Part shown: in pieces, positions 1-53,285 of the stretch | How positions within the stretch are numbered: the first letter of the stretch is position 1 | Layout: every line of letters starts with the position of its first letter | Origin: Candidatus Chloroploca sp. Khr17 | Lineage (GTDB): Bacteria; Chloroflexota; Chloroflexia; Chloroflexales; Chloroflexaceae | Reading direction: 5' to 3' | Assembly (NCBI RefSeq): GCF_004138165.1 | Contig: NZ_RYFF01000038.1 | Coordinates: 1-53,285 of the forward strand | Length of the DNA stretch: 53,285 nucleotides | The notes under the pieces: model-generated | Told to the model about the DNA's origin: nothing | Database searches by the model: none | The model's input: the letters and a program-made list of their open reading frames with translations, nothing else | Made by a program: the position numbers and the translations under genes

Positions 1-108
1 GCTGAATTCGGCCTCATCCCAGCCATCCAGCCGATCCCCACGTATGACCGGAGCATGACCACCTCACGCGCCCGTGCACTGCGGGATTGCGCACCGTCGT
101 GCGTTTAG
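1..108 (+). CDS. 3' end of an unidentified gene cut by the window edge
   Basis: Reading frame 1 is open from the first base to a TAG at 106-108 and would give a 35-residue C-terminus containing IPTYDRSMTTSRARALRD. No family was recognised. It runs convergent with, and overlaps by a few bases, the end of the PIN toxin gene. It could equally be a chance open frame, so confidence is low. Confidence 0.3.
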   Translation, partial: AEFGLIPAIQPIPTYDRSMTTSRARALRDCAPSCV

Positions 109-545
109 GCCGCATCAGGATCCAGTTCGGCCAGCACCTCCGTGGGCGTCAGGGTTCGCACCACGAGCGCGGCACGTTCGCGCTGTTCACGGTCAAGCGT
201 GACCAGTGCACACCGATAACGGCGGGCCACCGCCACATAGACCGCATCCGCACCACGCAGCGCACGATCCGCAGCAAGTTCAACCGCTTCCTCCGCCAGT
301 CGGTCATCAAGTGACACGAGTTGGATATGCTCGAATGCCGCTATTGATGCAGCCGACAGCCGGGCACGGATGGGATCACGCCGCATCCGGCTCACGGTTG
401 CAGCAACCTCAGCGAGGATCAGATTCGGCACGATGATCGGGATCTGACGGTGATCACAGGCCTCAAGGAAGGCGTGACAAACAGGATAGAGCGGATCATG
501 TGAATCCGTATCACGAGCAAAGATGTTGGCATCGACGGTATACAT
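105..545 (-). CDS. PIN-domain ribonuclease toxin (VapC-like)
   Basis: A 146-residue protein with the layout of a PIN nuclease. An early Asp sits in VDANIFARD, a Glu in LILAEVAA, and a third acidic cluster in GADAVYVAVA, followed by LVTLDRE near residue 118. These are the acidic residues that bind Mg/Mn in VapC toxins, which cleave tRNA or rRNA in the cytoplasm. The start codon overlaps the stop of the upstream 89-residue gene by one base (TAATG), so the two are translationally coupled, the usual arrangement of an antitoxin-toxin pair. Length fits the family and all expected acidic positions look intact. The RNA target cannot be told from sequence. Confidence 0.88.
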   Translation of the reverse strand: MYTVDANIFARDTDSHDPLYPVCHAFLEACDHRQIPIIVPNLILAEVAATVSRMRRDPIRARLSAASIAAFEHIQLVSLDDRLAEEAVELAADRALRGADAVYVAVARRYRCALVTLDREQRERAALVVRTLTPTEVLAELDPDAA

Positions 546-814
546 TACTCACGAATCCTGCCTTCAAGGAGGTCTGCCCGGTGTTGGCGATCACGATCAA
601 GTTGCTCACCGGCGGATGGGTTCACCGGCCCTTGCTGGGCAAAGTGAGCTCGTATTTCTGCGAGCGTTGCCCGTGGATCCGTGACCCGTTGGCCTGCGTC
701 ACCTGGCTCGACTGCCAGTTCCTGTACAACCTGCGCCACGAAGCGCGCCCGGGTTGGACGATCAAGCCGGCGAACAAGTTCAAGGGCCTGCTCATATGCA
801 AGAGTCTCGATCAT
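545..814 (-). CDS. Putative antitoxin partner of the PIN toxin
   Basis: An 89-residue, highly charged, helix-rich protein rich in Arg/Asp/Glu/Gln. It has no recognised DNA-binding motif. The call rests on position: it directly precedes the PIN gene and overlaps it by one base. The ATG at 814 is preceded on the minus strand by a strong ribosome-binding site (AGGAGGG, about 4 bases upstream). VapB-type antitoxins bind the toxin through their C-terminus and autorepress the operon. That is family knowledge; nothing in this sequence confirms DNA binding. Confidence 0.65.
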   Translation of the reverse strand: MIETLAYEQALELVRRLDRPTRARFVAQVVQELAVEPGDAGQRVTDPRATLAEIRAHFAQQGPVNPSAGEQLDRDRQHRADLLEGRIRE

Positions 815-987
815 GCCACCCTCCTCTCTACGTCATCAATCATCCGCGTTTGCCTCAGCATAGCTTGATTCTACACGGCTTTGGCAAAAGATCAAACTCG
901 TGCGACTGAGGCTCAAGCGGTCAGCGTTTAAGTCCTGGACGAATGGATATGGGTGCGGCACGGGGTGCTGAGCCAAGGGGACAGGGA

Positions 988-1022
988 GCAGGGGTTGATG
1001 TGTTTCGCACATCAGCCCCTGC
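988..1022 (-). terminator. Hairpin after the secreted-protein gene
   Basis: Arms GCAGGGG (988-994) and CCCCTGC (1016-1022) enclose a second stem GATGTG/CACATC and a TTTCG loop. It lies 7 bases past the stop codon of the minus-strand gene. There is no U-tract, so it is a stem-loop terminator candidate only. The remainder of 815-987 holds nothing recognisable. Confidence 0.4.
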
Positions 1023-1028
1023 CTTGCG

Positions 1029-1808
1029 TTAGCGCGTGCGCACCACGATGGGCAGGTAGACGGTGTTGTTCGCGGTGACGCTGAGGCTGCTGACCACACT
1101 GGTTTGCACGTTGCCACTTTGGTCGGTGGCGACGAGTTGGTAGAAGATTTCGCCATTGAAGCCATTGCTCTGCGCGAGGCTGGGCAGCGTGTTCAGGTCA
1201 AGGCTGAATTGGTGTTCGAAGCGGTATGCGGGATCGCTCAGGCTCAACGTCAGGTTGTTGGCACTGAAGCCGTAGCGCACTTCACCACGCGCATAGCTAT
1301 CGGTTTGCCAGCGGAAATCGATCTGTTGCTCACCAGCGACCGCTTGCGGGCTACTAATCTGTGGCGGCACCGTGTCCTTGATCGCCGCCACCGGGAAGGC
1401 CAAGGCGTGGTGCTGGATCGTATTGGCAGCGTTGACATTGGTGACAAAGGCCGCCGCTTGCAACGGTTCATCGAGGGCCTGATTGTAGCGCAAGCCGACT
1501 TGGCGCAGCGCATTGGCGTAGTTCACATTGACCCCAAAGCGCGTCTCGGCCAGCGGTTCATTGAAGGCGTTATTGTACCCCAACGGAGCATGGCGCACAT
1601 CGTCAGCATAGTTCACGTTCACGACAAAGCGCGCCGCGCTCAAGGGCGTGGCCAAAGCGGCGGCACTGGGGAGTTCGTTGGTGCGCACGGTGTCGGCACC
1701 ATCAACGACGATCCCGCCGCCTTGGGCTGGGAGCCGCGTCGGGACGGCAAACAGCAGCATCCCAAGCCCCAGCCAGATGCTGAAGAGGTAGAAGATGCGC
1801 TGTTTCAT
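1029..1808 (-). CDS. Secreted repeat protein with YLPIVVR C-terminal tail
   Basis: About 259 residues from the preferred start MKQRIFYLF. A signal peptide (Lys/Arg, then a hydrophobic stretch FSIWLGLGMLLFAV) is followed by three imperfect repeats of about 38 residues built around FVVNVNYADD / FGVNVNYANA / FVTNVNAANT, each ending in an (N/D)EPL-like segment. A fibronectin/Ig-like segment (TVPPQISSP onward) follows, and the protein ends VYLPIVVRTR. The reading frame continues upstream to 1895, but that part is encoded by the left end of the adjacent TnpB element, so the start at 1808 is chosen. The element therefore sits immediately upstream of the start and probably separates the gene from its original promoter. 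Function unknown; likely exported or surface-attached. Confidence 0.7.
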   Translation of the reverse strand: MKQRIFYLFSIWLGLGMLLFAVPTRLPAQGGGIVVDGADTVRTNELPSAAALATPLSAARFVVNVNYADDVRHAPLGYNNAFNEPLAETRFGVNVNYANALRQVGLRYNQALDEPLQAAAFVTNVNAANTIQHHALAFPVAAIKDTVPPQISSPQAVAGEQQIDFRWQTDSYARGEVRYGFSANNLTLSLSDPAYRFEHQFSLDLNTLPSLAQSNGFNGEIFYQLVATDQSGNVQTSVVSSLSVTANNTVYLPIVVRTR

Positions 1809-1810
1809 AG

Positions 1811-3060
1811 ATAGCTTGCCTTTAGGCACGGAAACCCAGCAGCTTTCGCGCTGGGATGAGCGCCCCGCTTGAGCGGCTTTAGTTCGAAGTTGCACATATG
1901 TTCGTGTTGTGATACACTTCTCATATTATGAGACTTACGATACAACTGAAGTTGCAACCTACGCCAGAGCAGGCCGACGCTTTGCTCCGTACGCTCGAAC
2001 GAGCGAATGAGGCGTGTAACGCCATCAGCCGAACCGCATGGGAGACCAAGACCTTTCGGCAGTTTGCCGTTCACGCCCTGGTGTATCAGTCCGTGCGTGA
2101 GACGTTCGACCTTACTGCACAGATGGCGGTGCGCTGTATTGCGAAAGTTTCGGACGCGTACAAGCTCGACAAGAAGGTGATGCGGTCGTTTACTCCGCAC
2201 GGCGCAATTGCCTACGATGACCGCATCCTTTCGTTTGCGCTGCCGAAATCGGAAGTGTCGATGTGGACGTTGGACGGAAGACAAGCCATTCCGTTCGTGT
2301 GTGGCGAGCGGCAACGTCAACTGCTTACGACACGCCGGGGCGAAACGGATCTGGCGTTGGTGAATGGGGAGTGGCGCTTGCTTGCTGGGCGCGAGGTCGA
2401 AACCCGCGAACCGATTGATGTCGAAGGCGTGTTGGGAATTGACCTGGGCGTGACCAACATTGCCGTGGATAGCGACGGCGAAACGCACTCGGGCAAGGCG
2501 ATCAAGAACGTACGCTATCGCCATCGCCGGTTGCGCCAAAAATTGCAGCGCCTTGGGACAAAAGGGAGCCGTCGTCGTTTGAAGAAGCTGGCGGGACAGG
2601 AACGACGGTTCGCAACCTGGATAAATCACAACCTGAGCAAACGGATCGTGGGAAAGGCCGAACGCACGAAGCGGGCGATTGCGCTTGAGGATCTCACGCA
2701 TATTCGCTCGCGGGTCAGGGTTCGACGGTCGCAGCGTGCCACGCTCCATAGTTGGGCTTTTGTTCAACTTCGTGCCTTTCTCGTCTACAAGGCCGCGCTT
2801 GCGGGCGTGCCTGTCTCCTTTGTTGATCCTCGGAATACCTCGCGAACATGTCCTGCTTGCGGCTGCATCGACAAGGCCAACCGCAAGACCCAGGCTTCCT
2901 TTCTCTGCATATCCTGCGGCTTCGCTGGGCCAGCGGATACAATCGCGGCGGGTAATATTGCTCGCCGGGCACCTGTAAGCGTGCCGTGCTGCTCGGATGC
3001 CAGCCCTCGGGTTGGTAGCGCCAGGGCAAAGCCCACCAGCTTTAGCGGTGGGTAGCTTAC
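1811..3060 (+). mobile_element. TnpB-only IS200/IS605-type element (IS1341-like)
   Basis: The element carries tnpB but no tnpA. Both ends have a subterminal hairpin of the same design, a 6-bp stem and a 9-nt loop: CCCAGC-AGCTTTCGC-GCTGGG at 1835-1855 and CCCACC-AGCTTTAGC-GGTGGG at 3032-3052. The stems differ with base pairing kept while the loops differ by one base. This matches the single-strand hairpin ends of IS200/IS605 elements. Exact cleavage sites cannot be placed without an empty-site comparison; the outer limits given are approximate. Mobilisation would need a TnpA in trans. Confidence 0.65.
1928..3055 (+). CDS. tnpB: TnpB RNA-guided endonuclease (RuvC)
   Basis: A 375-residue TnpB, full length for the family. 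The split RuvC site is intact: D172 in GIDLGVTN, E254 in ALEDLTHIR, and D337 in PADTIAAGN. A four-Cys zinc finger lies between sites II and III (C308, C311, C327, C330). TnpB uses an omega-RNA from the element's right end to cut DNA next to a transposon-adjacent motif, helping retain the element. Here the last codons and TAG stop lie inside the right-end hairpin, as expected when the omega-RNA scaffold overlaps the 3' end of the gene. Site III reads DTIAAGN rather than the commoner DxNAAxN. No tnpA accompanies it. Confidence 0.93.
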   Translation: MRLTIQLKLQPTPEQADALLRTLERANEACNAISRTAWETKTFRQFAVHALVYQSVRETFDLTAQMAVRCIAKVSDAYKLDKKVMRSFTPHGAIAYDDRILSFALPKSEVSMWTLDGRQAIPFVCGERQRQLLTTRRGETDLALVNGEWRLLAGREVETREPIDVEGVLGIDLGVTNIAVDSDGETHSGKAIKNVRYRHRRLRQKLQRLGTKGSRRRLKKLAGQERRFATWINHNLSKRIVGKAERTKRAIALEDLTHIRSRVRVRRSQRATLHSWAFVQLRAFLVYKAALAGVPVSFVDPRNTSRTCPACGCIDKANRKTQASFLCISCGFAGPADTIAAGNIARRAPVSVPCCSDASPRVGSARAKPTSFSGG

Positions 3061-3265
3061 TGGCTCTCGCGGTAGATCAGGACGAGCACGGCGCTGCCGG
3101 TTTGATTACCAATTCACGTCGCTCAAACGACGGGAGGGCAAAGAAACTCAGCGCAATATCTATGCGGCTTTTCATTTGTCTGTGAGCGCACTTGGTTGCT
3201 CCTACGCTGCATCGCCGGCGCTCAACGCCGCGGTGAGCTTGCTCGCGCTGGAGGCGCCGGCGTAG
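3056..3265 (+). pseudogene. Possible 3' remnant of a gene interrupted by the TnpB element
   Basis: Immediately after the tnpB stop the same frame stays open to a TAG at 3263-3265. Its C-terminus reads NIYAAFHLSVSALGCSY and then an Ala/Leu-rich tail. A strong terminator follows 30 bases later. That is what the tail of a host gene cut by the insertion would look like, but no 5' partner or family was recognised. Confidence 0.3.
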
Positions 3266-3297
3266 CAGGGAATCAACGCGTTTCAGTGCATCACACA

Positions 3298-3329
3298 GGG
3301 CCAGTGCCGGACGGCGCTGGCCCTTTTTT
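3298..3329 (+). terminator. Intrinsic terminator
   Basis: The stem GGGCCAGTGCC (3298-3308) pairs with GGCGCTGGCCC (3313-3323), with one T·G pair, a 4-base GGAC loop and a run of six T (3324-3329). This is a classic Rho-independent terminator for plus-strand transcription, ending tnpB/omega-RNA read-through or the remnant gene before it. Confidence 0.82.
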
Positions 3330-3414
3330 GTGTGAATCCTGATCAAAGCTTGTCCAACAACCACGCTACTCGTTTCGCATCAGTGCCTTCAGGGATGGAT
3401 TGATCTGCCGTGCC

Positions 3415-5064
3415 TCACGGGCGCAACACACACGCCGCCTGGTACTGCCCTTCACCATTCAGTTCATACCATTGGATCGGGTTGCCCGCCTTGAGCCCCC
3501 AGCCAATGAGGATGGACACCCCGAGTGGGAGCGCACCAAAGAGGTGGATGGTTGCGCCAGGACGGCTCTGCGTGCTCAGCAAGGCACATACCTGCTGGGC
3601 CATCGCAGCCCCTTCTTCTGGCGTAAGCTCATACGGCTCGCGATGGAGCGCAAGCAGCAGGCGTTTGCCGATCCGCCGGTGCGTTCCTGCGGCGACCTGG
3701 CCCGCGTGCGTCACCAACCACTCATCAACCGCCTCGGTTACCCGTGCCGCACCCTGGGTGACGGCGAGTTCAACGACGAGATCGTTGCCATCGTTGTCCA
3801 CCAGCGTCTCGGTGAGGGTCAGTGGTGCTGGGACGGACACGGCAGCATCGGTGCGCCACACCTGATCGCGATTATCGGTGTAGTGGATCTGGAAGCCGGC
3901 ACGCTGGCAAAAAACAGCCCCAAACGCAAGCCCTGCCGCATTCCGCGCAAACGCCCGCAGGTCAATCACGCTCTTCTGCTCGCGCCGAAACATCCGCACA
4001 TACCGCTCGAGATCTGGCAAAAGCTGCTGCTCCCATGTCAGCGGCGTCGGATCGCCTGACCCAAACGCCTCGACCCAATCGATCAGGATCTCGTCAGGGC
4101 GTGCATCAACGCCACCGCGTAGTTTCGGATGCGCAGCCAGACATACGGCAACCCTGCCTTGGTGCGGTGCGGCACTAGTCTCAACAGTTCTTGCTGGTTG
4201 TTCAGCGGCAGAAACCTGGGCGTGATACTCGCGCAGACATCCGAGTAACCAGTCGCGTCCTGGAAAGACGGTTTTGACCAGAATAATGACGGGTGGAACC
4301 AACGAAACCGGATTGTTATGCACACGTACATGTTGGGCTTGCATATCCAGTGACCAGGCGACCATGACCCCGCCGTCGGGGGAGGCGTGCGAGATCTGAC
4401 TCTGCTTCTGAATGAAGCTACCCATCTGCTCGGGGCAGCCATGCACAAAAACAAAACAGAGCAACCCGTTTGGATTGCGTAAGCCGGGACGTAAGCGGTA
4501 GTTGTGTGGCAAACGTCGGGTGGTCTCAAAAAAGCTAGTTCGCAAGGCAACGATCTCTTCATGCGTGAGTCCATCGGCAACCACAAACGCCACCAGATCG
4601 ATCGTCAAAGGGGTTTCGCGAAAGCCAATCAATGCGAACGCCGCATGACGCGCATCACGCGAGACATCGTGAAGTTGATGCTCGGTCACGAGCTTTTGAC
4701 GGAGCAGTTCGATAAAACCAGGGTCATATGAAGGACGAGGGGAAAGATTCGTGTTCGGTAAGGAGCCTCGATCGTCCGACACGAGAGCGTGCCAAAATTC
4801 CTCAACCGCCTGCATCGCGACCGTACCTGCATCAAAAAAGCGCACGCCGACAAGCAGTTCGTTCAGCGCACCCGGATAGTTGTTGCAGATCGTCACGATA
4901 CTCAGCACATCGGCGCGGCTCTGCGCGTGGCGAGGGATGGCATTGCGCACGCGAGCCTCAAGAAAGGCGAGCACACCCCCGCGCTGGTGGCTGTCTTGCA
5001 TTGCAGGGCAGGCCAGCAAAAGCTCAACGAGCTGGCCTCGCTCTTGGATGGTCAGTTGACGCAT
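3415..5064 (-). CDS. EAD-SAVED protein (candidate cyclic-oligonucleotide sensor with adaptor domain)
   Basis: 549 residues from ATG 5064, chosen because AAGGAG lies 7 bases upstream; a longer in-frame start at 5109 lacks support. Residues 1-91 are an effector-associated (EAD-type) adaptor domain that differs from the EAD of the CHAT protease in only 11 of 91 positions by my count. Residues about 95-330 are an unrecognised domain. Residues about 345-549 look like a SAVED domain, with its hallmark C-terminal block LFGALPLGVSILIGWGL and final PIQWYELN segment. SAVED domains bind cyclic oligonucleotides in CBASS and in some type III CRISPR effectors. No enzymatic motif was seen, so this may be a sensor/adaptor passing a signal to other EAD proteins. 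It lies downstream of, and in the same direction as, the vWA-MoxR operon. The SAVED call is by pattern recognition, fairly confident; its ligand is unknown. Confidence 0.82.
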   Translation of the reverse strand: MRQLTIQERGQLVELLLACPAMQDSHQRGGVLAFLEARVRNAIPRHAQSRADVLSIVTICNNYPGALNELLVGVRFFDAGTVAMQAVEEFWHALVSDDRGSLPNTNLSPRPSYDPGFIELLRQKLVTEHQLHDVSRDARHAAFALIGFRETPLTIDLVAFVVADGLTHEEIVALRTSFFETTRRLPHNYRLRPGLRNPNGLLCFVFVHGCPEQMGSFIQKQSQISHASPDGGVMVAWSLDMQAQHVRVHNNPVSLVPPVIILVKTVFPGRDWLLGCLREYHAQVSAAEQPARTVETSAAPHQGRVAVCLAAHPKLRGGVDARPDEILIDWVEAFGSGDPTPLTWEQQLLPDLERYVRMFRREQKSVIDLRAFARNAAGLAFGAVFCQRAGFQIHYTDNRDQVWRTDAAVSVPAPLTLTETLVDNDGNDLVVELAVTQGAARVTEAVDEWLVTHAGQVAAGTHRRIGKRLLLALHREPYELTPEEGAAMAQQVCALLSTQSRPGATIHLFGALPLGVSILIGWGLKAGNPIQWYELNGEGQYQAACVLRP

Positions 5065-5174
5065 GCCTTCTCCTTTGGGTGAAAGGCCGTCCCGCTTGCT
5101 TGCAGGCACCGGCCAACGAAAATCTGTGGCCCGTCGGCATCATGGGTTTTCAGTCCATGATCCGCTATGAACCC

Positions 5175-5325
5175 GATGCCGTCGGGCTAAAGCCCTCGGC
5201 TAGGGAATGCGAAGCCCACCTTCGTGGGCTGGAGCGGATTCATTTCTGAAAGACCATAACACCATCGGCGTCAACGCCTCGGCTGCCGTATGCGAAACCG
5301 GCCTACGCCGGCTGGATCAAAGCTT
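5175..5325. repeat. Two copies of a two-hairpin intergenic repeat with compensatory changes
   Basis: Copy 1 (about 5175-5237) and copy 2 (about 5262-5322) share the frame CCTCGGCT...ATGCGAA...GGCTGGA. Each folds into two hairpins: GGGCT-AA-AGCCC and AGCCCAC-CTTC-GTGGGCT in copy 1, GGCGT-CA-ACGCC and CCGGC-CTAC-GCCGG in copy 2. The stems change but stay paired. Part of the gene-poor stretch 5065-6031. Confidence 0.6.
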
Positions 5326-5482
5326 CGCGCCTTTGCGCCTTTGCGTCAAAAAACGGGTCTCATTTGGAATATTCCAGCCTTCTCGCTTGCATCGATGCGC
5401 CTGAACGGGTACAGTTGAAAGAACTACGTTGGCATGCTGAGTACCAAATGGCCCGCCGGCCAGTGATGCCGTGAGCAATCAG

Positions 5483-5632
5483 TAGTTTGTGCATTAAGTT
5501 TTCCGGCGTCCTCAGCCGTCCACGAATTGGGGCCACGAATGAACGAAGAGCGCATGGAGCAGCCCATATTCGGTTATTCGTTATCAGCATTCGTGGTCGG
5601 CGGCGCTACCAGAAAACTTAATGCACAAACTA
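5483..5632. mobile_element. 150-bp MITE with 21-bp perfect terminal inverted repeats and 5-bp target duplication
   Basis: The 21 bases at 5483-5503 (starting TAGTTTGTGCATTAAG) are the exact reverse complement of 5612-5632. The pentamer ATCAG occurs directly outside both ends (5478-5482 and 5633-5637), as a target-site duplication would. The 108-bp core has no gene. This is a non-autonomous transposon; no matching transposase is present in the window. Confidence 0.75.
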
Positions 5633-5653
5633 ATCAGTGTGTTGCACAGGCCT

Positions 5654-5713
5654 GCCCATGTCACCCCGAACGCCGCCCATGTCACCCCGAACGCCGCCCA
5701 TGTCACCCCGAAC
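5654..5713 (+). repeat. 21-bp tandem repeat, about three units
   Basis: Units beginning GCCCATGTCACCCCGAACG repeat at 5654, 5675 and 5696, the third diverging after 18 bases into CAAAGTGAGGGG. When translated they read CHPERRP repeats, a common spurious product of this intergenic repeat type. No coding role is proposed. Confidence 0.7.
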
Positions 5714-5858
5714 AAAGTGAGGGGTCTTTCATGACGATCAGTGCAGATTCCTCACTGCGCCTGCGGCTTCGTTCGGAATGACCGCGGAGGCGTTGCGATC
5801 CGACCATTCCATGAGGTTTGTTGCTCAGAAGCAAAGCTATGCATCAGGGAGGTGCATA

Positions 5859-5978
5859 ATGGTATCACCATCCGGCTATGGCATCCACTGGCCGGAGGTG
5901 GATGAAGATCTGGCGCTTACGCCGTTGCTTCAGGACGCAGAGCGCATGATCGCCGAGCCGGTGAACGAAGAAGGATAG
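5859..5978 (+). CDS. Small DUF2442-like protein (fragment or mini-gene)
   Basis: 39 residues from the ATG at 5859, which has AGGGAGG about 6 bases upstream. The segment SPSGYGIHWPEVDEDL resembles the C-terminal end of DUF2442 proteins, usually the small partner in a DUF4160/DUF2442 toxin-antitoxin-like pair. The usual N-terminal half is absent, so this is probably a remnant that still has a ribosome-binding site. It is convergent with the FGE-domain gene. Confidence 0.45.
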   Translation: MVSPSGYGIHWPEVDEDLALTPLLQDAERMIAEPVNEEG

Positions 5979-6031
5979 CACCCACCTGGCTCTGCCATTC
6001 CTATGGGCCGCCCAAACACAGCAATCAGCAA

Positions 6032-8764
6032 TCAGGATTCAGAACCGGGCAGCGGAGAATGACTGGCGACCCGCAACCCGTTACTGTTGTAGCGGCTGCC
6101 CGGGAAGTAGAATTCGCGGTACGAAACCCGGACGAACTTTTGTTCGTGGTTCCACGATCCGCCACGTAGTACACGACTCCAGTCAGTTCCCAGATACGCT
6201 GCTTGCCACTCATCCTTCCATTGATAGGGATACCATTTGCCATACTGGGTCGCGCACCATTCCCAGACGTTGCCGACCATGTCCAGCACCCCGTACGGGC
6301 TGGCACCAGTCGGATACTGATCTACCGGGGTTGTCTGGTTGAGCCCGGCCTCCTTGCTGTTGCACCGCCCGCGCTCCCAGGTATTGCCCCAGGGCCAGAT
6401 GCGCCCGTCGGGGCCACGGGCGGCTTTTTCCCATTCAGCCTCGCTCGGCAGGCGAAACTCGTGTCCGGTCTGCGCACTGAGCCAGCGGCAGTAGGCAACT
6501 GCCTCGAACCAGTTTACACCAACAACGGGATGCTGCGCACCGTTCCAGCGTAAGTCGTTCCAATACGCAGGTTGACTAATCTTCTTCTCCGTGCGCCATG
6601 CCCATCCAGCCATCGTCCAGTAGGTTCGATTCGTGTACCCATCACCCTGGACAAAGGGTTGGAACTGAGCATTGGTCACAGGCATTGCGCCAATCCAATA
6701 GTCGGGCAGGGTCAGCGTGTGTTGCGGTTTTTCGTTGTGGAGGGCCATGCTGTCAGCGTCACTGCTGCCCATCAAAAAGGATCCCGCCGGGATGTGGATG
6801 AGTTGCGGCACCCATGCGGGCAACGGCGTCGCCGTCGTTGCTCCCGCATCTAGTGGCGCGACGACCGTTGGCGAAGCTACATCCAGCAATTGCCCAAACA
6901 CTTTGGCCAGCCAGGCGTTCCGTGGTGCCCAGGTCTCGCCCGCTGGTCTGGCGAGGCCGATCAGTTCCAGGCGGGCCATGTCGTCATCGAGGCGGGTAAA
7001 GGGCGGTGGGGCACTCAACGGTCGGTCAACGACGTTTTCCGACTCTCCTGGGAGCGCGGGCGGCCCGCCGGCTTTTGCTCCCGAAGCGGGCGGGCCGCCC
7101 GCGCTCCCGGGCTGTGAAGGATCAGAAGACGCTGTTGCCATGCTCCTGAGCAGGCGGCGGGCTGCGTCTTCCAGTTGATATGCGCGCAGGTCGTCGATAA
7201 TGCGGCCCAGCAGCGGGTCGTCGCGCTCGATTTCGCCAAGCGCGGTTGCCAGCGCGTTCGCCGCCAGGGGCTCGCCGGGCGGCGTTGCCTGCACAACGAG
7301 TTCGGCGATGCGCCGGGTCAGGTAGGGGTGCCCGCCGACGCGGTCGTAGGTCGCATATGCCAGGTCGTCCACGAGCTTTTCCGGCAGCTCCAGACTGCCG
7401 AGATCTTCCCACATCAGAGCGACCGCTTCGCTTTCGCTCAGATCACCCAGGTAGACCTCTTCGCAGATGTTGAATGGCGGCGATGCCTCACTGCGCCCAA
7501 GGTCATACAGCTCGATGCCGCCGCTCACGATCACCTGGAGCTTGGCGAGCACGGGGACTTCGTTCCGCATCGCGAAGATGGAACGCACGGTATGGGCCAG
7601 CTTCTCGCGGGTTGCGACGGGCAACGCGCCCCATTCATCAAGCATCAGCACGAAGCGGTTGATGTCGTCGCGATCGAGCGCTTCGATCAGGAAGCTCAGG
7701 AAGGTCGTGCCCTCCTCAACGCCTGCGGCTTCCACGCCAGCCGGGAGCGACTGACTGATCTGGGTGGCGAGATAGGCAAACACTTGCTCAGCGGTGGCCC
7801 CGTGGATCGCCTGAACATCAAGGCGACACACATCAACTTGGGCAAATTGCTGCAAGGCGGCTTCCAGGTGCCGCAAGAGGCTTGTTTTGCCACTCTGCGG
7901 CGCCCCGTAGAGCACCACGTAGTGGTTGACCGGCTCCAGGCAGAACTGTTGCAGCAGGGCGAGTTCGGTTGCGCGGCCATACAATGGCGGCAACGCCAAC
8001 CCCGGTCTGGTTGGCGTGACGTGGTCATCTGGAGAATCACGCGACTCTGGGGGCAGCAAGACCCCCGGGGCGGGCATCGTTTGCCCCAGGAGCGTGACCG
8101 GCGTCTGAACCTGGCTTGGCTCTTCGGTGAGCGTGCGGGCGGGATCGGCGAGCATGCGCCGGATCAGGTCGGCATAGGTAACAAGTTCGGGATACGCTCC
8201 CATCTGCGGGGCGAGGGTCTGCGCGAGGCGGGTCAGGCGGGTGAGTTCGGCGCGGGTGCCGGTGGCGGTGGGGCTGTCGGCGATGGCCTCCAGGTTCTTT
8301 TGAAGCGCCTCGACCAGGGTATGCACAGCCTCTTCGCGCTGGTCGTCCAGGCAGACCATGGCGGCCAGTTGCTGCGCCTGGAGTTCGGGGTCGCTGAAGA
8401 TGGAGCGTGCACGGCTGAGGTGATGAATATAGCGGATCAGCAGGCGCGCCACGTCTTGCAGGCGACGCTCGCCAACGCGGGCTTGCAGGTCGTTGATCAG
8501 GTACGCCCGTACCGCCGCATCCATCGCGTATTGTTCGTAGCCAACAGGCCGGCACAGCTCCGAGAGCAGCAGATCCACCTCAGCGACCCAGGGCACCTGC
8601 CCGCGCAAGAAGGTATTGCGCAGATTGTGCACCAGTTCGGGCGTCAGGATCAGCGGCAGCGCCGCATGGCAGGCCAGCAGACGGTATGACTCGTCGAAAC
8701 GACGGACAAACCGCTCCACCATCTGCCGCGCATCATCTTCGGTTGGTGCAGTCGCTGTATCCAT
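6032..8764 (-). CDS. VMAP-like protein: helical N-terminus, AAA/STAND-type ATPase, FGE-sulfatase-like domain
   Basis: 910 residues. Residues 1-120 form a helical region of the kind found in partners of vWA-MoxR genes. An ATPase follows with Walker A GAPQSGKT (287-294) and Walker B-like FVLMLDEWG (about 367-375). A low-complexity linker (about 550-600) contains two GGPPA motifs encoded by a palindromic insertion. The C-terminus (about 660-905) is a formylglycine-generating-enzyme-like domain: IPAGSFLMGS, NWFEAVAYCRWLS, RLPSEAEWEKAARG, GNVWEWC, RVLRGGSW. Such domains bind or modify targets in several conflict systems. The gene starts 3 bases after the vWA stop, so it is co-transcribed with vWA and MoxR. 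Likely role is the NTP-dependent sensor/effector core of a vWA-MoxR-VMAP-type system; the naming is by resemblance, not proof. Catalytic FGE activity was not assessed. Confidence 0.82.
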   Translation of the reverse strand: MDTATAPTEDDARQMVERFVRRFDESYRLLACHAALPLILTPELVHNLRNTFLRGQVPWVAEVDLLLSELCRPVGYEQYAMDAAVRAYLINDLQARVGERRLQDVARLLIRYIHHLSRARSIFSDPELQAQQLAAMVCLDDQREEAVHTLVEALQKNLEAIADSPTATGTRAELTRLTRLAQTLAPQMGAYPELVTYADLIRRMLADPARTLTEEPSQVQTPVTLLGQTMPAPGVLLPPESRDSPDDHVTPTRPGLALPPLYGRATELALLQQFCLEPVNHYVVLYGAPQSGKTSLLRHLEAALQQFAQVDVCRLDVQAIHGATAEQVFAYLATQISQSLPAGVEAAGVEEGTTFLSFLIEALDRDDINRFVLMLDEWGALPVATREKLAHTVRSIFAMRNEVPVLAKLQVIVSGGIELYDLGRSEASPPFNICEEVYLGDLSESEAVALMWEDLGSLELPEKLVDDLAYATYDRVGGHPYLTRRIAELVVQATPPGEPLAANALATALGEIERDDPLLGRIIDDLRAYQLEDAARRLLRSMATASSDPSQPGSAGGPPASGAKAGGPPALPGESENVVDRPLSAPPPFTRLDDDMARLELIGLARPAGETWAPRNAWLAKVFGQLLDVASPTVVAPLDAGATTATPLPAWVPQLIHIPAGSFLMGSSDADSMALHNEKPQHTLTLPDYWIGAMPVTNAQFQPFVQGDGYTNRTYWTMAGWAWRTEKKISQPAYWNDLRWNGAQHPVVGVNWFEAVAYCRWLSAQTGHEFRLPSEAEWEKAARGPDGRIWPWGNTWERGRCNSKEAGLNQTTPVDQYPTGASPYGVLDMVGNVWEWCATQYGKWYPYQWKDEWQAAYLGTDWSRVLRGGSWNHEQKFVRVSYREFYFPGSRYNSNGLRVASHSPLPGSES
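7050..7108. repeat. Palindromic repeat inserted in frame in the FGE-protein linker
   Basis: The 20 bases at 7050-7069 (GGGAGCGCGGGC then GGCCCGCC) are the exact reverse complement of 7089-7108, separated by 19 bases. It lies inside the 910-residue gene between its ATPase and FGE domains and encodes the GGPPA-rich linker without breaking the frame. Confidence 0.72.
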
Positions 8765-8767
8765 AGT

Positions 8768-9859
8768 TTAGTGATACCGCAACGGTTGCCCACGAAGAAC
8801 ATCAATCGCGTTGCTCAGACCATCGGCATCCATCTGAAACATGTGGCCGCGCAACAGTCCGGCGATCACCTGGGCCGACGAGTGCGCCCAGCGTTCGTGG
8901 GGCATCGGGTTGAGCCAGGCCAGCAGCAGGGTGTGCTGTTCGACCTGGCGTACAAAGGTGCGCGTCGCCCGAATGCGCTCCGGGTCGCGGTAGCCGCGCG
9001 CCGCCCCGGCGTCGCTCGCAATGAGGATGCTCGTCTCGGGCGTGCAACGCTCCAGGAGGCCTGCCAGTTCGATGGAGGTGGTCAGGTATGGATCGGTTGC
9101 AACGTGTTCGGCGGGAACATTGTGAAAATAGTAGACCTCCACCTGCTCAAGGCTGCTTTCGTCCTGCGCCGTGGTCGCCAGATCGCGGGTAAAGCGGTGA
9201 AAGGGCATCATTGAGCCGTTCTGGTCAATCAGCAGCACCAGATGAGCGTGATTGCGCTCTCGTCGACGATAGACCGGCCCCAGAAAGAGGCCACTGCGCG
9301 TTGTTGCGTCAATCGTTGCCGTGAGATCAAGCACGTCGCACGGCCCATCGGCGAGCGGACGACGCAGGTACCGCCAGGCGTAGGCCATCTGTCGGCGCGA
9401 GATGGGCCAGTAACTGCCCAGTTCCAGATGGTCATCAATCGGGGCCGGGGCAAAGGGCACATAGAAGGGCAGTGGTTCTAACCGTGCGGCGGCACCACCG
9501 GCGGTTGGCGGCAGCGGCTCAGGCGGCAGAGCTTCCGGCCTGGGCTGCTCAGCAAGATCAGCGGGGGCACGATCGTCCGGTGCCGGGGGCGGTTTGTGCT
9601 CATCGACGCGCTGCGGTGCGCCCTGCCTCGTGCGCGCCAGCGTCGCCGCCCATACATCATCGAAGATCTGCTCTTCAGCGGGAGAATGGCACCAGACGAG
9701 CCGGATGTGCAGCCGCGCTTGCTCGTGCGCCTCAGGCTGCCAGGAAACGTCGGTGATGTCAAGCACCGCCAGCAATTCGCCCACCCCCAGTACCAGGCCC
9801 TGCTGCCGCAGCGCCAAGAACAGGGCAATCACAAAATCGGTGGTCTGGAAGGCACTCAT
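8768..9859 (-). CDS. vWA-domain protein of a MoxR-linked conflict system
   Basis: 363 residues. The N-terminal 75 residues are helical, followed by a Pro-rich linker (about 85-125). A von Willebrand A fold starts near residue 205: HLVLLIDQNGSM gives the MIDAS motif in the form D212-x-N214-G-S216, a variant of DxSxS, with a later Asp in LIASDAGAARG. vWA proteins partner with MoxR ATPases, which remodel target complexes. The start codon overlaps the MoxR stop (ATGA), and the FGE/ATPase gene begins 3 bases after its stop. It is an obligate operon member by layout. No membrane segment was seen, so it is likely cytoplasmic. Confidence 0.85.
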   Translation of the reverse strand: MSAFQTTDFVIALFLALRQQGLVLGVGELLAVLDITDVSWQPEAHEQARLHIRLVWCHSPAEEQIFDDVWAATLARTRQGAPQRVDEHKPPPAPDDRAPADLAEQPRPEALPPEPLPPTAGGAAARLEPLPFYVPFAPAPIDDHLELGSYWPISRRQMAYAWRYLRRPLADGPCDVLDLTATIDATTRSGLFLGPVYRRRERNHAHLVLLIDQNGSMMPFHRFTRDLATTAQDESSLEQVEVYYFHNVPAEHVATDPYLTTSIELAGLLERCTPETSILIASDAGAARGYRDPERIRATRTFVRQVEQHTLLLAWLNPMPHERWAHSSAQVIAGLLRGHMFQMDADGLSNAIDVLRGQPLRYH

Positions 9860-10782
9860 CGCTGGTCAACAATCGCATGCCAATCGGCACGCAGCTTCAG
9901 CAACACTTCTGGATACGGCAGCGGCCCGTCCGCCGTGAGTTGGCTCGCCGGCTTGAAGTTCGCCAGCGCCTCGAGCCAATCGAGCAACTCGCTCGTGCCC
10001 GGCTTCTTATGCAACCGCTCGCCATTGCGCAACGCAAGAAAGCGCGAGATCGCCAGATCGGTGGTTGGCGGCACCACCATGCCGCGCCGGGCAAAGTGGG
10101 TCGCAACAATCGTCTTCAACTGCGCTTCCGGGAAGGTAATGAAATGGTAGATGCACCGGCGCAAAAACGGGGCCGGCAAATTGCCCTTCTCCTTGTTACT
10201 GGTGATCACGATGATCGGGCGATACGCAGGAACGGCCTGAATCGGCTGCCCGGTCTCTTGAATCGTAAACGCCCACGGCTCGTCGAGCACCGTGAGCAAG
10301 TCATTGGGGAAATCAATATCGGCTTTGTCAATCTCATCAATCAACACGACTGCGGGGCGATCGCGCAGTTCAAACGCCTTGCCGATGGGCCCCATCCGCA
10401 CATACTGCTGCGGATTGCCCGGATCGCTCTGCCCCGTTTCACGCATCTGCCCCGCCAGAAGATGGTGAACCTGCGCATCATGCAAACGACGGATCGCATC
10501 ATAGGTATAGAGCCCATCCTGGGCCTTGCTGGTCGAACGCACATCCCAGCGATAGAGTGGCAAGCCCAACTCAGCGGCCACCGCGTGCGCCAGGCGCGTT
10601 TTGCCACAGCCGGCTTCACCCTCAAGCAGCAGTGGGCGGCCCAGATGGATCGCCAGATTGACCGCGCGTACCAATTCCGGCGAAGCCAGATACGGCTCTA
10701 GTTGGGTAGGGGCATCGGGATGGCGCTCGGCTGGCTCGTGCGCCATATCACCAGCAAAGACATACGCGGAACGCGGCTTCAT
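9856..10782 (-). CDS. MoxR-family AAA+ ATPase
   Basis: 308 residues from ATG 10782, with AGGAG 6 bases upstream; the codon before it, GTG, is a less likely start. Walker A is GEAGCGKT near residues 55-62. Walker B is VVLIDEIDKAD. Sensor 1 is PIIVITSNKEKG, followed by an LRRC arginine-finger region. MoxR ATPases act as chaperones or remodelling machines with a vWA partner, which is the next gene and overlaps by 4 bases. In conflict systems the pair is thought to keep an effector poised until a trigger arrives (family knowledge). All ATPase motifs look intact. Confidence 0.93.
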   Translation of the reverse strand: MKPRSAYVFAGDMAHEPAERHPDAPTQLEPYLASPELVRAVNLAIHLGRPLLLEGEAGCGKTRLAHAVAAELGLPLYRWDVRSTSKAQDGLYTYDAIRRLHDAQVHHLLAGQMRETGQSDPGNPQQYVRMGPIGKAFELRDRPAVVLIDEIDKADIDFPNDLLTVLDEPWAFTIQETGQPIQAVPAYRPIIVITSNKEKGNLPAPFLRRCIYHFITFPEAQLKTIVATHFARRGMVVPPTTDLAISRFLALRNGERLHKKPGTSELLDWLEALANFKPASQLTADGPLPYPEVLLKLRADWHAIVDQR

Positions 10783-10797
10783 CACCTTCTCCTCTTG

Positions 10798-11886
10798 CTA
10801 TCGGGCATACGTATCACGCAGCAGATCGGCCACCAACCGGGGTGTACCGTTGATGCTGCTAGCATAAATGCGATCGGCCTCTTGATCAATCACCTGTCCG
10901 CTTGATAGGTGCGAAAACGACTCTAACCAGACCCGAATATCATCGACCGACCAGGGTTCAAGCGGCAAGCAGGTGATCTGCTTACTGACAAACCGCCCAG
11001 CGGGACACAGATGCGGCCTCAAGGTCTCAGCCGGGATCTGCGTATTGGTCACAAGCACCGCCAGCACATAGACGCGACGCAAATCGTGTTCGGCAATGAA
11101 CCGTGCGAGTGCATCAACCATCCGCGACCAGAAGTGTTCGACAAACCAGGCTAAGAGCCGTTCCTCGGCACGATGCCATCCTGAAAGTTCAAGCAGGATC
11201 ACTTTTTTACTACGAATTGACAAGCATATGGTCTCAATCAAGCTCGTCATATAGTGATCGTGATCATCACCATGATCATGCACCGCAAACCACTCACCCA
11301 GGCGCTGCAAGAGACCCTGCTCATCATGGCGCATGCCCACTTCAAACCCGATCGACACGGTATGAATGGGATAGATCACCTCTTTTAGCCTGCCATCAAT
11401 GCGCTGCATCAGCCATCGGGATCCCATAGCATAGCTATTTTGCAGCAGAAAGAGCGCGGCGCCACCGGTCGTGCCCATATCTCGCAGCGCCACCTCGAAC
11501 GTCTCGATCGCCTGGGTAAAATCGATCCGACAGAGCGACGCTTCAACCTGGTGCGGCTTCGCCGGCAGATGCTGCCCTGATGCGTTGGGGGCCGCACCTG
11601 CAAGACCGTGCCAGAACGCCTCAAGCGCCAGCAGCGGGGCACTGCCCTCATCAAAACAGCGCACCCCCTCAAGCAACGCATCCAGTGCGCCAGGGTAGTT
11701 GGCGCAGGTACGGGCAATGCTCAGCACATCCGCACGATCCTGATCCCGCCGAGCAATGGCCCCACGCACATTGTCGGGCAGAAAGGCCAGCACATCACCG
11801 CGGATGCCCCGATCTTTGATCGCATCGCACGCAAGCAACAGGTTAGCCAGTTCAATAAACTGTGGATTCGTTAGTTGTATGGTCAT
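10798..11886 (-). CDS. EAD-iSTAND protein
   Basis: 362 residues from ATG 11886; the longer frame to 11901 reads into a relic of another EAD gene, so M6 of that frame is preferred. Residues about 1-90 are an EAD adaptor (LTNPQFIELANLLLACDAI) of the same family as those on the CHAT, caspase and SAVED proteins. The remainder resembles an inactive STAND-type ATPase fold: FEVALRDMGTTGGAALFLLQNS occupies the position where a Walker A would be, but no GxxGxGK is present. A winged-helix-like C-terminus follows (NGTPRLVADLLRDTY). It may act as a scaffold that recruits EAD effectors. It is first in the block iSTAND-MoxR-vWA-VMAP. The iSTAND call is moderate. Confidence 0.7.
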   Translation of the reverse strand: MTIQLTNPQFIELANLLLACDAIKDRGIRGDVLAFLPDNVRGAIARRDQDRADVLSIARTCANYPGALDALLEGVRCFDEGSAPLLALEAFWHGLAGAAPNASGQHLPAKPHQVEASLCRIDFTQAIETFEVALRDMGTTGGAALFLLQNSYAMGSRWLMQRIDGRLKEVIYPIHTVSIGFEVGMRHDEQGLLQRLGEWFAVHDHGDDHDHYMTSLIETICLSIRSKKVILLELSGWHRAEERLLAWFVEHFWSRMVDALARFIAEHDLRRVYVLAVLVTNTQIPAETLRPHLCPAGRFVSKQITCLPLEPWSVDDIRVWLESFSHLSSGQVIDQEADRIYASSINGTPRLVADLLRDTYAR

Positions 11887-11924
11887 TGTTTCTGCTGCCA
11901 AAAATCATCAACCGCCCAAAGAAA

Positions 11925-12030
11925 TTCACGCGAAGGCGCGAAGGCGCGAAGGGTGGGCTCACCTCCGCGAAAACCTTTGCGCCTTTGCGCCTTTGCGTCA
12001 AAACAACCGCCTTCTTTGCCAGGTATTGCC
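11925..12030. repeat. Intergenic GCGAAGG/CCTTTGCG repeat
   Basis: The inverted-type repeat ACGCGAAGGCGCGAAGG ... CCTTTGCGCCTTTGCG is followed by GTCAAAACAACCGCC and AGGTATTG. A second copy with the same tail lies at about 36690-36750, and a shorter one at 5328-5353. It is a dispersed non-coding repeat. Confidence 0.6.
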
Positions 12031-12048
12031 TTTAATCCTGGTATAGTA

Positions 12049-12213
12049 TCACACGGTCAACCACTCAATGCGATCAACCCACTCTTCAGCTTCGCTAGCC
12101 TCCCAGTACAGGGCGAGTTCCTCCACCAATACGCCGATGGGCACGTGCTTTCGCACGATAAAAATCCCCCAATGCAGCCCACCCGCCGCAGCAATGAGAA
12201 AACGCAGTTTCAT
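12049..12213 (-). pseudogene. Internally deleted DUF5615-type PIN-like toxin
   Basis: A 54-residue frame starts MKLRFLIAAAGG, matching the MKLRFLIDAN start of DUF5615 toxins. It then jumps to a C-terminal-type segment GIFIVRKHVPIGVLVEEL ... EEWVDRIEWL. The middle of a normal protein of roughly 110-120 residues, with most acidic catalytic positions, is missing, and the first Asp is changed to Ala. The start overlaps the stop of the DUF433 gene by ATGA, the classic antitoxin-toxin coupling. The antitoxin has therefore outlived its toxin. Family assignment of the ends is by recognition and should be checked by profile search. Confidence 0.62.
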
Positions 12214-12563
12214 GAACTTGCTCGTTCACGCTGAGACTTGATGGCGCGGATGCGTAACGTCGGTGGCGAGGGTGGTTGACTCAGCCAGGCCTGGTACGCC
12301 GTTTCAGTGCGGGCATCGACCCGGGCCATATACGCGTCCACTGTATCCTGATGGTGCAAATAATAGGCAATAATGTTGTAAATAGCCACGAGGTCAACGC
12401 CTGGAAAATCGAGTGCCATCTGTTCTGGGCTAAGCCCAAGGTGATAGCGCTCAATGATATGCTCCAGACCAATGCGATGGCCTTTCACGCGTACAACATC
12501 GGGGGCGATGATTTCGAGATAATCGGTCATTGGGATCGATTCAATCACAAGCGTTGCATCCAT
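12210..12563 (-). CDS. DUF433 antitoxin
   Basis: 117 residues from ATG 12563, preceded by GAGGG about 8 bases upstream; a GTG at 12578 is an alternative. The DUF433 core is clear: RVKGHRIGLEHIIERYHLG, then SPEQMALDFPGVDLVAIYNIIAYYLHH. DUF433 proteins are helix-turn-helix antitoxins of DUF5615 (VapC45-like) toxins. The downstream toxin is gutted, so this one probably serves as an orphan or decoy regulator. The cassette is wedged between two EAD genes of the conflict operon. Confidence 0.85.
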   Translation of the reverse strand: MDATLVIESIPMTDYLEIIAPDVVRVKGHRIGLEHIIERYHLGLSPEQMALDFPGVDLVAIYNIIAYYLHHQDTVDAYMARVDARTETAYQAWLSQPPSPPTLRIRAIKSQRERASS

Positions 12564-12574
12564 AAGGATATCCC

Positions 12575-12631
12575 TCACACACGTATTTTCATCAGCTCAA
12601 TAAACCGCGAATTATTGAGTTTTATCATCAT
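12575..12631 (-). pseudogene. Truncated EAD gene start (18 codons)
   Basis: The ATG at 12631 overlaps the CHAT stop (ATGA) and opens an 18-residue frame reading IKLNNSRFIEL, like the TIQLTNPQFIEL start of EAD-iSTAND. It ends at a TGA just before the DUF433 gene. A matching stretch upstream of the iSTAND gene (about 11868-11925) repeats both this start and the VDDFWQQKQ tail of an EAD. The DUF433 cassette therefore lies between two diverged copies of the same gene junction. Confidence 0.55.
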
Positions 12632-14328
12632 TGTTTCTGCTTCCAAAAATCTTCAACCGCTTGCATCGCCACCGTACCTGCATCAAAAAAGCGCACCCCG
12701 TCAAGCAACGCGTCCAGCGCACCACGGTAGTTGTTGCAGGTGGTGACGATGCTCAAGACATCGGCCCGGCTCTGGGCGTGGCGGGGGATGGCGCTGCGTA
12801 CGTGGGCCTCAAGAAAGTCGAGCGCACTCCCTCGCTGGTGGCTGTCTTGCATTGCAGGGCAGGCCAGCAAAAGCTCAACGAGCTGGCCTCGCTCTTGGAT
12901 CGTCAGTTGACGCATGGCATCTCCTTGTGGAGTGGCCGCGGGTGATGACGCGCCTCCAGCGGGCGCTGCTGGTTGTTCCTCTGGGGTGGCCGCAGGCGAT
13001 GACGCGTCGCCCGTGAGCGCTGCTGGTTGTCCCTCTGGGGTGGCCGCGGGTGATGACGCGCCGCCGTTGGGATGTCCCTGGTGGTCTGGAGGGGTGCGCT
13101 CTGGTTGAAGTGCGCCGCCACGGAGAGGCCGTCGTTCTTCCACGCTTGGTTGCACCAGATAGAGCGGTCGTTGCTCGCGGGTGCGCAGGTAGAGCGCCGG
13201 CACATACCAACTTGCGCCGTCGCTTTCGAGCACATAGAGTGAACGCCGCGCCTCGGCGACGGCGGCCTGAACTGCCTGACCGCGGGCGAGCTCACCATAG
13301 AAGACCTCGCTAAAGCGGGTGGCCGCCGTGACACGCACCGTCAATTGCATCGCGACCACCGCTTCGGCAACGGCACTCAACGCCGGGGCCACGCCCGTAA
13401 AGAGCCCCGTGGACAGGCCGTCGGTGACCATCGCCGATTGACAGGCAAAGAGCATCATGAGCCGCATGCCACCCAGCAGGGCCGCCAAACGACCAGCACT
13501 CACCAGTTCATACCTGCTCCCCCGCGCCTCGCTATCGAAGACCAGGGAGCCCTGACCGTTGTCATAGCTGCCGTGGCCGTAGTAGTGGATGATATCGGGG
13601 GTTGGCCCCCGGCGCATGCGATCATCGAGACTCCGCGCCGTCACGGGCGAGAGTTCGTCCCACGTCAGCAACCCCTGATCCTGCAGGGCCGTCCAGCTCT
13701 GGAGGCGCGCGGCACGTTCGGCATCGCGCACCTCTGGGGGAATGCCGGCGTGCGGCGCAAGCGCCAGGATATGCAGCGTGTGGCCCGCTGGCAATGGTGG
13801 GGAAAGGGCCTCATCCAGATCGAGATAGCGCTCGAGCGCATCAAGCTGACGGCCCCCACGTGACAGCAGCAACGCCTGACGCTGATCCCAGAGCGCCTCC
13901 CACGGCAACGCCGCCAGGTCCACCGCCTCGGGCGGAAAGCGCAGCACATACGTCAGCGATTTCCCCTGGCTCCGCGCCGACTCACGGGCCAGGCGCAGGG
14001 CAAGTTCCCCGTCACGATCCTCAATCAACGCCGCATACAAGCGTTGCCCAACGCGCCGATGCACCTCGGGCACCACTCGGTCGGCCTCCCAAAGCCCAGC
14101 GCGAACCAGGTGCTGCACCTCTTCAGCGCTCACATCCGGCCCCACGCCCGGATAACCGGGGCGTTGCGCGGCATCAAGCGCTTTGAGCACGGTGGGCAAC
14201 ACGTCGCTGGCATACGGCGCAACAAAGCGACTGCGGCGCGTCCCCCCAGCAACGCTCTCCCACCCAATCCGCGCCCCATCCAGCGTTGGCGTAAAGCGCA
14301 GCGTCAGTTGATCGGAAGGCTCAGGCAT
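12628..14328 (-). CDS. CHAT-family protease with C-terminal EAD
   Basis: 566 residues. The CHAT (caspase-HetF-associated with TPR) peptidase spans about 125-385, with the catalytic pair H252 in HYYGHGSYD and C296 in MMLFACQSAM. A linker (about 410-470) is made of near-identical units of the type ASSPAATPEGQPA, encoded by a 54-bp tandem repeat. Residues about 472-566 form an EAD almost identical to that of the SAVED protein. In other systems CHAT proteases are activated by allosteric partners, including SAVED and TPR domains, and cut specific substrates to cause dormancy or death. The EAD may dock it to a sensor. It is first gene of the minus-strand block and divergent from the caspase gene. 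Both catalytic residues are present, so activity is expected. Confidence 0.9.
   Translation of the reverse strand: MPEPSDQLTLRFTPTLDGARIGWESVAGGTRRSRFVAPYASDVLPTVLKALDAAQRPGYPGVGPDVSAEEVQHLVRAGLWEADRVVPEVHRRVGQRLYAALIEDRDGELALRLARESARSQGKSLTYVLRFPPEAVDLAALPWEALWDQRQALLLSRGGRQLDALERYLDLDEALSPPLPAGHTLHILALAPHAGIPPEVRDAERAARLQSWTALQDQGLLTWDELSPVTARSLDDRMRRGPTPDIIHYYGHGSYDNGQGSLVFDSEARGSRYELVSAGRLAALLGGMRLMMLFACQSAMVTDGLSTGLFTGVAPALSAVAEAVVAMQLTVRVTAATRFSEVFYGELARGQAVQAAVAEARRSLYVLESDGASWYVPALYLRTREQRPLYLVQPSVEERRPLRGGALQPERTPPDHQGHPNGGASSPAATPEGQPAALTGDASSPAATPEEQPAAPAGGASSPAATPQGDAMRQLTIQERGQLVELLLACPAMQDSHQRGSALDFLEAHVRSAIPRHAQSRADVLSIVTTCNNYRGALDALLDGVRFFDAGTVAMQAVEDFWKQKQ
12915..12926 (-). 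promoter_or_regulatory. Internal ribosome-binding site and start for a free EAD
   Basis: Within the CHAT gene, AAGGAG (minus strand, 12921-12926) precedes an in-frame ATG (12913-12915) that begins MRQLTIQERG. This is the same first codon and a similar ribosome-binding site as the stand-alone start of the EAD-SAVED gene. Translation here would give a 95-residue free EAD (12628-12915). The site may be a fossil of gene fusion or still used. Confidence 0.45.
12933..13080 (-). repeat. 54-bp tandem repeat encoding the CHAT linker
   Basis: Units start TGGCCGC(G/A)GG at 12933, 12987 and 13041; two are complete and one partial. They encode the Ala/Ser/Pro-rich linker between protease and EAD. Copy number is likely variable between strains. 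Confidence 0.8.
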
Positions 14329-14369
14329 CGTTTGCTTCAGAACTCACCTACGAATGAGGATATGCCGAA

Positions 14370-14379
14370 AGTATAACAT
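14370..14379 (-). promoter_or_regulatory. Extended -10 promoter of the CHAT operon
   Basis: On the minus strand the sequence ATGTTATACT gives an extended -10 (TG-T-TATACT) about 40 bases upstream of the CHAT start. The identical ten bases occur upstream of cas10 at 36005-36014. No good -35 is visible. Confidence 0.5.
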
Positions 14380-14415
14380 ATCAGATCGGTTTGGCCCATG
14401 TATGGGGATCGTCCA

Positions 14416-14424
14416 TGCTATAAT
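14416..14424 (+). promoter_or_regulatory. Extended -10 promoter of the caspase gene
   Basis: TGCTATAAT (14416-14424) is a perfect extended -10, about 42 bases before the caspase ATG at 14466. It is divergent from the CHAT promoter about 40 bases away, so both protease genes share a short control region. Confidence 0.6.
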
Positions 14425-14465
14425 TCTGCTGCTGTTTGCTGTCAATTGAACGAGGAACCTTCGTT

Positions 14466-15632
14466 ATGCCCCCACCAGCCCTCACGAACCCGCAACGCAA
14501 TCACTTGATGAACCTGCTCTGTGCATGCGATGCCATTGCGGATCAGGGCACCCGCGAGCTGATTGTGCGTCAGTTGCGTGATGGTATTCGTCACAACATT
14601 ACGCGTCATCCCGCGCTCAGGGCTGATGTCGCCAATATTGTGCAACGGTGCGTGCAGTATCAGGGGGGCCTCGAAGAGTTGGTACAGGCGATCTATGCAT
14701 TTGAGAGTGACTCGATCCCGATGCAGACGTTGGTCACCTGGCTCCGCATCGAAGTGAAGCTCACTATCGATCTCCCTCTTCCTGCGCCAGCGCCAGTGGA
14801 ACCGAGCGATCCCACGGCGTCGTCACCCGCCCCCCGCGGCAATCCCGCGCCGCAGCCGTCGGCACCGCGCCCGCCGCCTGGCCCGGTACGGCAGCGTTGG
14901 GCCTTGCTGGTGGGGATCAACGTGTACAATGAGCCAAGCTATGCCCCGCTGCGCTATTGCGTCAATGATGTGCGTGCCCTCGCAACGCAGCTGGCTGGCG
15001 GCGGTTATACGGTTGTCGCTCTGCACGATGAGCTTGACCCCAAGAGTCATCGCTTCCCCAGCCGTGAGAACGTGGAAGCAGAATTACGAAGCATCTGCGA
15101 AAGCGCCGCGCACGATGACTTCATCCTGGTCTTTTTTGCCTGTCACGGGCTGCTGCGCGACGGGCAACGCTGGCTGGCGTTGCAAAATACGCGGGCTCGT
15201 TCGCCCCACTCAGCCCTGGCCCTTGCTGAGGTCGAGGCGATGCTGCGCGCTAGCAAGGCAAACCGCTGCCTGCTGCTGCTGGATGCATGCCATGTCGGCA
15301 TTGAGATCGGACGCAGCATGACCGACCCGGACTTTCTGCGCCATAGCTTTGAACTGGCCGAAGGTTTTGCCGTCCTAGCCGCCAGCACCTCGCAGCAGAT
15401 CGCCCGGGAATGGCACGCTGTCAAGCATGGGGTCTTCAGTTACTACCTGCTTGATGGCCTGGAAGGCGCGGCGGATCGCGACCACAAAGGCTTTGTAACG
15501 GTGGACGACCTGAAGAATCATGTTATTGATGGACTGCGCCGCTGGAATGTGGAACAGGGCATGCCGCTTCAGGAACCTAATGCTCGCATTGAGGGCATTG
15601 GCGATATAATCGTCGTCGATCGGCGCTCGTGA
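14466..15632 (+). CDS. EAD-caspase (prokaryotic C14 peptidase)
   Basis: 388 residues from ATG 14466, with GAGG 10 bases upstream. An in-frame ATG at 14436 is less likely. Residues 1-93 are an EAD (LTNPQRNHLMNLLCACDAI). A Pro-rich linker spans about 105-140. Residues about 143-388 are a caspase-like p20 fold with WALLVGINVY, catalytic H227 in FFACHGLL and C275 in LLLDACHVGI. Bacterial caspases cut after basic or acidic residues and are zymogens awaiting activation. It is divergent from the CHAT gene and shares its EAD family. Both could therefore be recruited to one hub, or one could activate the other, as reported for SAVED-CHAT plus caspase cascades in a type III system. The last is analogy only. 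Confidence 0.88.
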   Translation: MPPPALTNPQRNHLMNLLCACDAIADQGTRELIVRQLRDGIRHNITRHPALRADVANIVQRCVQYQGGLEELVQAIYAFESDSIPMQTLVTWLRIEVKLTIDLPLPAPAPVEPSDPTASSPAPRGNPAPQPSAPRPPPGPVRQRWALLVGINVYNEPSYAPLRYCVNDVRALATQLAGGGYTVVALHDELDPKSHRFPSRENVEAELRSICESAAHDDFILVFFACHGLLRDGQRWLALQNTRARSPHSALALAEVEAMLRASKANRCLLLLDACHVGIEIGRSMTDPDFLRHSFELAEGFAVLAASTSQQIAREWHAVKHGVFSYYLLDGLEGAADRDHKGFVTVDDLKNHVIDGLRRWNVEQGMPLQEPNARIEGIGDIIVVDRRS

Positions 15633-15652
15633 GGTTCGACAAGGAGATCGTG

Positions 15653-17050
15653 ATGCGCCAAACATGGCTGCTGCTCTTGCTTGGTCTAGGGGTGTGCTGG
15701 CTGCTCCTGGCTTCATCAGCGCAGGCCCAGGGTGGTCTGACGGCGACACCAACGCGCATCAGTGCGGCTGGCGTGACGGGCGAACGCCTGACGCGCACGA
15801 CCGTGATCCGTGCCACCACGCCGATCACCGGGCTACAAGGGCTTGCCACGGATCTGATCAGCGACCAGGGCCAGGCCATTCCTGCACCACAGATCACCAT
15901 CCAGACCTCGGCCACCCAGGTGGCGGCTGGCCAGGTGCTGACCGTCACAACAACCTTTGATCTGGAGCGCATTGCCAGCGGTGCATATCAGGGCGAACTA
16001 CTGCTCACCTCTGCCAACGATGTCCTGAGTCTCCCCGTAACGGTGCAGGTCAAACACCCCTGGGGCTGGGCGCTCGCGGTGCTGCTGCTCGGCATTGCCG
16101 GCGGCGGCGTGCTTACCTATTATCGTCAGCAAGTGCGCCCGTACGACGACATCCTCATTCGTGCCGGGCGGCTGCGCAGCCAACTCCGCAACGATCCCGA
16201 ACTCCTCCCGAGCTTTCGCCAGCAGATCGAGCGTCAATTAATTGATGTCGAAGCCGCCTTGCAAGGGGCCGACATCGAGCAGGCACGGAACTTCATCAGC
16301 AAAGCCGAAGCGATCTGGCAACGCTGGCGACGCGACCGCACCAACTGGCAAGCACAGGCGACCTTTATCGCCGAGCTGGAGCAGCGCATCGCCAGCGCAA
16401 GCATGCCAACCGACACCGCCTACATCCGCACCGTGCAGCAGCATCTCAAGGACGCCACCCGCGACGCCCCGCTGGGCACCCAGGAACCTGACGCGGTGGC
16501 AGGCCGGCTGAAGGAGCAGCAGGAAGCTGTCGCTGACTATCAAGCCATGTTTGAACAGATCGACAGCTTGCTGACCCAGAGCCGCCATGATCCCTCGCTC
16601 CAGCAACGTCTCCGCGCCCTAGAAACCCGTCTCTTCAATCTTGACCCGAGCGATGCCGCCAATCGCAGCTTGCTGCAAACCGAGCTCGCAAACCTGGCGA
16701 CCGAGGTTATTCCACCAGCACCCGAACCCGACGCCACGGAGGCACCCTTTGTCCTTGGCGGCGGACGAGGCGTACAACCTGGTATCTTCACCATGCCAAC
16801 GATGCCCTCGGTTGTCCCGGTCACCACCTCAGAAGCCCAGGTTCAGCACGCAAGCGGACGCCGCATAGGGGAACTCTGGCTCAGCTCAGGCTTTCTGCTC
16901 GTCCTCCTTGCGCTGGTAGGGCTCGGGCAACTCTACGGCAACAACGCCACCTTTGGGGCCAACCTCTGGACCGACTACGCCACCCTGCTCGCCTGGGGCT
17001 TTGGCATCGAAGCAAGCCGCTCGGCGATTACGGGGTTGGGCGGGAAGTAG
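15653..17050 (+). CDS. Membrane protein with extracellular beta domain, coiled coil and C-terminal membrane hairpin
   Basis: 465 residues from ATG 15653, with AAGGAG 7 bases upstream. A signal peptide (QTWLLLLLGLGVCWLLLAS) is cleaved near AQAQ. An Ig-like domain follows (about 28-135), then a transmembrane segment (WALAVLLLGIAGGGVL). A long charged, helical, coiled-coil-prone region spans about 160-350. A C-terminal hydrophobic hairpin follows (LWLSSGFLLVLLALVGLGQL and a second weaker segment). It starts 20 bases after the caspase stop, so it is probably co-transcribed. Function unknown. As the last gene of a protease operon it might be a membrane effector, anchor or substrate; this is speculation. 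Confidence 0.75.
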   Translation: MRQTWLLLLLGLGVCWLLLASSAQAQGGLTATPTRISAAGVTGERLTRTTVIRATTPITGLQGLATDLISDQGQAIPAPQITIQTSATQVAAGQVLTVTTTFDLERIASGAYQGELLLTSANDVLSLPVTVQVKHPWGWALAVLLLGIAGGGVLTYYRQQVRPYDDILIRAGRLRSQLRNDPELLPSFRQQIERQLIDVEAALQGADIEQARNFISKAEAIWQRWRRDRTNWQAQATFIAELEQRIASASMPTDTAYIRTVQQHLKDATRDAPLGTQEPDAVAGRLKEQQEAVADYQAMFEQIDSLLTQSRHDPSLQQRLRALETRLFNLDPSDAANRSLLQTELANLATEVIPPAPEPDATEAPFVLGGGRGVQPGIFTMPTMPSVVPVTTSEAQVQHASGRRIGELWLSSGFLLVLLALVGLGQLYGNNATFGANLWTDYATLLAWGFGIEASRSAITGLGGK

Positions 17051-17218
17051 CATTGCTGGCGAGGCAACTTCGCTGGTGACACTATGCGCCCCTGGATTGC
17101 TCCACCCCCCACCTGCGGGCGCATCTGGCGTAATCATAGATGTAGGGGCGCAGCAGCCTAGCTGATCCATTAGACGAATGTCCCACGGGATTGCTGCTAC
17201 GCCCACAGGCCTTTGCCA

Positions 17219-17255
17219 CCCAATGCCCCCCTGCGTGCGGGGCGTTGGGCGTCAC
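17219..17255 (-). repeat. Second, more decayed CRISPR-repeat relic
   Basis: The stretch ending TGCGGGGCGTTGGGCGTCAC at 17255 matches the 3' two-thirds of the array repeat with a one-base indel. It suggests that the array once extended further left. The rest of 17051-17405 holds no gene, only palindromic GTAGGGGC-type repeats. Confidence 0.45.
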
Positions 17256-17262
17256 CGCCAGA

Positions 17263-17352
17263 GGAACCCCCGCACGCACGTAGGGGCACCTTCATCGCGC
17301 ACGAAACAACGACCGCCATCACCGGAACCCCCGCACGCACGGTAGGGGCACC
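17263..17352. repeat. Direct repeat of about 28 bp
   Basis: GGAACCCCCGCACGCACG followed by (G)TAGGGGCACC occurs at 17263-17290 and again at 17324-17352. The second copy runs into the large hairpin. Confidence 0.7.
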
Positions 17353-17401
17353 CCTTGCGGGTGCCCGCACGGTAGGGGCACCCGCAAGGGGTGCCCCTAC
17401 C
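17341..17401 (-). terminator. 26-bp perfect hairpin at the leader-distal end of the array
   Basis: The arms 17341-17366 and 17376-17401 are perfectly complementary (26 bp) around a 9-nt loop. It begins 5 bases beyond the last degenerate repeat, so in the inferred direction of transcription it is the first structure after the array. It could end or shield the pre-crRNA. It lacks a U-run and may simply be a dispersed palindromic repeat. Confidence 0.5.
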
Positions 17402-17405
17402 GCCC

Positions 17406-20400
17406 GTCGCGCCCGCCGGCGTTGCGGGGCGTTGGGCGTCACGCTCTTCGCGCTGCTGCCCATCCTGGCCGACGGCGGTCTCGACCCCCTGCTTTGCGGG
17501 GCGTTGGTCGTCACCTTCGCTGTCAGCAACGACACCAATCTACAGACCATGTCTCGACCCCCTGCTTTGCGGGGCGTTGGTCGTCACTCGGCTTCTGGGG
17601 CGAGTGGAGTAACCATTCTCCTTGTCTCGACCCCCTGCTTTGCGGGGCGTTGGTCGTCACCAACCTCCCCCGGGAGCAGAACCTGAGGGGACTGAGGTCT
17701 CGACCCCCTGCTTTGCGGGGCGTTGGTCGTCACGTATATCTGCTGATGCGTACGGTAGATTACCATTGTCTCGACCCCCTGCTTTGCGGGGCGTTGGTCG
17801 TCACTAAGCGTCGCCGACGGGTTGGTGGTGAATTGGAAAAGTCTCGACCCCCTGCTTTGCGGGGCGTTGGTCGTCACTCGCCTCACCGTCCGGTGAGATT
17901 ATTACCACCCGTGTCTCGACCCCCTGCTTTGCGGGGCGTTGGTCGTCACTAGCTAGCACGCCCAGAGCGGCACCGCCCCGTCGAGTCTCGACCCCCTGCT
18001 TTGCGGGGCGTTGGTCGTCACCAGATGAACCACATGGGCTATGGTATCAACCACTTTGTCTCGACCCCCTGCTTTGCGGGGCGTTGGTCGTCACCTTCGC
18101 TGGCTGTGAGTATCGCGACAATCTTCTCACGTCTCGACCCCCTGCTTTGCGGGGCGTTGGTCGTCACCACCTATACAAGAAAGTAGTCCTATTCATTCTT
18201 ATGGTCTCGACCCCCTGCTTTGCGGGGCGTTGGTCGTCACTCGTAGCGCTGGCCGAACTCGCAGAGGGAGGCGTTTGGTCTCGACCCCCTGCTTTGCGGG
18301 GCGTTGGTCGTCACGATGTTCTGCGAAGACTGTGGGAAGTGGCATGATTGTCTCGACCCCCTGCTTTGCGGGGCGTTGGTCGTCACACGCGTCAGTCTCC
18401 TGGTGGAGGGCAGAGCGTTGAGTCTCGACCCCCTGCTTTGCGGGGCGTTGGTCGTCACCGGAACGTACGCGTTTCTCGCGAAGGATGGGATAAGTCTCGA
18501 CCCCCTGCTTTGCGGGGCGTTGGTCGTCACAACCGCCCCCGCAGTCACCTCCACCAGGGGGTACTGCGTCTCGACCCCCTGCTTTGCGGGGCGTTGGTCG
18601 TCACTCGCCTATACCGTCTTTGTTTCTTTATCATGTTGTCTCGACCCCCTGCTTTGCGGGGCGTTGGTCGTCACAGGAGGAGAGCCTCTTCCCATCTTCC
18701 AGGACGCCGAGTCTCGACCCCCTGCTTTGCGGGGCGTTGGTCGTCACAGTTAAATGGTCGCCCGCATTCCCAGCTGCCGTCGGTGTCTCGACCCCCTGCT
18801 TTGCGGGGCGTTGGTCGTCACCCAGGACTATTTGAAGCTGTTCCAGAAAGTCTCCCCGTCTCGACCCCCTGCTTTGCGGGGCGTTGGTCGTCACCCTATC
18901 CGGAATCTCGGCGAGCTATCGAAAGTTAGTCTCGACCCCCTGCTTTGCGGGGCGTTGGTCGTCACATGATCAGCGTGCCCGTCTGGTCGAATGGCTGCGT
19001 GTCTCGACCCCCTGCTTTGCGGGGCGTTGGTCGTCACGACCATCCTGCTTGCGGCGGCGTGATGCCCGTCCAGGGTCTCGACCCCCTGCTTTGCGGGGCG
19101 TTGGTCGTCACAAAATTACCTGGATGCCCATGACCCGCCCGCGTTTTGTCTCGACCCCCTGCTTTGCGGGGCGTTGGTCGTCACGCTCCCGCTGAGCGTC
19201 GTCAGCAAGGTCGGGGTGGTGGTCTCGACCCCCTGCTTTGCGGGGCGTTGGTCGTCACTCGCCGCTCACCCCCGTTAACGCAACCTCGCTCCAGGGTCTC
19301 GACCCCCTGCTTTGCGGGGCGTTGGTCGTCACTACACCGCCGACCGTGCCATCCTTGGCCCACCACTGGTCTCGACCCCCTGCTTTGCGGGGCGTTGGTC
19401 GTCACGTGGGCCTCGACCTCGTGAACAACGGCCGCGCCCTGCGTCTCGACCCCCTGCTTTGCGGGGCGTTGGTCGTCACCTAAGACCACCAACACCCAGG
19501 GCGTGATTCTGCCGTGTCTCGACCCCCTGCTTTGCGGGGCGTTGGTCGTCACCGACGCCGACACCGCCGCCGACACCGACACCTTCAAGTCTCGACCCCC
19601 TGCTTTGCGGGGCGTTGGTCGTCACACCGACGGCAACGCGCAAGCGTACATCCGTCGCAAGTCTCGACCCCCTGCTTTGCGGGGCGTTGGTCGTCACGCA
19701 GTCGATTCTATCCCGCCCGCCGCCGCCGCTCGTGTCTCGACCCCCTGCTTTGCGGGGCGTTGGTCGTCACAAGGCGCACCTGCATCCGCAGGAGCGCCTT
19801 TCTTGGTGTCTCGACCCCCTGCTTTGCGGGGCGTTGGTCGTCACGAGCGGCAACTTCGCCCGTTGGGCCTCATACACTAGTCTCGACCCCCTGCTTTGCG
19901 GGGCGTTGGTCGTCACGGGGGAGCCGTGGCGGCAGGGGGCGGTCTACTTCCTGTCTCGACCCCCTGCTTTGCGGGGCGTTGGTCGTCACACATCATCAAG
20001 AAGGACGGCGCTATTCTCCAGAAGAGTCTCGACCCCCTGCTTTGCGGGGCGTTGGTCGTCACTGAGATGGACGCAAACTGTCCGGAGGAGATAAATTGTC
20101 TCGACCCCCTGCTTTGCGGGGCGTTGGTCGTCACCGTCAACACATATCATCGCTACCTCGAGCGCCGGGTGTCTCGACCCCCTGCTTTGCGGGGCGTTGG
20201 TCGTCACTCGCATGTTCGCGTTTTTCATGGCCCTGTTCGTTCTGTCTCGACCCCCTGCTTTGCGGGGCGTTGGTCGTCACTCCCCCAGTATCGAAAGGTA
20301 GAACCCACATGAATCGGTGTCTCGACCCCCTGCTTTGCGGGGCGTTGGTCGTCACTTTTGCAGTCTACTACGGCTGGAAGGCCGTGGTCTGTCTCGACCC

Positions 20401-23400
20401 CCTGCTTTGCGGGGCGTTGGTCGTCACTGCAACTGTGAGCGAGACGAAACAGGTCAAGACGGTGTCTCGACCCCCTGCTTTGCGGGGCGTTGGTCGTCAC
20501 TCCAGCGGAACCGGGGAGTTCTGTTGGACGGGAACCGAGTCTCGACCCCCTGCTTTGCGGGGCGTTGGTCGTCACAAGGACACTGCCTTGGAGACGCAGA
20601 AGCAGGTCAAGGTCTCGACCCCCTGCTTTGCGGGGCGTTGGTCGTCACCTAGGACCCTTGTTCTACGTCATGATCAGTTGGTTGGTCTCGACCCCCTGCT
20701 TTGCGGGGCGTTGGTCGTCACGAGACCACCGCCGTCCCACCGACGGCGGAGATCGTGTCTCGACCCCCTGCTTTGCGGGGCGTTGGTCGTCACCTTGACG
20801 CTTGGAAGCGTGTTTGCCCCGTCAAGAAGGTCTCGACCCCCTGCTTTGCGGGGCGTTGGTCGTCACTGGAGCAGCTAGGCACGCCGCCATGATGTATAAA
20901 AACAGTCTCGACCCCCTGCTTTGCGGGGCGTTGGTCGTCACAAGATCGGCGGCGCGTTGGTCAAGGTACGCGGCCCAGGGTCTCGACCCCCTGCTTTGCG
21001 GGGCGTTGGTCGTCACCCTCGTCCAGTTCGTCATCTCGATGACCCGTCTTGAGTCTCGACCCCCTGCTTTGCGGGGCGTTGGTCGTCACACACGAGAGTT
21101 CCCCGTGGTGCGTCAAGGCCTCTTGGTCTCGACCCCCTGCTTTGCGGGGCGTTGGTCGTCACGCTCGTCAATGCTGTGGCCTGCGGCCAGGTAGTCGTGT
21201 CTCGACCCCCTGCTTTGCGGGGCGTTGGTCGTCACCCTCCCCCACCACCGACGGCAACGCCCGAACCGACGGGTCTCGACCCCCTGCTTTGCGGGGCGTT
21301 GGTCGTCACGGATCCCCACCAATGAGAACGGGCAGCCGCTCGAGTCTCGACCCCCTGCTTTGCGGGGCGTTGGTCGTCACCATCACCAACTTCACCACAA
21401 CCAACCTCTCGTTCATGTCTCGACCCCCTGCTTTGCGGGGCGTTGGTCGTCACCGCCGACGGCCTCGCCGACGGCCTCGCCGACGGCCAGTCTCGACCCC
21501 CTGCTTTGCGGGGCGTTGGTCGTCACGGAATGGCAAAGTGGATTTACCTACCAGACAGAGGGTCGTCTCGACCCCCTGCTTTGCGGGGCGTTGGTCGTCA
21601 CCAGTCACTGGTGATGGCATCATGATGTGCCGTTATGTCTCGACCCCCTGCTTTGCGGGGCGTTGGTCGTCACCCGCCCGCTGTGACGAGCACGCCCGAG
21701 CCGCCTGTTGGTCTCGACCCCCTGCTTTGCGGGGCGTTGGTCGTCACAACCGTGCTGGCCGACGTCGACGGACCACGCCAAGGTGTCTCGACCCCCTGCT
21801 TTGCGGGGCGTTGGTCGTCACCGTTCAGCACCACCGAGCAGCCCGTCACGAAGACGTGTCTCGACCCCCTGCTTTGCGGGGCGTTGGTCGTCACCCCCAA
21901 CGACGTGGTGGGTGGAGGGTTACATAGACGTCTCGACCCCCTGCTTTGCGGGGCGTTGGTCGTCACCTGGCGACCCTGCTCGCCAGCGTCCTCCACGTCC
22001 CCGTCTCGACCCCCTGCTTTGCGGGGCGTTGGTCGTCACACACCGTAATATCGCCCTCCCCATCCCGCTGACGTGGTCTCGACCCCCTGCTTTGCGGGGC
22101 GTTGGTCGTCACAAGCAACCCACGAAAGAGAATAGCCACGGATTACCTTGTCTCGACCCCCTGCTTTGCGGGGCGTTGGTCGTCACACCATTGTGAACAC
22201 GCAGTGGAGCCAGGCAGAGCTGCTGTCTCGACCCCCTGCTTTGCGGGGCGTTGGTCGTCACTGATCGACGGCTTCACCGGCGACCTGCGGTGGAACGGGT
22301 CTCGACCCCCTGCTTTGCGGGGCGTTGGTCGTCACACCATCATATCCGGATTCCGCCTGGCTTTCGCCTGGTCTCGACCCCCTGCTTTGCGGGGCGTTGG
22401 TCGTCACGCCTTGTTGTCAGCGGAAACCAGCCGGTGCTCTAGTCTCGACCCCCTGCTTTGCGGGGCGTTGGTCGTCACAAAAGATGGCTCCACTCAGTAT
22501 CGCTATGCTTTCCGTGTCTCGACCCCCTGCTTTGCGGGGCGTTGGTCGTCACGCGTGCTGAATCGGCTGGAGGTGCCCTCGCAGGTTGAGTCTCGACCCC
22601 CTGCTTTGCGGGGCGTTGGTCGTCACGCCTCGCGGTTCCCCTGGCGCATGGCCCGCGCTAGGTCTCGACCCCCTGCTTTGCGGGGCGTTGGTCGTCACCC
22701 AGGGCGTGCCATCAACAAAGCCGTAGCGCAGCGCGTCTCGACCCCCTGCTTTGCGGGGCGTTGGTCGTCACATCATCTGTGCAAGCGCCAGCACCCAGTC
22801 CACCTTGTCTCGACCCCCTGCTTTGCGGGGCGTTGGTCGTCACCAGCACGTCCCACATGTGCGCTGGGAGTCGCTGCATGTGTCTCGACCCCCTGCTTTG
22901 CGGGGCGTTGGTCGTCACCTGAGCAAGGCGTATCAGGAGGTTTGGAATGGTTCAAAGTCTCGACCCCCTGCTTTGCGGGGCGTTGGTCGTCACCCGCGTG
23001 CTGAGCTACATCGAAATCGACCTTCCACAAGTCTCGACCCCCTGCTTTGCGGGGCGTTGGTCGTCACTGTAATCAACATCCGCATCCAGCGGTGAGAGAC
23101 TTCGTCTCGACCCCCTGCTTTGCGGGGCGTTGGTCGTCACCTTGACCTGCACCCCAGAGAACCTCATATCGGTTCATCCGTCTCGACCCCCTGCTTTGCG
23201 GGGCGTTGGTCGTCACTAAGGAGTTACCTCATGAACCGCAAACCGCTCGTGTCTCGACCCCCTGCTTTGCGGGGCGTTGGTCGTCACCCCCGCACGCCGC
23301 CGCGCCTGCGGGACAACAGCCCACGGGTCTCGACCCCCTGCTTTGCGGGGCGTTGGTCGTCACACTGGGGCCGCACGGACATGTTCTATGACCCCGAAGT

Positions 23401-23652
23401 CTCGACCCCCTGCTTTGCGGGGCGTTGGTCGTCACGTGGACATCCCCCTGTACGTCAGCTCGCCGACCTCGTCTCGACCCCCTGCTTTGCGGGGCGTTGG
23501 TCGTCACTCGAGGTCTCGGTCGTCCAGCAATCGTCGGCGCCCAGTCTCGACCCCCTGCTTTGCGGGGCGTTGGTCGTCACCTACCAATGGAGGCCTCGGA
23601 ACTGCTCCAGTCTATGTCTCGACCCCCTGCTTTGCGGGGCGTTGGTCGTCAC
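17406..23652 (-). CRISPR. CRISPR array, 37-nt repeat, 85 canonical plus one degenerate repeat
   Basis: I counted 85 canonical repeats (first 17478-17514, last 23616-23652) at a period of about 73 bases, with 84 spacers of 34-38 nt. One degenerate repeat at 17406-17442 (31 of 37 bases matching) adds a 35-nt spacer. On the plus strand the repeat begins GTCTCGACCCCC and ends GTTGGTCGTCAC. CGACC pairs with GGTCG and CCCC with GGGG, giving a strong hairpin. Transcription is assigned to the minus strand for three reasons: the 3' eight bases there, GTCGAGAC, resemble the ATTGAAAC crRNA handle; the degenerate repeats lie at the left end; and several spacers carry sense-oriented gene starts on the plus strand. 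The cas genes lie upstream in that direction. All canonical repeats look identical. Confidence 0.98.
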
Positions 23653-23778
23653 TGGGTCGCATCCCGGCCATCTGGCGTTTATGGCGTTGGAGTGGATTTT
23701 ACCGGGGTTGACCAACAGCTTACCTTTCTGTTGTCAATGTGCCAAATGGGTTGATTCTGTGGTTTACCCTGCGCTTGA
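23653..23778 (-). promoter_or_regulatory. Probable CRISPR leader
   Basis: 126 bases separate the last repeat from the cas6 stop. The stretch is more AT-rich than its surroundings and includes TTGACA and a TAAAAT on the minus strand, though their spacing (30 bases) is too long for one promoter. Its place between cas6 and the leader-proximal repeat makes it the leader if transcription runs leftward. Confidence 0.5.
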
Positions 23779-24798
23779 CTACATTTTAGCTGGTGGTTGG
23801 TGGTTGTGCAAGGGCAAGTCGCTGATTGCGCTGATGTCGATGACCCCGTTGCCAAAGACGCAGGCTTTGCCTATCTGGATGATGCTCGCTGCGACCAGCA
23901 GGGTGCGGAGGTCACGTGGTACGTCGTGCAAGATGACGCTGCCTACCAAGCCCCCCAGGTGCATGCGCTGCCGCCCGTGTCGCCCATCCGATTGACGCTC
24001 ACGATCTTCCCAACGAACGTGTTCGCGCTCAAGCTTGATCACCCGGGCAGCCTCGGCGAGTTCGTGATGGTTCACGCCCCACGCGCCCCCGCCATGAAAG
24101 AGGGCGAGCGTGTCGAGCCGCCACGCGGTGGCACGTATGATAGCGGGGAGGTCGATGCGTTCCATCAGGTGCCCGCGACTCTTGATGCGCAAGGGACTCG
24201 CGATGGTCAATTGCAGCGTGTCTGGTAGTTCACTGGCCCGTGCGCTGATCGCTGGCCCGTCGATGGACGGCATGGTTGATGGTGTGATCAGACGCCCGTC
24301 TTGATAGATGACCGGGCCGGTTGGACGCCACGGTTCCAACGCTTCGACCCGTTCGAGACGCGCCGGGGTCCGGGCCGCACCAAGCCCGCGCTCACCCAGA
24401 TGGGCAAACCCGAAGAGAAAAAAGGGGAGATAGTCAATCCCGCGCCCCAGCAGGGTAACCTGAAATTCCAGGGCTTCCCCGGCTCGATAGGTGGTTCGTT
24501 CATCGGTTCCTAGCCGTACGACAAACGGGCGCGGCACATCCTGCAAGTCGTGGAGTTCCGCCACTTCTGGTGGGTGCGGGGTCGCAAAGACCCATCGGTA
24601 CGGGCAAATGATCGGGGCCTCGCACGCGTGCGCGTTGCCCCAACAGGCCGCCGGACACGTCGCCCGCTGAAAGGCGTAGCCAAATCCGCCACGCAAGAGG
24701 CTGCCTTTGAAGGCAGGGAGGCGCGCATCCCCCAGCAGGCGCATGGTCAACCGTAGACGCACCATCTCAAGTTGCGGGAGGATCACTCTTGGCTCCAT
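23779..24798 (-). CDS. cas6: Cas6 pre-crRNA endoribonuclease
   Basis: 339 residues from the start MEPRVILPQL at 24798. A longer frame begins at 24837, but its first codons contain the TATAAT of the promoter, so the shorter start is chosen. The fold is the double ferredoxin-like RAMP type. The C-terminal block GGLVGSVILHDVPRDLRTLL ... GKACVFGNGVI is the hallmark Gly-rich end of the Cas6 family; N-terminal LRGGFGYAFQ and a Cys-rich CPAACWGNAHACEAPIICPY segment are also typical. Cas6 cuts each repeat to leave an 8-nt 5' handle. It sits immediately upstream of the leader and array, apart from the effector operon. A catalytic His could not be fixed. Confidence 0.9.
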   Translation of the reverse strand: MEPRVILPQLEMVRLRLTMRLLGDARLPAFKGSLLRGGFGYAFQRATCPAACWGNAHACEAPIICPYRWVFATPHPPEVAELHDLQDVPRPFVVRLGTDERTTYRAGEALEFQVTLLGRGIDYLPFFLFGFAHLGERGLGAARTPARLERVEALEPWRPTGPVIYQDGRLITPSTMPSIDGPAISARASELPDTLQLTIASPLRIKSRGHLMERIDLPAIIRATAWRLDTLALFHGGGAWGVNHHELAEAARVIKLEREHVRWEDRERQSDGRHGRQRMHLGGLVGSVILHDVPRDLRTLLVAASIIQIGKACVFGNGVIDISAISDLPLHNHQPPAKM

Positions 24799-24828
24799 CC
24801 GTTCTGCCGCTTCGCAAATGTTTTTGAT

Positions 24829-24868
24829 ATTATACACACTTGACGTTCGTTTGCGCAGGCGCTATCGT
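24829..24868. promoter_or_regulatory. Back-to-back promoters for cas6 (minus) and the SAVED gene (plus)
   Basis: A perfect TATAAT on the minus strand (24829-24834) faces cas6. On the plus strand TTGACG (24840-24845), a 17-base spacer and TATCGT (24863-24868) form a promoter for the SAVED gene. The two elements are 5 bases apart, so both promoters share DNA and probably regulation. The SAVED transcript would have a leader of about 215 bases with no recognised structure. Confidence 0.6.
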
Positions 24869-25089
24869 ATGTCTATGAGAGCGCTTCTATCTTCGGCCGT
24901 CAACGGCTCGGTTGCTGGGAAGCAACGGCTATCTGCGTGGCCTGAGCAAGCGGGCGCAGTCCGGCTTGGCCCATCATCGCCGAGGCGCTGACACCGACGG
25001 TCTGGGCGTATATAGACGTGCTGATGCGCTGACGGCACGCACTAACAGGCGAAGCGCTCCCCGGTGCTGGGTATCTGCGGAGGTCTGCC

Positions 25090-27240
25090 ATGACCAGAAC
25101 ACATGCGTTTGATGCGGTCTATCGTCTTGCTAGTCATACCTATGGCTCGCACCATTTTGGCACTGCATTTGGGTGCTATGCTGATGCTGACGGCCTCTAT
25201 CTGCTCACCTCGGCTCAGATCGTAGCTACGCTGGGTGGCCCAGATGCGTTGCGGATTGGCGATCAGCACCCCGAGGTGATCGCGCTGTCTTCACGCAGTG
25301 TGCGCGATCTTGCCGTTCTGCGCCTGAAGCTTCCAGCCACGCAGGCGATCTTGCCGCTGGCCCCAGATCCGTTGGTGGCTGCGCACGGGCTTGCGGTTGA
25401 GATTCCTGGCTATGCCGTGCTCAATCCATCAACGTGTCTGCGCAGCAAGCTTGCGGCCCGGTTGCACGATGAGGCGACGCTGGAGGCGCTGCATGATCAC
25501 GACCGGGTGCGCGTGTGGCGTGTCCAGCTTGACCAGGCACCATTCACCTCAAGCCTTGTGGGTGCTCCGGTCATTGATGCAGCCCGTGGGTATGTGATCG
25601 GTATGGTGATCCAGGCGCACGATACGGGTCAGGCTCTGGCGATCAAGCTTGATGAGCTTCGCCATGTCTGGAGCGACGCTCCCGCGCTGCTCTGGCAGCA
25701 GCCACCGCTTGCGTTGCGTGGTGATGAGCTCGGGTCGCCCCATGCTGAAGCTCGCTCAAGCGAACGACTCGCCCAGGCTGCCCACGCCCTCGAACAGCAA
25801 GCGCGTGACCTCACTCCGCCAGACACGCATGATCAGTTGGCGCACCTGACCCGGTTGCTCCTGGCTGAGATCAGCCGGAAGGCCCACCCCGAGCCCCCCT
25901 CGTACCTGGGCATTTCGCCTGACCTGGCCGAAGTTATCCAGTTGTTAGCAGGCAAAACGCTCGCCACTGCCGAGGCCTCCCTGAACTTTGGTCGTGACAA
26001 TCAGTATGGTGAGGTGACCGTTGGGGATATCGCGGGGCGCGATCTGATCAAGTTTTATCTGACGATGCATGAGGCCCCTTCACCCCAAGCGACCCCGCCG
26101 CCAACACCGCTCGCCGTCCCCGTCCAGGTCTATCTGAGCAGCGAGGCCCCGCAGAGTCCGCACCTCCAGACGCTCAGGCATCACCTGGCCCTCCGTGGTG
26201 TGATGGTCTGGCCCGACGAACAGGGCACGATCCTCAACGCGACCGCGCACCGAGCACACCTGGCGGCCAGCGTCGCTGCGTTGCTGCATCTGGATCAGGC
26301 CCGCCTGGACGATGAGGCGCTTGCTGACGAAGGTGCGCGGCTGCGTGAACGCCACACGCACGATGCCGTCTTTCCCATTGGCGTCGTGCTTGATGGCATC
26401 AATCAGGCCGCCGTCAGAAAGACCGGGCTACGTCTGCATGATTATTGCCAGTTTATGCAGCCATATCCATCGGAGACCGGCCCTACGCTGCCGCAGAAGA
26501 TCCTCAAGGCGGCGATGCAGGCCTACCCAGAGCGGTTTGCGCACCAAGAGACCATTGAGCTCAGTCTGTTTACCTTTCCCGCAAGCGGCACTGGTCGGCA
26601 CGCACCCTTGCAACTCAACTGGCAAGCCGCTTTTCAGCCGTTTCCTTCCGAAGCAGCGTGGCGCGATCAATTGCTGCCCGCCCTCAACGATCTCCGTGAG
26701 TGTCTGGGCGAGGCAGGGATCCGGGCCATCAAATGCTATCCGCAGGCCCGGCTTTCGGCAATGGTCGCGTTTGGCTACATCTTCCGCGAGCCGACGAAGA
26801 TCAAGCTCTGGATCAATCAGCATGATGAGTGGTGGCCAACCCAGACCTACACCACCCAGCATGGCCCGGCGCTCATCACCACGCAGGCCGGTGATCCCGC
26901 AGGGCGCGATCTCACCATCGAGGTTTCGGTCAATGCCGATGTCACCAACGATGTGAGCGCCTACCTGAAACAAGCGCCGCTGCCCCTTGCCTGCCGTGTC
27001 AGCCTCAAGCTCCCGCCGGGCACCCAACTCGACAGCGACGCGGCCCACGCAATCGCCTGCCAGGTACGCGCCGCGATCCACCAGTACCGCCCGGTCAATG
27101 GCACGACCCATCTTTTCGGGGCGATGCCGGCTGGCCTGGCCGCGCTGATTGGTTGGCACCTGAATGCCCGCGAGCCGGTGCAATGCTACGAACTCGAGCG
27201 AGGCGTAGGCTATCGCAAGGCATGTCTGCTGACGGGGTGA
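25090..27240 (+). CDS. Pseudo-trypsin / TIR-like / SAVED fusion: candidate type III CRISPR effector
   Basis: 716 residues; ATG at 25090 with GGAGG 6 bases upstream. Residues about 15-200 have the trypsin-like pattern, but the His of LTxAHxV is Q43 (LLTSAQIV) and the Ser of SGxPV is V157 (LVGAPV). D73 (VRDLAVL) remains, so it should be proteolytically dead. Residues about 270-325 hold a GDIAGRD motif seen next to conflict-system adaptor regions. Residues about 343-500 (VQVYLSSEAPQSPHLQTL, GVMVWPDE) are TIR-like, without a catalytic Glu I can assign. Residues about 505-716 are SAVED-like (HLFGAMPAGLAALIGWHL, PVQCYELERG), resembling the C-terminus of the EAD-SAVED protein. It lies between cas6 and the Cas10 operon. 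SAVED binds cyclic oligonucleotides in known systems, so activation by Cas10 products is a reasonable inference. Confidence 0.8.
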   Translation: MTRTHAFDAVYRLASHTYGSHHFGTAFGCYADADGLYLLTSAQIVATLGGPDALRIGDQHPEVIALSSRSVRDLAVLRLKLPATQAILPLAPDPLVAAHGLAVEIPGYAVLNPSTCLRSKLAARLHDEATLEALHDHDRVRVWRVQLDQAPFTSSLVGAPVIDAARGYVIGMVIQAHDTGQALAIKLDELRHVWSDAPALLWQQPPLALRGDELGSPHAEARSSERLAQAAHALEQQARDLTPPDTHDQLAHLTRLLLAEISRKAHPEPPSYLGISPDLAEVIQLLAGKTLATAEASLNFGRDNQYGEVTVGDIAGRDLIKFYLTMHEAPSPQATPPPTPLAVPVQVYLSSEAPQSPHLQTLRHHLALRGVMVWPDEQGTILNATAHRAHLAASVAALLHLDQARLDDEALADEGARLRERHTHDAVFPIGVVLDGINQAAVRKTGLRLHDYCQFMQPYPSETGPTLPQKILKAAMQAYPERFAHQETIELSLFTFPASGTGRHAPLQLNWQAAFQPFPSEAAWRDQLLPALNDLRECLGEAGIRAIKCYPQARLSAMVAFGYIFREPTKIKLWINQHDEWWPTQTYTTQHGPALITTQAGDPAGRDLTIEVSVNADVTNDVSAYLKQAPLPLACRVSLKLPPGTQLDSDAAHAIACQVRAAIHQYRPVNGTTHLFGAMPAGLAALIGWHLNAREPVQCYELERGVGYRKACLLTG

Positions 27241-27243
27241 GTC

Positions 27244-27291
27244 GTACGTCGTGGTTCCGGGCGGGCAAGCCCGCCCGGAACCACGACGTAC
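27244..27291. terminator. Bidirectional 23-bp hairpin between convergent genes
   Basis: The arms 27244-27266 and 27269-27291 are perfectly complementary (23 bp) with a 2-base AA loop. It lies exactly between the ends of the SAVED gene (plus) and the TIGR03986 gene (minus). No U-run follows. It may stop both transcripts or be a captured palindromic repeat. Confidence 0.6.
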
Positions 27292-27313
27292 CACACCTTC
27301 TCCTTGGAAGCAT

Positions 27314-29341
27314 TTAGCACGGACGGGGCAGCACCCGTCGTTCTTTGTATTCGTTCTCGTCATCGCCAAGACGGGGCGTCTCTGTGCGCTCGATTTCCAT
27401 ATAGCGCGTCTGGCGCGCGACGTCCTGTGGGCCAGGCCAGGCGAGCAGGGCGAGCAAGCACTGCATGCGCAACGTATCTTTGAGCAGGCCACTGGCTGGA
27501 CGTTGCTCACCGCTCTGGCTGAGCACATAGTCATTAAAGGCCGTGAGGCACCGCTCCTGAAGCCTGGTGATCACGCGCTCAGCTTTGACACCCGTCTCCC
27601 ACGCCAGCCCCGTTGCTTCATGCGCAAAGAGGTGCTGATAGCGATCGGTGGGTTCATGTAGTTGCAGCACAGAGGCCAGGCTGATCGCCCCTAGCCCCAG
27701 CGGTTTGCCCATGCCCAGCTTGAGCCGGTACTGCTTGCCGTGAAAGCCCTTTTCGTGCGCGAGGTGCAAAACCCAGAGCACGGCCCCGAGTTCGACATCC
27801 GTCAGATTCTCGATATGGATCGTGAAGGTAAAGCGGGTTCCTGGCTTGACCGGGCGGATGAGGGTTTTCTGGGTATCTGACGTTGCCTCGTCTTCCGCCG
27901 CAGACATCTGCCAGGCAGGTTGCTGGCCCTTGTGCCAATAGAGCTTATGCCCTCGCACGACGGTCTCTTCGCCCGGCGCACTGGCATAATGGCGCAACGC
28001 CTGCTTGCGGGCATCGGGTTGCACCAGATAATGCTGGAAGGTGGTCGGCTTGGGACTCGCCAGCACATGGGGCATAGCGGCCTCGGCAAACACATCGTGC
28101 TGGCCGGGTTCCAGCAGGGCATCACGCACAAAGATCCGTCCGGCGCGCACCTGCACCTCATCCTGGCGCTTGGTTTCACGCACAAACCCAAAGATCGCCT
28201 CGGCCAGATCGCAATCCTCGGCACGTCGCAGCGCGGCTGGCACAAAATCACGTGGAGTCGCCGCACGGTCAAAACCCGGCGGGCGGTACGGGAGGCGAAA
28301 GTTGGGATTGTGACCAAAATAGATGACCCGACTCCCTCCAGGTGGCTCACAATAAAAGATGGGCCGTTCGACGATCAGTGCGCCCCATTCCGGATCGAAC
28401 GGTGGATCTTTTTGAAAGGTGGTGAGACCCGTGCGATAGTCAGCAATGGCCTGTGGGTCGATCTCGAGGCGCTTGTTGGTCGTCGCCACCGGCACAATCA
28501 CATGAGCTTTGCGGGGCGAGGCTGATGTTCTGCCCGCGTCGTCGGCTGTTTCAAGCATATTGCCGCCTGAGACTAGCACCCCATCCTGTCCGCCACGCAT
28601 GCTCCCTCGCGAACCAAGCTGAACGATCATGATCCCATTTTCGCCTGGTTTGATCGTAAAGCTACACGGAATATATTGCGGTTGGAAGCCAGGATCATCA
28701 AACCGTTTGAAGCCAGGCAGGTTCGGAATAAGGGCCTCGCCCGTCTGTAAATGATATTCTTTGATTTTGATGAACGATCTGCCGTTGAGTGGTTGCACGG
28801 GACGGATGTACCACTGCGAGCCGTCTCGTTCGACATAGCCTGCCCGTACCTTCTTGCCAAGCTTGCCCATGATCGCATCGTACTTTGAGCCAAGCGGATC
28901 ATCACCTGGTGCGGCGACCGCACGAAAGAAGTAGCGAGGCTTATCCGTCACCCGTTCCATCTTGCCATAGCCCGCGATTTCGACCAGGCTCCGCAACATC
29001 CCCCGCAGGCTACTGCCAGGAATCACCGGCTGCTCGGCCTGCCCGAGGTTGAAAAAGGCCGCACGCTGCTGCCGTTCTTCCGGCGACAACTGCTCAAAGC
29101 CTTTTTTTGCCAGTTCAGCATAGGCGTCGGGGGTAAAACCACACCGCACATAGAGCGGCGACTCCGTGGTCAGCGTACACGTGATCGTGCCCGTATGGCG
29201 CTCAGTGTGATAGACATCGTGCCGCTCGGGGGCTTCGGCAGGCACAATCTTTGCCGGCAGGGGCACGAAGTTGTAGGGTGCAATGGCGGTGCGCGGGGGT
29301 GCGATCTCCGCTGCCTGTGGCGGCCATGGGGATTTTGTCAT
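27314..29341 (-). CDS. TIGR03986-family RAMP protein (type III-D)
   Basis: 675 residues from ATG 29341, with AAGGAAA upstream; the frame extends to 29431 inside the previous gene without support. The N-terminal PYNFVPLPAKIVP and the RAMP signature VIPGSSLRGMLRSLVEI are typical of the TIGR03986 family. A C-terminal Gly-rich block (KLGMGKPLGLGAI) matches Cas7-like backbone subunits. These large proteins are part of III-D effector complexes, forming the crRNA-bound filament. It is last in the cas operon, 16 bases after csx19. A Csm3-type cleavage Asp could not be assigned with confidence. Confidence 0.85.
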   Translation of the reverse strand: MTKSPWPPQAAEIAPPRTAIAPYNFVPLPAKIVPAEAPERHDVYHTERHTGTITCTLTTESPLYVRCGFTPDAYAELAKKGFEQLSPEERQQRAAFFNLGQAEQPVIPGSSLRGMLRSLVEIAGYGKMERVTDKPRYFFRAVAAPGDDPLGSKYDAIMGKLGKKVRAGYVERDGSQWYIRPVQPLNGRSFIKIKEYHLQTGEALIPNLPGFKRFDDPGFQPQYIPCSFTIKPGENGIMIVQLGSRGSMRGGQDGVLVSGGNMLETADDAGRTSASPRKAHVIVPVATTNKRLEIDPQAIADYRTGLTTFQKDPPFDPEWGALIVERPIFYCEPPGGSRVIYFGHNPNFRLPYRPPGFDRAATPRDFVPAALRRAEDCDLAEAIFGFVRETKRQDEVQVRAGRIFVRDALLEPGQHDVFAEAAMPHVLASPKPTTFQHYLVQPDARKQALRHYASAPGEETVVRGHKLYWHKGQQPAWQMSAAEDEATSDTQKTLIRPVKPGTRFTFTIHIENLTDVELGAVLWVLHLAHEKGFHGKQYRLKLGMGKPLGLGAISLASVLQLHEPTDRYQHLFAHEATGLAWETGVKAERVITRLQERCLTAFNDYVLSQSGEQRPASGLLKDTLRMQCLLALLAWPGPQDVARQTRYMEIERTETPRLGDDENEYKERRVLPRPC

Positions 29342-29357
29342 CGGGGTTTCCTTCTTC

Positions 29358-30068
29358 CTAGTCGGCCTCGACCACTGCTGCCAGCCGACTGGCGCTGATC
29401 TGGTACATGCCGGTGTCGTTGTCTTGCCCAAGATAGTGCCGTACCCACAGCTTGGCGCGCGCTGTTTCGGTTGGTGCCCGCGTCAGCGGCGGGGCATGCA
29501 CGATGCCCTGCGTGCCTTCGACGAGGGTGATGAAGCCATCATGGGTGTCGCTGCCCCACCCCCAGAGCCAGTGCCTTTCGTCGAGGCACCACGTCTGCGC
29601 GTCGGTCGCGTCGGTCGCGTCCGTCACCGGGGCATCAAGCCAGAGGCGGGCCTGCAAACCGCATTGACTGGTAATGGTGGTGCCTGGCTTGCCCGGGCCA
29701 CGCCAGAGGAAGAGTTCGCCATGTTCGCTGAAGAGCCGACACTGCTGCAGGCTGGTCGGGTCAAGCCGCAACGCGGCCTGGGCGCGTGCCGGGCATGCGA
29801 GATGCAACTGGGGTGCGGGCGCTTGCCTGGGCGCAAAGAGTCTCTTCAACAAGCCTGGTGCCGCAGCAGGGGTGGGTTGCCGTACTTCACCCCAGATGAC
29901 GCCATCATCATCGTGGGCCAGCAGCCAGCGTAGGTTGTGCGTGATCGCCTGTTGAACGAGCCATGGGGTCAGGTTATGCGCTGGCACCACCGGGTAGGTG
30001 GTGGGCAGACGGCGGATTTGACCGAGCGGGCGGTGGTAGGCTGGTTGGGTTGGTGCGACCTGGGTCAT
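29358..30068 (-). CDS. csx19: Csx19 (TIGR03984 family)
   Basis: 236 residues. The C-terminal motif LVEGTQGIVHAPPL and the WLWGWGSDTHDGF region fit the Csx19/TIGR03984 family, found almost only in III-D loci. Its role in the complex is not well established. It begins 3 bases after the stop of the double-Cas7 gene, so it is translationally linked. An Asp/Ala/Thr run (DATDATDA) in the middle is a local low-complexity insertion. Confidence 0.8.
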   Translation of the reverse strand: MTQVAPTQPAYHRPLGQIRRLPTTYPVVPAHNLTPWLVQQAITHNLRWLLAHDDDGVIWGEVRQPTPAAAPGLLKRLFAPRQAPAPQLHLACPARAQAALRLDPTSLQQCRLFSEHGELFLWRGPGKPGTTITSQCGLQARLWLDAPVTDATDATDAQTWCLDERHWLWGWGSDTHDGFITLVEGTQGIVHAPPLTRAPTETARAKLWVRHYLGQDNDTGMYQISASRLAAVVEAD

Positions 30069-30071
30069 TTT

Positions 30072-31739
30072 TTATGCCTCCAGATAGGTGCGCAACGCGT
30101 TGACATAGGTTTCGAGACCCTCGTGTGCCTTCTTTTTGCCATGGCCTGCAACCTGTTCGAGCTTCAGCCCGGTTAGTCGTGCCGCAGGCTCGGCCCCGAT
30201 CGCGGTGAGTTCCCAGATGCGCCCATCGTCGGCAGTGAGCGTCGCAGCGCGTCCAGCGAGCCGCCCGCGCCCGATGCTGCTGGTGCCTCCCAGCGGAAGG
30301 TCGCTGGTCCAGAGGTCTTTGAGCAACAAGAGCAGCAGCCCGATCTGGGCGTGCTGCGCCTGGTGCTGGGCCTGTTGCCTGGCCGCACTCCCCTGCAACG
30401 CATCCAGGCGGAGCGTCAACCGCAGGGCGATATCCCCACCAACGTGGGGTGCCTCGGCAAAGAGCGCCGTATCATAGGCGCCACCGGTGAAGCGGTCAAT
30501 GGCAACCCGGTTTTGCACCAGGAACGCCCCCTTGGTGATCGGCGTCTCTTCGACGATCAGGCGACTCGCCGTGGGTTGGGGTGGCTCGGTGACCCCTTTG
30601 GGGCGCTCGCGGTGCATGTCGTTGCCAAACATAGCGTCGAGCAAGGCGTTTGCCTGCGCAGACGGCGGCCAGTGCAGGGTATGGACGATGCGCGTGGCGC
30701 GGGCGCGCAGCACCCCGGCCAGGCTGGTGCCAGGGATGACCGGAGCCTCGTGCTGCGGGCGCGGATCATCAGGACGATACGAGCGCAGGTGCGCCACATC
30801 GGGCTGCTCGGCATCGGGCTGCTCGCCTGTCAGGGCCAAGGGATCAGTCGTGCGAATCAGGATCGGGCTGGCGAGATCGAAGGTCGCGTGGATCTGGAAA
30901 CGGCGGCGTGCGTCGGGCAGCGGGGCCGATGGCAGCGCGGCCTCGGGGCCAAAGATCGCATTGGCACCGCCGTGCCAACGGGCAGTTGGCGGCACGCCCC
31001 AAGGTGCATGGCTGGCGGTTCCCGAGGCCACCTGGCCCGGTGGATCGCGCAGGTCGTAGGCGTTCGCCGTGACCCAGGCCACCAGGCCCGATGGATCGTG
31101 CAGGTCGTAGAACGTGTAACGCCACTGCGCCACCCGACACCGTCCGAAGCCACGTGAACGACGGGCACCGAGGGCGATCGCCCCGGCGTCGTGTGGGGCA
31201 TCAGCCATCAAGCCTTGCAAGGCCAGCGCGAGCGCCTGCCGCAACCGACGCGCTGGTTCTTCGGCTGCCGGCAAGAGTAATTCCAGGCGCAGCGGAAAGC
31301 ACGTCCCAGCCGGCAAGAGTTCGAGGTCATACTTCTTTTTCTCATCCGCCGTGCGCGTCGCACCGTCAATCTTCACCCCGTCCCGCACCTCGAAGAGCCG
31401 AGTGGATGGCAGCGACCCGTAGGCATCATCAACGATCAACGGGCTCTGTTCGCCCTGATCATCGCCTTTGAGACTGCCAAAGAGCTGCACGGCCAGGGTT
31501 GTGGGATCGCGTTCAGCAAGCCCATAACCACGCTCATAGCTGGCAAGGTAGCCACGCAACGCCCCGGCAAGCGACGTGCCGGTCAACAGGGGCTGCTGAT
31601 CAACCGGGTCAAGCAGCAACGGCATGGCCGTGATGCTCTCGGCGTCGCCGTTGCCGAGGTGGGCTGGCGTCACCAAAACCAGATCGCCCTCAACAACCAG
31701 GCGGGCCGCAATCGCTCGTGACCTGAATGCGTCAGCCAT
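30072..31739 (-). CDS. Double Cas7-like RAMP (Csm3-Csm3 fusion)
   Basis: 555 residues with two RAMP modules. Module 1 has LLTGTSLAGALRGYLASYERG (near residue 52) and module 2 VIPGTSLAGVLRARATRI (near residue 335). Each has a Gly-rich C-terminal block: GARRSRGFGRC and GGTSSIGRGRL. The loop TPAHLGNGDAES in module 1 places an acidic residue where Csm3 carries its RNA-cleaving Asp, so at least this module may cut target RNA. Fused Cas7 units are typical of III-D and of its relative III-E. Two near-repeated segments (DLHDPSGLVAWVTANAY / DLRDPPGQVASGTASHA) between modules show a local duplication. The start overlaps the csx10 end by 8 bases. Confidence 0.85.
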   Translation of the reverse strand: MADAFRSRAIAARLVVEGDLVLVTPAHLGNGDAESITAMPLLLDPVDQQPLLTGTSLAGALRGYLASYERGYGLAERDPTTLAVQLFGSLKGDDQGEQSPLIVDDAYGSLPSTRLFEVRDGVKIDGATRTADEKKKYDLELLPAGTCFPLRLELLLPAAEEPARRLRQALALALQGLMADAPHDAGAIALGARRSRGFGRCRVAQWRYTFYDLHDPSGLVAWVTANAYDLRDPPGQVASGTASHAPWGVPPTARWHGGANAIFGPEAALPSAPLPDARRRFQIHATFDLASPILIRTTDPLALTGEQPDAEQPDVAHLRSYRPDDPRPQHEAPVIPGTSLAGVLRARATRIVHTLHWPPSAQANALLDAMFGNDMHRERPKGVTEPPQPTASRLIVEETPITKGAFLVQNRVAIDRFTGGAYDTALFAEAPHVGGDIALRLTLRLDALQGSAARQQAQHQAQHAQIGLLLLLLKDLWTSDLPLGGTSSIGRGRLAGRAATLTADDGRIWELTAIGAEPAARLTGLKLEQVAGHGKKKAHEGLETYVNALRTYLEA

Positions 31740-33432
31740 GTGTCACCTCCGTAGGCGTGGTGCGCAGCGTCTTGCGACGCTGGACTGGGGCGACCAGCAC
31801 GGCCGCCAGGAGCCGCAGCGTCGCGGCACGCGCCTGGGCCTCGGTCGGTTCGACCGAGACGGCGGCAACCGCGATCTGCTTCACCGCACCCAACTCCGGC
31901 CAGACTCGTGCTGGCTCCTGCAACAGACGCTCAATCCACGCGGCCAGCGTCTCGGTGCGGTGCGCCAGGTGCGCACGTTCATAGCCAGTGCGGGCGAAGG
32001 GACGGAAGCCCGCAAATTCACGGGCGACCATGGCGGTATCACCGGTCGCCTGGGCCCGACGCACCAGCACCCGTAGGCGGGCCAACTGGCTATTGCTGGG
32101 CAGCAGCCCGGGTGCATCCGTCTCGGCGTCAATGCTCGGCCAGACATGGCGCTGCACAAAGGCAATGATGGCCTGGTCAACCTCGCGCTCAAAGAGGCGG
32201 CGGGTCATCGTTGCGGCCAGGGCCTGGTCAGTCGGGGGCAGGTTGAGCGTGGCGCCCTGCCCGGTCTCAGGCGCGGCAGATTGCGCCGGGCTGCGCTTGC
32301 CCTCAACTTCCACGGCCTGATAGGTCGGCGCATCCAACCAGTTAAACACAAGCCGCCCATACCCCTCGCTGCGCCGCTCGCCAATCCCCGCCCATTCCAG
32401 GGCGGCCCGATCGAGCGTCCCGGCCTCGAGGGTAAAGCCAATCACACTGCCAGCGGCCAGCGCTCGCTCCTGGTTCACCGGCAACTGCCAGGTACGATTA
32501 AAGCCGCCAACCATCGTGGTGTGCAGCACCGTACGCGCGGGATCAAGGCGGACCTCGGCACCAAGATAGGCCGCAAGCGTCGCATCATCAAGGAGCTCGA
32601 CCAGATTGCCCTCGGCATCACGCAGCAGCGTATCGCTCAGCAGGGTCAGGGTCTGCTGCCGCGCAGGTGGCTGCGGCAGCGCGGGCGTTTCGGACCAGTC
32701 GTTCTTCACGCCTTCCACCTGAAGGCGCACCTTGCCATAGGTTGCACTGCGCGAGCGCCCGAGCCAGGCCGTGTCGGACGAGGCGAGCAACTGCGCGATC
32801 GCCTGTGCATCAGCCGCCGCATCGCACACCACCACCCCCGCGAACCACTGGCCCGCCTCCAGGGCTTCGTAGCGAAAGACGGTGCCAGCGGGGGTCTCGG
32901 TCGCGTCCATTTCCTTGCGCTCGATCCAGGCGCGTCCTTTGACCCGGTCGCGTTGCACGTGGATCGCCAGCGTACGTTCGGGTTCCAGCAGCAGGAGTTC
33001 ATCCGCTGCCAGGGCACAGAATGGCCGTTTCACGGGTATCCAGCGCCCTTCGCGGCGGGCCACAGACGCGCCAGGCTTTGCGGGGGCTGTCGCTTCCGTG
33101 GGCCGGGCGCTCGCAAGCGTGACGACAAAGCGCGGCCCCGTCTCATCTTTGGCCTGCTGCAGCGCACGGGGTGTCGGGAGTGTCCGCACACCAGCGCGCG
33201 TCATCGGATAGGCGTGCAGATAGCGCACCGCCCCACTCAGAAAGAGGCGCTGAAAGGTCGCATCACCCGCACCACTGGCTTGCCGCTGACGTTGCAGATA
33301 GCGCTGCACAAACAGACCCCGCAGCGTACTGCCAGGAAGATAGGCGTAGGTCACCATGCTATTCGGATCGCCCACCAGACTGGTCACCAGCACTGGCTGC
33401 TCCAGGTAGAGATGGTAGATCAGCGCGTTCAT
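31732..33432 (-). CDS. csx10: Csx10 (Cas5-group RAMP, type III-D signature)
   Basis: 566 residues. The N-terminus LIYHLYLEQPVLVTSLVGDP followed by YLPGSTLRGLFVQRYL is diagnostic of Csx10, the Cas5-like subunit that caps the crRNA 5' handle in III-D complexes. A Gly-rich block GIGERRSEGYGRLVFNW near residue 360 is the second RAMP signature. The rest (about 420-566) is helical. Its ATG overlaps the stop of the Cas7-like gene (ATGA). This gene and csx19 fix the subtype. Confidence 0.9.
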   Translation of the reverse strand: MNALIYHLYLEQPVLVTSLVGDPNSMVTYAYLPGSTLRGLFVQRYLQRQRQASGAGDATFQRLFLSGAVRYLHAYPMTRAGVRTLPTPRALQQAKDETGPRFVVTLASARPTEATAPAKPGASVARREGRWIPVKRPFCALAADELLLLEPERTLAIHVQRDRVKGRAWIERKEMDATETPAGTVFRYEALEAGQWFAGVVVCDAAADAQAIAQLLASSDTAWLGRSRSATYGKVRLQVEGVKNDWSETPALPQPPARQQTLTLLSDTLLRDAEGNLVELLDDATLAAYLGAEVRLDPARTVLHTTMVGGFNRTWQLPVNQERALAAGSVIGFTLEAGTLDRAALEWAGIGERRSEGYGRLVFNWLDAPTYQAVEVEGKRSPAQSAAPETGQGATLNLPPTDQALAATMTRRLFEREVDQAIIAFVQRHVWPSIDAETDAPGLLPSNSQLARLRVLVRRAQATGDTAMVAREFAGFRPFARTGYERAHLAHRTETLAAWIERLLQEPARVWPELGAVKQIAVAAVSVEPTEAQARAATLRLLAAVLVAPVQRRKTLRTTPTEVTHG

Positions 33433-34124
33433 GAGTACCCCTCCAGTGCGACCCCAAGCTTGTGGGCAAAATGCGCCACCTGCGTTTTGGTAAACGTCGC
33501 ATCAGTATAAGCCGCAGGAAGGTCTGCGTGCAGCAACATCTGCAACCGCCCGCGCCCGCGATTGCGCCCGGTACCGCCACGCCGCACCGCCAGCACACAG
33601 GCCGCCAGCAGGGCCAGCGCATCGGCATCGGGCGGCGTCGCACAGTCGAGGCGCGCAATCAACGGCGTATCCCGCAGCAGCACGCGCATCGTGCGCAACG
33701 AACCCTGCTCAGGTGCGCCCGTCGCCGCATTGACCGCCGTCTGGCGTCGCAGGCTCGTCAGCGCATCAAGCACATCCTCACGACGCATCTCGCCCGCGCG
33801 AACCTGCGCGTGCAGCGCTGCCCGCAACGCAGGGGGCAGCAGTGCGGGGCCAATATGCACCTGGGCGGTGCCTGTCGTCGTCGCCCCACTGACCCCAAAC
33901 AACCAGGTCGAGGCGGCAGTCCACGGCTGCCAGCGCTCCTCACCCAGCGCAAACCGCAGGTTGACCGCCTCTTCAAGCAGCAACCCTTTCAACGCCCGCC
34001 CGCCAAGCAACGGACAGCCGGCCTCATCGTGATCGATCTCACGATCAACCAGACCGGGCACCCCATCGCCCCGGCCAAACGTCGCCTCGCTCGCCAGCGC
34101 GATGCTCAGATAATAGACCGTCAT
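33429..34124 (-). CDS. Cas7-like RAMP (Csm3-type)
   Basis: 231 residues from ATG 34124, which overlaps the cas10 stop by ATGA. The upstream in-frame extension to 34175 is inside cas10 and discarded. The segment FGRGDGVPGLVDREIDHDEAG carries acidic residues at the position of the Csm3 RNase Asp, followed by PLLGGRALKGLLLEE, the RAMP Gly motif. The C-terminal GGTGRNRGRGRL is the Gly-rich loop. It is likely a catalytic backbone subunit that cleaves target RNA at 6-nt intervals (family knowledge). Confidence 0.87.
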   Translation of the reverse strand: MTVYYLSIALASEATFGRGDGVPGLVDREIDHDEAGCPLLGGRALKGLLLEEAVNLRFALGEERWQPWTAASTWLFGVSGATTTGTAQVHIGPALLPPALRAALHAQVRAGEMRREDVLDALTSLRRQTAVNAATGAPEQGSLRTMRVLLRDTPLIARLDCATPPDADALALLAACVLAVRRGGTGRNRGRGRLQMLLHADLPAAYTDATFTKTQVAHFAHKLGVALEGYS

Positions 34125-35878
34125 GAAGCAGCCTCCGTCGGTGACAACGAGCGCAACGTCAGCGGGAGATAACAATCGAGCGCCTCGACCGCATCAAAAT
34201 AGGCACAGTGCCCAGGCTGGGGCGAGGCAGGATCCGTTGCCTCCCCATCGTCTGTAATCCACCCGGTCATCCGATAGCCATCCTGGGGTACCGCCTCGAG
34301 CGGCGGCAGCGGGCCAAGGCCATACATCACCCGGAAGCGCTCGGTCGCCTGCGCCCCCTTGCGCAGCGCCTCACGGAGCGCGACCACCTTATTCCGCCGG
34401 TCGCGCCACTGCTCATCGTAGAGCAGCGTCTGCAGCGTCTGGTCAACATTCGCCCAGGTACGCCAGCCCGTGCCGTCCAACCGCACCGGACGAAGCTCGA
34501 GGTGACCTTGCGGCACCCGATAATACCGCGCACGCAGATCGTCCAGATCCGCCATGATGCCCGTCGTCGCAAGATACCAATCGAGCGCCGTCCCCTCACC
34601 TGAAGCAGAGGTCTCGCGCACCAGGTGTTTGGCACGCTTGCACAACGCATCACAGAGCTCATACGCCCGCGCGAAGGGATAGTGGGTCTTGACGATGGCG
34701 ACCCCCGCACAGGCAAAGGCCGGCTTGCCATCAGCCAGGTGCCGCGCCTCGTGGGCAAACTGCGTCAGATACGTCGCCGCCAGCGTCAACCCGAGGCGTC
34801 CATCGCACACAAAGGTAACATCATCGCCGCCAAAGACCAGCGGACGAAACGGCAGATAAAACGTACGTTGGCCGTCTTGCCGAGTCGTGGTCAACCCCTC
34901 GCAAAACGCCTTGAAATGCGGTTGCCGGAACGCCTCCAGCATCAACCGCACCGTCGTCCGGAGGGCCCGCGCCCCGGCGTCATTCAGCGACTGTGACAGC
35001 GCACGCAACTGATTGAGGCATGTGCGGTTCTGGTGCGGCTGGGCATACTGATCCATAAGCGCCTTGAAGCGCAGGCCCATCCCATTCGCATCCGCGTGGA
35101 CAACCGCAAGATAGCTGAGATCGCCGTGCGAGCGGCCAAGATCATCAACATCACGGCTCAACGCATAGGTCGCCTCAATCTCCTGCAAGACAGCAGGATC
35201 ATCACCGGCCGCCTCACGCAGCAACGTGCGCAGCCGATCGTCAGCCTCATCACGGCGCACCCGATTGACCTTCGCCGCAACAGCGGCACTGACCGGACGG
35301 GTTGGTTCTTCAGGATCGCTCGCAACGGCAGGCAAGCCCGTTGAGCGACACGTCTGCACCACACTCTGCGCAAGCAAACCCAGCGAACTGCGCTGGCGCT
35401 GCTTGGCACGCGCCAGTTGCTGCATCAGACGCGCATAGACTCCCTCGTCGCCCCCAATCGCCTGCACGCGTTGCGGCAACGACGCGTCCGCTGATAGCGT
35501 TGCCGTGGCCTCATCGCGAAACAGAAACTCCTCGTGAGCCGCAACCAGATGGAGCCCCGGCGCACGCGCAAGCAGCAACAAACTCAGCCGGCCAACCGTC
35601 GCTTGAGCCACCTCAAGCGAACGAAAGAGCAGCACCACATTGCCGCCCCCGCGATAGATCAACTCGGCCTGGCGCGACGCCTCATCTTCGAGGTGCCACC
35701 CCGCACGAACCGCATGCAGCGCATCCAGGTTATGCGGGTGGGGCAAGACCTCCGCAACCCAGTCATGGGTCGCCAATTCCACCAGATGCGACGCAACGAC
35801 ATTTTCCCGTAAGCGATTACTCCCAAAAATATAATCCTGAATACCGGTTGTATCAAGGATCGTCAGAACCGCCTGCAT
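34121..35878 (-). CDS. cas10: Cas10, HD-less with intact GGDD cyclase motif
   Basis: 585 residues from ATG 35878, preceded by AAGGA on the minus strand. The N-terminus ILDTTGIQDYIFGSNRLREN is the Palm-1 start of Cas10; no HD nuclease domain precedes it. HADANGMG (about 261-268) holds Palm-1 residues. VFGGDDVTFVCDG has G350-G351-D352-D353, the metal-binding motif that makes cyclic oligoadenylates from ATP. CRSTG near 178 is what remains of the zinc-binding region. The protein should not cut DNA through HD but should signal. It leads the operon cas10, cas7, csx10, double-cas7, csx19, TIGR03986, with overlaps or gaps under 20 bases throughout. Confidence 0.93.
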   Translation of the reverse strand: MQAVLTILDTTGIQDYIFGSNRLRENVVASHLVELATHDWVAEVLPHPHNLDALHAVRAGWHLEDEASRQAELIYRGGGNVVLLFRSLEVAQATVGRLSLLLLARAPGLHLVAAHEEFLFRDEATATLSADASLPQRVQAIGGDEGVYARLMQQLARAKQRQRSSLGLLAQSVVQTCRSTGLPAVASDPEEPTRPVSAAVAAKVNRVRRDEADDRLRTLLREAAGDDPAVLQEIEATYALSRDVDDLGRSHGDLSYLAVVHADANGMGLRFKALMDQYAQPHQNRTCLNQLRALSQSLNDAGARALRTTVRLMLEAFRQPHFKAFCEGLTTTRQDGQRTFYLPFRPLVFGGDDVTFVCDGRLGLTLAATYLTQFAHEARHLADGKPAFACAGVAIVKTHYPFARAYELCDALCKRAKHLVRETSASGEGTALDWYLATTGIMADLDDLRARYYRVPQGHLELRPVRLDGTGWRTWANVDQTLQTLLYDEQWRDRRNKVVALREALRKGAQATERFRVMYGLGPLPPLEAVPQDGYRMTGWITDDGEATDPASPQPGHCAYFDAVEALDCYLPLTLRSLSPTEAAS

Positions 35879-36004
35879 ACCGATCCTTCCTACCTGCCCC
35901 CAAACGCATGGGGAGCCACCCCAACAAGCGCCAGGGAGCCACGACATACCGCCCAAGAAAGGAGTGACGCGAAGATGCTCAAGCGTAGCGACGAAGATAG
36001 GGAT

Positions 36005-36014
36005 AGTATAACAT
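36005..36014 (-). promoter_or_regulatory. Extended -10 promoter of the cas10 operon
   Basis: The minus strand reads ATGTTATACT, an extended -10 (TG-T-TATACT), about 125 bases upstream of the cas10 ATG. The same ten bases form the putative -10 of the CHAT operon at 14370-14379. No clear -35 is visible. Confidence 0.5.
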
Positions 36015-36133
36015 GCTTATCCACACAGAGAAGGTGCATCAAGATGACAATGTATTGATAGCGTGTCCTCCTGAAGCGTTTGATGATTTCTTCAGAAGCA
36101 TACACGATGGGCGATCACGTTGACGTAGCCGTA

Positions 36134-36196
36134 GCCCTTTGCGCTTCGGCCCTTGCGCTGCTCGCATACGAGCATACACAAAGAGGAGCGTATGTT
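36134..36196 (+). repeat. About 62-bp segment duplicated at 40628-40690
   Basis: Both copies read CTTGCGCTTC(G/T)G(C/T)CCTTGC..CTGCT(C/A)GCATACGAGCA and continue through a ribosome-binding site into CGTATGTT. At 40680 the ATG starts a gene; at 36192 the ATG opens a frame of unlikely composition. The rest of 36015-36884 holds a DsrE relic and a dispersed repeat but no convincing gene. Confidence 0.6.
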
Positions 36197-36422
36197 GCGT
36201 ATCCACGGTCTTCTTCCTGGAACTCATTGCCCGTTCATCGCAATCACGGTGATCCGCTGCTCAGCGCATCGCTATGGCAGTGTCCCTGCGTGCGCTGGAG
36301 GCGTTGATGTTGCCGTGATCCCAATTGTGGCATTGAGCAAGCCGCATCGGCAGGACTGCCAGGGCGCATTGGAACGCCATGTGCGGCCATCGGCAAGCCA
36401 ACATCGGCAAGCTGAAATGGTC

Positions 36423-36464
36423 TCACCCATCCCGGCGCGGTTGATCAGGATCACGGGCGTCATA
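36423..36464 (-). pseudogene. Relic of a DsrE/YedF-like gene start
   Basis: The minus strand encodes MTPVILINRAGMGE and then diverges. It matches the starts of the two DsrE-like fragments at 39.4-39.65 kb (VILINHVGMGE, VLLINRVGMGE). Only the first 14 codons remain. Confidence 0.5.
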
Positions 36465-36689
36465 TTATGCAGTGGTCGTCTCCTCAGTGCGATGAAGTGG
36501 TCGAACCCGTGCAGCCAGGGGTGCGCAGCCCCACGCAATACGGTGATTCACGGGGAGCGATGCAGTGCTGCGCTGGGATCTGGGCAAGCGCGGCGAAGCG
36601 CACAGACACGCTCAGCCCGCCCTTGCGCATCAGTGCTCGCGGCCAGACGCTCGTTGTGCTATCCTATGAGCAAGGCAAGGAAGAGTCCA

Positions 36690-36750
36690 CCTCCGCTCAA
36701 ACCGTTGCGCCTTTGCGTCAAAACAACCGCCGTATGTGCAAGGTATTGTG
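36690..36750. repeat. Second copy of the dispersed CCTTTGCGTCAAAACAACC repeat
   Basis: CACCTCCGCTCAAACCGTTG continues as CGCCTTTGCGTCAAAACAAC and CGCCGTATGTGCAAGGTATTG, matching 11961-12030. A non-coding dispersed repeat. Confidence 0.6.
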
Positions 36751-36884
36751 TCGAGGCCTCGGACACCTTGGGGTGTATCGCCTCGCACGTCTGCTCTCGC
36801 AACTCGTTGGGGAGAAATCCGATGGCCTCCCCGTGCGCTTGCTGGTGCGCTGGCTTCTCAGGTGACCATGGCAAGGATATCCGT

Positions 36885-37418
36885 ATGTCCCAAGTTGAGC
36901 ACCCCGCGCCGGTGCGTTTGGTCTACCTCCACACCCTCTTTGCCTACGATGCGTGGGCCTCGGGCCGCGTCTTCGCGACCGCTGCGCATCTTGCCCCGGC
37001 AGCCCTTGACGCGACCCCACTCCAGGGGCTTGGCAGCCTCCGTCAGGTTCTGGTTCACATGGTGAGCGCGACCTGGGTCTGGCGGAGTCGCCTGAGCGAA
37101 GCGACGCCAACCGCGCTGCTCGACCCGTCCAACCTAGTGAACCTGGCGGCGATCCAGGCCCGCTGGGCAGCCGAAGACGTGGCCTTGCGCGAGGTGCTCG
37201 CCAACCTTGATGAGCACACCCTGGCGGCGCCCCTTCACTACCAGACCACCAGCGGCACGACCTTTGCCACCCCCCGTTGGCAGATCCTGGTACACCTGGC
37301 CAACCACAGCACCCAGCACCGCAGCGAAGCAGCCGCGCTGCTCACCGCACTCGGTCACTCCCCCGGTGACCTGGACATGATCGTCTACTTTCGGGCGATC
37401 GTGCCTACCGAAGTATGA
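36885..37418 (+). CDS. DinB-fold protein
   Basis: 177 residues from ATG 36885. The long upstream frame to 36153 crosses repeats and a DsrE relic, so it is ignored. The protein shows the four-helix DinB/YfiT pattern: FAYDAWASGRVF, LGSLRQVLVHMVSATWVW, and HLANHSTQHRSEAAALLTALG. The three metal-ligand positions (His in VLVH, His in LANHSTQH and the second His) appear present. Such enzymes are often metal-dependent thiol transferases, but most are uncharacterised. It is probably monocistronic. Confidence 0.85.
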   Translation: MSQVEHPAPVRLVYLHTLFAYDAWASGRVFATAAHLAPAALDATPLQGLGSLRQVLVHMVSATWVWRSRLSEATPTALLDPSNLVNLAAIQARWAAEDVALREVLANLDEHTLAAPLHYQTTSGTTFATPRWQILVHLANHSTQHRSEAAALLTALGHSPGDLDMIVYFRAIVPTEV

Positions 37419-37452
37419 TCGTCTACGTTCGGGTGATCGCGCCGACGGACGT
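37377..37452 (+). repeat. 38-bp tandem duplication at the end of the DinB gene
   Basis: The last codons (ATGATCGTCTACTTTCGGG...) at 37377-37414 are repeated at 37415-37452 with about eight substitutions. In its own frame the second copy reads MIVYVRVIAPTDV then stop, beside MIVYFRAIVPTEV in the gene. The duplication shifted the frame, so the gene now stops at the first copy. The remaining sequence to 37747 holds no gene. Confidence 0.75.
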
Positions 37453-37747
37453 GTGAAGGATTGGCGATGCCATCTGCTGCGCCTATGCACCCATAGCGAC
37501 AAGCGCCATGAGCAAGGAGCTTGAGGCGCTGTTGCGGGGGAGCAGCCAGGATCGCGGGGCACCGCTTGCCTCCACGTGGCGTGACCATGGTGCTCTTTCA
37601 CTGGCCTACGCATGCTATGCATTGGTGCCGATGGTCTGGTAAACTTATCGTGATAGGATGGGGATAGGAACCGTCCTCTCATCAAGCCTGATCTGGCTCA
37701 CATGTGCATGTGCTTTTGAGAGTGTATATGGTTACGAAGGCGTATCT

Positions 37748-39058
37748 ATGAAGTTCATTACATCGCACCACATCCTTCGTCGGCCAGGATTATCCGCCTC
37801 ATCGCCGGTTGCTGACGATCCTGCAACCCTCGCCACCACCCAGATTGTCTTGCCCCGCACCCTCGTGCGTCTGCCTGAGCATCCCAGGCGTAGCCCCGAA
37901 GGAGCGGTCACGGCCGCCCTACTCATTGACGGCGAAAACTGTTCGCCTGAGCTCGTTGCCCCCGCCCTGATTGAGGCCGCACGGCATGGTACCGTCGCGA
38001 TCCGCCGGCTGTATGCGAACCCAACCGTTATGCGCCAGCAGCGCTGGCAAGCCCTGCTGACCAAGCATCAGATCGAAGCAGTCCCTCACGAACGCACCGC
38101 GATCGGGAAGAATGCAACGGACATTGCCCTCGTCGTCGAGGCGATGGATCTGCTCCACGAGGGAGCAATTGGCTGTTTCTGCCTGCTCGCCAGCGATAGT
38201 GACTATACCCCGTTGGTGAAACGCCTGCGTGCCGCAGGTCGCATCGTGGTCGGGATCGGGGGGAGACAAACCCCTCCGGCGCTCACGCAGGCGTGTAGCA
38301 TCTTTATTACGCTTGATCGTCGCGATGCCACGGTGCCTGCGCCAGCAGTCTCACCGGTGCAGCCACCCGTGCAGCTGATTGCTCTACCCCAATCCGATCC
38401 CCAACTTCGTGCGGCAACCACGCCAGCGGCCAAACCGGCTCCGAGCGCACCACGTCCTGAGCCAGTTGATCCAACGGCGATGCTCCTTACAAGTTGGTGG
38501 GCAGTGCATCAGGCATGTGGTACGGTGAGTTTATCGAATTTGATTGTCGAGATCGAACTTCGGTTCCCCCATCAGAAGCCCCAAACGTATGGATATGACC
38601 GGTTTGCCACCCTGATTCACAACCGCAAGGACCTGTTTACCATCCGGCCAGATTCAAACTATGCGGAGCACTTCATCGTTGCGTTGACCGATCAGGCTGC
38701 GGCGCGCTCGAGCCTGAAAGTGATCGTTGAGCGAGCCGATCAGACTGCGCCACGCGCAAGCCCGAATGCAGCGATGGCCCCAGCCACGCCTCACCACGTT
38801 CCCTCGCAAGCCGCTTCGCCTCGTACCGCCCCATCTGAGCTTGGCGTGCTCCTTGAACGCGCCTGGCAGCAAGCCCCTAAGCAGGATGGTTGGCTCGATC
38901 TCAGCGCGTTTGGCCTTGCCATCCGCAAGCTTGCGCCAACCTTTTCAGCACGTGCCCATGGGCATGCTCAACTCAAAGGCGTGCTGAAGGCCCATGCGAA
39001 ACGCTTCGAGCTGCGCCAGCGGAGCAATGGGCATTGGGAGGTGCGACTGCGCCCATAA
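37748..39058 (+). CDS. NYN-domain nuclease with OST-HTH/LOTUS domains
   Basis: 436 residues from ATG 37748, with AAGG about 8 bases upstream; ATG 37658 is an alternative. The NYN (PIN-like) nuclease domain spans about 55-200: LLIDGENCSPE, KNATDIALVVEAMDLL, and FCLLASDSDYTPLVKRLR carry the conserved Asp residues of the LabA/NYN family. A Pro/Ala linker follows. Two winged-helix OST-HTH/LOTUS-like modules appear near 255-330 (QACGTVSLSNLIVEIELRF, YGYDRFATLIHN) and 370-436 (DGWLDLSAFGLAIRKL ... NGHWEVRLRP). LOTUS domains bind RNA in eukaryotes. A role in RNA decay is likely; a link to the nearby defence genes is possible but unproven. Confidence 0.85.
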   Translation: MKFITSHHILRRPGLSASSPVADDPATLATTQIVLPRTLVRLPEHPRRSPEGAVTAALLIDGENCSPELVAPALIEAARHGTVAIRRLYANPTVMRQQRWQALLTKHQIEAVPHERTAIGKNATDIALVVEAMDLLHEGAIGCFCLLASDSDYTPLVKRLRAAGRIVVGIGGRQTPPALTQACSIFITLDRRDATVPAPAVSPVQPPVQLIALPQSDPQLRAATTPAAKPAPSAPRPEPVDPTAMLLTSWWAVHQACGTVSLSNLIVEIELRFPHQKPQTYGYDRFATLIHNRKDLFTIRPDSNYAEHFIVALTDQAAARSSLKVIVERADQTAPRASPNAAMAPATPHHVPSQAASPRTAPSELGVLLERAWQQAPKQDGWLDLSAFGLAIRKLAPTFSARAHGHAQLKGVLKAHAKRFELRQRSNGHWEVRLRP

Positions 39059-39294
39059 CCACGCCGTGCCCCAGGCTCGCACACTGAGTTCGCCCAGACG
39101 TGAGCAAGGATCAACCCCTGTTATCCTCAGCAAGGCAACCGATCGCTCGTGATCCAGCGAACCCTGCGGCACGACGCTCAGCATGTCCAGCGCACCGCTT
39201 GCCCAGGCGCTGCGCGTCCAATGCGCAAGCGGTGTACCGCCGCAGCATGTATGCTACGATAGGATGGCAACCCTGACAGACCGAAGAGATCCCA

Positions 39295-39405
39295 ATGCCA
39301 CAGCGCGACATTCGGTACCAGGCCGCCATCGTACGTGACCATCACATCCTGCTGGTCAAGGCCTATGACCGTACGACGGGCATCAGTTCTGGATCTTGCC
39401 GGGTG
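39295..39405 (+). pseudogene. NUDIX hydrolase N-terminal fragment, frameshifted
   Basis: ATG 39295 starts MPQRDIRYQAAIVRDHHILL, continuing LVKAYDRTTG, a typical NUDIX N-terminus. A one-base change near 39378 moves the expected continuation HQFWILPG into another frame. Homology ends at the junction with the DsrE fragment around 39405, before the NUDIX box. Non-functional. Confidence 0.65.
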
Positions 39406-39584
39406 AACCAGTCACAACGAGTTTGACCCCTTCGGCGTAGACGCAGATCACGGTGGGCAAGCTGTTGTTCTCATTGAGCAGGCGCAGGTACGTGGCTAGC
39501 AACTTCTGCTGGAGGGCCGGTTCGGCCTCACCCATACCGACGCGGTTGATCAATAGTACGGCTCTCGGGATCGACCGTCCATCA
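39383..39584 (-). pseudogene. DsrE/YedF-like fragment fused tail-to-tail with NUDIX relic
   Basis: The frame reads VLLINRVGMGEAEPALQQKL, then TYLRLLNENNSLPTVICVYAE and GVKLVVTGSP, the sulfur-carrier-like DsrE pattern seen at the C-terminus of YedF. After GSP it runs antisense through NUDIX sequence (GKIQN, stop), so the last part of the domain is lost. No proper start precedes it. Confidence 0.6.
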
Positions 39585-39653
39585 CTTCGATGCCGGTTCG
39601 GCCTCACCCATACCGACGTGGTTGATCAGGATGACCGTGGCCGAGTCGCTCAT
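39582..39653 (-). pseudogene. Duplicated start of the DsrE/YedF-like gene
   Basis: ATG 39653 opens MSDSATVILINHVGMGEAEP and stops after 23 codons. It is a tandem partial copy of the beginning of the downstream fragment and probably the original start, cut off by the duplication. Confidence 0.6.
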
Positions 39654-39792
39654 CACGTCACTCTCTTCCTTATCGTTCGGCGACACGCGAGACGCATGCT
39701 TGGAGTGGCCATCATACTCGATCACGTCCAACATACGCTGGCTATGCTACACTGGCAGCGATCTGGCTTGTCGGCCACATTCAGGAGTAATC

Positions 39793-40494
39793 ATGGCCCC
39801 TGCTTCACCCGATGCCACACTGATCATCGCCCGCCTGGAGGCGCTGGCGAGCCCGGAGGATGCGGACGGCATGGCCCGCTTCGGCATCCGCGGTGCCCGT
39901 GTCCTCGGCGTGCCGGTGAAGACCCTGCGTGTCATTGCCCGCGAGACTGGGCGCAACCACGCTCTGGCCGAGGCGCTCTGGGACTCCGGCATGCACGAGG
40001 CGCGCATCCTGGCTAGCATCGTCGCCGAGCCGAAGCGCGTCACGCTCGCGCTGATGGAGCAGTGGGTGGCCGACCTCGACTCGTGGGATCTCTGCGACCA
40101 GTGCTGCACCAATCTCTGGGTGCGCACGGCGTTCGCCCGCGACCAGGCCCTAGTCTGGAGCGAGCGGGATGAGGAGTTCATCAAGCGGGCCGGCTTTGTG
40201 CTCATGGTGCAGGTGGCCGGCAAGGACAAAGCTGCCCCCGCCGAACTATTCCAGCGCTACCTCGCCCGCGCCGAGCGTGAGGCACATGACGAGCGCAACT
40301 TCGTGAAGAAGGCGGTAAACTGGGCCATCCGTGAGATCGGGCAGCGCAGCGCCGAATTGAATGAGACGGCTATCGCCGTTGCCCAACGCCTGCAGGCGTC
40401 CGACTCGCGCACGGCCCGCTGGGTCGGCAGCGATGCCCTGCGCGAGCTGACCAGCACAAAGATCGCCCAGCGCGTGGCCCGGCGCGAGCGATAG
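39793..40494 (+). CDS. AlkD-like DNA alkylation repair protein
   Basis: 233 residues from ATG 39793, with AGGAG 5 bases upstream. All-helical HEAT-like repeats are seen: VPVKTLRVIARETGRNHALA, EALWDSGMHEARILASIV, and WVADLDSWDLCDQCCTNLWV. The latter is the conserved D-SWD segment of the AlkD family, and FVKKAVNWAIREIGQR follows. AlkD glycosylases remove bulky cationic alkyl adducts without base flipping. Length is normal and the gene appears intact and monocistronic. The catalytic acidic residue is probably in the DLDSWD segment. Confidence 0.9.
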   Translation: MAPASPDATLIIARLEALASPEDADGMARFGIRGARVLGVPVKTLRVIARETGRNHALAEALWDSGMHEARILASIVAEPKRVTLALMEQWVADLDSWDLCDQCCTNLWVRTAFARDQALVWSERDEEFIKRAGFVLMVQVAGKDKAAPAELFQRYLARAEREAHDERNFVKKAVNWAIREIGQRSAELNETAIAVAQRLQASDSRTARWVGSDALRELTSTKIAQRVARRER

Positions 40495-40679
40495 ATATAT
40501 CAGACTGAATCTCGACAACAGCACCTAAAACATCTATCATCTGGGGAGTTGGAAGCCACCTCAGCAGATGCCGGTCAGAAAACTTTGTTGACAAACTCCT
40601 CTTGAGTGATTGGGGGTGTCTCTCACTTGCGCTTCTGTCCTTGCTCTGCTAGCATACGAGCAGACACAAGGAGGATCGT

Positions 40680-41015
40680 ATGTTCCGCGCCGCCGTCGCC
40701 GGCACCTGGGCGGAGAACGCCGCCTACTACGGCACCATCGTCATGCGCGAGGTGCGGGGCCGCCAACTTCCTCCCCCCCCCGCCGTCCTCCGCATGATCC
40801 GTGACCTGCTGCTGGAGTTCGGCCCGGCCGAGCTGCTCGATAGCTTCCTGATCCGGCCGGCGATGCTCGCGGCCGGCATGGCACTCGCGCCGATGCCCCT
40901 GGTCGGGACCGTCGCCGGCAAGCTCGTCGCCGACCTTTGCGTCTACCCGCCGACCATCGTCAGCTACGAACTGCTGCAGCGCCGCCGAGCGAGCGGTACG
41001 GAGATGGCCCCATGA
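40680..41015 (+). CDS. Hypothetical protein with hydrophobic C-terminal half
   Basis: 111 residues; ATG 40680 has AAGGAGG 5 bases upstream. It has one or two hydrophobic segments (IRPAMLAAGMALAPMPLVGTV, continuing AGKLVADLCVYPP) and ends QRRRASGTEMAP. No family recognised. Its upstream region is duplicated at 36134-36196. Confidence 0.6.
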   Translation: MFRAAVAGTWAENAAYYGTIVMREVRGRQLPPPPAVLRMIRDLLLEFGPAELLDSFLIRPAMLAAGMALAPMPLVGTVAGKLVADLCVYPPTIVSYELLQRRRASGTEMAP

Positions 41016-41084
41016 TCGACCTGCTGCCCCCTGTGCTCCAACGGTAGCTGGGGACAAAACGGCCTTTCTGAAAGAAATAACGAC

Positions 41085-44000
41085 ATGATCAAGCGCCGAT
41101 GGTTGAGTTGGATGTTCGTAGCGTTGCTCCTTGCGGCCCTGCTGCCGCTGACAGCGGCGGAGCAGACGCCGGTTGCGCAGGCTCAGTCGACGAGCGTGCC
41201 AGGTTTTCTGCGCGACCTGCCATCCCTGACCGGCCAGATCGAGGACGCCACGATCTGGACGGTTGGCGGCGGGTATTTGTACTGGACAAATTGCACGGGG
41301 GGTGGGGGCGGTTACCTGCGGCGCTGGCCAATCGGCGGCGGGCGGGCGGCCACGCTGGCGGCGAGCGGCACCTGCCCGCTTATGATGAGCGCCGACGATG
41401 CCGGCCTGTACTACCACGACAATCTTGCGGGCGCGATCATGTACCGTGCAGCTAGCGATCCGCTGGTGGCGCGGGTGGTTGCGACGTCTCGCCAACCGGT
41501 CGGTGAGATCGTGCTCGATGCGAATCCCGCCTCATCGGGCAGCGCGATCTACTGGCTGGAGCGTACGATCGACGGCACGGACACCGTGATCCGTAGCGCC
41601 CGCAGATCAAACTTCGAGCCGCTTGGAATTGGGCCGGAGCCGCTTGGGCCGAACGCAACGAGCCTGATCATTGCGGGCTCGAATATGTACTATTTCGCCA
41701 ACGGCACACTCAACGAATTGCTGACACTCTGTTTAGGCATCGGCGGCGGAACCTGCGTGAAGACGCCGAAGGCGGCAGCGACGGGCAAATACCTCAACCC
41801 GGCAACGCTCAGTAATACGGCCCAGTTTACCAGCGAGAGCCCGCTGTGGGCTAACGGTTCGACGCTGCAAAGCTTGCACTGTAACAGCAGTGGCACGAAC
41901 TGCACCGTCTCGAACCTGTATACGGCACCAACTGTTGCAGGCTTGCCGTACGATCTGGGCAAGTTCGCGAGCGACGGCACCTTTCTTTTCTGGATCGAAA
42001 ACCAGTGTGACCCACAACCAGATCAGATGGATGGTTGTAGTTGGAAATCGACCGGGCGACTGATGAAACGGCTCCTGACGGTTGAGCCTGGCGACACCAG
42101 ACCGTTTCGCTCGCCACAGCCGATCGCCTGCCAGAACTGTAATGGCACGTACAGCATCGACGACAGCGGAAGTCAGATCGGGGCTGGCGCTGGCTGGATC
42201 TTCTTCAGAACGTCGAATGGGCTCAGCCGCATCCGGGCCGATGCGCCAGCGATCAGCTGGGATCTGGCGCTGCTGCGCATGGAGGTCACGCAGGGGGTGC
42301 AGGGGCTGGCCAACGACGTACCACTGGTGGCCGAGAAGCCAACCTATGTGCGGGTGTACGGCGATAAGCTGAGCGGCCCGGACGCGCGTGGCGTCGATGC
42401 GGAGCTGGTCGGCACCACCAGCAACGGTGTCATCCTGCCGGGTTCGCCGCTGCGCCCGGTCAACGGTGTGCGCGACTTTAGCAGCAACAACCGCGGCGTC
42501 CAACGCGGCAATGTCGATGAGAGCTGGATCTTTCGCTTGCCACCTGAATGGACGCACGCCGGCAGCATCTCGCTGCTGCCGCGGATCAATCCAAATACGT
42601 TCTGGAATGACCCGGACGGCTCAAACGATACCCTTCCCAGGGCGTCCTTCACATTTATCAACAAAGCGCCAATCTGCGTCGTCTTTGTGCCGGTGCGGGC
42701 AAACCCACGGGTCCAACTCTTCTCCGATGCGCACAATCGTGCAATTGACATGGCCAGGCGGCTGCTACCATCGCCGGATGTGTGGGTTTACCATCAGGAT
42801 GAAGACGTCGCCGAACTTGAAGCACGCTTTGGCCTTCCGCCGTGGCGCTATGGCCCCTACGAATTGGCCGACGACAGCTGGAAGGTGCTGGCTTCGCTCC
42901 AAGCCCGGGATATCTTCTCCGATGACCCCGACCGCTGTGACGACGCGCGCGCCCGTACCCACTATGCTGGTGTAGCGCACGCCGATGCCGGTGGCGCAAA
43001 TGGCACCGCCTTCCTGGGCGGAAGCGTGCTCTGGTTCCGTGTGCCGTCCGATAGCTATTTCATGCGCGATTGGCAGGCTGATCGGGCTGTGACGCTGGCG
43101 CACGAACTGGCGCACAACTACGGGCGGCGGCACGTGGACTGCGGTAGCCCTGATGATCCCGGCGCATTCCCCTATCCGCCATGCCAGATCGACGTTGACG
43201 ACGGAGTCGAGCGCCACTACGGCTTCACCTACGACCGCTGGAGGTCTAACTTTACCGCGATTGCGCCAACCAGCGTCGGCGATTTGCTCTCGTACTCGCA
43301 CAGCATCTCGCCGACAAAGTCGCGCTGGATCAGTGATTTTTCCTGGCGTGGGCTGCTCAACGAGATACCAAATGGTGCCACGACGCAGGCAGCAGAAGCG
43401 GCAGCGCGGGTCGATCTGCAAGCCGGCAGCGGAGTAGTTCTGATCGCTGGCGCGATCGATCTGCGTTCGCCAACGAACTCTATCCTCAACCACGCCTGGG
43501 TGCTGCCCAACGCGGCGATCAGCCAGCGCACGCTGCGCAAGTGGCAGCGCCTGGCCGCCCCCGATCTTGGCAGATTGGGGCACACGCTCCAGGCCGGTAG
43601 CCACCAGCTCCGGCTGCTCGATGCAAACGGCACAACCCTGGCCGACCGGGCCGTGATCCTTGAAGACGCCGCCGACGAAGGTGGGCCAGTTCCCTTCCAG
43701 ATCAGCTTCCCCGCACCGCCTGGTCAGGTCGCGCGGATCGAACTGCTTGACGGCACAACGCTCCTGACGAGCCGGACAGTTGGCGCGGGCGCACCGACGC
43801 TCAGCATCGTTGCACCAGCCGGAGGCGAGACGCTCGACCAACAGCTGACGCTCATCTGGCGGGCAAGCGATCCGGACGCCAGCGACCGGCTGCTCTTCAC
43901 CGTGCAGTATAGCCCCGACAACGGCCAGAGCTGGCGTGCCGTATTGACCGACTTCCCGCAGACCGATACAGGTAACACGATCAGCGTGCCGCTGGCAAGC

Positions 44001-45239
44001 CTGAGCGGTTGGCCGGGGAGCACCACTGGTGGCCGCATTCGGGTGCTCGCCAGCGATGGCTACCATACCACCATCGCGACCTCTGAGCCGTTTACGGTAC
44101 CGAACCGCAAGCCGCAGCCGACGATCCTTGCGCCCTGGGCTGGCCAGAGTGTTGCGGCGGGCAGCCAGATCGTGCTGCATGGCACGGCGAGCGACGCCGA
44201 AGATGGCAGCCTGAGCGGCGACGCACTGCGCTGGGCGATCAACGACGTTGCGGTTGGGAGCGGGGCGGAGTTGAGCATTGCCGACCTTGCGCCGGGACTA
44301 CACACCATCACCTTGACTGCCCGCGATACAGCCGGGAACGAGCAGAGTGTGACGCAGAGCCTCACCGTCGAGCCGCTGGTTGTTCCGCTTGGGGCAGCCC
44401 CAACCCTGGACGGAAGCTGTAGTGACGCGGGCTACAGTGGCGCAGCTCGCGTGCAGCTTGCCCCGGATGCCAACGGCATCCAGGCGGCAGTGCGTCTGTT
44501 GCGCAGCGAAAACCACCTCTGGATCTGTTTTACCAACCTGACCCGCGCCAGCTCGAGCGCCGCACCTTCACTTGCCGTGGTTCGGATTGACAGCCGCAAC
44601 GCCAGTAATGACCAGCCGCAGGCGGACGACTATGGCTTTTCAGTGGGTGAGGATGGTACGCCCGACACCTTCCGCGGCAACGGCAGCGGCGGCCTGGACA
44701 ACAACGGGCCAGGCGGATTGGACGCCCGGGCGAGCAGTAGCGGCAACGCGTGGCAGGCTGAACTGCGGATCGACGCCAGCGTACTCGGTGGCTGGAATCG
44801 GATCATCGGGCTCGACCTGGAGCACGTCTTTCCGCCGAACGATGGCGTGCAGTACTGGCCGTATTCAGCGCTCTGGCACAAGCCATCCAGCTGGGCGCGC
44901 ACGCTGCTCGGCACAGTCGCACAGGTGGCTACACTCAGCCCGGCGGCAGCGACCGCAGGCGCGAGCGGAGTAACCATCACCATCGATGGCACAGGCTTTG
45001 TTGAGGGGAGCGTCGTTCGTTGGGATGGGCAGGATCGCCCGACCACGCGGCTGAGCGAGACGCAGTTGCAGGCGACGATACGTGCCGACGACCTCGTCAG
45101 CGCGCGGACGGCGGCCGTGAGCGTGGCGACCCCAGGAGGGGGCGTTTCGCGCACGTTGCCATTCGTGGTAGGTCCAGCACCGCAGCGGGCCGAAGAGCGT
45201 GGGGGATACACTACTGTGCTCCCGATAATCCGCCGGTAG
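41085..45239 (+). CDS. Large secreted zincin metalloprotease with Ig/TIG-like domains
   Basis: 1384 residues. A signal peptide (WLSWMFVALLLAALLPLTAA) is followed by a beta-propeller-like region (about 35-390; repeated YWTN, LYYH, IYWLE blade motifs). A mixed region follows. The metzincin/zincin motif H673-E-L-A-H677-N-Y-G-R-R-H683 then D-C gives three zinc ligands plus the catalytic Glu. Later come Ig-like repeats (APAGGETLDQQLTLIWRASD; APWAGQSVAAGSQIVLHGTA), a carbohydrate-binding-like domain (about 1105-1290) and a TIG/IPT domain (SGVTITIDGTGFVEGSVVRW). The end VLPIIRR resembles the tail of the secreted protein at 1029-1808. It is exported and likely degrades proteins outside the cell or at the surface. 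The large opposite-strand frames here are shadows. Confidence 0.87.
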   Translation: MIKRRWLSWMFVALLLAALLPLTAAEQTPVAQAQSTSVPGFLRDLPSLTGQIEDATIWTVGGGYLYWTNCTGGGGGYLRRWPIGGGRAATLAASGTCPLMMSADDAGLYYHDNLAGAIMYRAASDPLVARVVATSRQPVGEIVLDANPASSGSAIYWLERTIDGTDTVIRSARRSNFEPLGIGPEPLGPNATSLIIAGSNMYYFANGTLNELLTLCLGIGGGTCVKTPKAAATGKYLNPATLSNTAQFTSESPLWANGSTLQSLHCNSSGTNCTVSNLYTAPTVAGLPYDLGKFASDGTFLFWIENQCDPQPDQMDGCSWKSTGRLMKRLLTVEPGDTRPFRSPQPIACQNCNGTYSIDDSGSQIGAGAGWIFFRTSNGLSRIRADAPAISWDLALLRMEVTQGVQGLANDVPLVAEKPTYVRVYGDKLSGPDARGVDAELVGTTSNGVILPGSPLRPVNGVRDFSSNNRGVQRGNVDESWIFRLPPEWTHAGSISLLPRINPNTFWNDPDGSNDTLPRASFTFINKAPICVVFVPVRANPRVQLFSDAHNRAIDMARRLLPSPDVWVYHQDEDVAELEARFGLPPWRYGPYELADDSWKVLASLQARDIFSDDPDRCDDARARTHYAGVAHADAGGANGTAFLGGSVLWFRVPSDSYFMRDWQADRAVTLAHELAHNYGRRHVDCGSPDDPGAFPYPPCQIDVDDGVERHYGFTYDRWRSNFTAIAPTSVGDLLSYSHSISPTKSRWISDFSWRGLLNEIPNGATTQAAEAAARVDLQAGSGVVLIAGAIDLRSPTNSILNHAWVLPNAAISQRTLRKWQRLAAPDLGRLGHTLQAGSHQLRLLDANGTTLADRAVILEDAADEGGPVPFQISFPAPPGQVARIELLDGTTLLTSRTVGAGAPTLSIVAPAGGETLDQQLTLIWRASDPDASDRLLFTVQYSPDNGQSWRAVLTDFPQTDTGNTISVPLASLSGWPGSTTGGRIRVLASDGYHTTIATSEPFTVPNRKPQPTILAPWAGQSVAAGSQIVLHGTASDAEDGSLSGDALRWAINDVAVGSGAELSIADLAPGLHTITLTARDTAGNEQSVTQSLTVEPLVVPLGAAPTLDGSCSDAGYSGAARVQLAPDANGIQAAVRLLRSENHLWICFTNLTRASSSAAPSLAVVRIDSRNASNDQPQADDYGFSVGEDGTPDTFRGNGSGGLDNNGPGGLDARASSSGNAWQAELRIDASVLGGWNRIIGLDLEHVFPPNDGVQYWPYSALWHKPSSWARTLLGTVAQVATLSPAAATAGASGVTITIDGTGFVEGSVVRWDGQDRPTTRLSETQLQATIRADDLVSARTAAVSVATPGGGVSRTLPFVVGPAPQRAEERGGYTTVLPIIRR

Positions 45240-45438
45240 GAAAGCATACTGTTGGCAAACCCGCCACGCACGACCTATCGTGATCGGAATGGGCGGTTTG
45301 GGGCTCTCGCCGCGCATTCCACGGCGCGGCGAGCCGGGTGAGCAGCACCGCGACAGCGGTTCCGTAGACTGCCGCGGGTGCGCTCCACCCCGTCGATCCG
45401 CTGGCCAACGTTCGCGCCGGGCATTCGCCGAAGCTCGC

Positions 45439-46086
45439 TCATCGACCCAATCCGGCATCGCGCGCTTTGACGATCGCCTCGGCCCGGTCGGCGACGTGCA
45501 GCTTGCTGAAGATGTTGCTCACGTAGTTGCGCACCGTGCGCGGGCTCAGGGCAAGCTGCGCGGCGATCGCCTCGTTCGACATGCCGCGCGCCATCAGCTG
45601 CAGCACGTTACGCTCACTCTCGCTCAGGTCGGGAAAGAGCGTCGCCGCGACAGCCGGCTGGCGCGCGAAGAAGTGCAAGATGCGCGTCGCGATGGTTGGG
45701 CTGAAAATCGCCTCGCCGTGCCCGACCGCCAGAATCGCCCGGATCATCTCCGTGTTGTCGGTGTCCTTGAGCAAATAGCCTCGCGCGCCCGCACGGAGCG
45801 CGGCGAACACGGAGTCGTCGTCGGCAAACATGGTCACCACCAGGATGTGGACCGACGGCTGTGCGGTGGCGAGTTGCCGGATCGCCGTCAGGCCATCACC
45901 GTCCGGCATCTGCAGATCCATCAGCACCAGGGCGGGCTGATGCTCGGCCGCCAGGCGCAGCGCTATGGGTCCACTTGCTGCCTCGCCGACCACCGTCACC
46001 TCGGGCACAGTCGCCAGGAGTGCGCGCAACCCGCGCCGAAAGACGGAGTGGTCGTCCACGATCAGCACGCGCAGCGGCTCAACCAT
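45439..46086 (-). CDS. NarL/FixJ-family response regulator
   Basis: 215 residues from ATG 46086; an ATG at 46095 is also possible and the longer frame to 46215 is not. The receiver domain has VLIVDDHSVFRRGLRAL and the phospho-acceptor Asp in LVLMDLQMPDGDG. The LuxR-type helix-turn-helix is LSESERNVLQLMARGMSNEAIAAQLALS then RTVRNYVSNIFSKL. It is about half identical in pattern to the regulator at 52043-52678. No histidine kinase is adjacent, so it is orphan in this window. The intergenic stretches on both sides (45240-45438, 46087-46514) contain no recognisable gene. Confidence 0.92.
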   Translation of the reverse strand: MVEPLRVLIVDDHSVFRRGLRALLATVPEVTVVGEAASGPIALRLAAEHQPALVLMDLQMPDGDGLTAIRQLATAQPSVHILVVTMFADDDSVFAALRAGARGYLLKDTDNTEMIRAILAVGHGEAIFSPTIATRILHFFARQPAVAATLFPDLSESERNVLQLMARGMSNEAIAAQLALSPRTVRNYVSNIFSKLHVADRAEAIVKARDAGLGR

Positions 46087-46514
46087 CACGCGCATCCTGT
46101 GGAGCGAGCGGGAGGCGCGCAGTGAACGATAAGTTTGCCCCCCTCCACTCCCCCATATTGCCTCATCTTTGACTCTTTTTGACTCATTGACACAAGTGTG
46201 CAACAACGCTAGCATGGCAGTATCCTGTTGCGCAGGCGATCAAGCTCTGACGGATCAGGAACGCCAGGTTTGCCAGAAGGCCATGATCGGGTACACTTCT
46301 GGTGCCATGGGGTGATCACCGCGAAGGACGGCGCGGTGGTGGCCCATGTTTTCCTGATGGATCCGCGCATACACTGACCCATCACCGCGGCCATCGTGCG
46401 TTCCCATGCGCCAGAGCGGTGCGACAGGTTCTACCCGTGCCCTTATCTGGTTGTTGCACGGAACGGGACGACCACCCCTTCCGCATCCAGCAGCTAGCCC
46501 AGGAGAATCTCCCG

Positions 46515-46739
46515 ATGTCATCGCGTCTGCGGTTGCACCTGGTGGGGGGATCTGATGATGATCGCCCGCCAGCGTGTCCCATCCCGTTCCCCTTGCACGC
46601 GAACAGTCAGATCACCCTCCATTCACCGGAAGTACCTGGTGATCGTGCCGCGTTGCTTGCGGCGCTCGCTACGCTCTTGGCCCGAATCGCTCGTGAAGGC
46701 ACCACCGTCGATGAGTCAGAACGCCAGAGGGCCGCATGA
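46515..46739 (+). CDS. Small protein coupled to a serine recombinase gene
   Basis: 74 residues from ATG 46515, with AGGAG 9 bases upstream. The sequence SDDDRPPACPIPFPLHANSQ is followed by a helical tail (RAALLAALATLLARIA). Its stop overlaps the start of the recombinase fragment (ATGA), so it belonged to the same mobile unit. No family recognised; possibly an accessory or directionality factor, which is a guess. Confidence 0.55.
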   Translation: MSSRLRLHLVGGSDDDRPPACPIPFPLHANSQITLHSPEVPGDRAALLAALATLLARIAREGTTVDESERQRAA

Positions 46740-46870
46740 ACCATGTCCCGTTATCGGTCGCGATCTACATCCGCGTGAGTAGTGAGGAACAAGTCGAGGG
46801 CTACAGTCTTGAGGCGCAACTGCGTGCGTGTCGTGCGTATGCCGAGCTCCGCGGCTGGATCGTGGTGGTA
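46736..46870 (+). pseudogene. Serine recombinase, N-terminal fragment
   Basis: The start AIYIRVSSEEQVEGYSLEAQ is the canonical resolvase N-terminus with its catalytic Ser in RVSS. Homology stops after RGWIVVV, about 42 codons in; the open frame continues to 47236 through unrelated DNA with a terminator inside it. The catalytic core and DNA-binding parts are gone. Confidence 0.8.
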
Positions 46871-47087
46871 TTCAGCACGATCTGGGTTCAACGGCACGAA
46901 GTTGTCGCAATAACCCCCACTTCGCTCGCTTTTCCCCTTGTCGTAGCGGCGCAGAAACGGTATAGTAGAGACAGCAACAACCAGATCGATGGTGGCGATT
47001 CAGGTCAAGGTGGCGGCAGCCCCACGGGAACCACCGGTCAACGTGGCCAAGGTATGATGGATCCCCACCCGGCTCACCATTCTAGGA

Positions 47088-47122
47088 AGCCTAGTGTCAA
47101 TTCGGCACTAGGCTCCTTTTTT
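47088..47122 (+). terminator. Intrinsic terminator
   Basis: AGCCTAGTG (47088-47096) pairs perfectly with CACTAGGCT (47106-47114) around a 9-base loop, followed by CC and six T. A strong plus-strand terminator upstream of the methyltransferase gene. It is probably the tail of the element that carried the recombinase or of a lost gene. Confidence 0.85.
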
Positions 47123-47223
47123 GCCGTTGACAGCCAAGTTGACAGCCAAACTCCGGCTGACCGCCAGGGACGGCGGTGGATAGACAGCGAAAACGGGTTG
47201 GGAGCATTTCCAGGAGGAGAGCG

Positions 47224-48024
47224 ATGTCACGCGTAGCGTCGTTCTATGATGCGTATGGCGAGCGTGAGTGGCTGCGGCTGGAGCGGCACCGCACGGAGTT
47301 TGCGGTCACGATGCGTGTCCTGAACGCGGCGCTCCCGCCGACGCCGGCGCGGGTGCTTGATCTCGGCGGTGGGCCGGGTCGGTACAGTGTCGCGCTGGCA
47401 GCCCAGGGGTACCAGGTGACGCTGGTGGATCTGTCGGCCACCCAGCTCGCTCAGGCGCGTGACTATGCCGAGCGCTCGGCAGTGATGCTGGAGGCGGTCA
47501 TCCAGGCCGATGCGCTGGCCCTCCCAGCGACGATCTCCGGCCACTATGATGCCGTCCTGCTGTTCGGGCCGCTGTATCACTTGCTGACCCACGCCGAGCG
47601 GGCGCAGGCCGTGGCAGAAGCGTGTACCCGGCTTCGCCCTGGCGGGCTCCTGGCGGCGACCTTTGTGTCGCGCTTTGCGCCCTTCCGTGACGCTGCCGCG
47701 AAAGATCCGCTCTGGATCATCCAGGACCCCGCGTACACCGAGCACGTGCTCCGGACCGGTGTTCACGACCGGGGCGAGCTGTTCCCGCAGGCTTACGTTG
47801 CCCACCCGACGGAGGTGGTGCCCCTGATGGAGGCGGCTGGACTCACGACGCAGGCACTCATCGGGGTCGAGGGGATTGTCGCCGGGCACGAGGAGCACGT
47901 CAATGCCGTGACTGGTGCGGCCTGGGACGCCTGGGTAGAGCTCAACGAGCGCCTAGGGCGCGATCCGGCTCTCATCGGGGCCGCCGATCATCTGCTCTAT
48001 CTCGGGAACAAACCGATCCCGTAA
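47224..48024 (+). CDS. Class I SAM-dependent methyltransferase
   Basis: 266 residues; ATG 47224 is preceded by AGGAGGAG. Motif I is VLDLGGGPGRYSVAL, motif II VTLVDLSATQL, motif IV YDAVLLFGPLYHLL and motif V RLRPGGLLAATFVS. It is a small-molecule-type methyltransferase; the substrate cannot be inferred. It is convergent with the next gene. Confidence 0.9.
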   Translation: MSRVASFYDAYGEREWLRLERHRTEFAVTMRVLNAALPPTPARVLDLGGGPGRYSVALAAQGYQVTLVDLSATQLAQARDYAERSAVMLEAVIQADALALPATISGHYDAVLLFGPLYHLLTHAERAQAVAEACTRLRPGGLLAATFVSRFAPFRDAAAKDPLWIIQDPAYTEHVLRTGVHDRGELFPQAYVAHPTEVVPLMEAAGLTTQALIGVEGIVAGHEEHVNAVTGAAWDAWVELNERLGRDPALIGAADHLLYLGNKPIP

Positions 48025-48050
48025 AGACGCCCCCTTCCCCTTTGCGTGCA

Positions 48051-48779
48051 TTATCCTCGGCGGGCGCGGACGCAGATGAACGCGGGGCGACGCAGCAGGA
48101 CGGCGTATTTCGCCGGGTCACGGGCGGCGAAGGCTTCCGTCGGTCGGGGTTCGAGCAACTGGTCAAGGACAAAGCCGGCGGCCAGAAGCGGCGTGAGCAT
48201 GGCCTGAAGCGGTCGGCGGTAGTGGGGCACCGCGACCTTCACCCCATCCTCGGGGAAAGTGAAGGTCACCGTGACCGGCTCGATGTTGAAGTAGCAGCCT
48301 TCGGGGTGCAGCCGGTAGAAGTCGTCGGCGGGGTGGACGACCGAGAAGGCCAGGATCCCGCCCGGCCGCAGCACGCGTGTCAGTTCATGGAAGAGGTGCG
48401 CCCAGTCGGGTACGTAGTCGAGCGCCAGGGCGCTGATCACCAGGTCGAATGACGCGTCGGCAAGCATCGTGAGGGGCTGCGCCAGGTCCGCCTCCAGGAT
48501 CGTCGCACGTCCGCCCAGTCGGGTCTGGGCGAGCGCCACCATTCGGGGGCTGACATCGAGGCCAACGACCGTCGCGCCCTGGGCGACGAGCCATGCGGCA
48601 TAGAGACCTGGCCCACAGCCGGCGTCGAGCACGTGCAATCCGGCGACCGGCGGCAGCAGGCCGAGCAGCGCGGGGCGGTCGTAGTGGGCATTGTACGGGC
48701 CATCCTCAGCGTGGCGGGCGAACGCGTCGGCGAGCTGGTCATAGGTAGCGCGAGCGAGCGGCGGGTCATTGTCATGCAT
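48051..48779 (-). CDS. Class I SAM-dependent methyltransferase
   Basis: 242 residues from ATG 48779, with CCAGGAGG upstream; a longer frame to 48812 is unneeded. Motif I is VLDAGCGPGLYAAWL, motif II VVGLDVSPRMVALA, motif IV FDLVISALALDYV and motif V VLRPGGILAFSVVHP. It resembles ubiquinone/arsenite-type small-molecule methyltransferases. Substrate unknown. Not closely related to the neighbouring methyltransferase at 47224-48024. Confidence 0.9.
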   Translation of the reverse strand: MHDNDPPLARATYDQLADAFARHAEDGPYNAHYDRPALLGLLPPVAGLHVLDAGCGPGLYAAWLVAQGATVVGLDVSPRMVALAQTRLGGRATILEADLAQPLTMLADASFDLVISALALDYVPDWAHLFHELTRVLRPGGILAFSVVHPADDFYRLHPEGCYFNIEPVTVTFTFPEDGVKVAVPHYRRPLQAMLTPLLAAGFVLDQLLEPRPTEAFAARDPAKYAVLLRRPAFICVRARRG

Positions 48780-48850
48780 AGGGAAACCTCCTGGGGTGAT
48801 CATACCACTCACCGCCGATTGTCGGCTCAGTCAAAAGTCTCACCGTGTGC

Positions 48851-49280
48851 TCAGGCGATCATATGGCTGCAACCCGATGGCTTGATGCGCGACCTCGTCA
48901 CTCCGCTGGGGCAGGAGCCTGCTGCCCGAAGCCAGGCGGTCAGGTCGTCGATGCTTGTGAAGTCGAAGAACGCTTCGCTTTCTACCTGACGCATCTGATC
49001 GAATGCGCGGGCTGCGAGCTCCGCGTCGAGCCGCAGCACATGATCCATAAGATGAAGAAGGATGCGTCTATCTTGCGCCGCATACCCTTGCCGCACAAGC
49101 GCACGATAGCGAGCCACCTTGCGCTGGAGTCGTTCTGCCGGTTGCCCACGGGTCTCTTGGGCATCCCGGTCCATCAGCGTCAAGACCGCAAACGGATGGG
49201 GTGTCGCCTCCAGTGCCAAAGGGTCAAAGTCAAGGAGCTTCACGGTCGGAAAGCGCAAGCTCAGCTCGCATCCCCTAAGG
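48851..49280 (-). pseudogene. Rpn/DUF4351-type nuclease-transposase, C-terminal part
   Basis: The frame reads ELSLRFPTVKLLDFDPLALEA, then HPFAVLTLMDRDAQETRG and a helical region RKVARYRALVRQGYAAQDRR. This is the C-terminal half of Rpn-family (PD-(D/E)XK) proteins. It runs directly into the end of the IS3 element at 49281, so the N-terminal nuclease half is missing. It is not found on the far side of the IS. Confidence 0.6.
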
Positions 49281-49484
49281 TGGACCCAATGTCAAGCACA
49301 CGTTTTGGGCCAGTTTTCCGTGCAGATGCCTTCCTTCATCTGCTGAAAGCCTTGACACCAGAGTCTAGACAGCGTGCCAGGGCCAATGGCTGGGGGTTGG
49401 TCGGGGCCAGATCGCCCTGGCCGGGGCGACCTGGCCCCGACCAACCCCCAGCCGAAAAAATCGCCGATCATACCCTCGGTGGGC

Positions 49485-50315
49485 TCATTCTCCCCGATAC
49501 ACTTCAACAGGACGACGATAGTCCAGCGATTGATGCGGGCGTTCGTGATAATAAACGTGCATGTATTGTGCGATCCTCATACGTGCCTCACGTGGACTTC
49601 CATCCTCGTGGAGATACACCTCCTCATATTTCACCGATCGCCAGAGTCGTTCGGTAAAGATGTTGTCGTGGGCGCGTCCGCGTCCATCCATGCTCATCCT
49701 GGCTCCTGCGGCCTCCAGCTTGCTCGTGAGCTGCGGACTGGTGAAATGGCTCCCCTGGTCGCTGTTCCAGATCGTGGGCGCTGCCACCGTCAACGCACGA
49801 TCCACGGCATCGAGCACGAAGGGCAGTTCCAGGGTCTCATCGAAGGCCCAACTGATCACGTAGCGCGAGTACCAGTCGAGGATCGCAACCAGGGAGAGCC
49901 AGCCGCTCCGCAGACGGATATACGTGATATCAGAGCCCCAGATCGCGTTTGGGACGGTGGCGGTTACTCCACGGAGCAGGTACGGGTAGATGCGATGCTG
50001 GGCGGCCCGCTTGCTCAGATTGGGGCCAGGGGTGATACCCGCAAGCCCCATCTCGCGCATCTATCGTTGCACCCGTTTCCGGTTGATCAACACCCCTTCC
50101 TCGTTCAGGATGACGGTCATCTTCCGCGAACCATAGAACGGATGGGCGGTATACAACGCATCAAGGCGGTGCTTGACGGCCACCTCCTCCGGCGATGGCG
50201 GCACCGGCTGGTAGTACAGACTTCGGCGACTGAGGCCCAGGAGAGCGGCCTGGGTACCCAGCGGGAGCGCCTCATCAGCGTGCTCGACCAGGGCAATACG
50301 TTCAGCACGGGTCAA
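49485..50315 (-). pseudogene. IS3 OrfB transposase (DDE) with internal stop
   Basis: The first part (50315-50064) holds the HTH_21-type region LLGLSRRSLYY ... HPFYGSRKMTVILNEEG. A TAG at 50061-50063 stands where family members have Leu in RVQRLM. The frame then continues with the DDE core: D in WGSDITYIRL, D in NSDQGSHF and E in DNIFTERLWRSVKYEEV. One nonsense mutation therefore breaks an otherwise complete enzyme. Confidence 0.85.
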
Positions 50316-50593
50316 TCCGGCAGCTTTTTTTTCAAAAAATTGACATGCGTTGTCAAGCGGCCAATCTCTGCGTAGAGTTGCTCCAACTCACGGGCATGGG
50401 TGGCCCGGAGTTCGGTCACCGAATCCCGACGTTCAAACAGATCCGGCATACCTGTGAGGGCGGCTTGTTTCCATTCGCGCAGCACCGTCGGGGCGACTCC
50501 GTGCTCGGCAGCCAGCTGGTTGATCGATTTGGTTTCTTTCAAGAGCTCCAGCACAAGCTGTGCCTTGAACGCAGCAGTGTAAGTCTTTTTCAT
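50312..50593 (-). CDS. IS3 OrfA (helix-turn-helix, leucine zipper)
   Basis: 93 residues from ATG 50593: KKTYTAAFKAQLVLELLKET, SINQLAAEHGVAPTVLREWK (HTH), then a coiled coil ending FLKKKLPD. A run of eight A near its end is a -1 slippery site. A shift there reads KKAAGLTRAERIA into OrfB, the usual way IS3 elements make OrfAB. With OrfB broken, only OrfA is full length. Confidence 0.88.
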   Translation of the reverse strand: MKKTYTAAFKAQLVLELLKETKSINQLAAEHGVAPTVLREWKQAALTGMPDLFERRDSVTELRATHARELEQLYAEIGRLTTHVNFLKKKLPD

Positions 50594-50833
50594 ATGCATC
50601 ATGTACGGAAGCTTGGCCGAATGAGTGTCTAAATTCTTGGGTCCATTATACACCGTCACCCCGCCCGCCGTGCCCGGCCCACCGAGAGCAACGCATCATT
50701 CCAGGACGGCAAACGGCTGACCGTGGATGGACAGCACGGTACGGTCCGGATGTTCTGTGGATGACCGTATACTATGCTACGCATCAGATCGAAGTCCTGC
50801 CTATTTCTGCTGTCCTGAAGCGAAAGGAAGCCA

Positions 50834-51460
50834 ATGAATGCCAAATCGCTCGCCGTCTATCAGAAATACTATGGCGATCCACGACACGATCGCAGCAGCC
50901 TCTTCCGCGTGCTCGCTGCACACACCGCGAGTGCCACGGCGCTCTACCCGGGAAGCTTTGTGCACATTGTCCCCTCGTTTTTCTTTCCAACCACGGTGTA
51001 CGTGGATACGGATAAGCAAGCCCGGCGCTTTTTCGCGGATCCCGATCTCATCGCCTTTCTCCGCATCCGTAAGGAGTACGCGCACGATCCAACGGTGCGC
51101 TTCCACGCAGTCTCGTACATGGATCCGCTCCCAGAGCCTGATCAAGGGGTGGATGTGCTGATTTCGCAGTTTGCCGGGTTCGTGTCACAGCACTGTCGGC
51201 GCTATCTGCGCATCGGTGGTCTGCTGGTGGCGAATGACAGTCACGGTGATGCGAGTATGGCGGCCCTTGATCCGTCCTACGCCCTGCGCGGTGTCTTCAC
51301 TGAGCAAGATGACACCTATCGCTTGGAGACGAGTCACCTCGAACGCTATTTCATGCCACGTCGCGGGAGTCCCGTCACGCGAGACGATCTTGAGCGCACG
51401 CAGCGCGGTATTGACTATACGTATTCCGCCAGTGCATACCTCTTCCAGCGCGTTGCATAA
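50834..51460 (+). CDS. Hypothetical protein, Rossmann-like (possible methyltransferase-like)
   Basis: 208 residues; ATG 50834 has AAGGAAG upstream. It contains YPGSFVHIVPSFFFPTTVYV, then DVLISQFAGFVSQHCRRYL and IGGLLVANDSHGDASMA, a strand-helix pattern like the late motifs of class I methyltransferases, with no clear glycine motif I. Function not assigned. Confidence 0.6.
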   Translation: MNAKSLAVYQKYYGDPRHDRSSLFRVLAAHTASATALYPGSFVHIVPSFFFPTTVYVDTDKQARRFFADPDLIAFLRIRKEYAHDPTVRFHAVSYMDPLPEPDQGVDVLISQFAGFVSQHCRRYLRIGGLLVANDSHGDASMAALDPSYALRGVFTEQDDTYRLETSHLERYFMPRRGSPVTRDDLERTQRGIDYTYSASAYLFQRVA

Positions 51461-51474
51461 CAAGGGGTACTGCG

Positions 51475-51768
51475 ATGACGACAAGACGTCGCTCGTTTTC
51501 AACGGGACACCGTTCCGCATGGGAAAAGCTCGGCGAACGCACCCGGCTGATGCTCCAGCGGCTCAACGACAGCATCCTGCTCAGCGAAAACGACCTCTGC
51601 GCCCTCGTCTGGCCCGAGGCCGTCAGCCAGCAGGCCCGCACCAAACGGCTCGCACGCTGGTTGGCCGAGCAATACCTCCAGCCCATCGCCATCCCTGACG
51701 GGCGCTGCTACCATCTGAGCCGGAGGGGCGCCTGCCTGCTGCGCGAGGCGGGCTTGCCGCGCATCGCG
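51475..51768 (+). pseudogene. Replication-relaxation-like gene, N-terminal fragment
   Basis: The start TRLMLQRLNDSILLSENDLC continues to QARTKRLARWLAEQYLQPI and YHLSRRGACLLREAGL, the winged-helix N-terminus of plasmid replication-relaxation proteins. Around 51765 it breaks into DNA that is antisense to a histidine-kinase fragment, and the open frame beyond is not homologous. Confidence 0.5.
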
Positions 51769-52053
51769 GCGAGCCCCACGCCGTCGCGGTGTTCGGCCGG
51801 CAGGCCTGTTCCATCATCGCTCACGCGCAGCTCCACGACCGTCGCGCCGACCTCTAGCGCGAGCGCGCAGGCGCTCGCACGGGCGTGGCGGGCCACGTTG
51901 TGCAAGGACTCGCCGGCGATGCGGGAGAGTGCCACCTCGACTGCGGCGGGGAGCGCCGACAGCGGCTTGGGCAGCTCCACAGATAGCGGCTGCGGCTCGA
52001 CTAGCCGGGACAGGCTCCGCAGCGCGCCGGCGAGCCCGTGCTCTATGTAAGCC
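51765..52053 (-). pseudogene. Histidine kinase fragment (HATPase part)
   Basis: Reads EHGLAGALRSLSRLVEPQP, PAAVEVALSRIAGESLHNVA and RVSDDGTGLPAEHRDGVGL AAMR: the N-box and G1 box of a NarL-type sensor kinase. It is cut on the left at the junction with the replication-relaxation fragment and lacks its N-terminus. It lies directly after the response regulator and overlaps its stop, so it is a second, broken kinase copy. Confidence 0.7.
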
Positions 52054-52678
52054 CGGCCTGGTGGGCGCGCACGATCGCCTGGGCGCGGTCGCTGACGTGG
52101 AGCTTGAGGAAGATGTTCGAGATGTGGTTGCTGACCGTCTTGCCGCTGATCAGCAGCCGGTCGGCGATCTGCCCGTTGCTCAGGCCGCGGGCGACCAGCT
52201 CCAGGACCTCGAACTCGCGCTCGGAGAGGTTGGGGAAGGGGCGCTCGCGGGCGGCGCGCTGCTGGCGGAACAGCCCCATCAGCCGGCCGGCGATGGCCGG
52301 GCCGAAGCGAGCCTCGCCATTCGCCACCGCCCGGATGGTCTGTAACATCTCGGCCTTGTCGGCGCCCTTAAGGATATAGCCCCGCGCCCCGGCGCACATC
52401 GCGGCGAACAGCGAGTCGTCGTCCTCAAGCATCGTCAGCATGATCACGCCGACGCCGGGCTGCGCGGCCACGAGCCGCTCGGTGGCAAGGATGCCATTCA
52501 GCTCAGGCATCATAATGTCCATCAGCACGATGTCGGGCCGCAGCGCCAGAGCCTGCGCGAGAGCGTCGGCCCCTGTCCCCGCCTCGCCCACCAACTCGGT
52601 GTCGGAAGTGGCCTGGAGCATGGCACTTACGCCCTCGCGGAAGAGGGTGTGGTCATCGGCGATCAGCACGCGGATCAT
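52043..52678 (-). CDS. NarL/FixJ-family response regulator
   Basis: 211 residues. Receiver: VLIADDHTLFREGVSAML, phospho-acceptor Asp in IVLMDIMMPELNG, Lys in GYILKGADKAEM. LuxR helix-turn-helix: LSEREFEVLELVARGLSNGQ then KTVSNHISNIFLKLHVSDRA. The ATG overlaps the kinase stop (ATGA), so kinase and regulator form one two-component operon. Targets unknown. Confidence 0.93.
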   Translation of the reverse strand: MIRVLIADDHTLFREGVSAMLQATSDTELVGEAGTGADALAQALALRPDIVLMDIMMPELNGILATERLVAAQPGVGVIMLTMLEDDDSLFAAMCAGARGYILKGADKAEMLQTIRAVANGEARFGPAIAGRLMGLFRQQRAARERPFPNLSEREFEVLELVARGLSNGQIADRLLISGKTVSNHISNIFLKLHVSDRAQAIVRAHQAGLT

Positions 52679-53212
52679 CGGCGCTCCTCCTCGGTTGGGG
52701 CTGCGATCGGCAGCCAGGCCCGCACCAGTGTGCCGCCCTCGGCGGCGGGGGTCACCATCAGGCTGCCGCCCAGCTCTTCGGCCCGTTCGCGCATCGAGCG
52801 CAGCCCGACGCCTGCTATGGCATCGGGATCGATCCCCCGTCCGTCGTCCGCGACCGTGATCCGCAGCCCCGGTATGCCATCAACCGCCAGCTCCAGCCGT
52901 AGCTCGCACCGGCGTGCCCGGGCGTGGCGCACGGCGTTGGTAAGCGCCTCCAGGGCGATGCGGTAGGCGGCGACCTCCACGGCGGCGGGTAACGCCGGCA
53001 GCGGCTCGGGCGTGGCGCTGATCCGAATCGCCGGCGCGGCCCCGGGGTTGCTGGCCGCAGCGCGCAGAGCCCCAAGCAGACCGAGCTCGTCGAGGGCCGG
53101 TGGGCGCAGCTCGTAGACCAGCCGGCGGATCTCAGCGACGAGGGACTGGTTGCGCGCCTTGATCGCCGCCAGCAGCTCGGCCACCTGCGCAGGTCGCTCG
53201 GCCAGCAGCGGA
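52675..53212 (-). pseudogene. NarL-type sensor histidine kinase, 5' truncated
   Basis: The C-terminal kinase part is intact: VAEIRRLVYELRPPALDELG (DHp end), ALEALTNAVRHARARRCEL (N box), VADDGRGIDPDAIAGVGL (G1) and SMRERAEELGGSL. Open sequence starts abruptly near 53212, and a stop lies just upstream. The phospho-acceptor His and sensor domains are therefore missing. A GTG at 53184 could start a kinase stub. Confidence 0.75.
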
Positions 53213-53285
53213 ATGTGTCAAGCACCTTTGGACACGAGTCTTGGTCAAATGCGGTGCATACGTGCCACCAGCGTCACGCCATCCG
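53213..53285. other. Possible insertion-sequence end at the window edge
   Basis: GTGTCAAGCACCTTTGGACACG begins exactly where kinase homology stops and looks like the terminus of an insertion element. The window ends before a transposase can be seen. Confidence 0.35.

Follow-up and report, generated by a model that had tools for sequence, protein, structure and literature searches.

Coding-strand preference of spacers in a type III-D CRISPR array of a Candidatus Chloroploca genome

The CRISPR array of the analysed stretch of DNA (the window, 53,285 nucleotides) produces minus-strand crRNAs that are probably for the most part antisense to the mRNAs of invaders, since roughly three in four of the spacers read as coding sense on the plus strand. 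Judged from the neighbouring genes, the array is part of a type III-D locus in a genome of the genus Candidatus Chloroploca (Chloroflexota). Its spacers may have been supplied in trans by the RT-Cas1 of another locus, and gene starts are not a special class of target. We consider this reading as a whole to be likely. The initial annotation had proposed that the crRNAs are antisense to mRNA, and the strand test bears this out: about 72% (56–86%) of the spacers are in the mRNA-binding orientation (p = 0.003), which was replicated with 134 spacers.

Architecture of the locus and orientation of the array

The effector genes adjoining the array and Cas6 encode the type III-D proteins Csx10 and Csx19 together with the Cas10 large subunit (Table 1). 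None of the genome's four cas1 matches lies on the contig of the window. The array, designated C142, had been described as containing 85 spacers; 85 is the number of repeats, with 84 spacers between them (numbered in the manner of S13 or S80) and one more, at 17443–17477, next to the degenerate repeat. This additional spacer was left out of all counts. A second repeat remnant is located at 17227–17256.

Transcription of the crRNAs from the minus strand, as the initial annotation assumed, is supported by three sequence features: the degenerate repeat at the left end, the predicted sigma-70-like promoter on the minus strand, and the tag GTCGAGAC. The output of the promoter scan placed the -35 hexamer one position off (TGCACA with a spacer of 16).

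Table 1 Features of the CRISPR locus in the window
Feature	Coordinates	Strand	Description
Degenerate leader-distal repeat	17406..17442	-	6 mismatches
CRISPR array	17478..23652	-	85 identical 37-nt repeats, 84 spacers of 33–39 nt
Spacer S13	18315..18349	+	MFCEDCGKWHD, no SD within spacer
Spacer S37	20063..20097	+	GGAGGAG without downstream ATG; open frame EMDANCPEEIN
Spacer S40	20281..20318	+	AAAGG...ATG; phage model favours opposite strand, LLR -4.2
Spacer S76	22919..22956	+	AGGAGG-N6-ATG; open coding-like frame LSKAYQEVWNGS, LLR +5.4
Spacer S80	23217..23250	+	TAAGGAG-N7-ATG, good start-like site
Spacer S81	23288..23326	+	38/39 and 37/39 to FGE-sulfatase-domain genes of the same genome
Spacer S83	23436..23470	+	Reads VDIPLYVSSPT
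Leader-repeat junction	23653..23667	-	CCGGGATGCGACCCA
Leader side of array	23653..23852	-	Compared with leader of the C93 III-B array
Sigma-70-like promoter	23783..23811	-	TTGCAC-17-TAAAAT, predicted to drive the array
Cas6	23779..24837	-	PF10040, 4.8e-9
SAVED-domain protein	25090..27240	+	Probable effector
Cas7-type RAMP fusion	27314..29431	-	TIGR03986
Csx19 (type III-D)	29358..30068	-	TIGR03984, above cut-off
Cas7-type RAMP	30072..31739	-	Best model Csx7, below cut-off
Csx10 (type III-D, Cas5-type)	31732..33432	-	TIGR02674, E 1e-37, below curated cut-off
Cas10, second palm domain	34121..35956	-	PF22335 above cut-off; Cmr2 model below cut-off

Codon phase of the spacers

The strand of the spacers was evaluated with a codon-phase model trained on phages, in which a positive LLR means that the plus strand reads as coding. 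The values were positive for 52 of the 84 spacers of C142, and the ML fraction of spacers in the mRNA-binding orientation was 0.72 (0.56–0.86; sign-flip p = 0.0031). Four leave-one-phage-out models gave p = 0.001–0.008, and the removal of the five spacers named in the initial annotation resulted in p = 0.0027. An artefact of base composition was ruled out as the source of the bias, since composition alone gave p = 0.94, as against p = 0.0007 for the phase residual. The bias was replicated in two related arrays analysed later, C86 (52 spacers) and C128 of the genome G001 of Ca. Chloroploca mongolica (82 unique spacers), in which 87 of the 134 spacers were positive (0.77, 0.65–0.87; p ~1e-5). 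The pool of five arrays labelled RT-linked, a label that for C142 has leader likeness as its sole basis, contained 188 positive spacers out of 296 (0.76, 0.68–0.84). A preferentially coding plus strand of the C142 spacers is supported by these results.

The strength of the bias depends on the model and on the array. The genome's type I-D array, used as the control, had no significant coding-strand bias (39 of 78 unique spacers, 0.51, p = 0.23), and two single-phage models gave p = 0.08 and 0.10 for it. The comparison of C142 alone with the I-D array gave p = 0.10. The arrays next to ordinary Cas1 in this genome (47/83, 0.58, 0.42–0.73) lean non-significantly towards the coding strand; the contrast with them (p = 0.006 for 162 spacers, p = 0.23 under a lambda+T7 model) is confounded by GC content. 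For C142 together with the III-B array C93, the lambda+T7 model gave p = 0.16, and one of four single-phage models gave p = 0.07 for C142. The fraction for C142 under the host codon model was only 0.59 (0.43–0.75; p = 0.05), and neither C86 (24/52) nor the G001 array C8 (35/70) displayed a bias with that model. Host codon usage is a weak predictor of strand because it called only 55–70% of phage 36-mers correctly. Intervals outside 25–50 nt, including a 2.2-kb gap in G001 C8, were dropped when spacers were extracted from the other arrays, and exact duplicate spacers were removed from the I-D, ordinary-Cas1, replication-array and start-site counts.

Start-like sites and protospacers

The initial annotation had drawn attention to five spacers, all with correct coordinates and letters, that were said to carry ribosome-binding sites, mostly with an ATG, or the start of a protein. 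This description holds for S80. It may not hold for S76, where the putative SD reads CAG GAG GTT within the open frame, so that the site may be internal, and the strand of S40 is disfavoured by the phage model. S37 has no ATG downstream of GGAGGAG, and S13 has no SD within the spacer. Counted over the 84 spacers, an ATG with an SD match of at least 4 nt occurred five times on each strand (shuffles 4.2 on plus and 6.7 on minus), and with at least 5 nt three times on plus and twice on minus (1.0 and 1.75; 9.5% of 200 shuffles reached three). ATG or GTG with an SD of 5 nt was not in excess (3 plus, shuffle 2.4; 6 minus, shuffle 4.0).

Two counts favour enrichment on the plus strand: ATG, GTG or TTG with an SD of at least 5 nt (9 plus, shuffle 3.35, reached in 0 of 200 shuffles, versus 6 minus, shuffle 5.5), and ATG with an SD of 6 nt (2 plus, shuffle 0.3, reached in 1 of 40, versus 0 minus).

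When 36-mers were drawn at random from six phages (main sense strand), ATG sites with SDs of 4, 5 and 6 nt numbered 7.75, 2.8 and 1.0 per 84, respectively; compared with such sampling of phage coding sequence, plus-strand ATG starts therefore show no clear enrichment. Enrichment of start codons was rejected on this comparison, despite the two shuffle expectations that were exceeded. Start codons occur at about the rate of random phage coding-strand sampling and do not form a special target class, and the proposal that spacers were selected for them is not borne out.

Usable protospacers are almost absent for the C142 spacers. A search of GenBank phages with a limit of E 10 yielded 160 records, 40 of them among the matches listed; with the limit lowered to E 0.4 there were 10 records (best E 0.01), which matched S30 and S56, both repetitive, and S60, the last with 28/30 in five Caulobacter phage records at E 0.1. 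Sixteen of the 20 records in the plasmid search were on S30, and single-spacer searches with S76, S40, S13, S37 and S83 returned nothing better than E 0.5. Two of eight patterns, the S13 peptide and S80, matched viral contigs, in which the patterns of the S83 core, S82, S67, S66, S76 and S40 had no match. The S13 peptide matched a virus of AT-rich composition in which the FCEDCGKW motif recurs but is encoded by different DNA; this shows no more than that a further frame of this kind contains the motif. Two spacers of G001 C8, one of which adjoins a truncated repeat, have a target and orientation in common with S83 (29/30 and 21/23), and the S83 pattern was found among genome contigs only in this Ca. 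Chloroploca mongolica array. The array search of relatives scored no more than four candidates per genome, and protospacers there may be missed.

The sole near-full-length match to an annotatable gene is that of S81, which lies opposite to the mRNA-binding orientation; its crRNA cannot bind the mRNA of the FGE-domain genes.

It is very unlikely that there is no real strand bias and that the plus-strand motifs were noticed by chance. The equal SD and ATG counts on both strands at 4 nt, the marginal result of the host codon model, the orientation of S81 and the assignment of S40 to the opposite strand would fit such a coincidence. Against it stand the phage model, whose result persists without the named spacers, and the two arrays not used before.

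Leaders and the source of spacers

The III-B locus with array C93 encodes RVT_1 and Cas_Cas1 domains in neighbouring, overlapping ORFs, accompanied by an RNase H-like ORF. The leaders of C142 and of the C93 array are identical in 31 of 37 positions at a nearly equal offset, and in 14 of 15 at the leader-repeat junction; the C93 leader is also found in G001 C128. The promoter and the leader-repeat junction are common to the III-D and III-B leaders, which suggests that the RT-Cas1 of the III-B locus supplies the array of the window in trans. RT modules may act in trans, according to a report on Arthrospira platensis (PMC5513706).

Ordinary Cas1 of another locus could instead have inserted DNA-derived spacers in either orientation, with selection during infection alone leaving the coding-strand ones and no involvement of an RT. 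A selection-driven coding-strand bias has been reported for type III systems of Thermus without RT (PMC7515739), and the arrays beside ordinary Cas1 lean in the same direction. However, the leaders of these arrays, C146a and C69, belong to a separate family (92% identical to each other over 150 nt) without a match to the C142 leader, and their spacers are longer, with modes of 40 and 38 as compared to 36 for C142. We therefore regard this route as rather unlikely.

In the preferred mechanism, the RT+Cas1 module of the III-B locus, whose array carries like leader elements, would supply spacers to C142 in trans. The bias would result from a modest RT-dependent orientation at acquisition, combined with the loss of useless spacers or the keeping of useful ones. 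A moderate RT-dependent antisense bias and the removal of self-targeting antisense spacers are described in PMC5576922. Biased acquisition and selection are both possible origins of the bias.

A possible spacer from an ssRNA phage

Nucleotides 2–25 of S80 are identical (24/24) to positions 2902–2925 of the ssRNA phage L060, where an overlapping start lies within the replicase gene. Among the L060 proteins are matches to the RNA replicase (E 1e-82) and the maturation protein (E 2e-23) of phages. S80 may have come from an ssRNA phage (Leviviricetes) and been captured via reverse transcription, with the start belonging to a lysis-like gene inside the replicase gene; we hold this to be possible rather than probable. 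The same replicase site is matched in the ssRNA phage ESE029 (22/24) and, with gaps, in SRR5466365_2. Of the first nine leviviruses examined, eight have at the site an ATG or GTG that opens an overlapping frame of 87–106 aa, and this frame contains a hydrophobic segment (maximum over 19 residues 1.5–2.7). There were no ssRNA phages among the 14 phage records matched by five other spacers, and the 24-mer has no copy within two mismatches in the other 157 of the 158 genomes of the class.

However, a full-length protospacer of S80 was not found in an RNA phage, the match being 24 nt contiguous and 26/34 overall. The last 9 nt match nine of 17 leviviruses (the eight not anchored at the site were dropped) by 15% on average, whereas the leviviruses match one another by 62% there. 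With a seed of 20 nt, three exact patterns and a collection of very large size, a match can arise by chance. In GenBank phages, the ssRNA matches of S80 reached E 0.4 at best, and 13 Klebsiella phage records appeared at E 4. Other spacers matched 9 or 17 leviviral genomes no better than reversed controls did, and the match of a G001 C128 spacer to L064 (21/23, E 0.001) was not above the best reversed control. At the peptide level S80 merely ties for second, and leviviral peptides in other spacers had no clear excess over background strands. The match of S80 to ssRNA phages is a lead, not proof.

Discussion

A system that targets RNA is expected to show such a strand preference, and our finding confirms this picture without altering it. 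Vink 2021 (PMC8482600) gives a coding-strand average of 65% for type III spacers, with crRNAs able to bind mRNA, so that the bias observed here is of a known kind. The difference is that the preference was read here from codon phase without protospacers; the intervals around our point estimates of 72–76% contain 65% or come close to it.

As described in PMC5513706, A. platensis likewise has an RT-Cas1 III-B system and a III-D system without RT in one genome, with mostly unmatched spacers and a proposed action in trans. Its III-B and III-D spacers were drawn from separate pools and were unequal in length, whereas the III-D array of the window resembles the III-B array in leader elements and in the length of its spacers. 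The III-B system of Marinomonas mediterranea, as presented in PMC5576922 and PMC11014452, also combines an RT with Cas1 and a type III effector, and it tolerates sense-oriented spacers matching the host, comparable to S81. In contrast to its RT-Cas1, the RT and Cas1 here are separate overlapping ORFs, with an RNase H-like ORF.

What is added is that codon phase makes the bias readable even where protospacers are lacking, as seen in five arrays, and that two type III loci seem to use one RT-Cas1 machine. If S80 came from an RNA phage, this would be relevant to the question of which invaders are recorded by RT-containing CRISPR systems and to that of the hosts of leviviruses from the environment. 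The most extended reading, in which the III-D array without its own Cas1 was loaded in trans from RNA by the III-B RT-Cas1, including S80 from the start of a lysis-like gene of an ssRNA phage, is in our view unlikely. If it were true, Chloroflexales would be hosts of leviviruses and would carry a natural CRISPR memory against an ssRNA phage.

Orientation of the array and its locus

The window's own array (C142) contains 84 spacers of 33–39 nt (mode 36), with S numbers running from left to right. The left end is leader-distal, as shown by a degenerate repeat, and on the leader side a promoter scan yielded a promoter-like match, with 0.1 expected from shuffled sequences. Read on the minus strand, the repeat ends in GTCGAGAC, a sequence similar to the usual type III tag. 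The degenerate repeat, the promoter-like site and the repeat end together indicate that the crRNAs are transcribed from the minus strand and are therefore complementary to anything with its sense on the plus strand. Gene content assigns the CRISPR-Cas locus to type III-D. Csx19 and a TIGR03986 RAMP scored above the cut-off of the profile search, Csx10 and a second Cas7-type RAMP scored below it, and the locus also encodes a Cas10 palm domain and Cas6. None of the four cas1 hits from a genome-wide profile search lies on this contig. The cluster of EAD2, CHAT, caspase, iSTAND, SAVED, VWA, AAA and FGE-sulfatase proteins beside the locus is likely a conflict-system island.

Coordinates of features in the window and, where prefixed, in other sequences
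Feature	Position	Strand
CRISPR array C142, 85 identical 37-nt repeats	17478-23652	minus
Degenerate repeat of C142	17406-17442	
Promoter-like TTGCAC-17-TAAAAT, directed into C142	23811-23783	minus
Cluster beside the III-D locus	3415-15632	
S33, terminator-like	19771-19807	plus
Spacers with linker-like readings	19553-19588, 21236-21272, 21454-21489, 21674-21710	plus
S60	21748-21784	
S81	23288-23326	
Genes matched by S81	G000:C158:30783 and 34852	
RT-Cas1 locus of C93	L020:3450-6376	
ORF interrupting the C8 array	G001:C8:3206-5360	
Frame within the replicase gene	L060:2915-3214	

A leader shared with an RT-Cas1 locus

On another contig of the same genome (C93), a group II intron-like RT ORF overlaps a Cas1 ORF; next to these lies an RNase H-like (RVT_3) ORF, and the locus also encodes III-B effectors. 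The C142 leader agrees with that of C93 at 31 of 37 nt around the promoter, a segment placed nearly equally far from either array, and at 14 of 15 nt where leader and first repeat meet. The leader of array C128 from Candidatus Chloroploca mongolica (G001) is that of C93, arrays C146a and C69 have one different leader in common, and array C96 has a third. As judged from these sequences, the simplest reading is that one RT-Cas1 machine would serve both C142 and C93. The available text of PMC5513706 states that RT modules may act in trans with type III systems.

Five arrays were labelled RT-linked: C93 by adjacency, C86 of the same genome and C8 and C128 of G001 by having the same repeat, which for C8 is that of the III-B array C93, and C142 by its leader. 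An ORF of ~580 aa, which by eye looks like a transposase, breaks up the C8 array and has array sequence on both flanks.

Coding-strand bias of spacers

The coding strand was tested by codon likelihood per spacer, in three frames per strand; the score is symmetric under no bias and was compared with random sign flips. The host codon model (196 ORFs), which calls the strand of phage 36-mers with an accuracy of just 55–70%, gave 48 of 84 positive C142 spacers and a maximum-likelihood fraction with coding sense on the plus strand, whose crRNAs could bind mRNA, of 0.59 (0.43–0.75; p = 0.05). A pooled model of four phages of 57–64% GC, correct for 72–77% on a left-out phage, gave 52 of 84 and 0.72 (0.56–0.86; p = 0.003). 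Omission of each phage in turn resulted in p = 0.001–0.008, and the single-phage models in p = 0.009, 0.07, 0.0007 and <0.0001. A phase-free composition score of C142 had no signal (p = 0.94), and the residual phase signal had p = 0.0007. The initial annotation, which proposed crRNAs antisense to mRNA from five start-like spacers (S80, S76, S40, S37 and S13), was thus right in direction, as supported by the minus-strand transcription and the plus-strand codon-phase bias. The bias persisted without these five spacers (p = 0.003) and without six linker-like ones (p = 0.008), and was strongest in the middle third of the array (p = 0.09, 0.004 and 0.24 from leader-distal to leader-proximal). Such a bias is already familiar from type III systems: their spacers correspond to the coding strand in 65% of cases on average, as reported in PMC8482600, and in Thermus the type III bias is described as driven by selection (PMC7515739). 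On the plus strand, S33 contains the hairpin AAGGCGC/GCGCCTT followed by TTTCTT and by eye looks like an intrinsic terminator in mRNA-like orientation, and four spacers give Pro/Thr-rich linker readings (PTATPEPT-like).

The control array C96, from a type I-D locus of the same genome (Cas3, Csc1-3, Cas4 and Cas1), had 39 of 78 unique spacers positive (fraction 0.51, p = 0.23; p = 0.08 and 0.10 under two single-phage models). The ordinary-Cas1 arrays C146a, C146b and C69 together had 47 of 83, or 0.58 (0.42–0.73). C146 carries III-D genes; at this second III-D locus there is a Cas1 gene of its own, a DUF499 anti-phage-like gene and a pair of neighbouring arrays that differ in repeat. In the C8 array of G001, 43 of 70 spacers were positive under the phage model, or 0.79 (0.61–0.93), and 35 of 70 under the host model. 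C86 and G001 C128 were fetched only after the first results and had not been looked at before. They had 33 of 52 and 54 of 82 positive spacers, jointly 0.77 (0.65–0.87; p about 1e-5), under the phage model, and 24 of 52 and 49 of 82 under the host model. All five RT-linked arrays reached 188 of 296, or 0.76 (0.68–0.84), which differs from the I-D array with p = 0.012 and from the ordinary-Cas1 arrays with p = 0.005, the latter contrast being subject to the lower GC content of C146a spacers (0.505 vs 0.593). For the 162 RT-linked spacers available before C86 and G001 C128 were added, a lambda+T7 model gave p = 0.10 and 0.23, and therefore the array contrasts depend on the codon model.

Translation starts among spacers

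A start was scored where part of the SD consensus stood 3–12 nt before an ATG, and the counts were compared with shuffles. With an SD of at least 4 nt, five of 84 C142 spacers qualified on each strand (shuffles 4.2 plus, 6.7 minus); with at least 5 nt, three plus and two minus (1.0 and 1.75). On the plus strand, ATG/GTG/TTG with a 5-nt SD occurred nine times (shuffle 3.35; 0 of 200 as high) and ATG with 6 nt twice (0.3; 1 of 40 as high), and ATG/GTG with 5 nt showed no excess (3 vs 2.4). In 36-mers drawn at random from the predominant sense strand of six phages, ATG starts numbered 7.75, 2.8 and 1.0 per 84 at 4, 5 and 6 nt. Among the 296 unique RT-linked spacers, 6-nt ATG starts numbered five on the sense strand (shuffle 0.8; 0 of 40 as high; phage expectation 3.5) and zero on the other (phage expectation 1.1), an asymmetry that agrees with the coding-strand bias, on few cases. 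Since the counts are near the phage-sampling expectation, real starts are probably present at an ordinary rate. The sequence features behind the start-like spacers are real, and their number is ordinary by comparison with phage sampling.

Protospacers and the S80 match

Phage matches with E of 0.4 or better comprised ten records, on the repetitive S30 and S56 and on S60, which matched five Caulobacter-phage records (28/30, E 0.1); 160 records were found at E up to 10. The plasmid search returned 20 records, 16 of them on S30. S83 overlaps two G001 spacers in the same orientation. S81 matches two FGE-sulfatase-domain genes of its own genome (38/39 and 37/39), one of which also encodes a NACHT domain; it has further matches in both other Candidatus Chloroploca genomes. 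The two genes of its own genome presumably resemble diversity-generating retroelement targets. Systems of this kind are reportedly the subject of PMC10907252. Given the strand of these two genes, the crRNA from S81 runs in the same sense as their mRNA and is not expected to pair with it. Removal by type III interference of antisense self-spacers, as described in PMC5576922, would explain why S81 is tolerated.

Nucleotides 2–25 of S80 recur without mismatch in a viral contig of 3377 nt (L060), which by its encoded RNA replicase (PF03431, 1e-82) and maturation protein (PF03863, 2e-23) is an ssRNA phage. At the same replicase site, ESE029 (Brudgevirus) matches S80 at 22 of 24 nt and SRR5466365_2 with a gapped alignment. 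The replicase frame reads KELPHEPQ at this site, and a 99-aa ORF opens there in the frame shifted by one. An ATG or GTG at this site opens a frame of 87–106 aa with a hydrophobic stretch in eight of the nine leviviruses first examined, and of 53–93 aa in further anchored ones. The overlapping frame, often beginning MNRN, recurs in L060 and ssRNA phages L062–L068, which are Brudgevirus- and Condavirus-like, and is unannotated in those records; by position and hydrophobicity only, it is possibly a lysis gene.

The last 9 nt of S80 speak against an ssRNA-phage origin, as they agree at 15% with nine anchored leviviruses that agree mutually at 62% there. Non-coded tails added by RT-Cas1 are described in PMC11014452 as short, about 4 nt, and composed mostly of purines; the unmatched 9 nt, without purine bias, fit such a tail poorly. 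According to its available text, PMC5513706 found no RNA-phage spacers; RT-type III targeting of riboviruses is cited in PMC10847044, and spacers against Obelisk RNAs are reported in PMC13096302. Among the papers listed in literature searches, titles and abstract openings contained no report of levivirus spacers. The leader common to C142 and C93 and the match of S80 are worth following.
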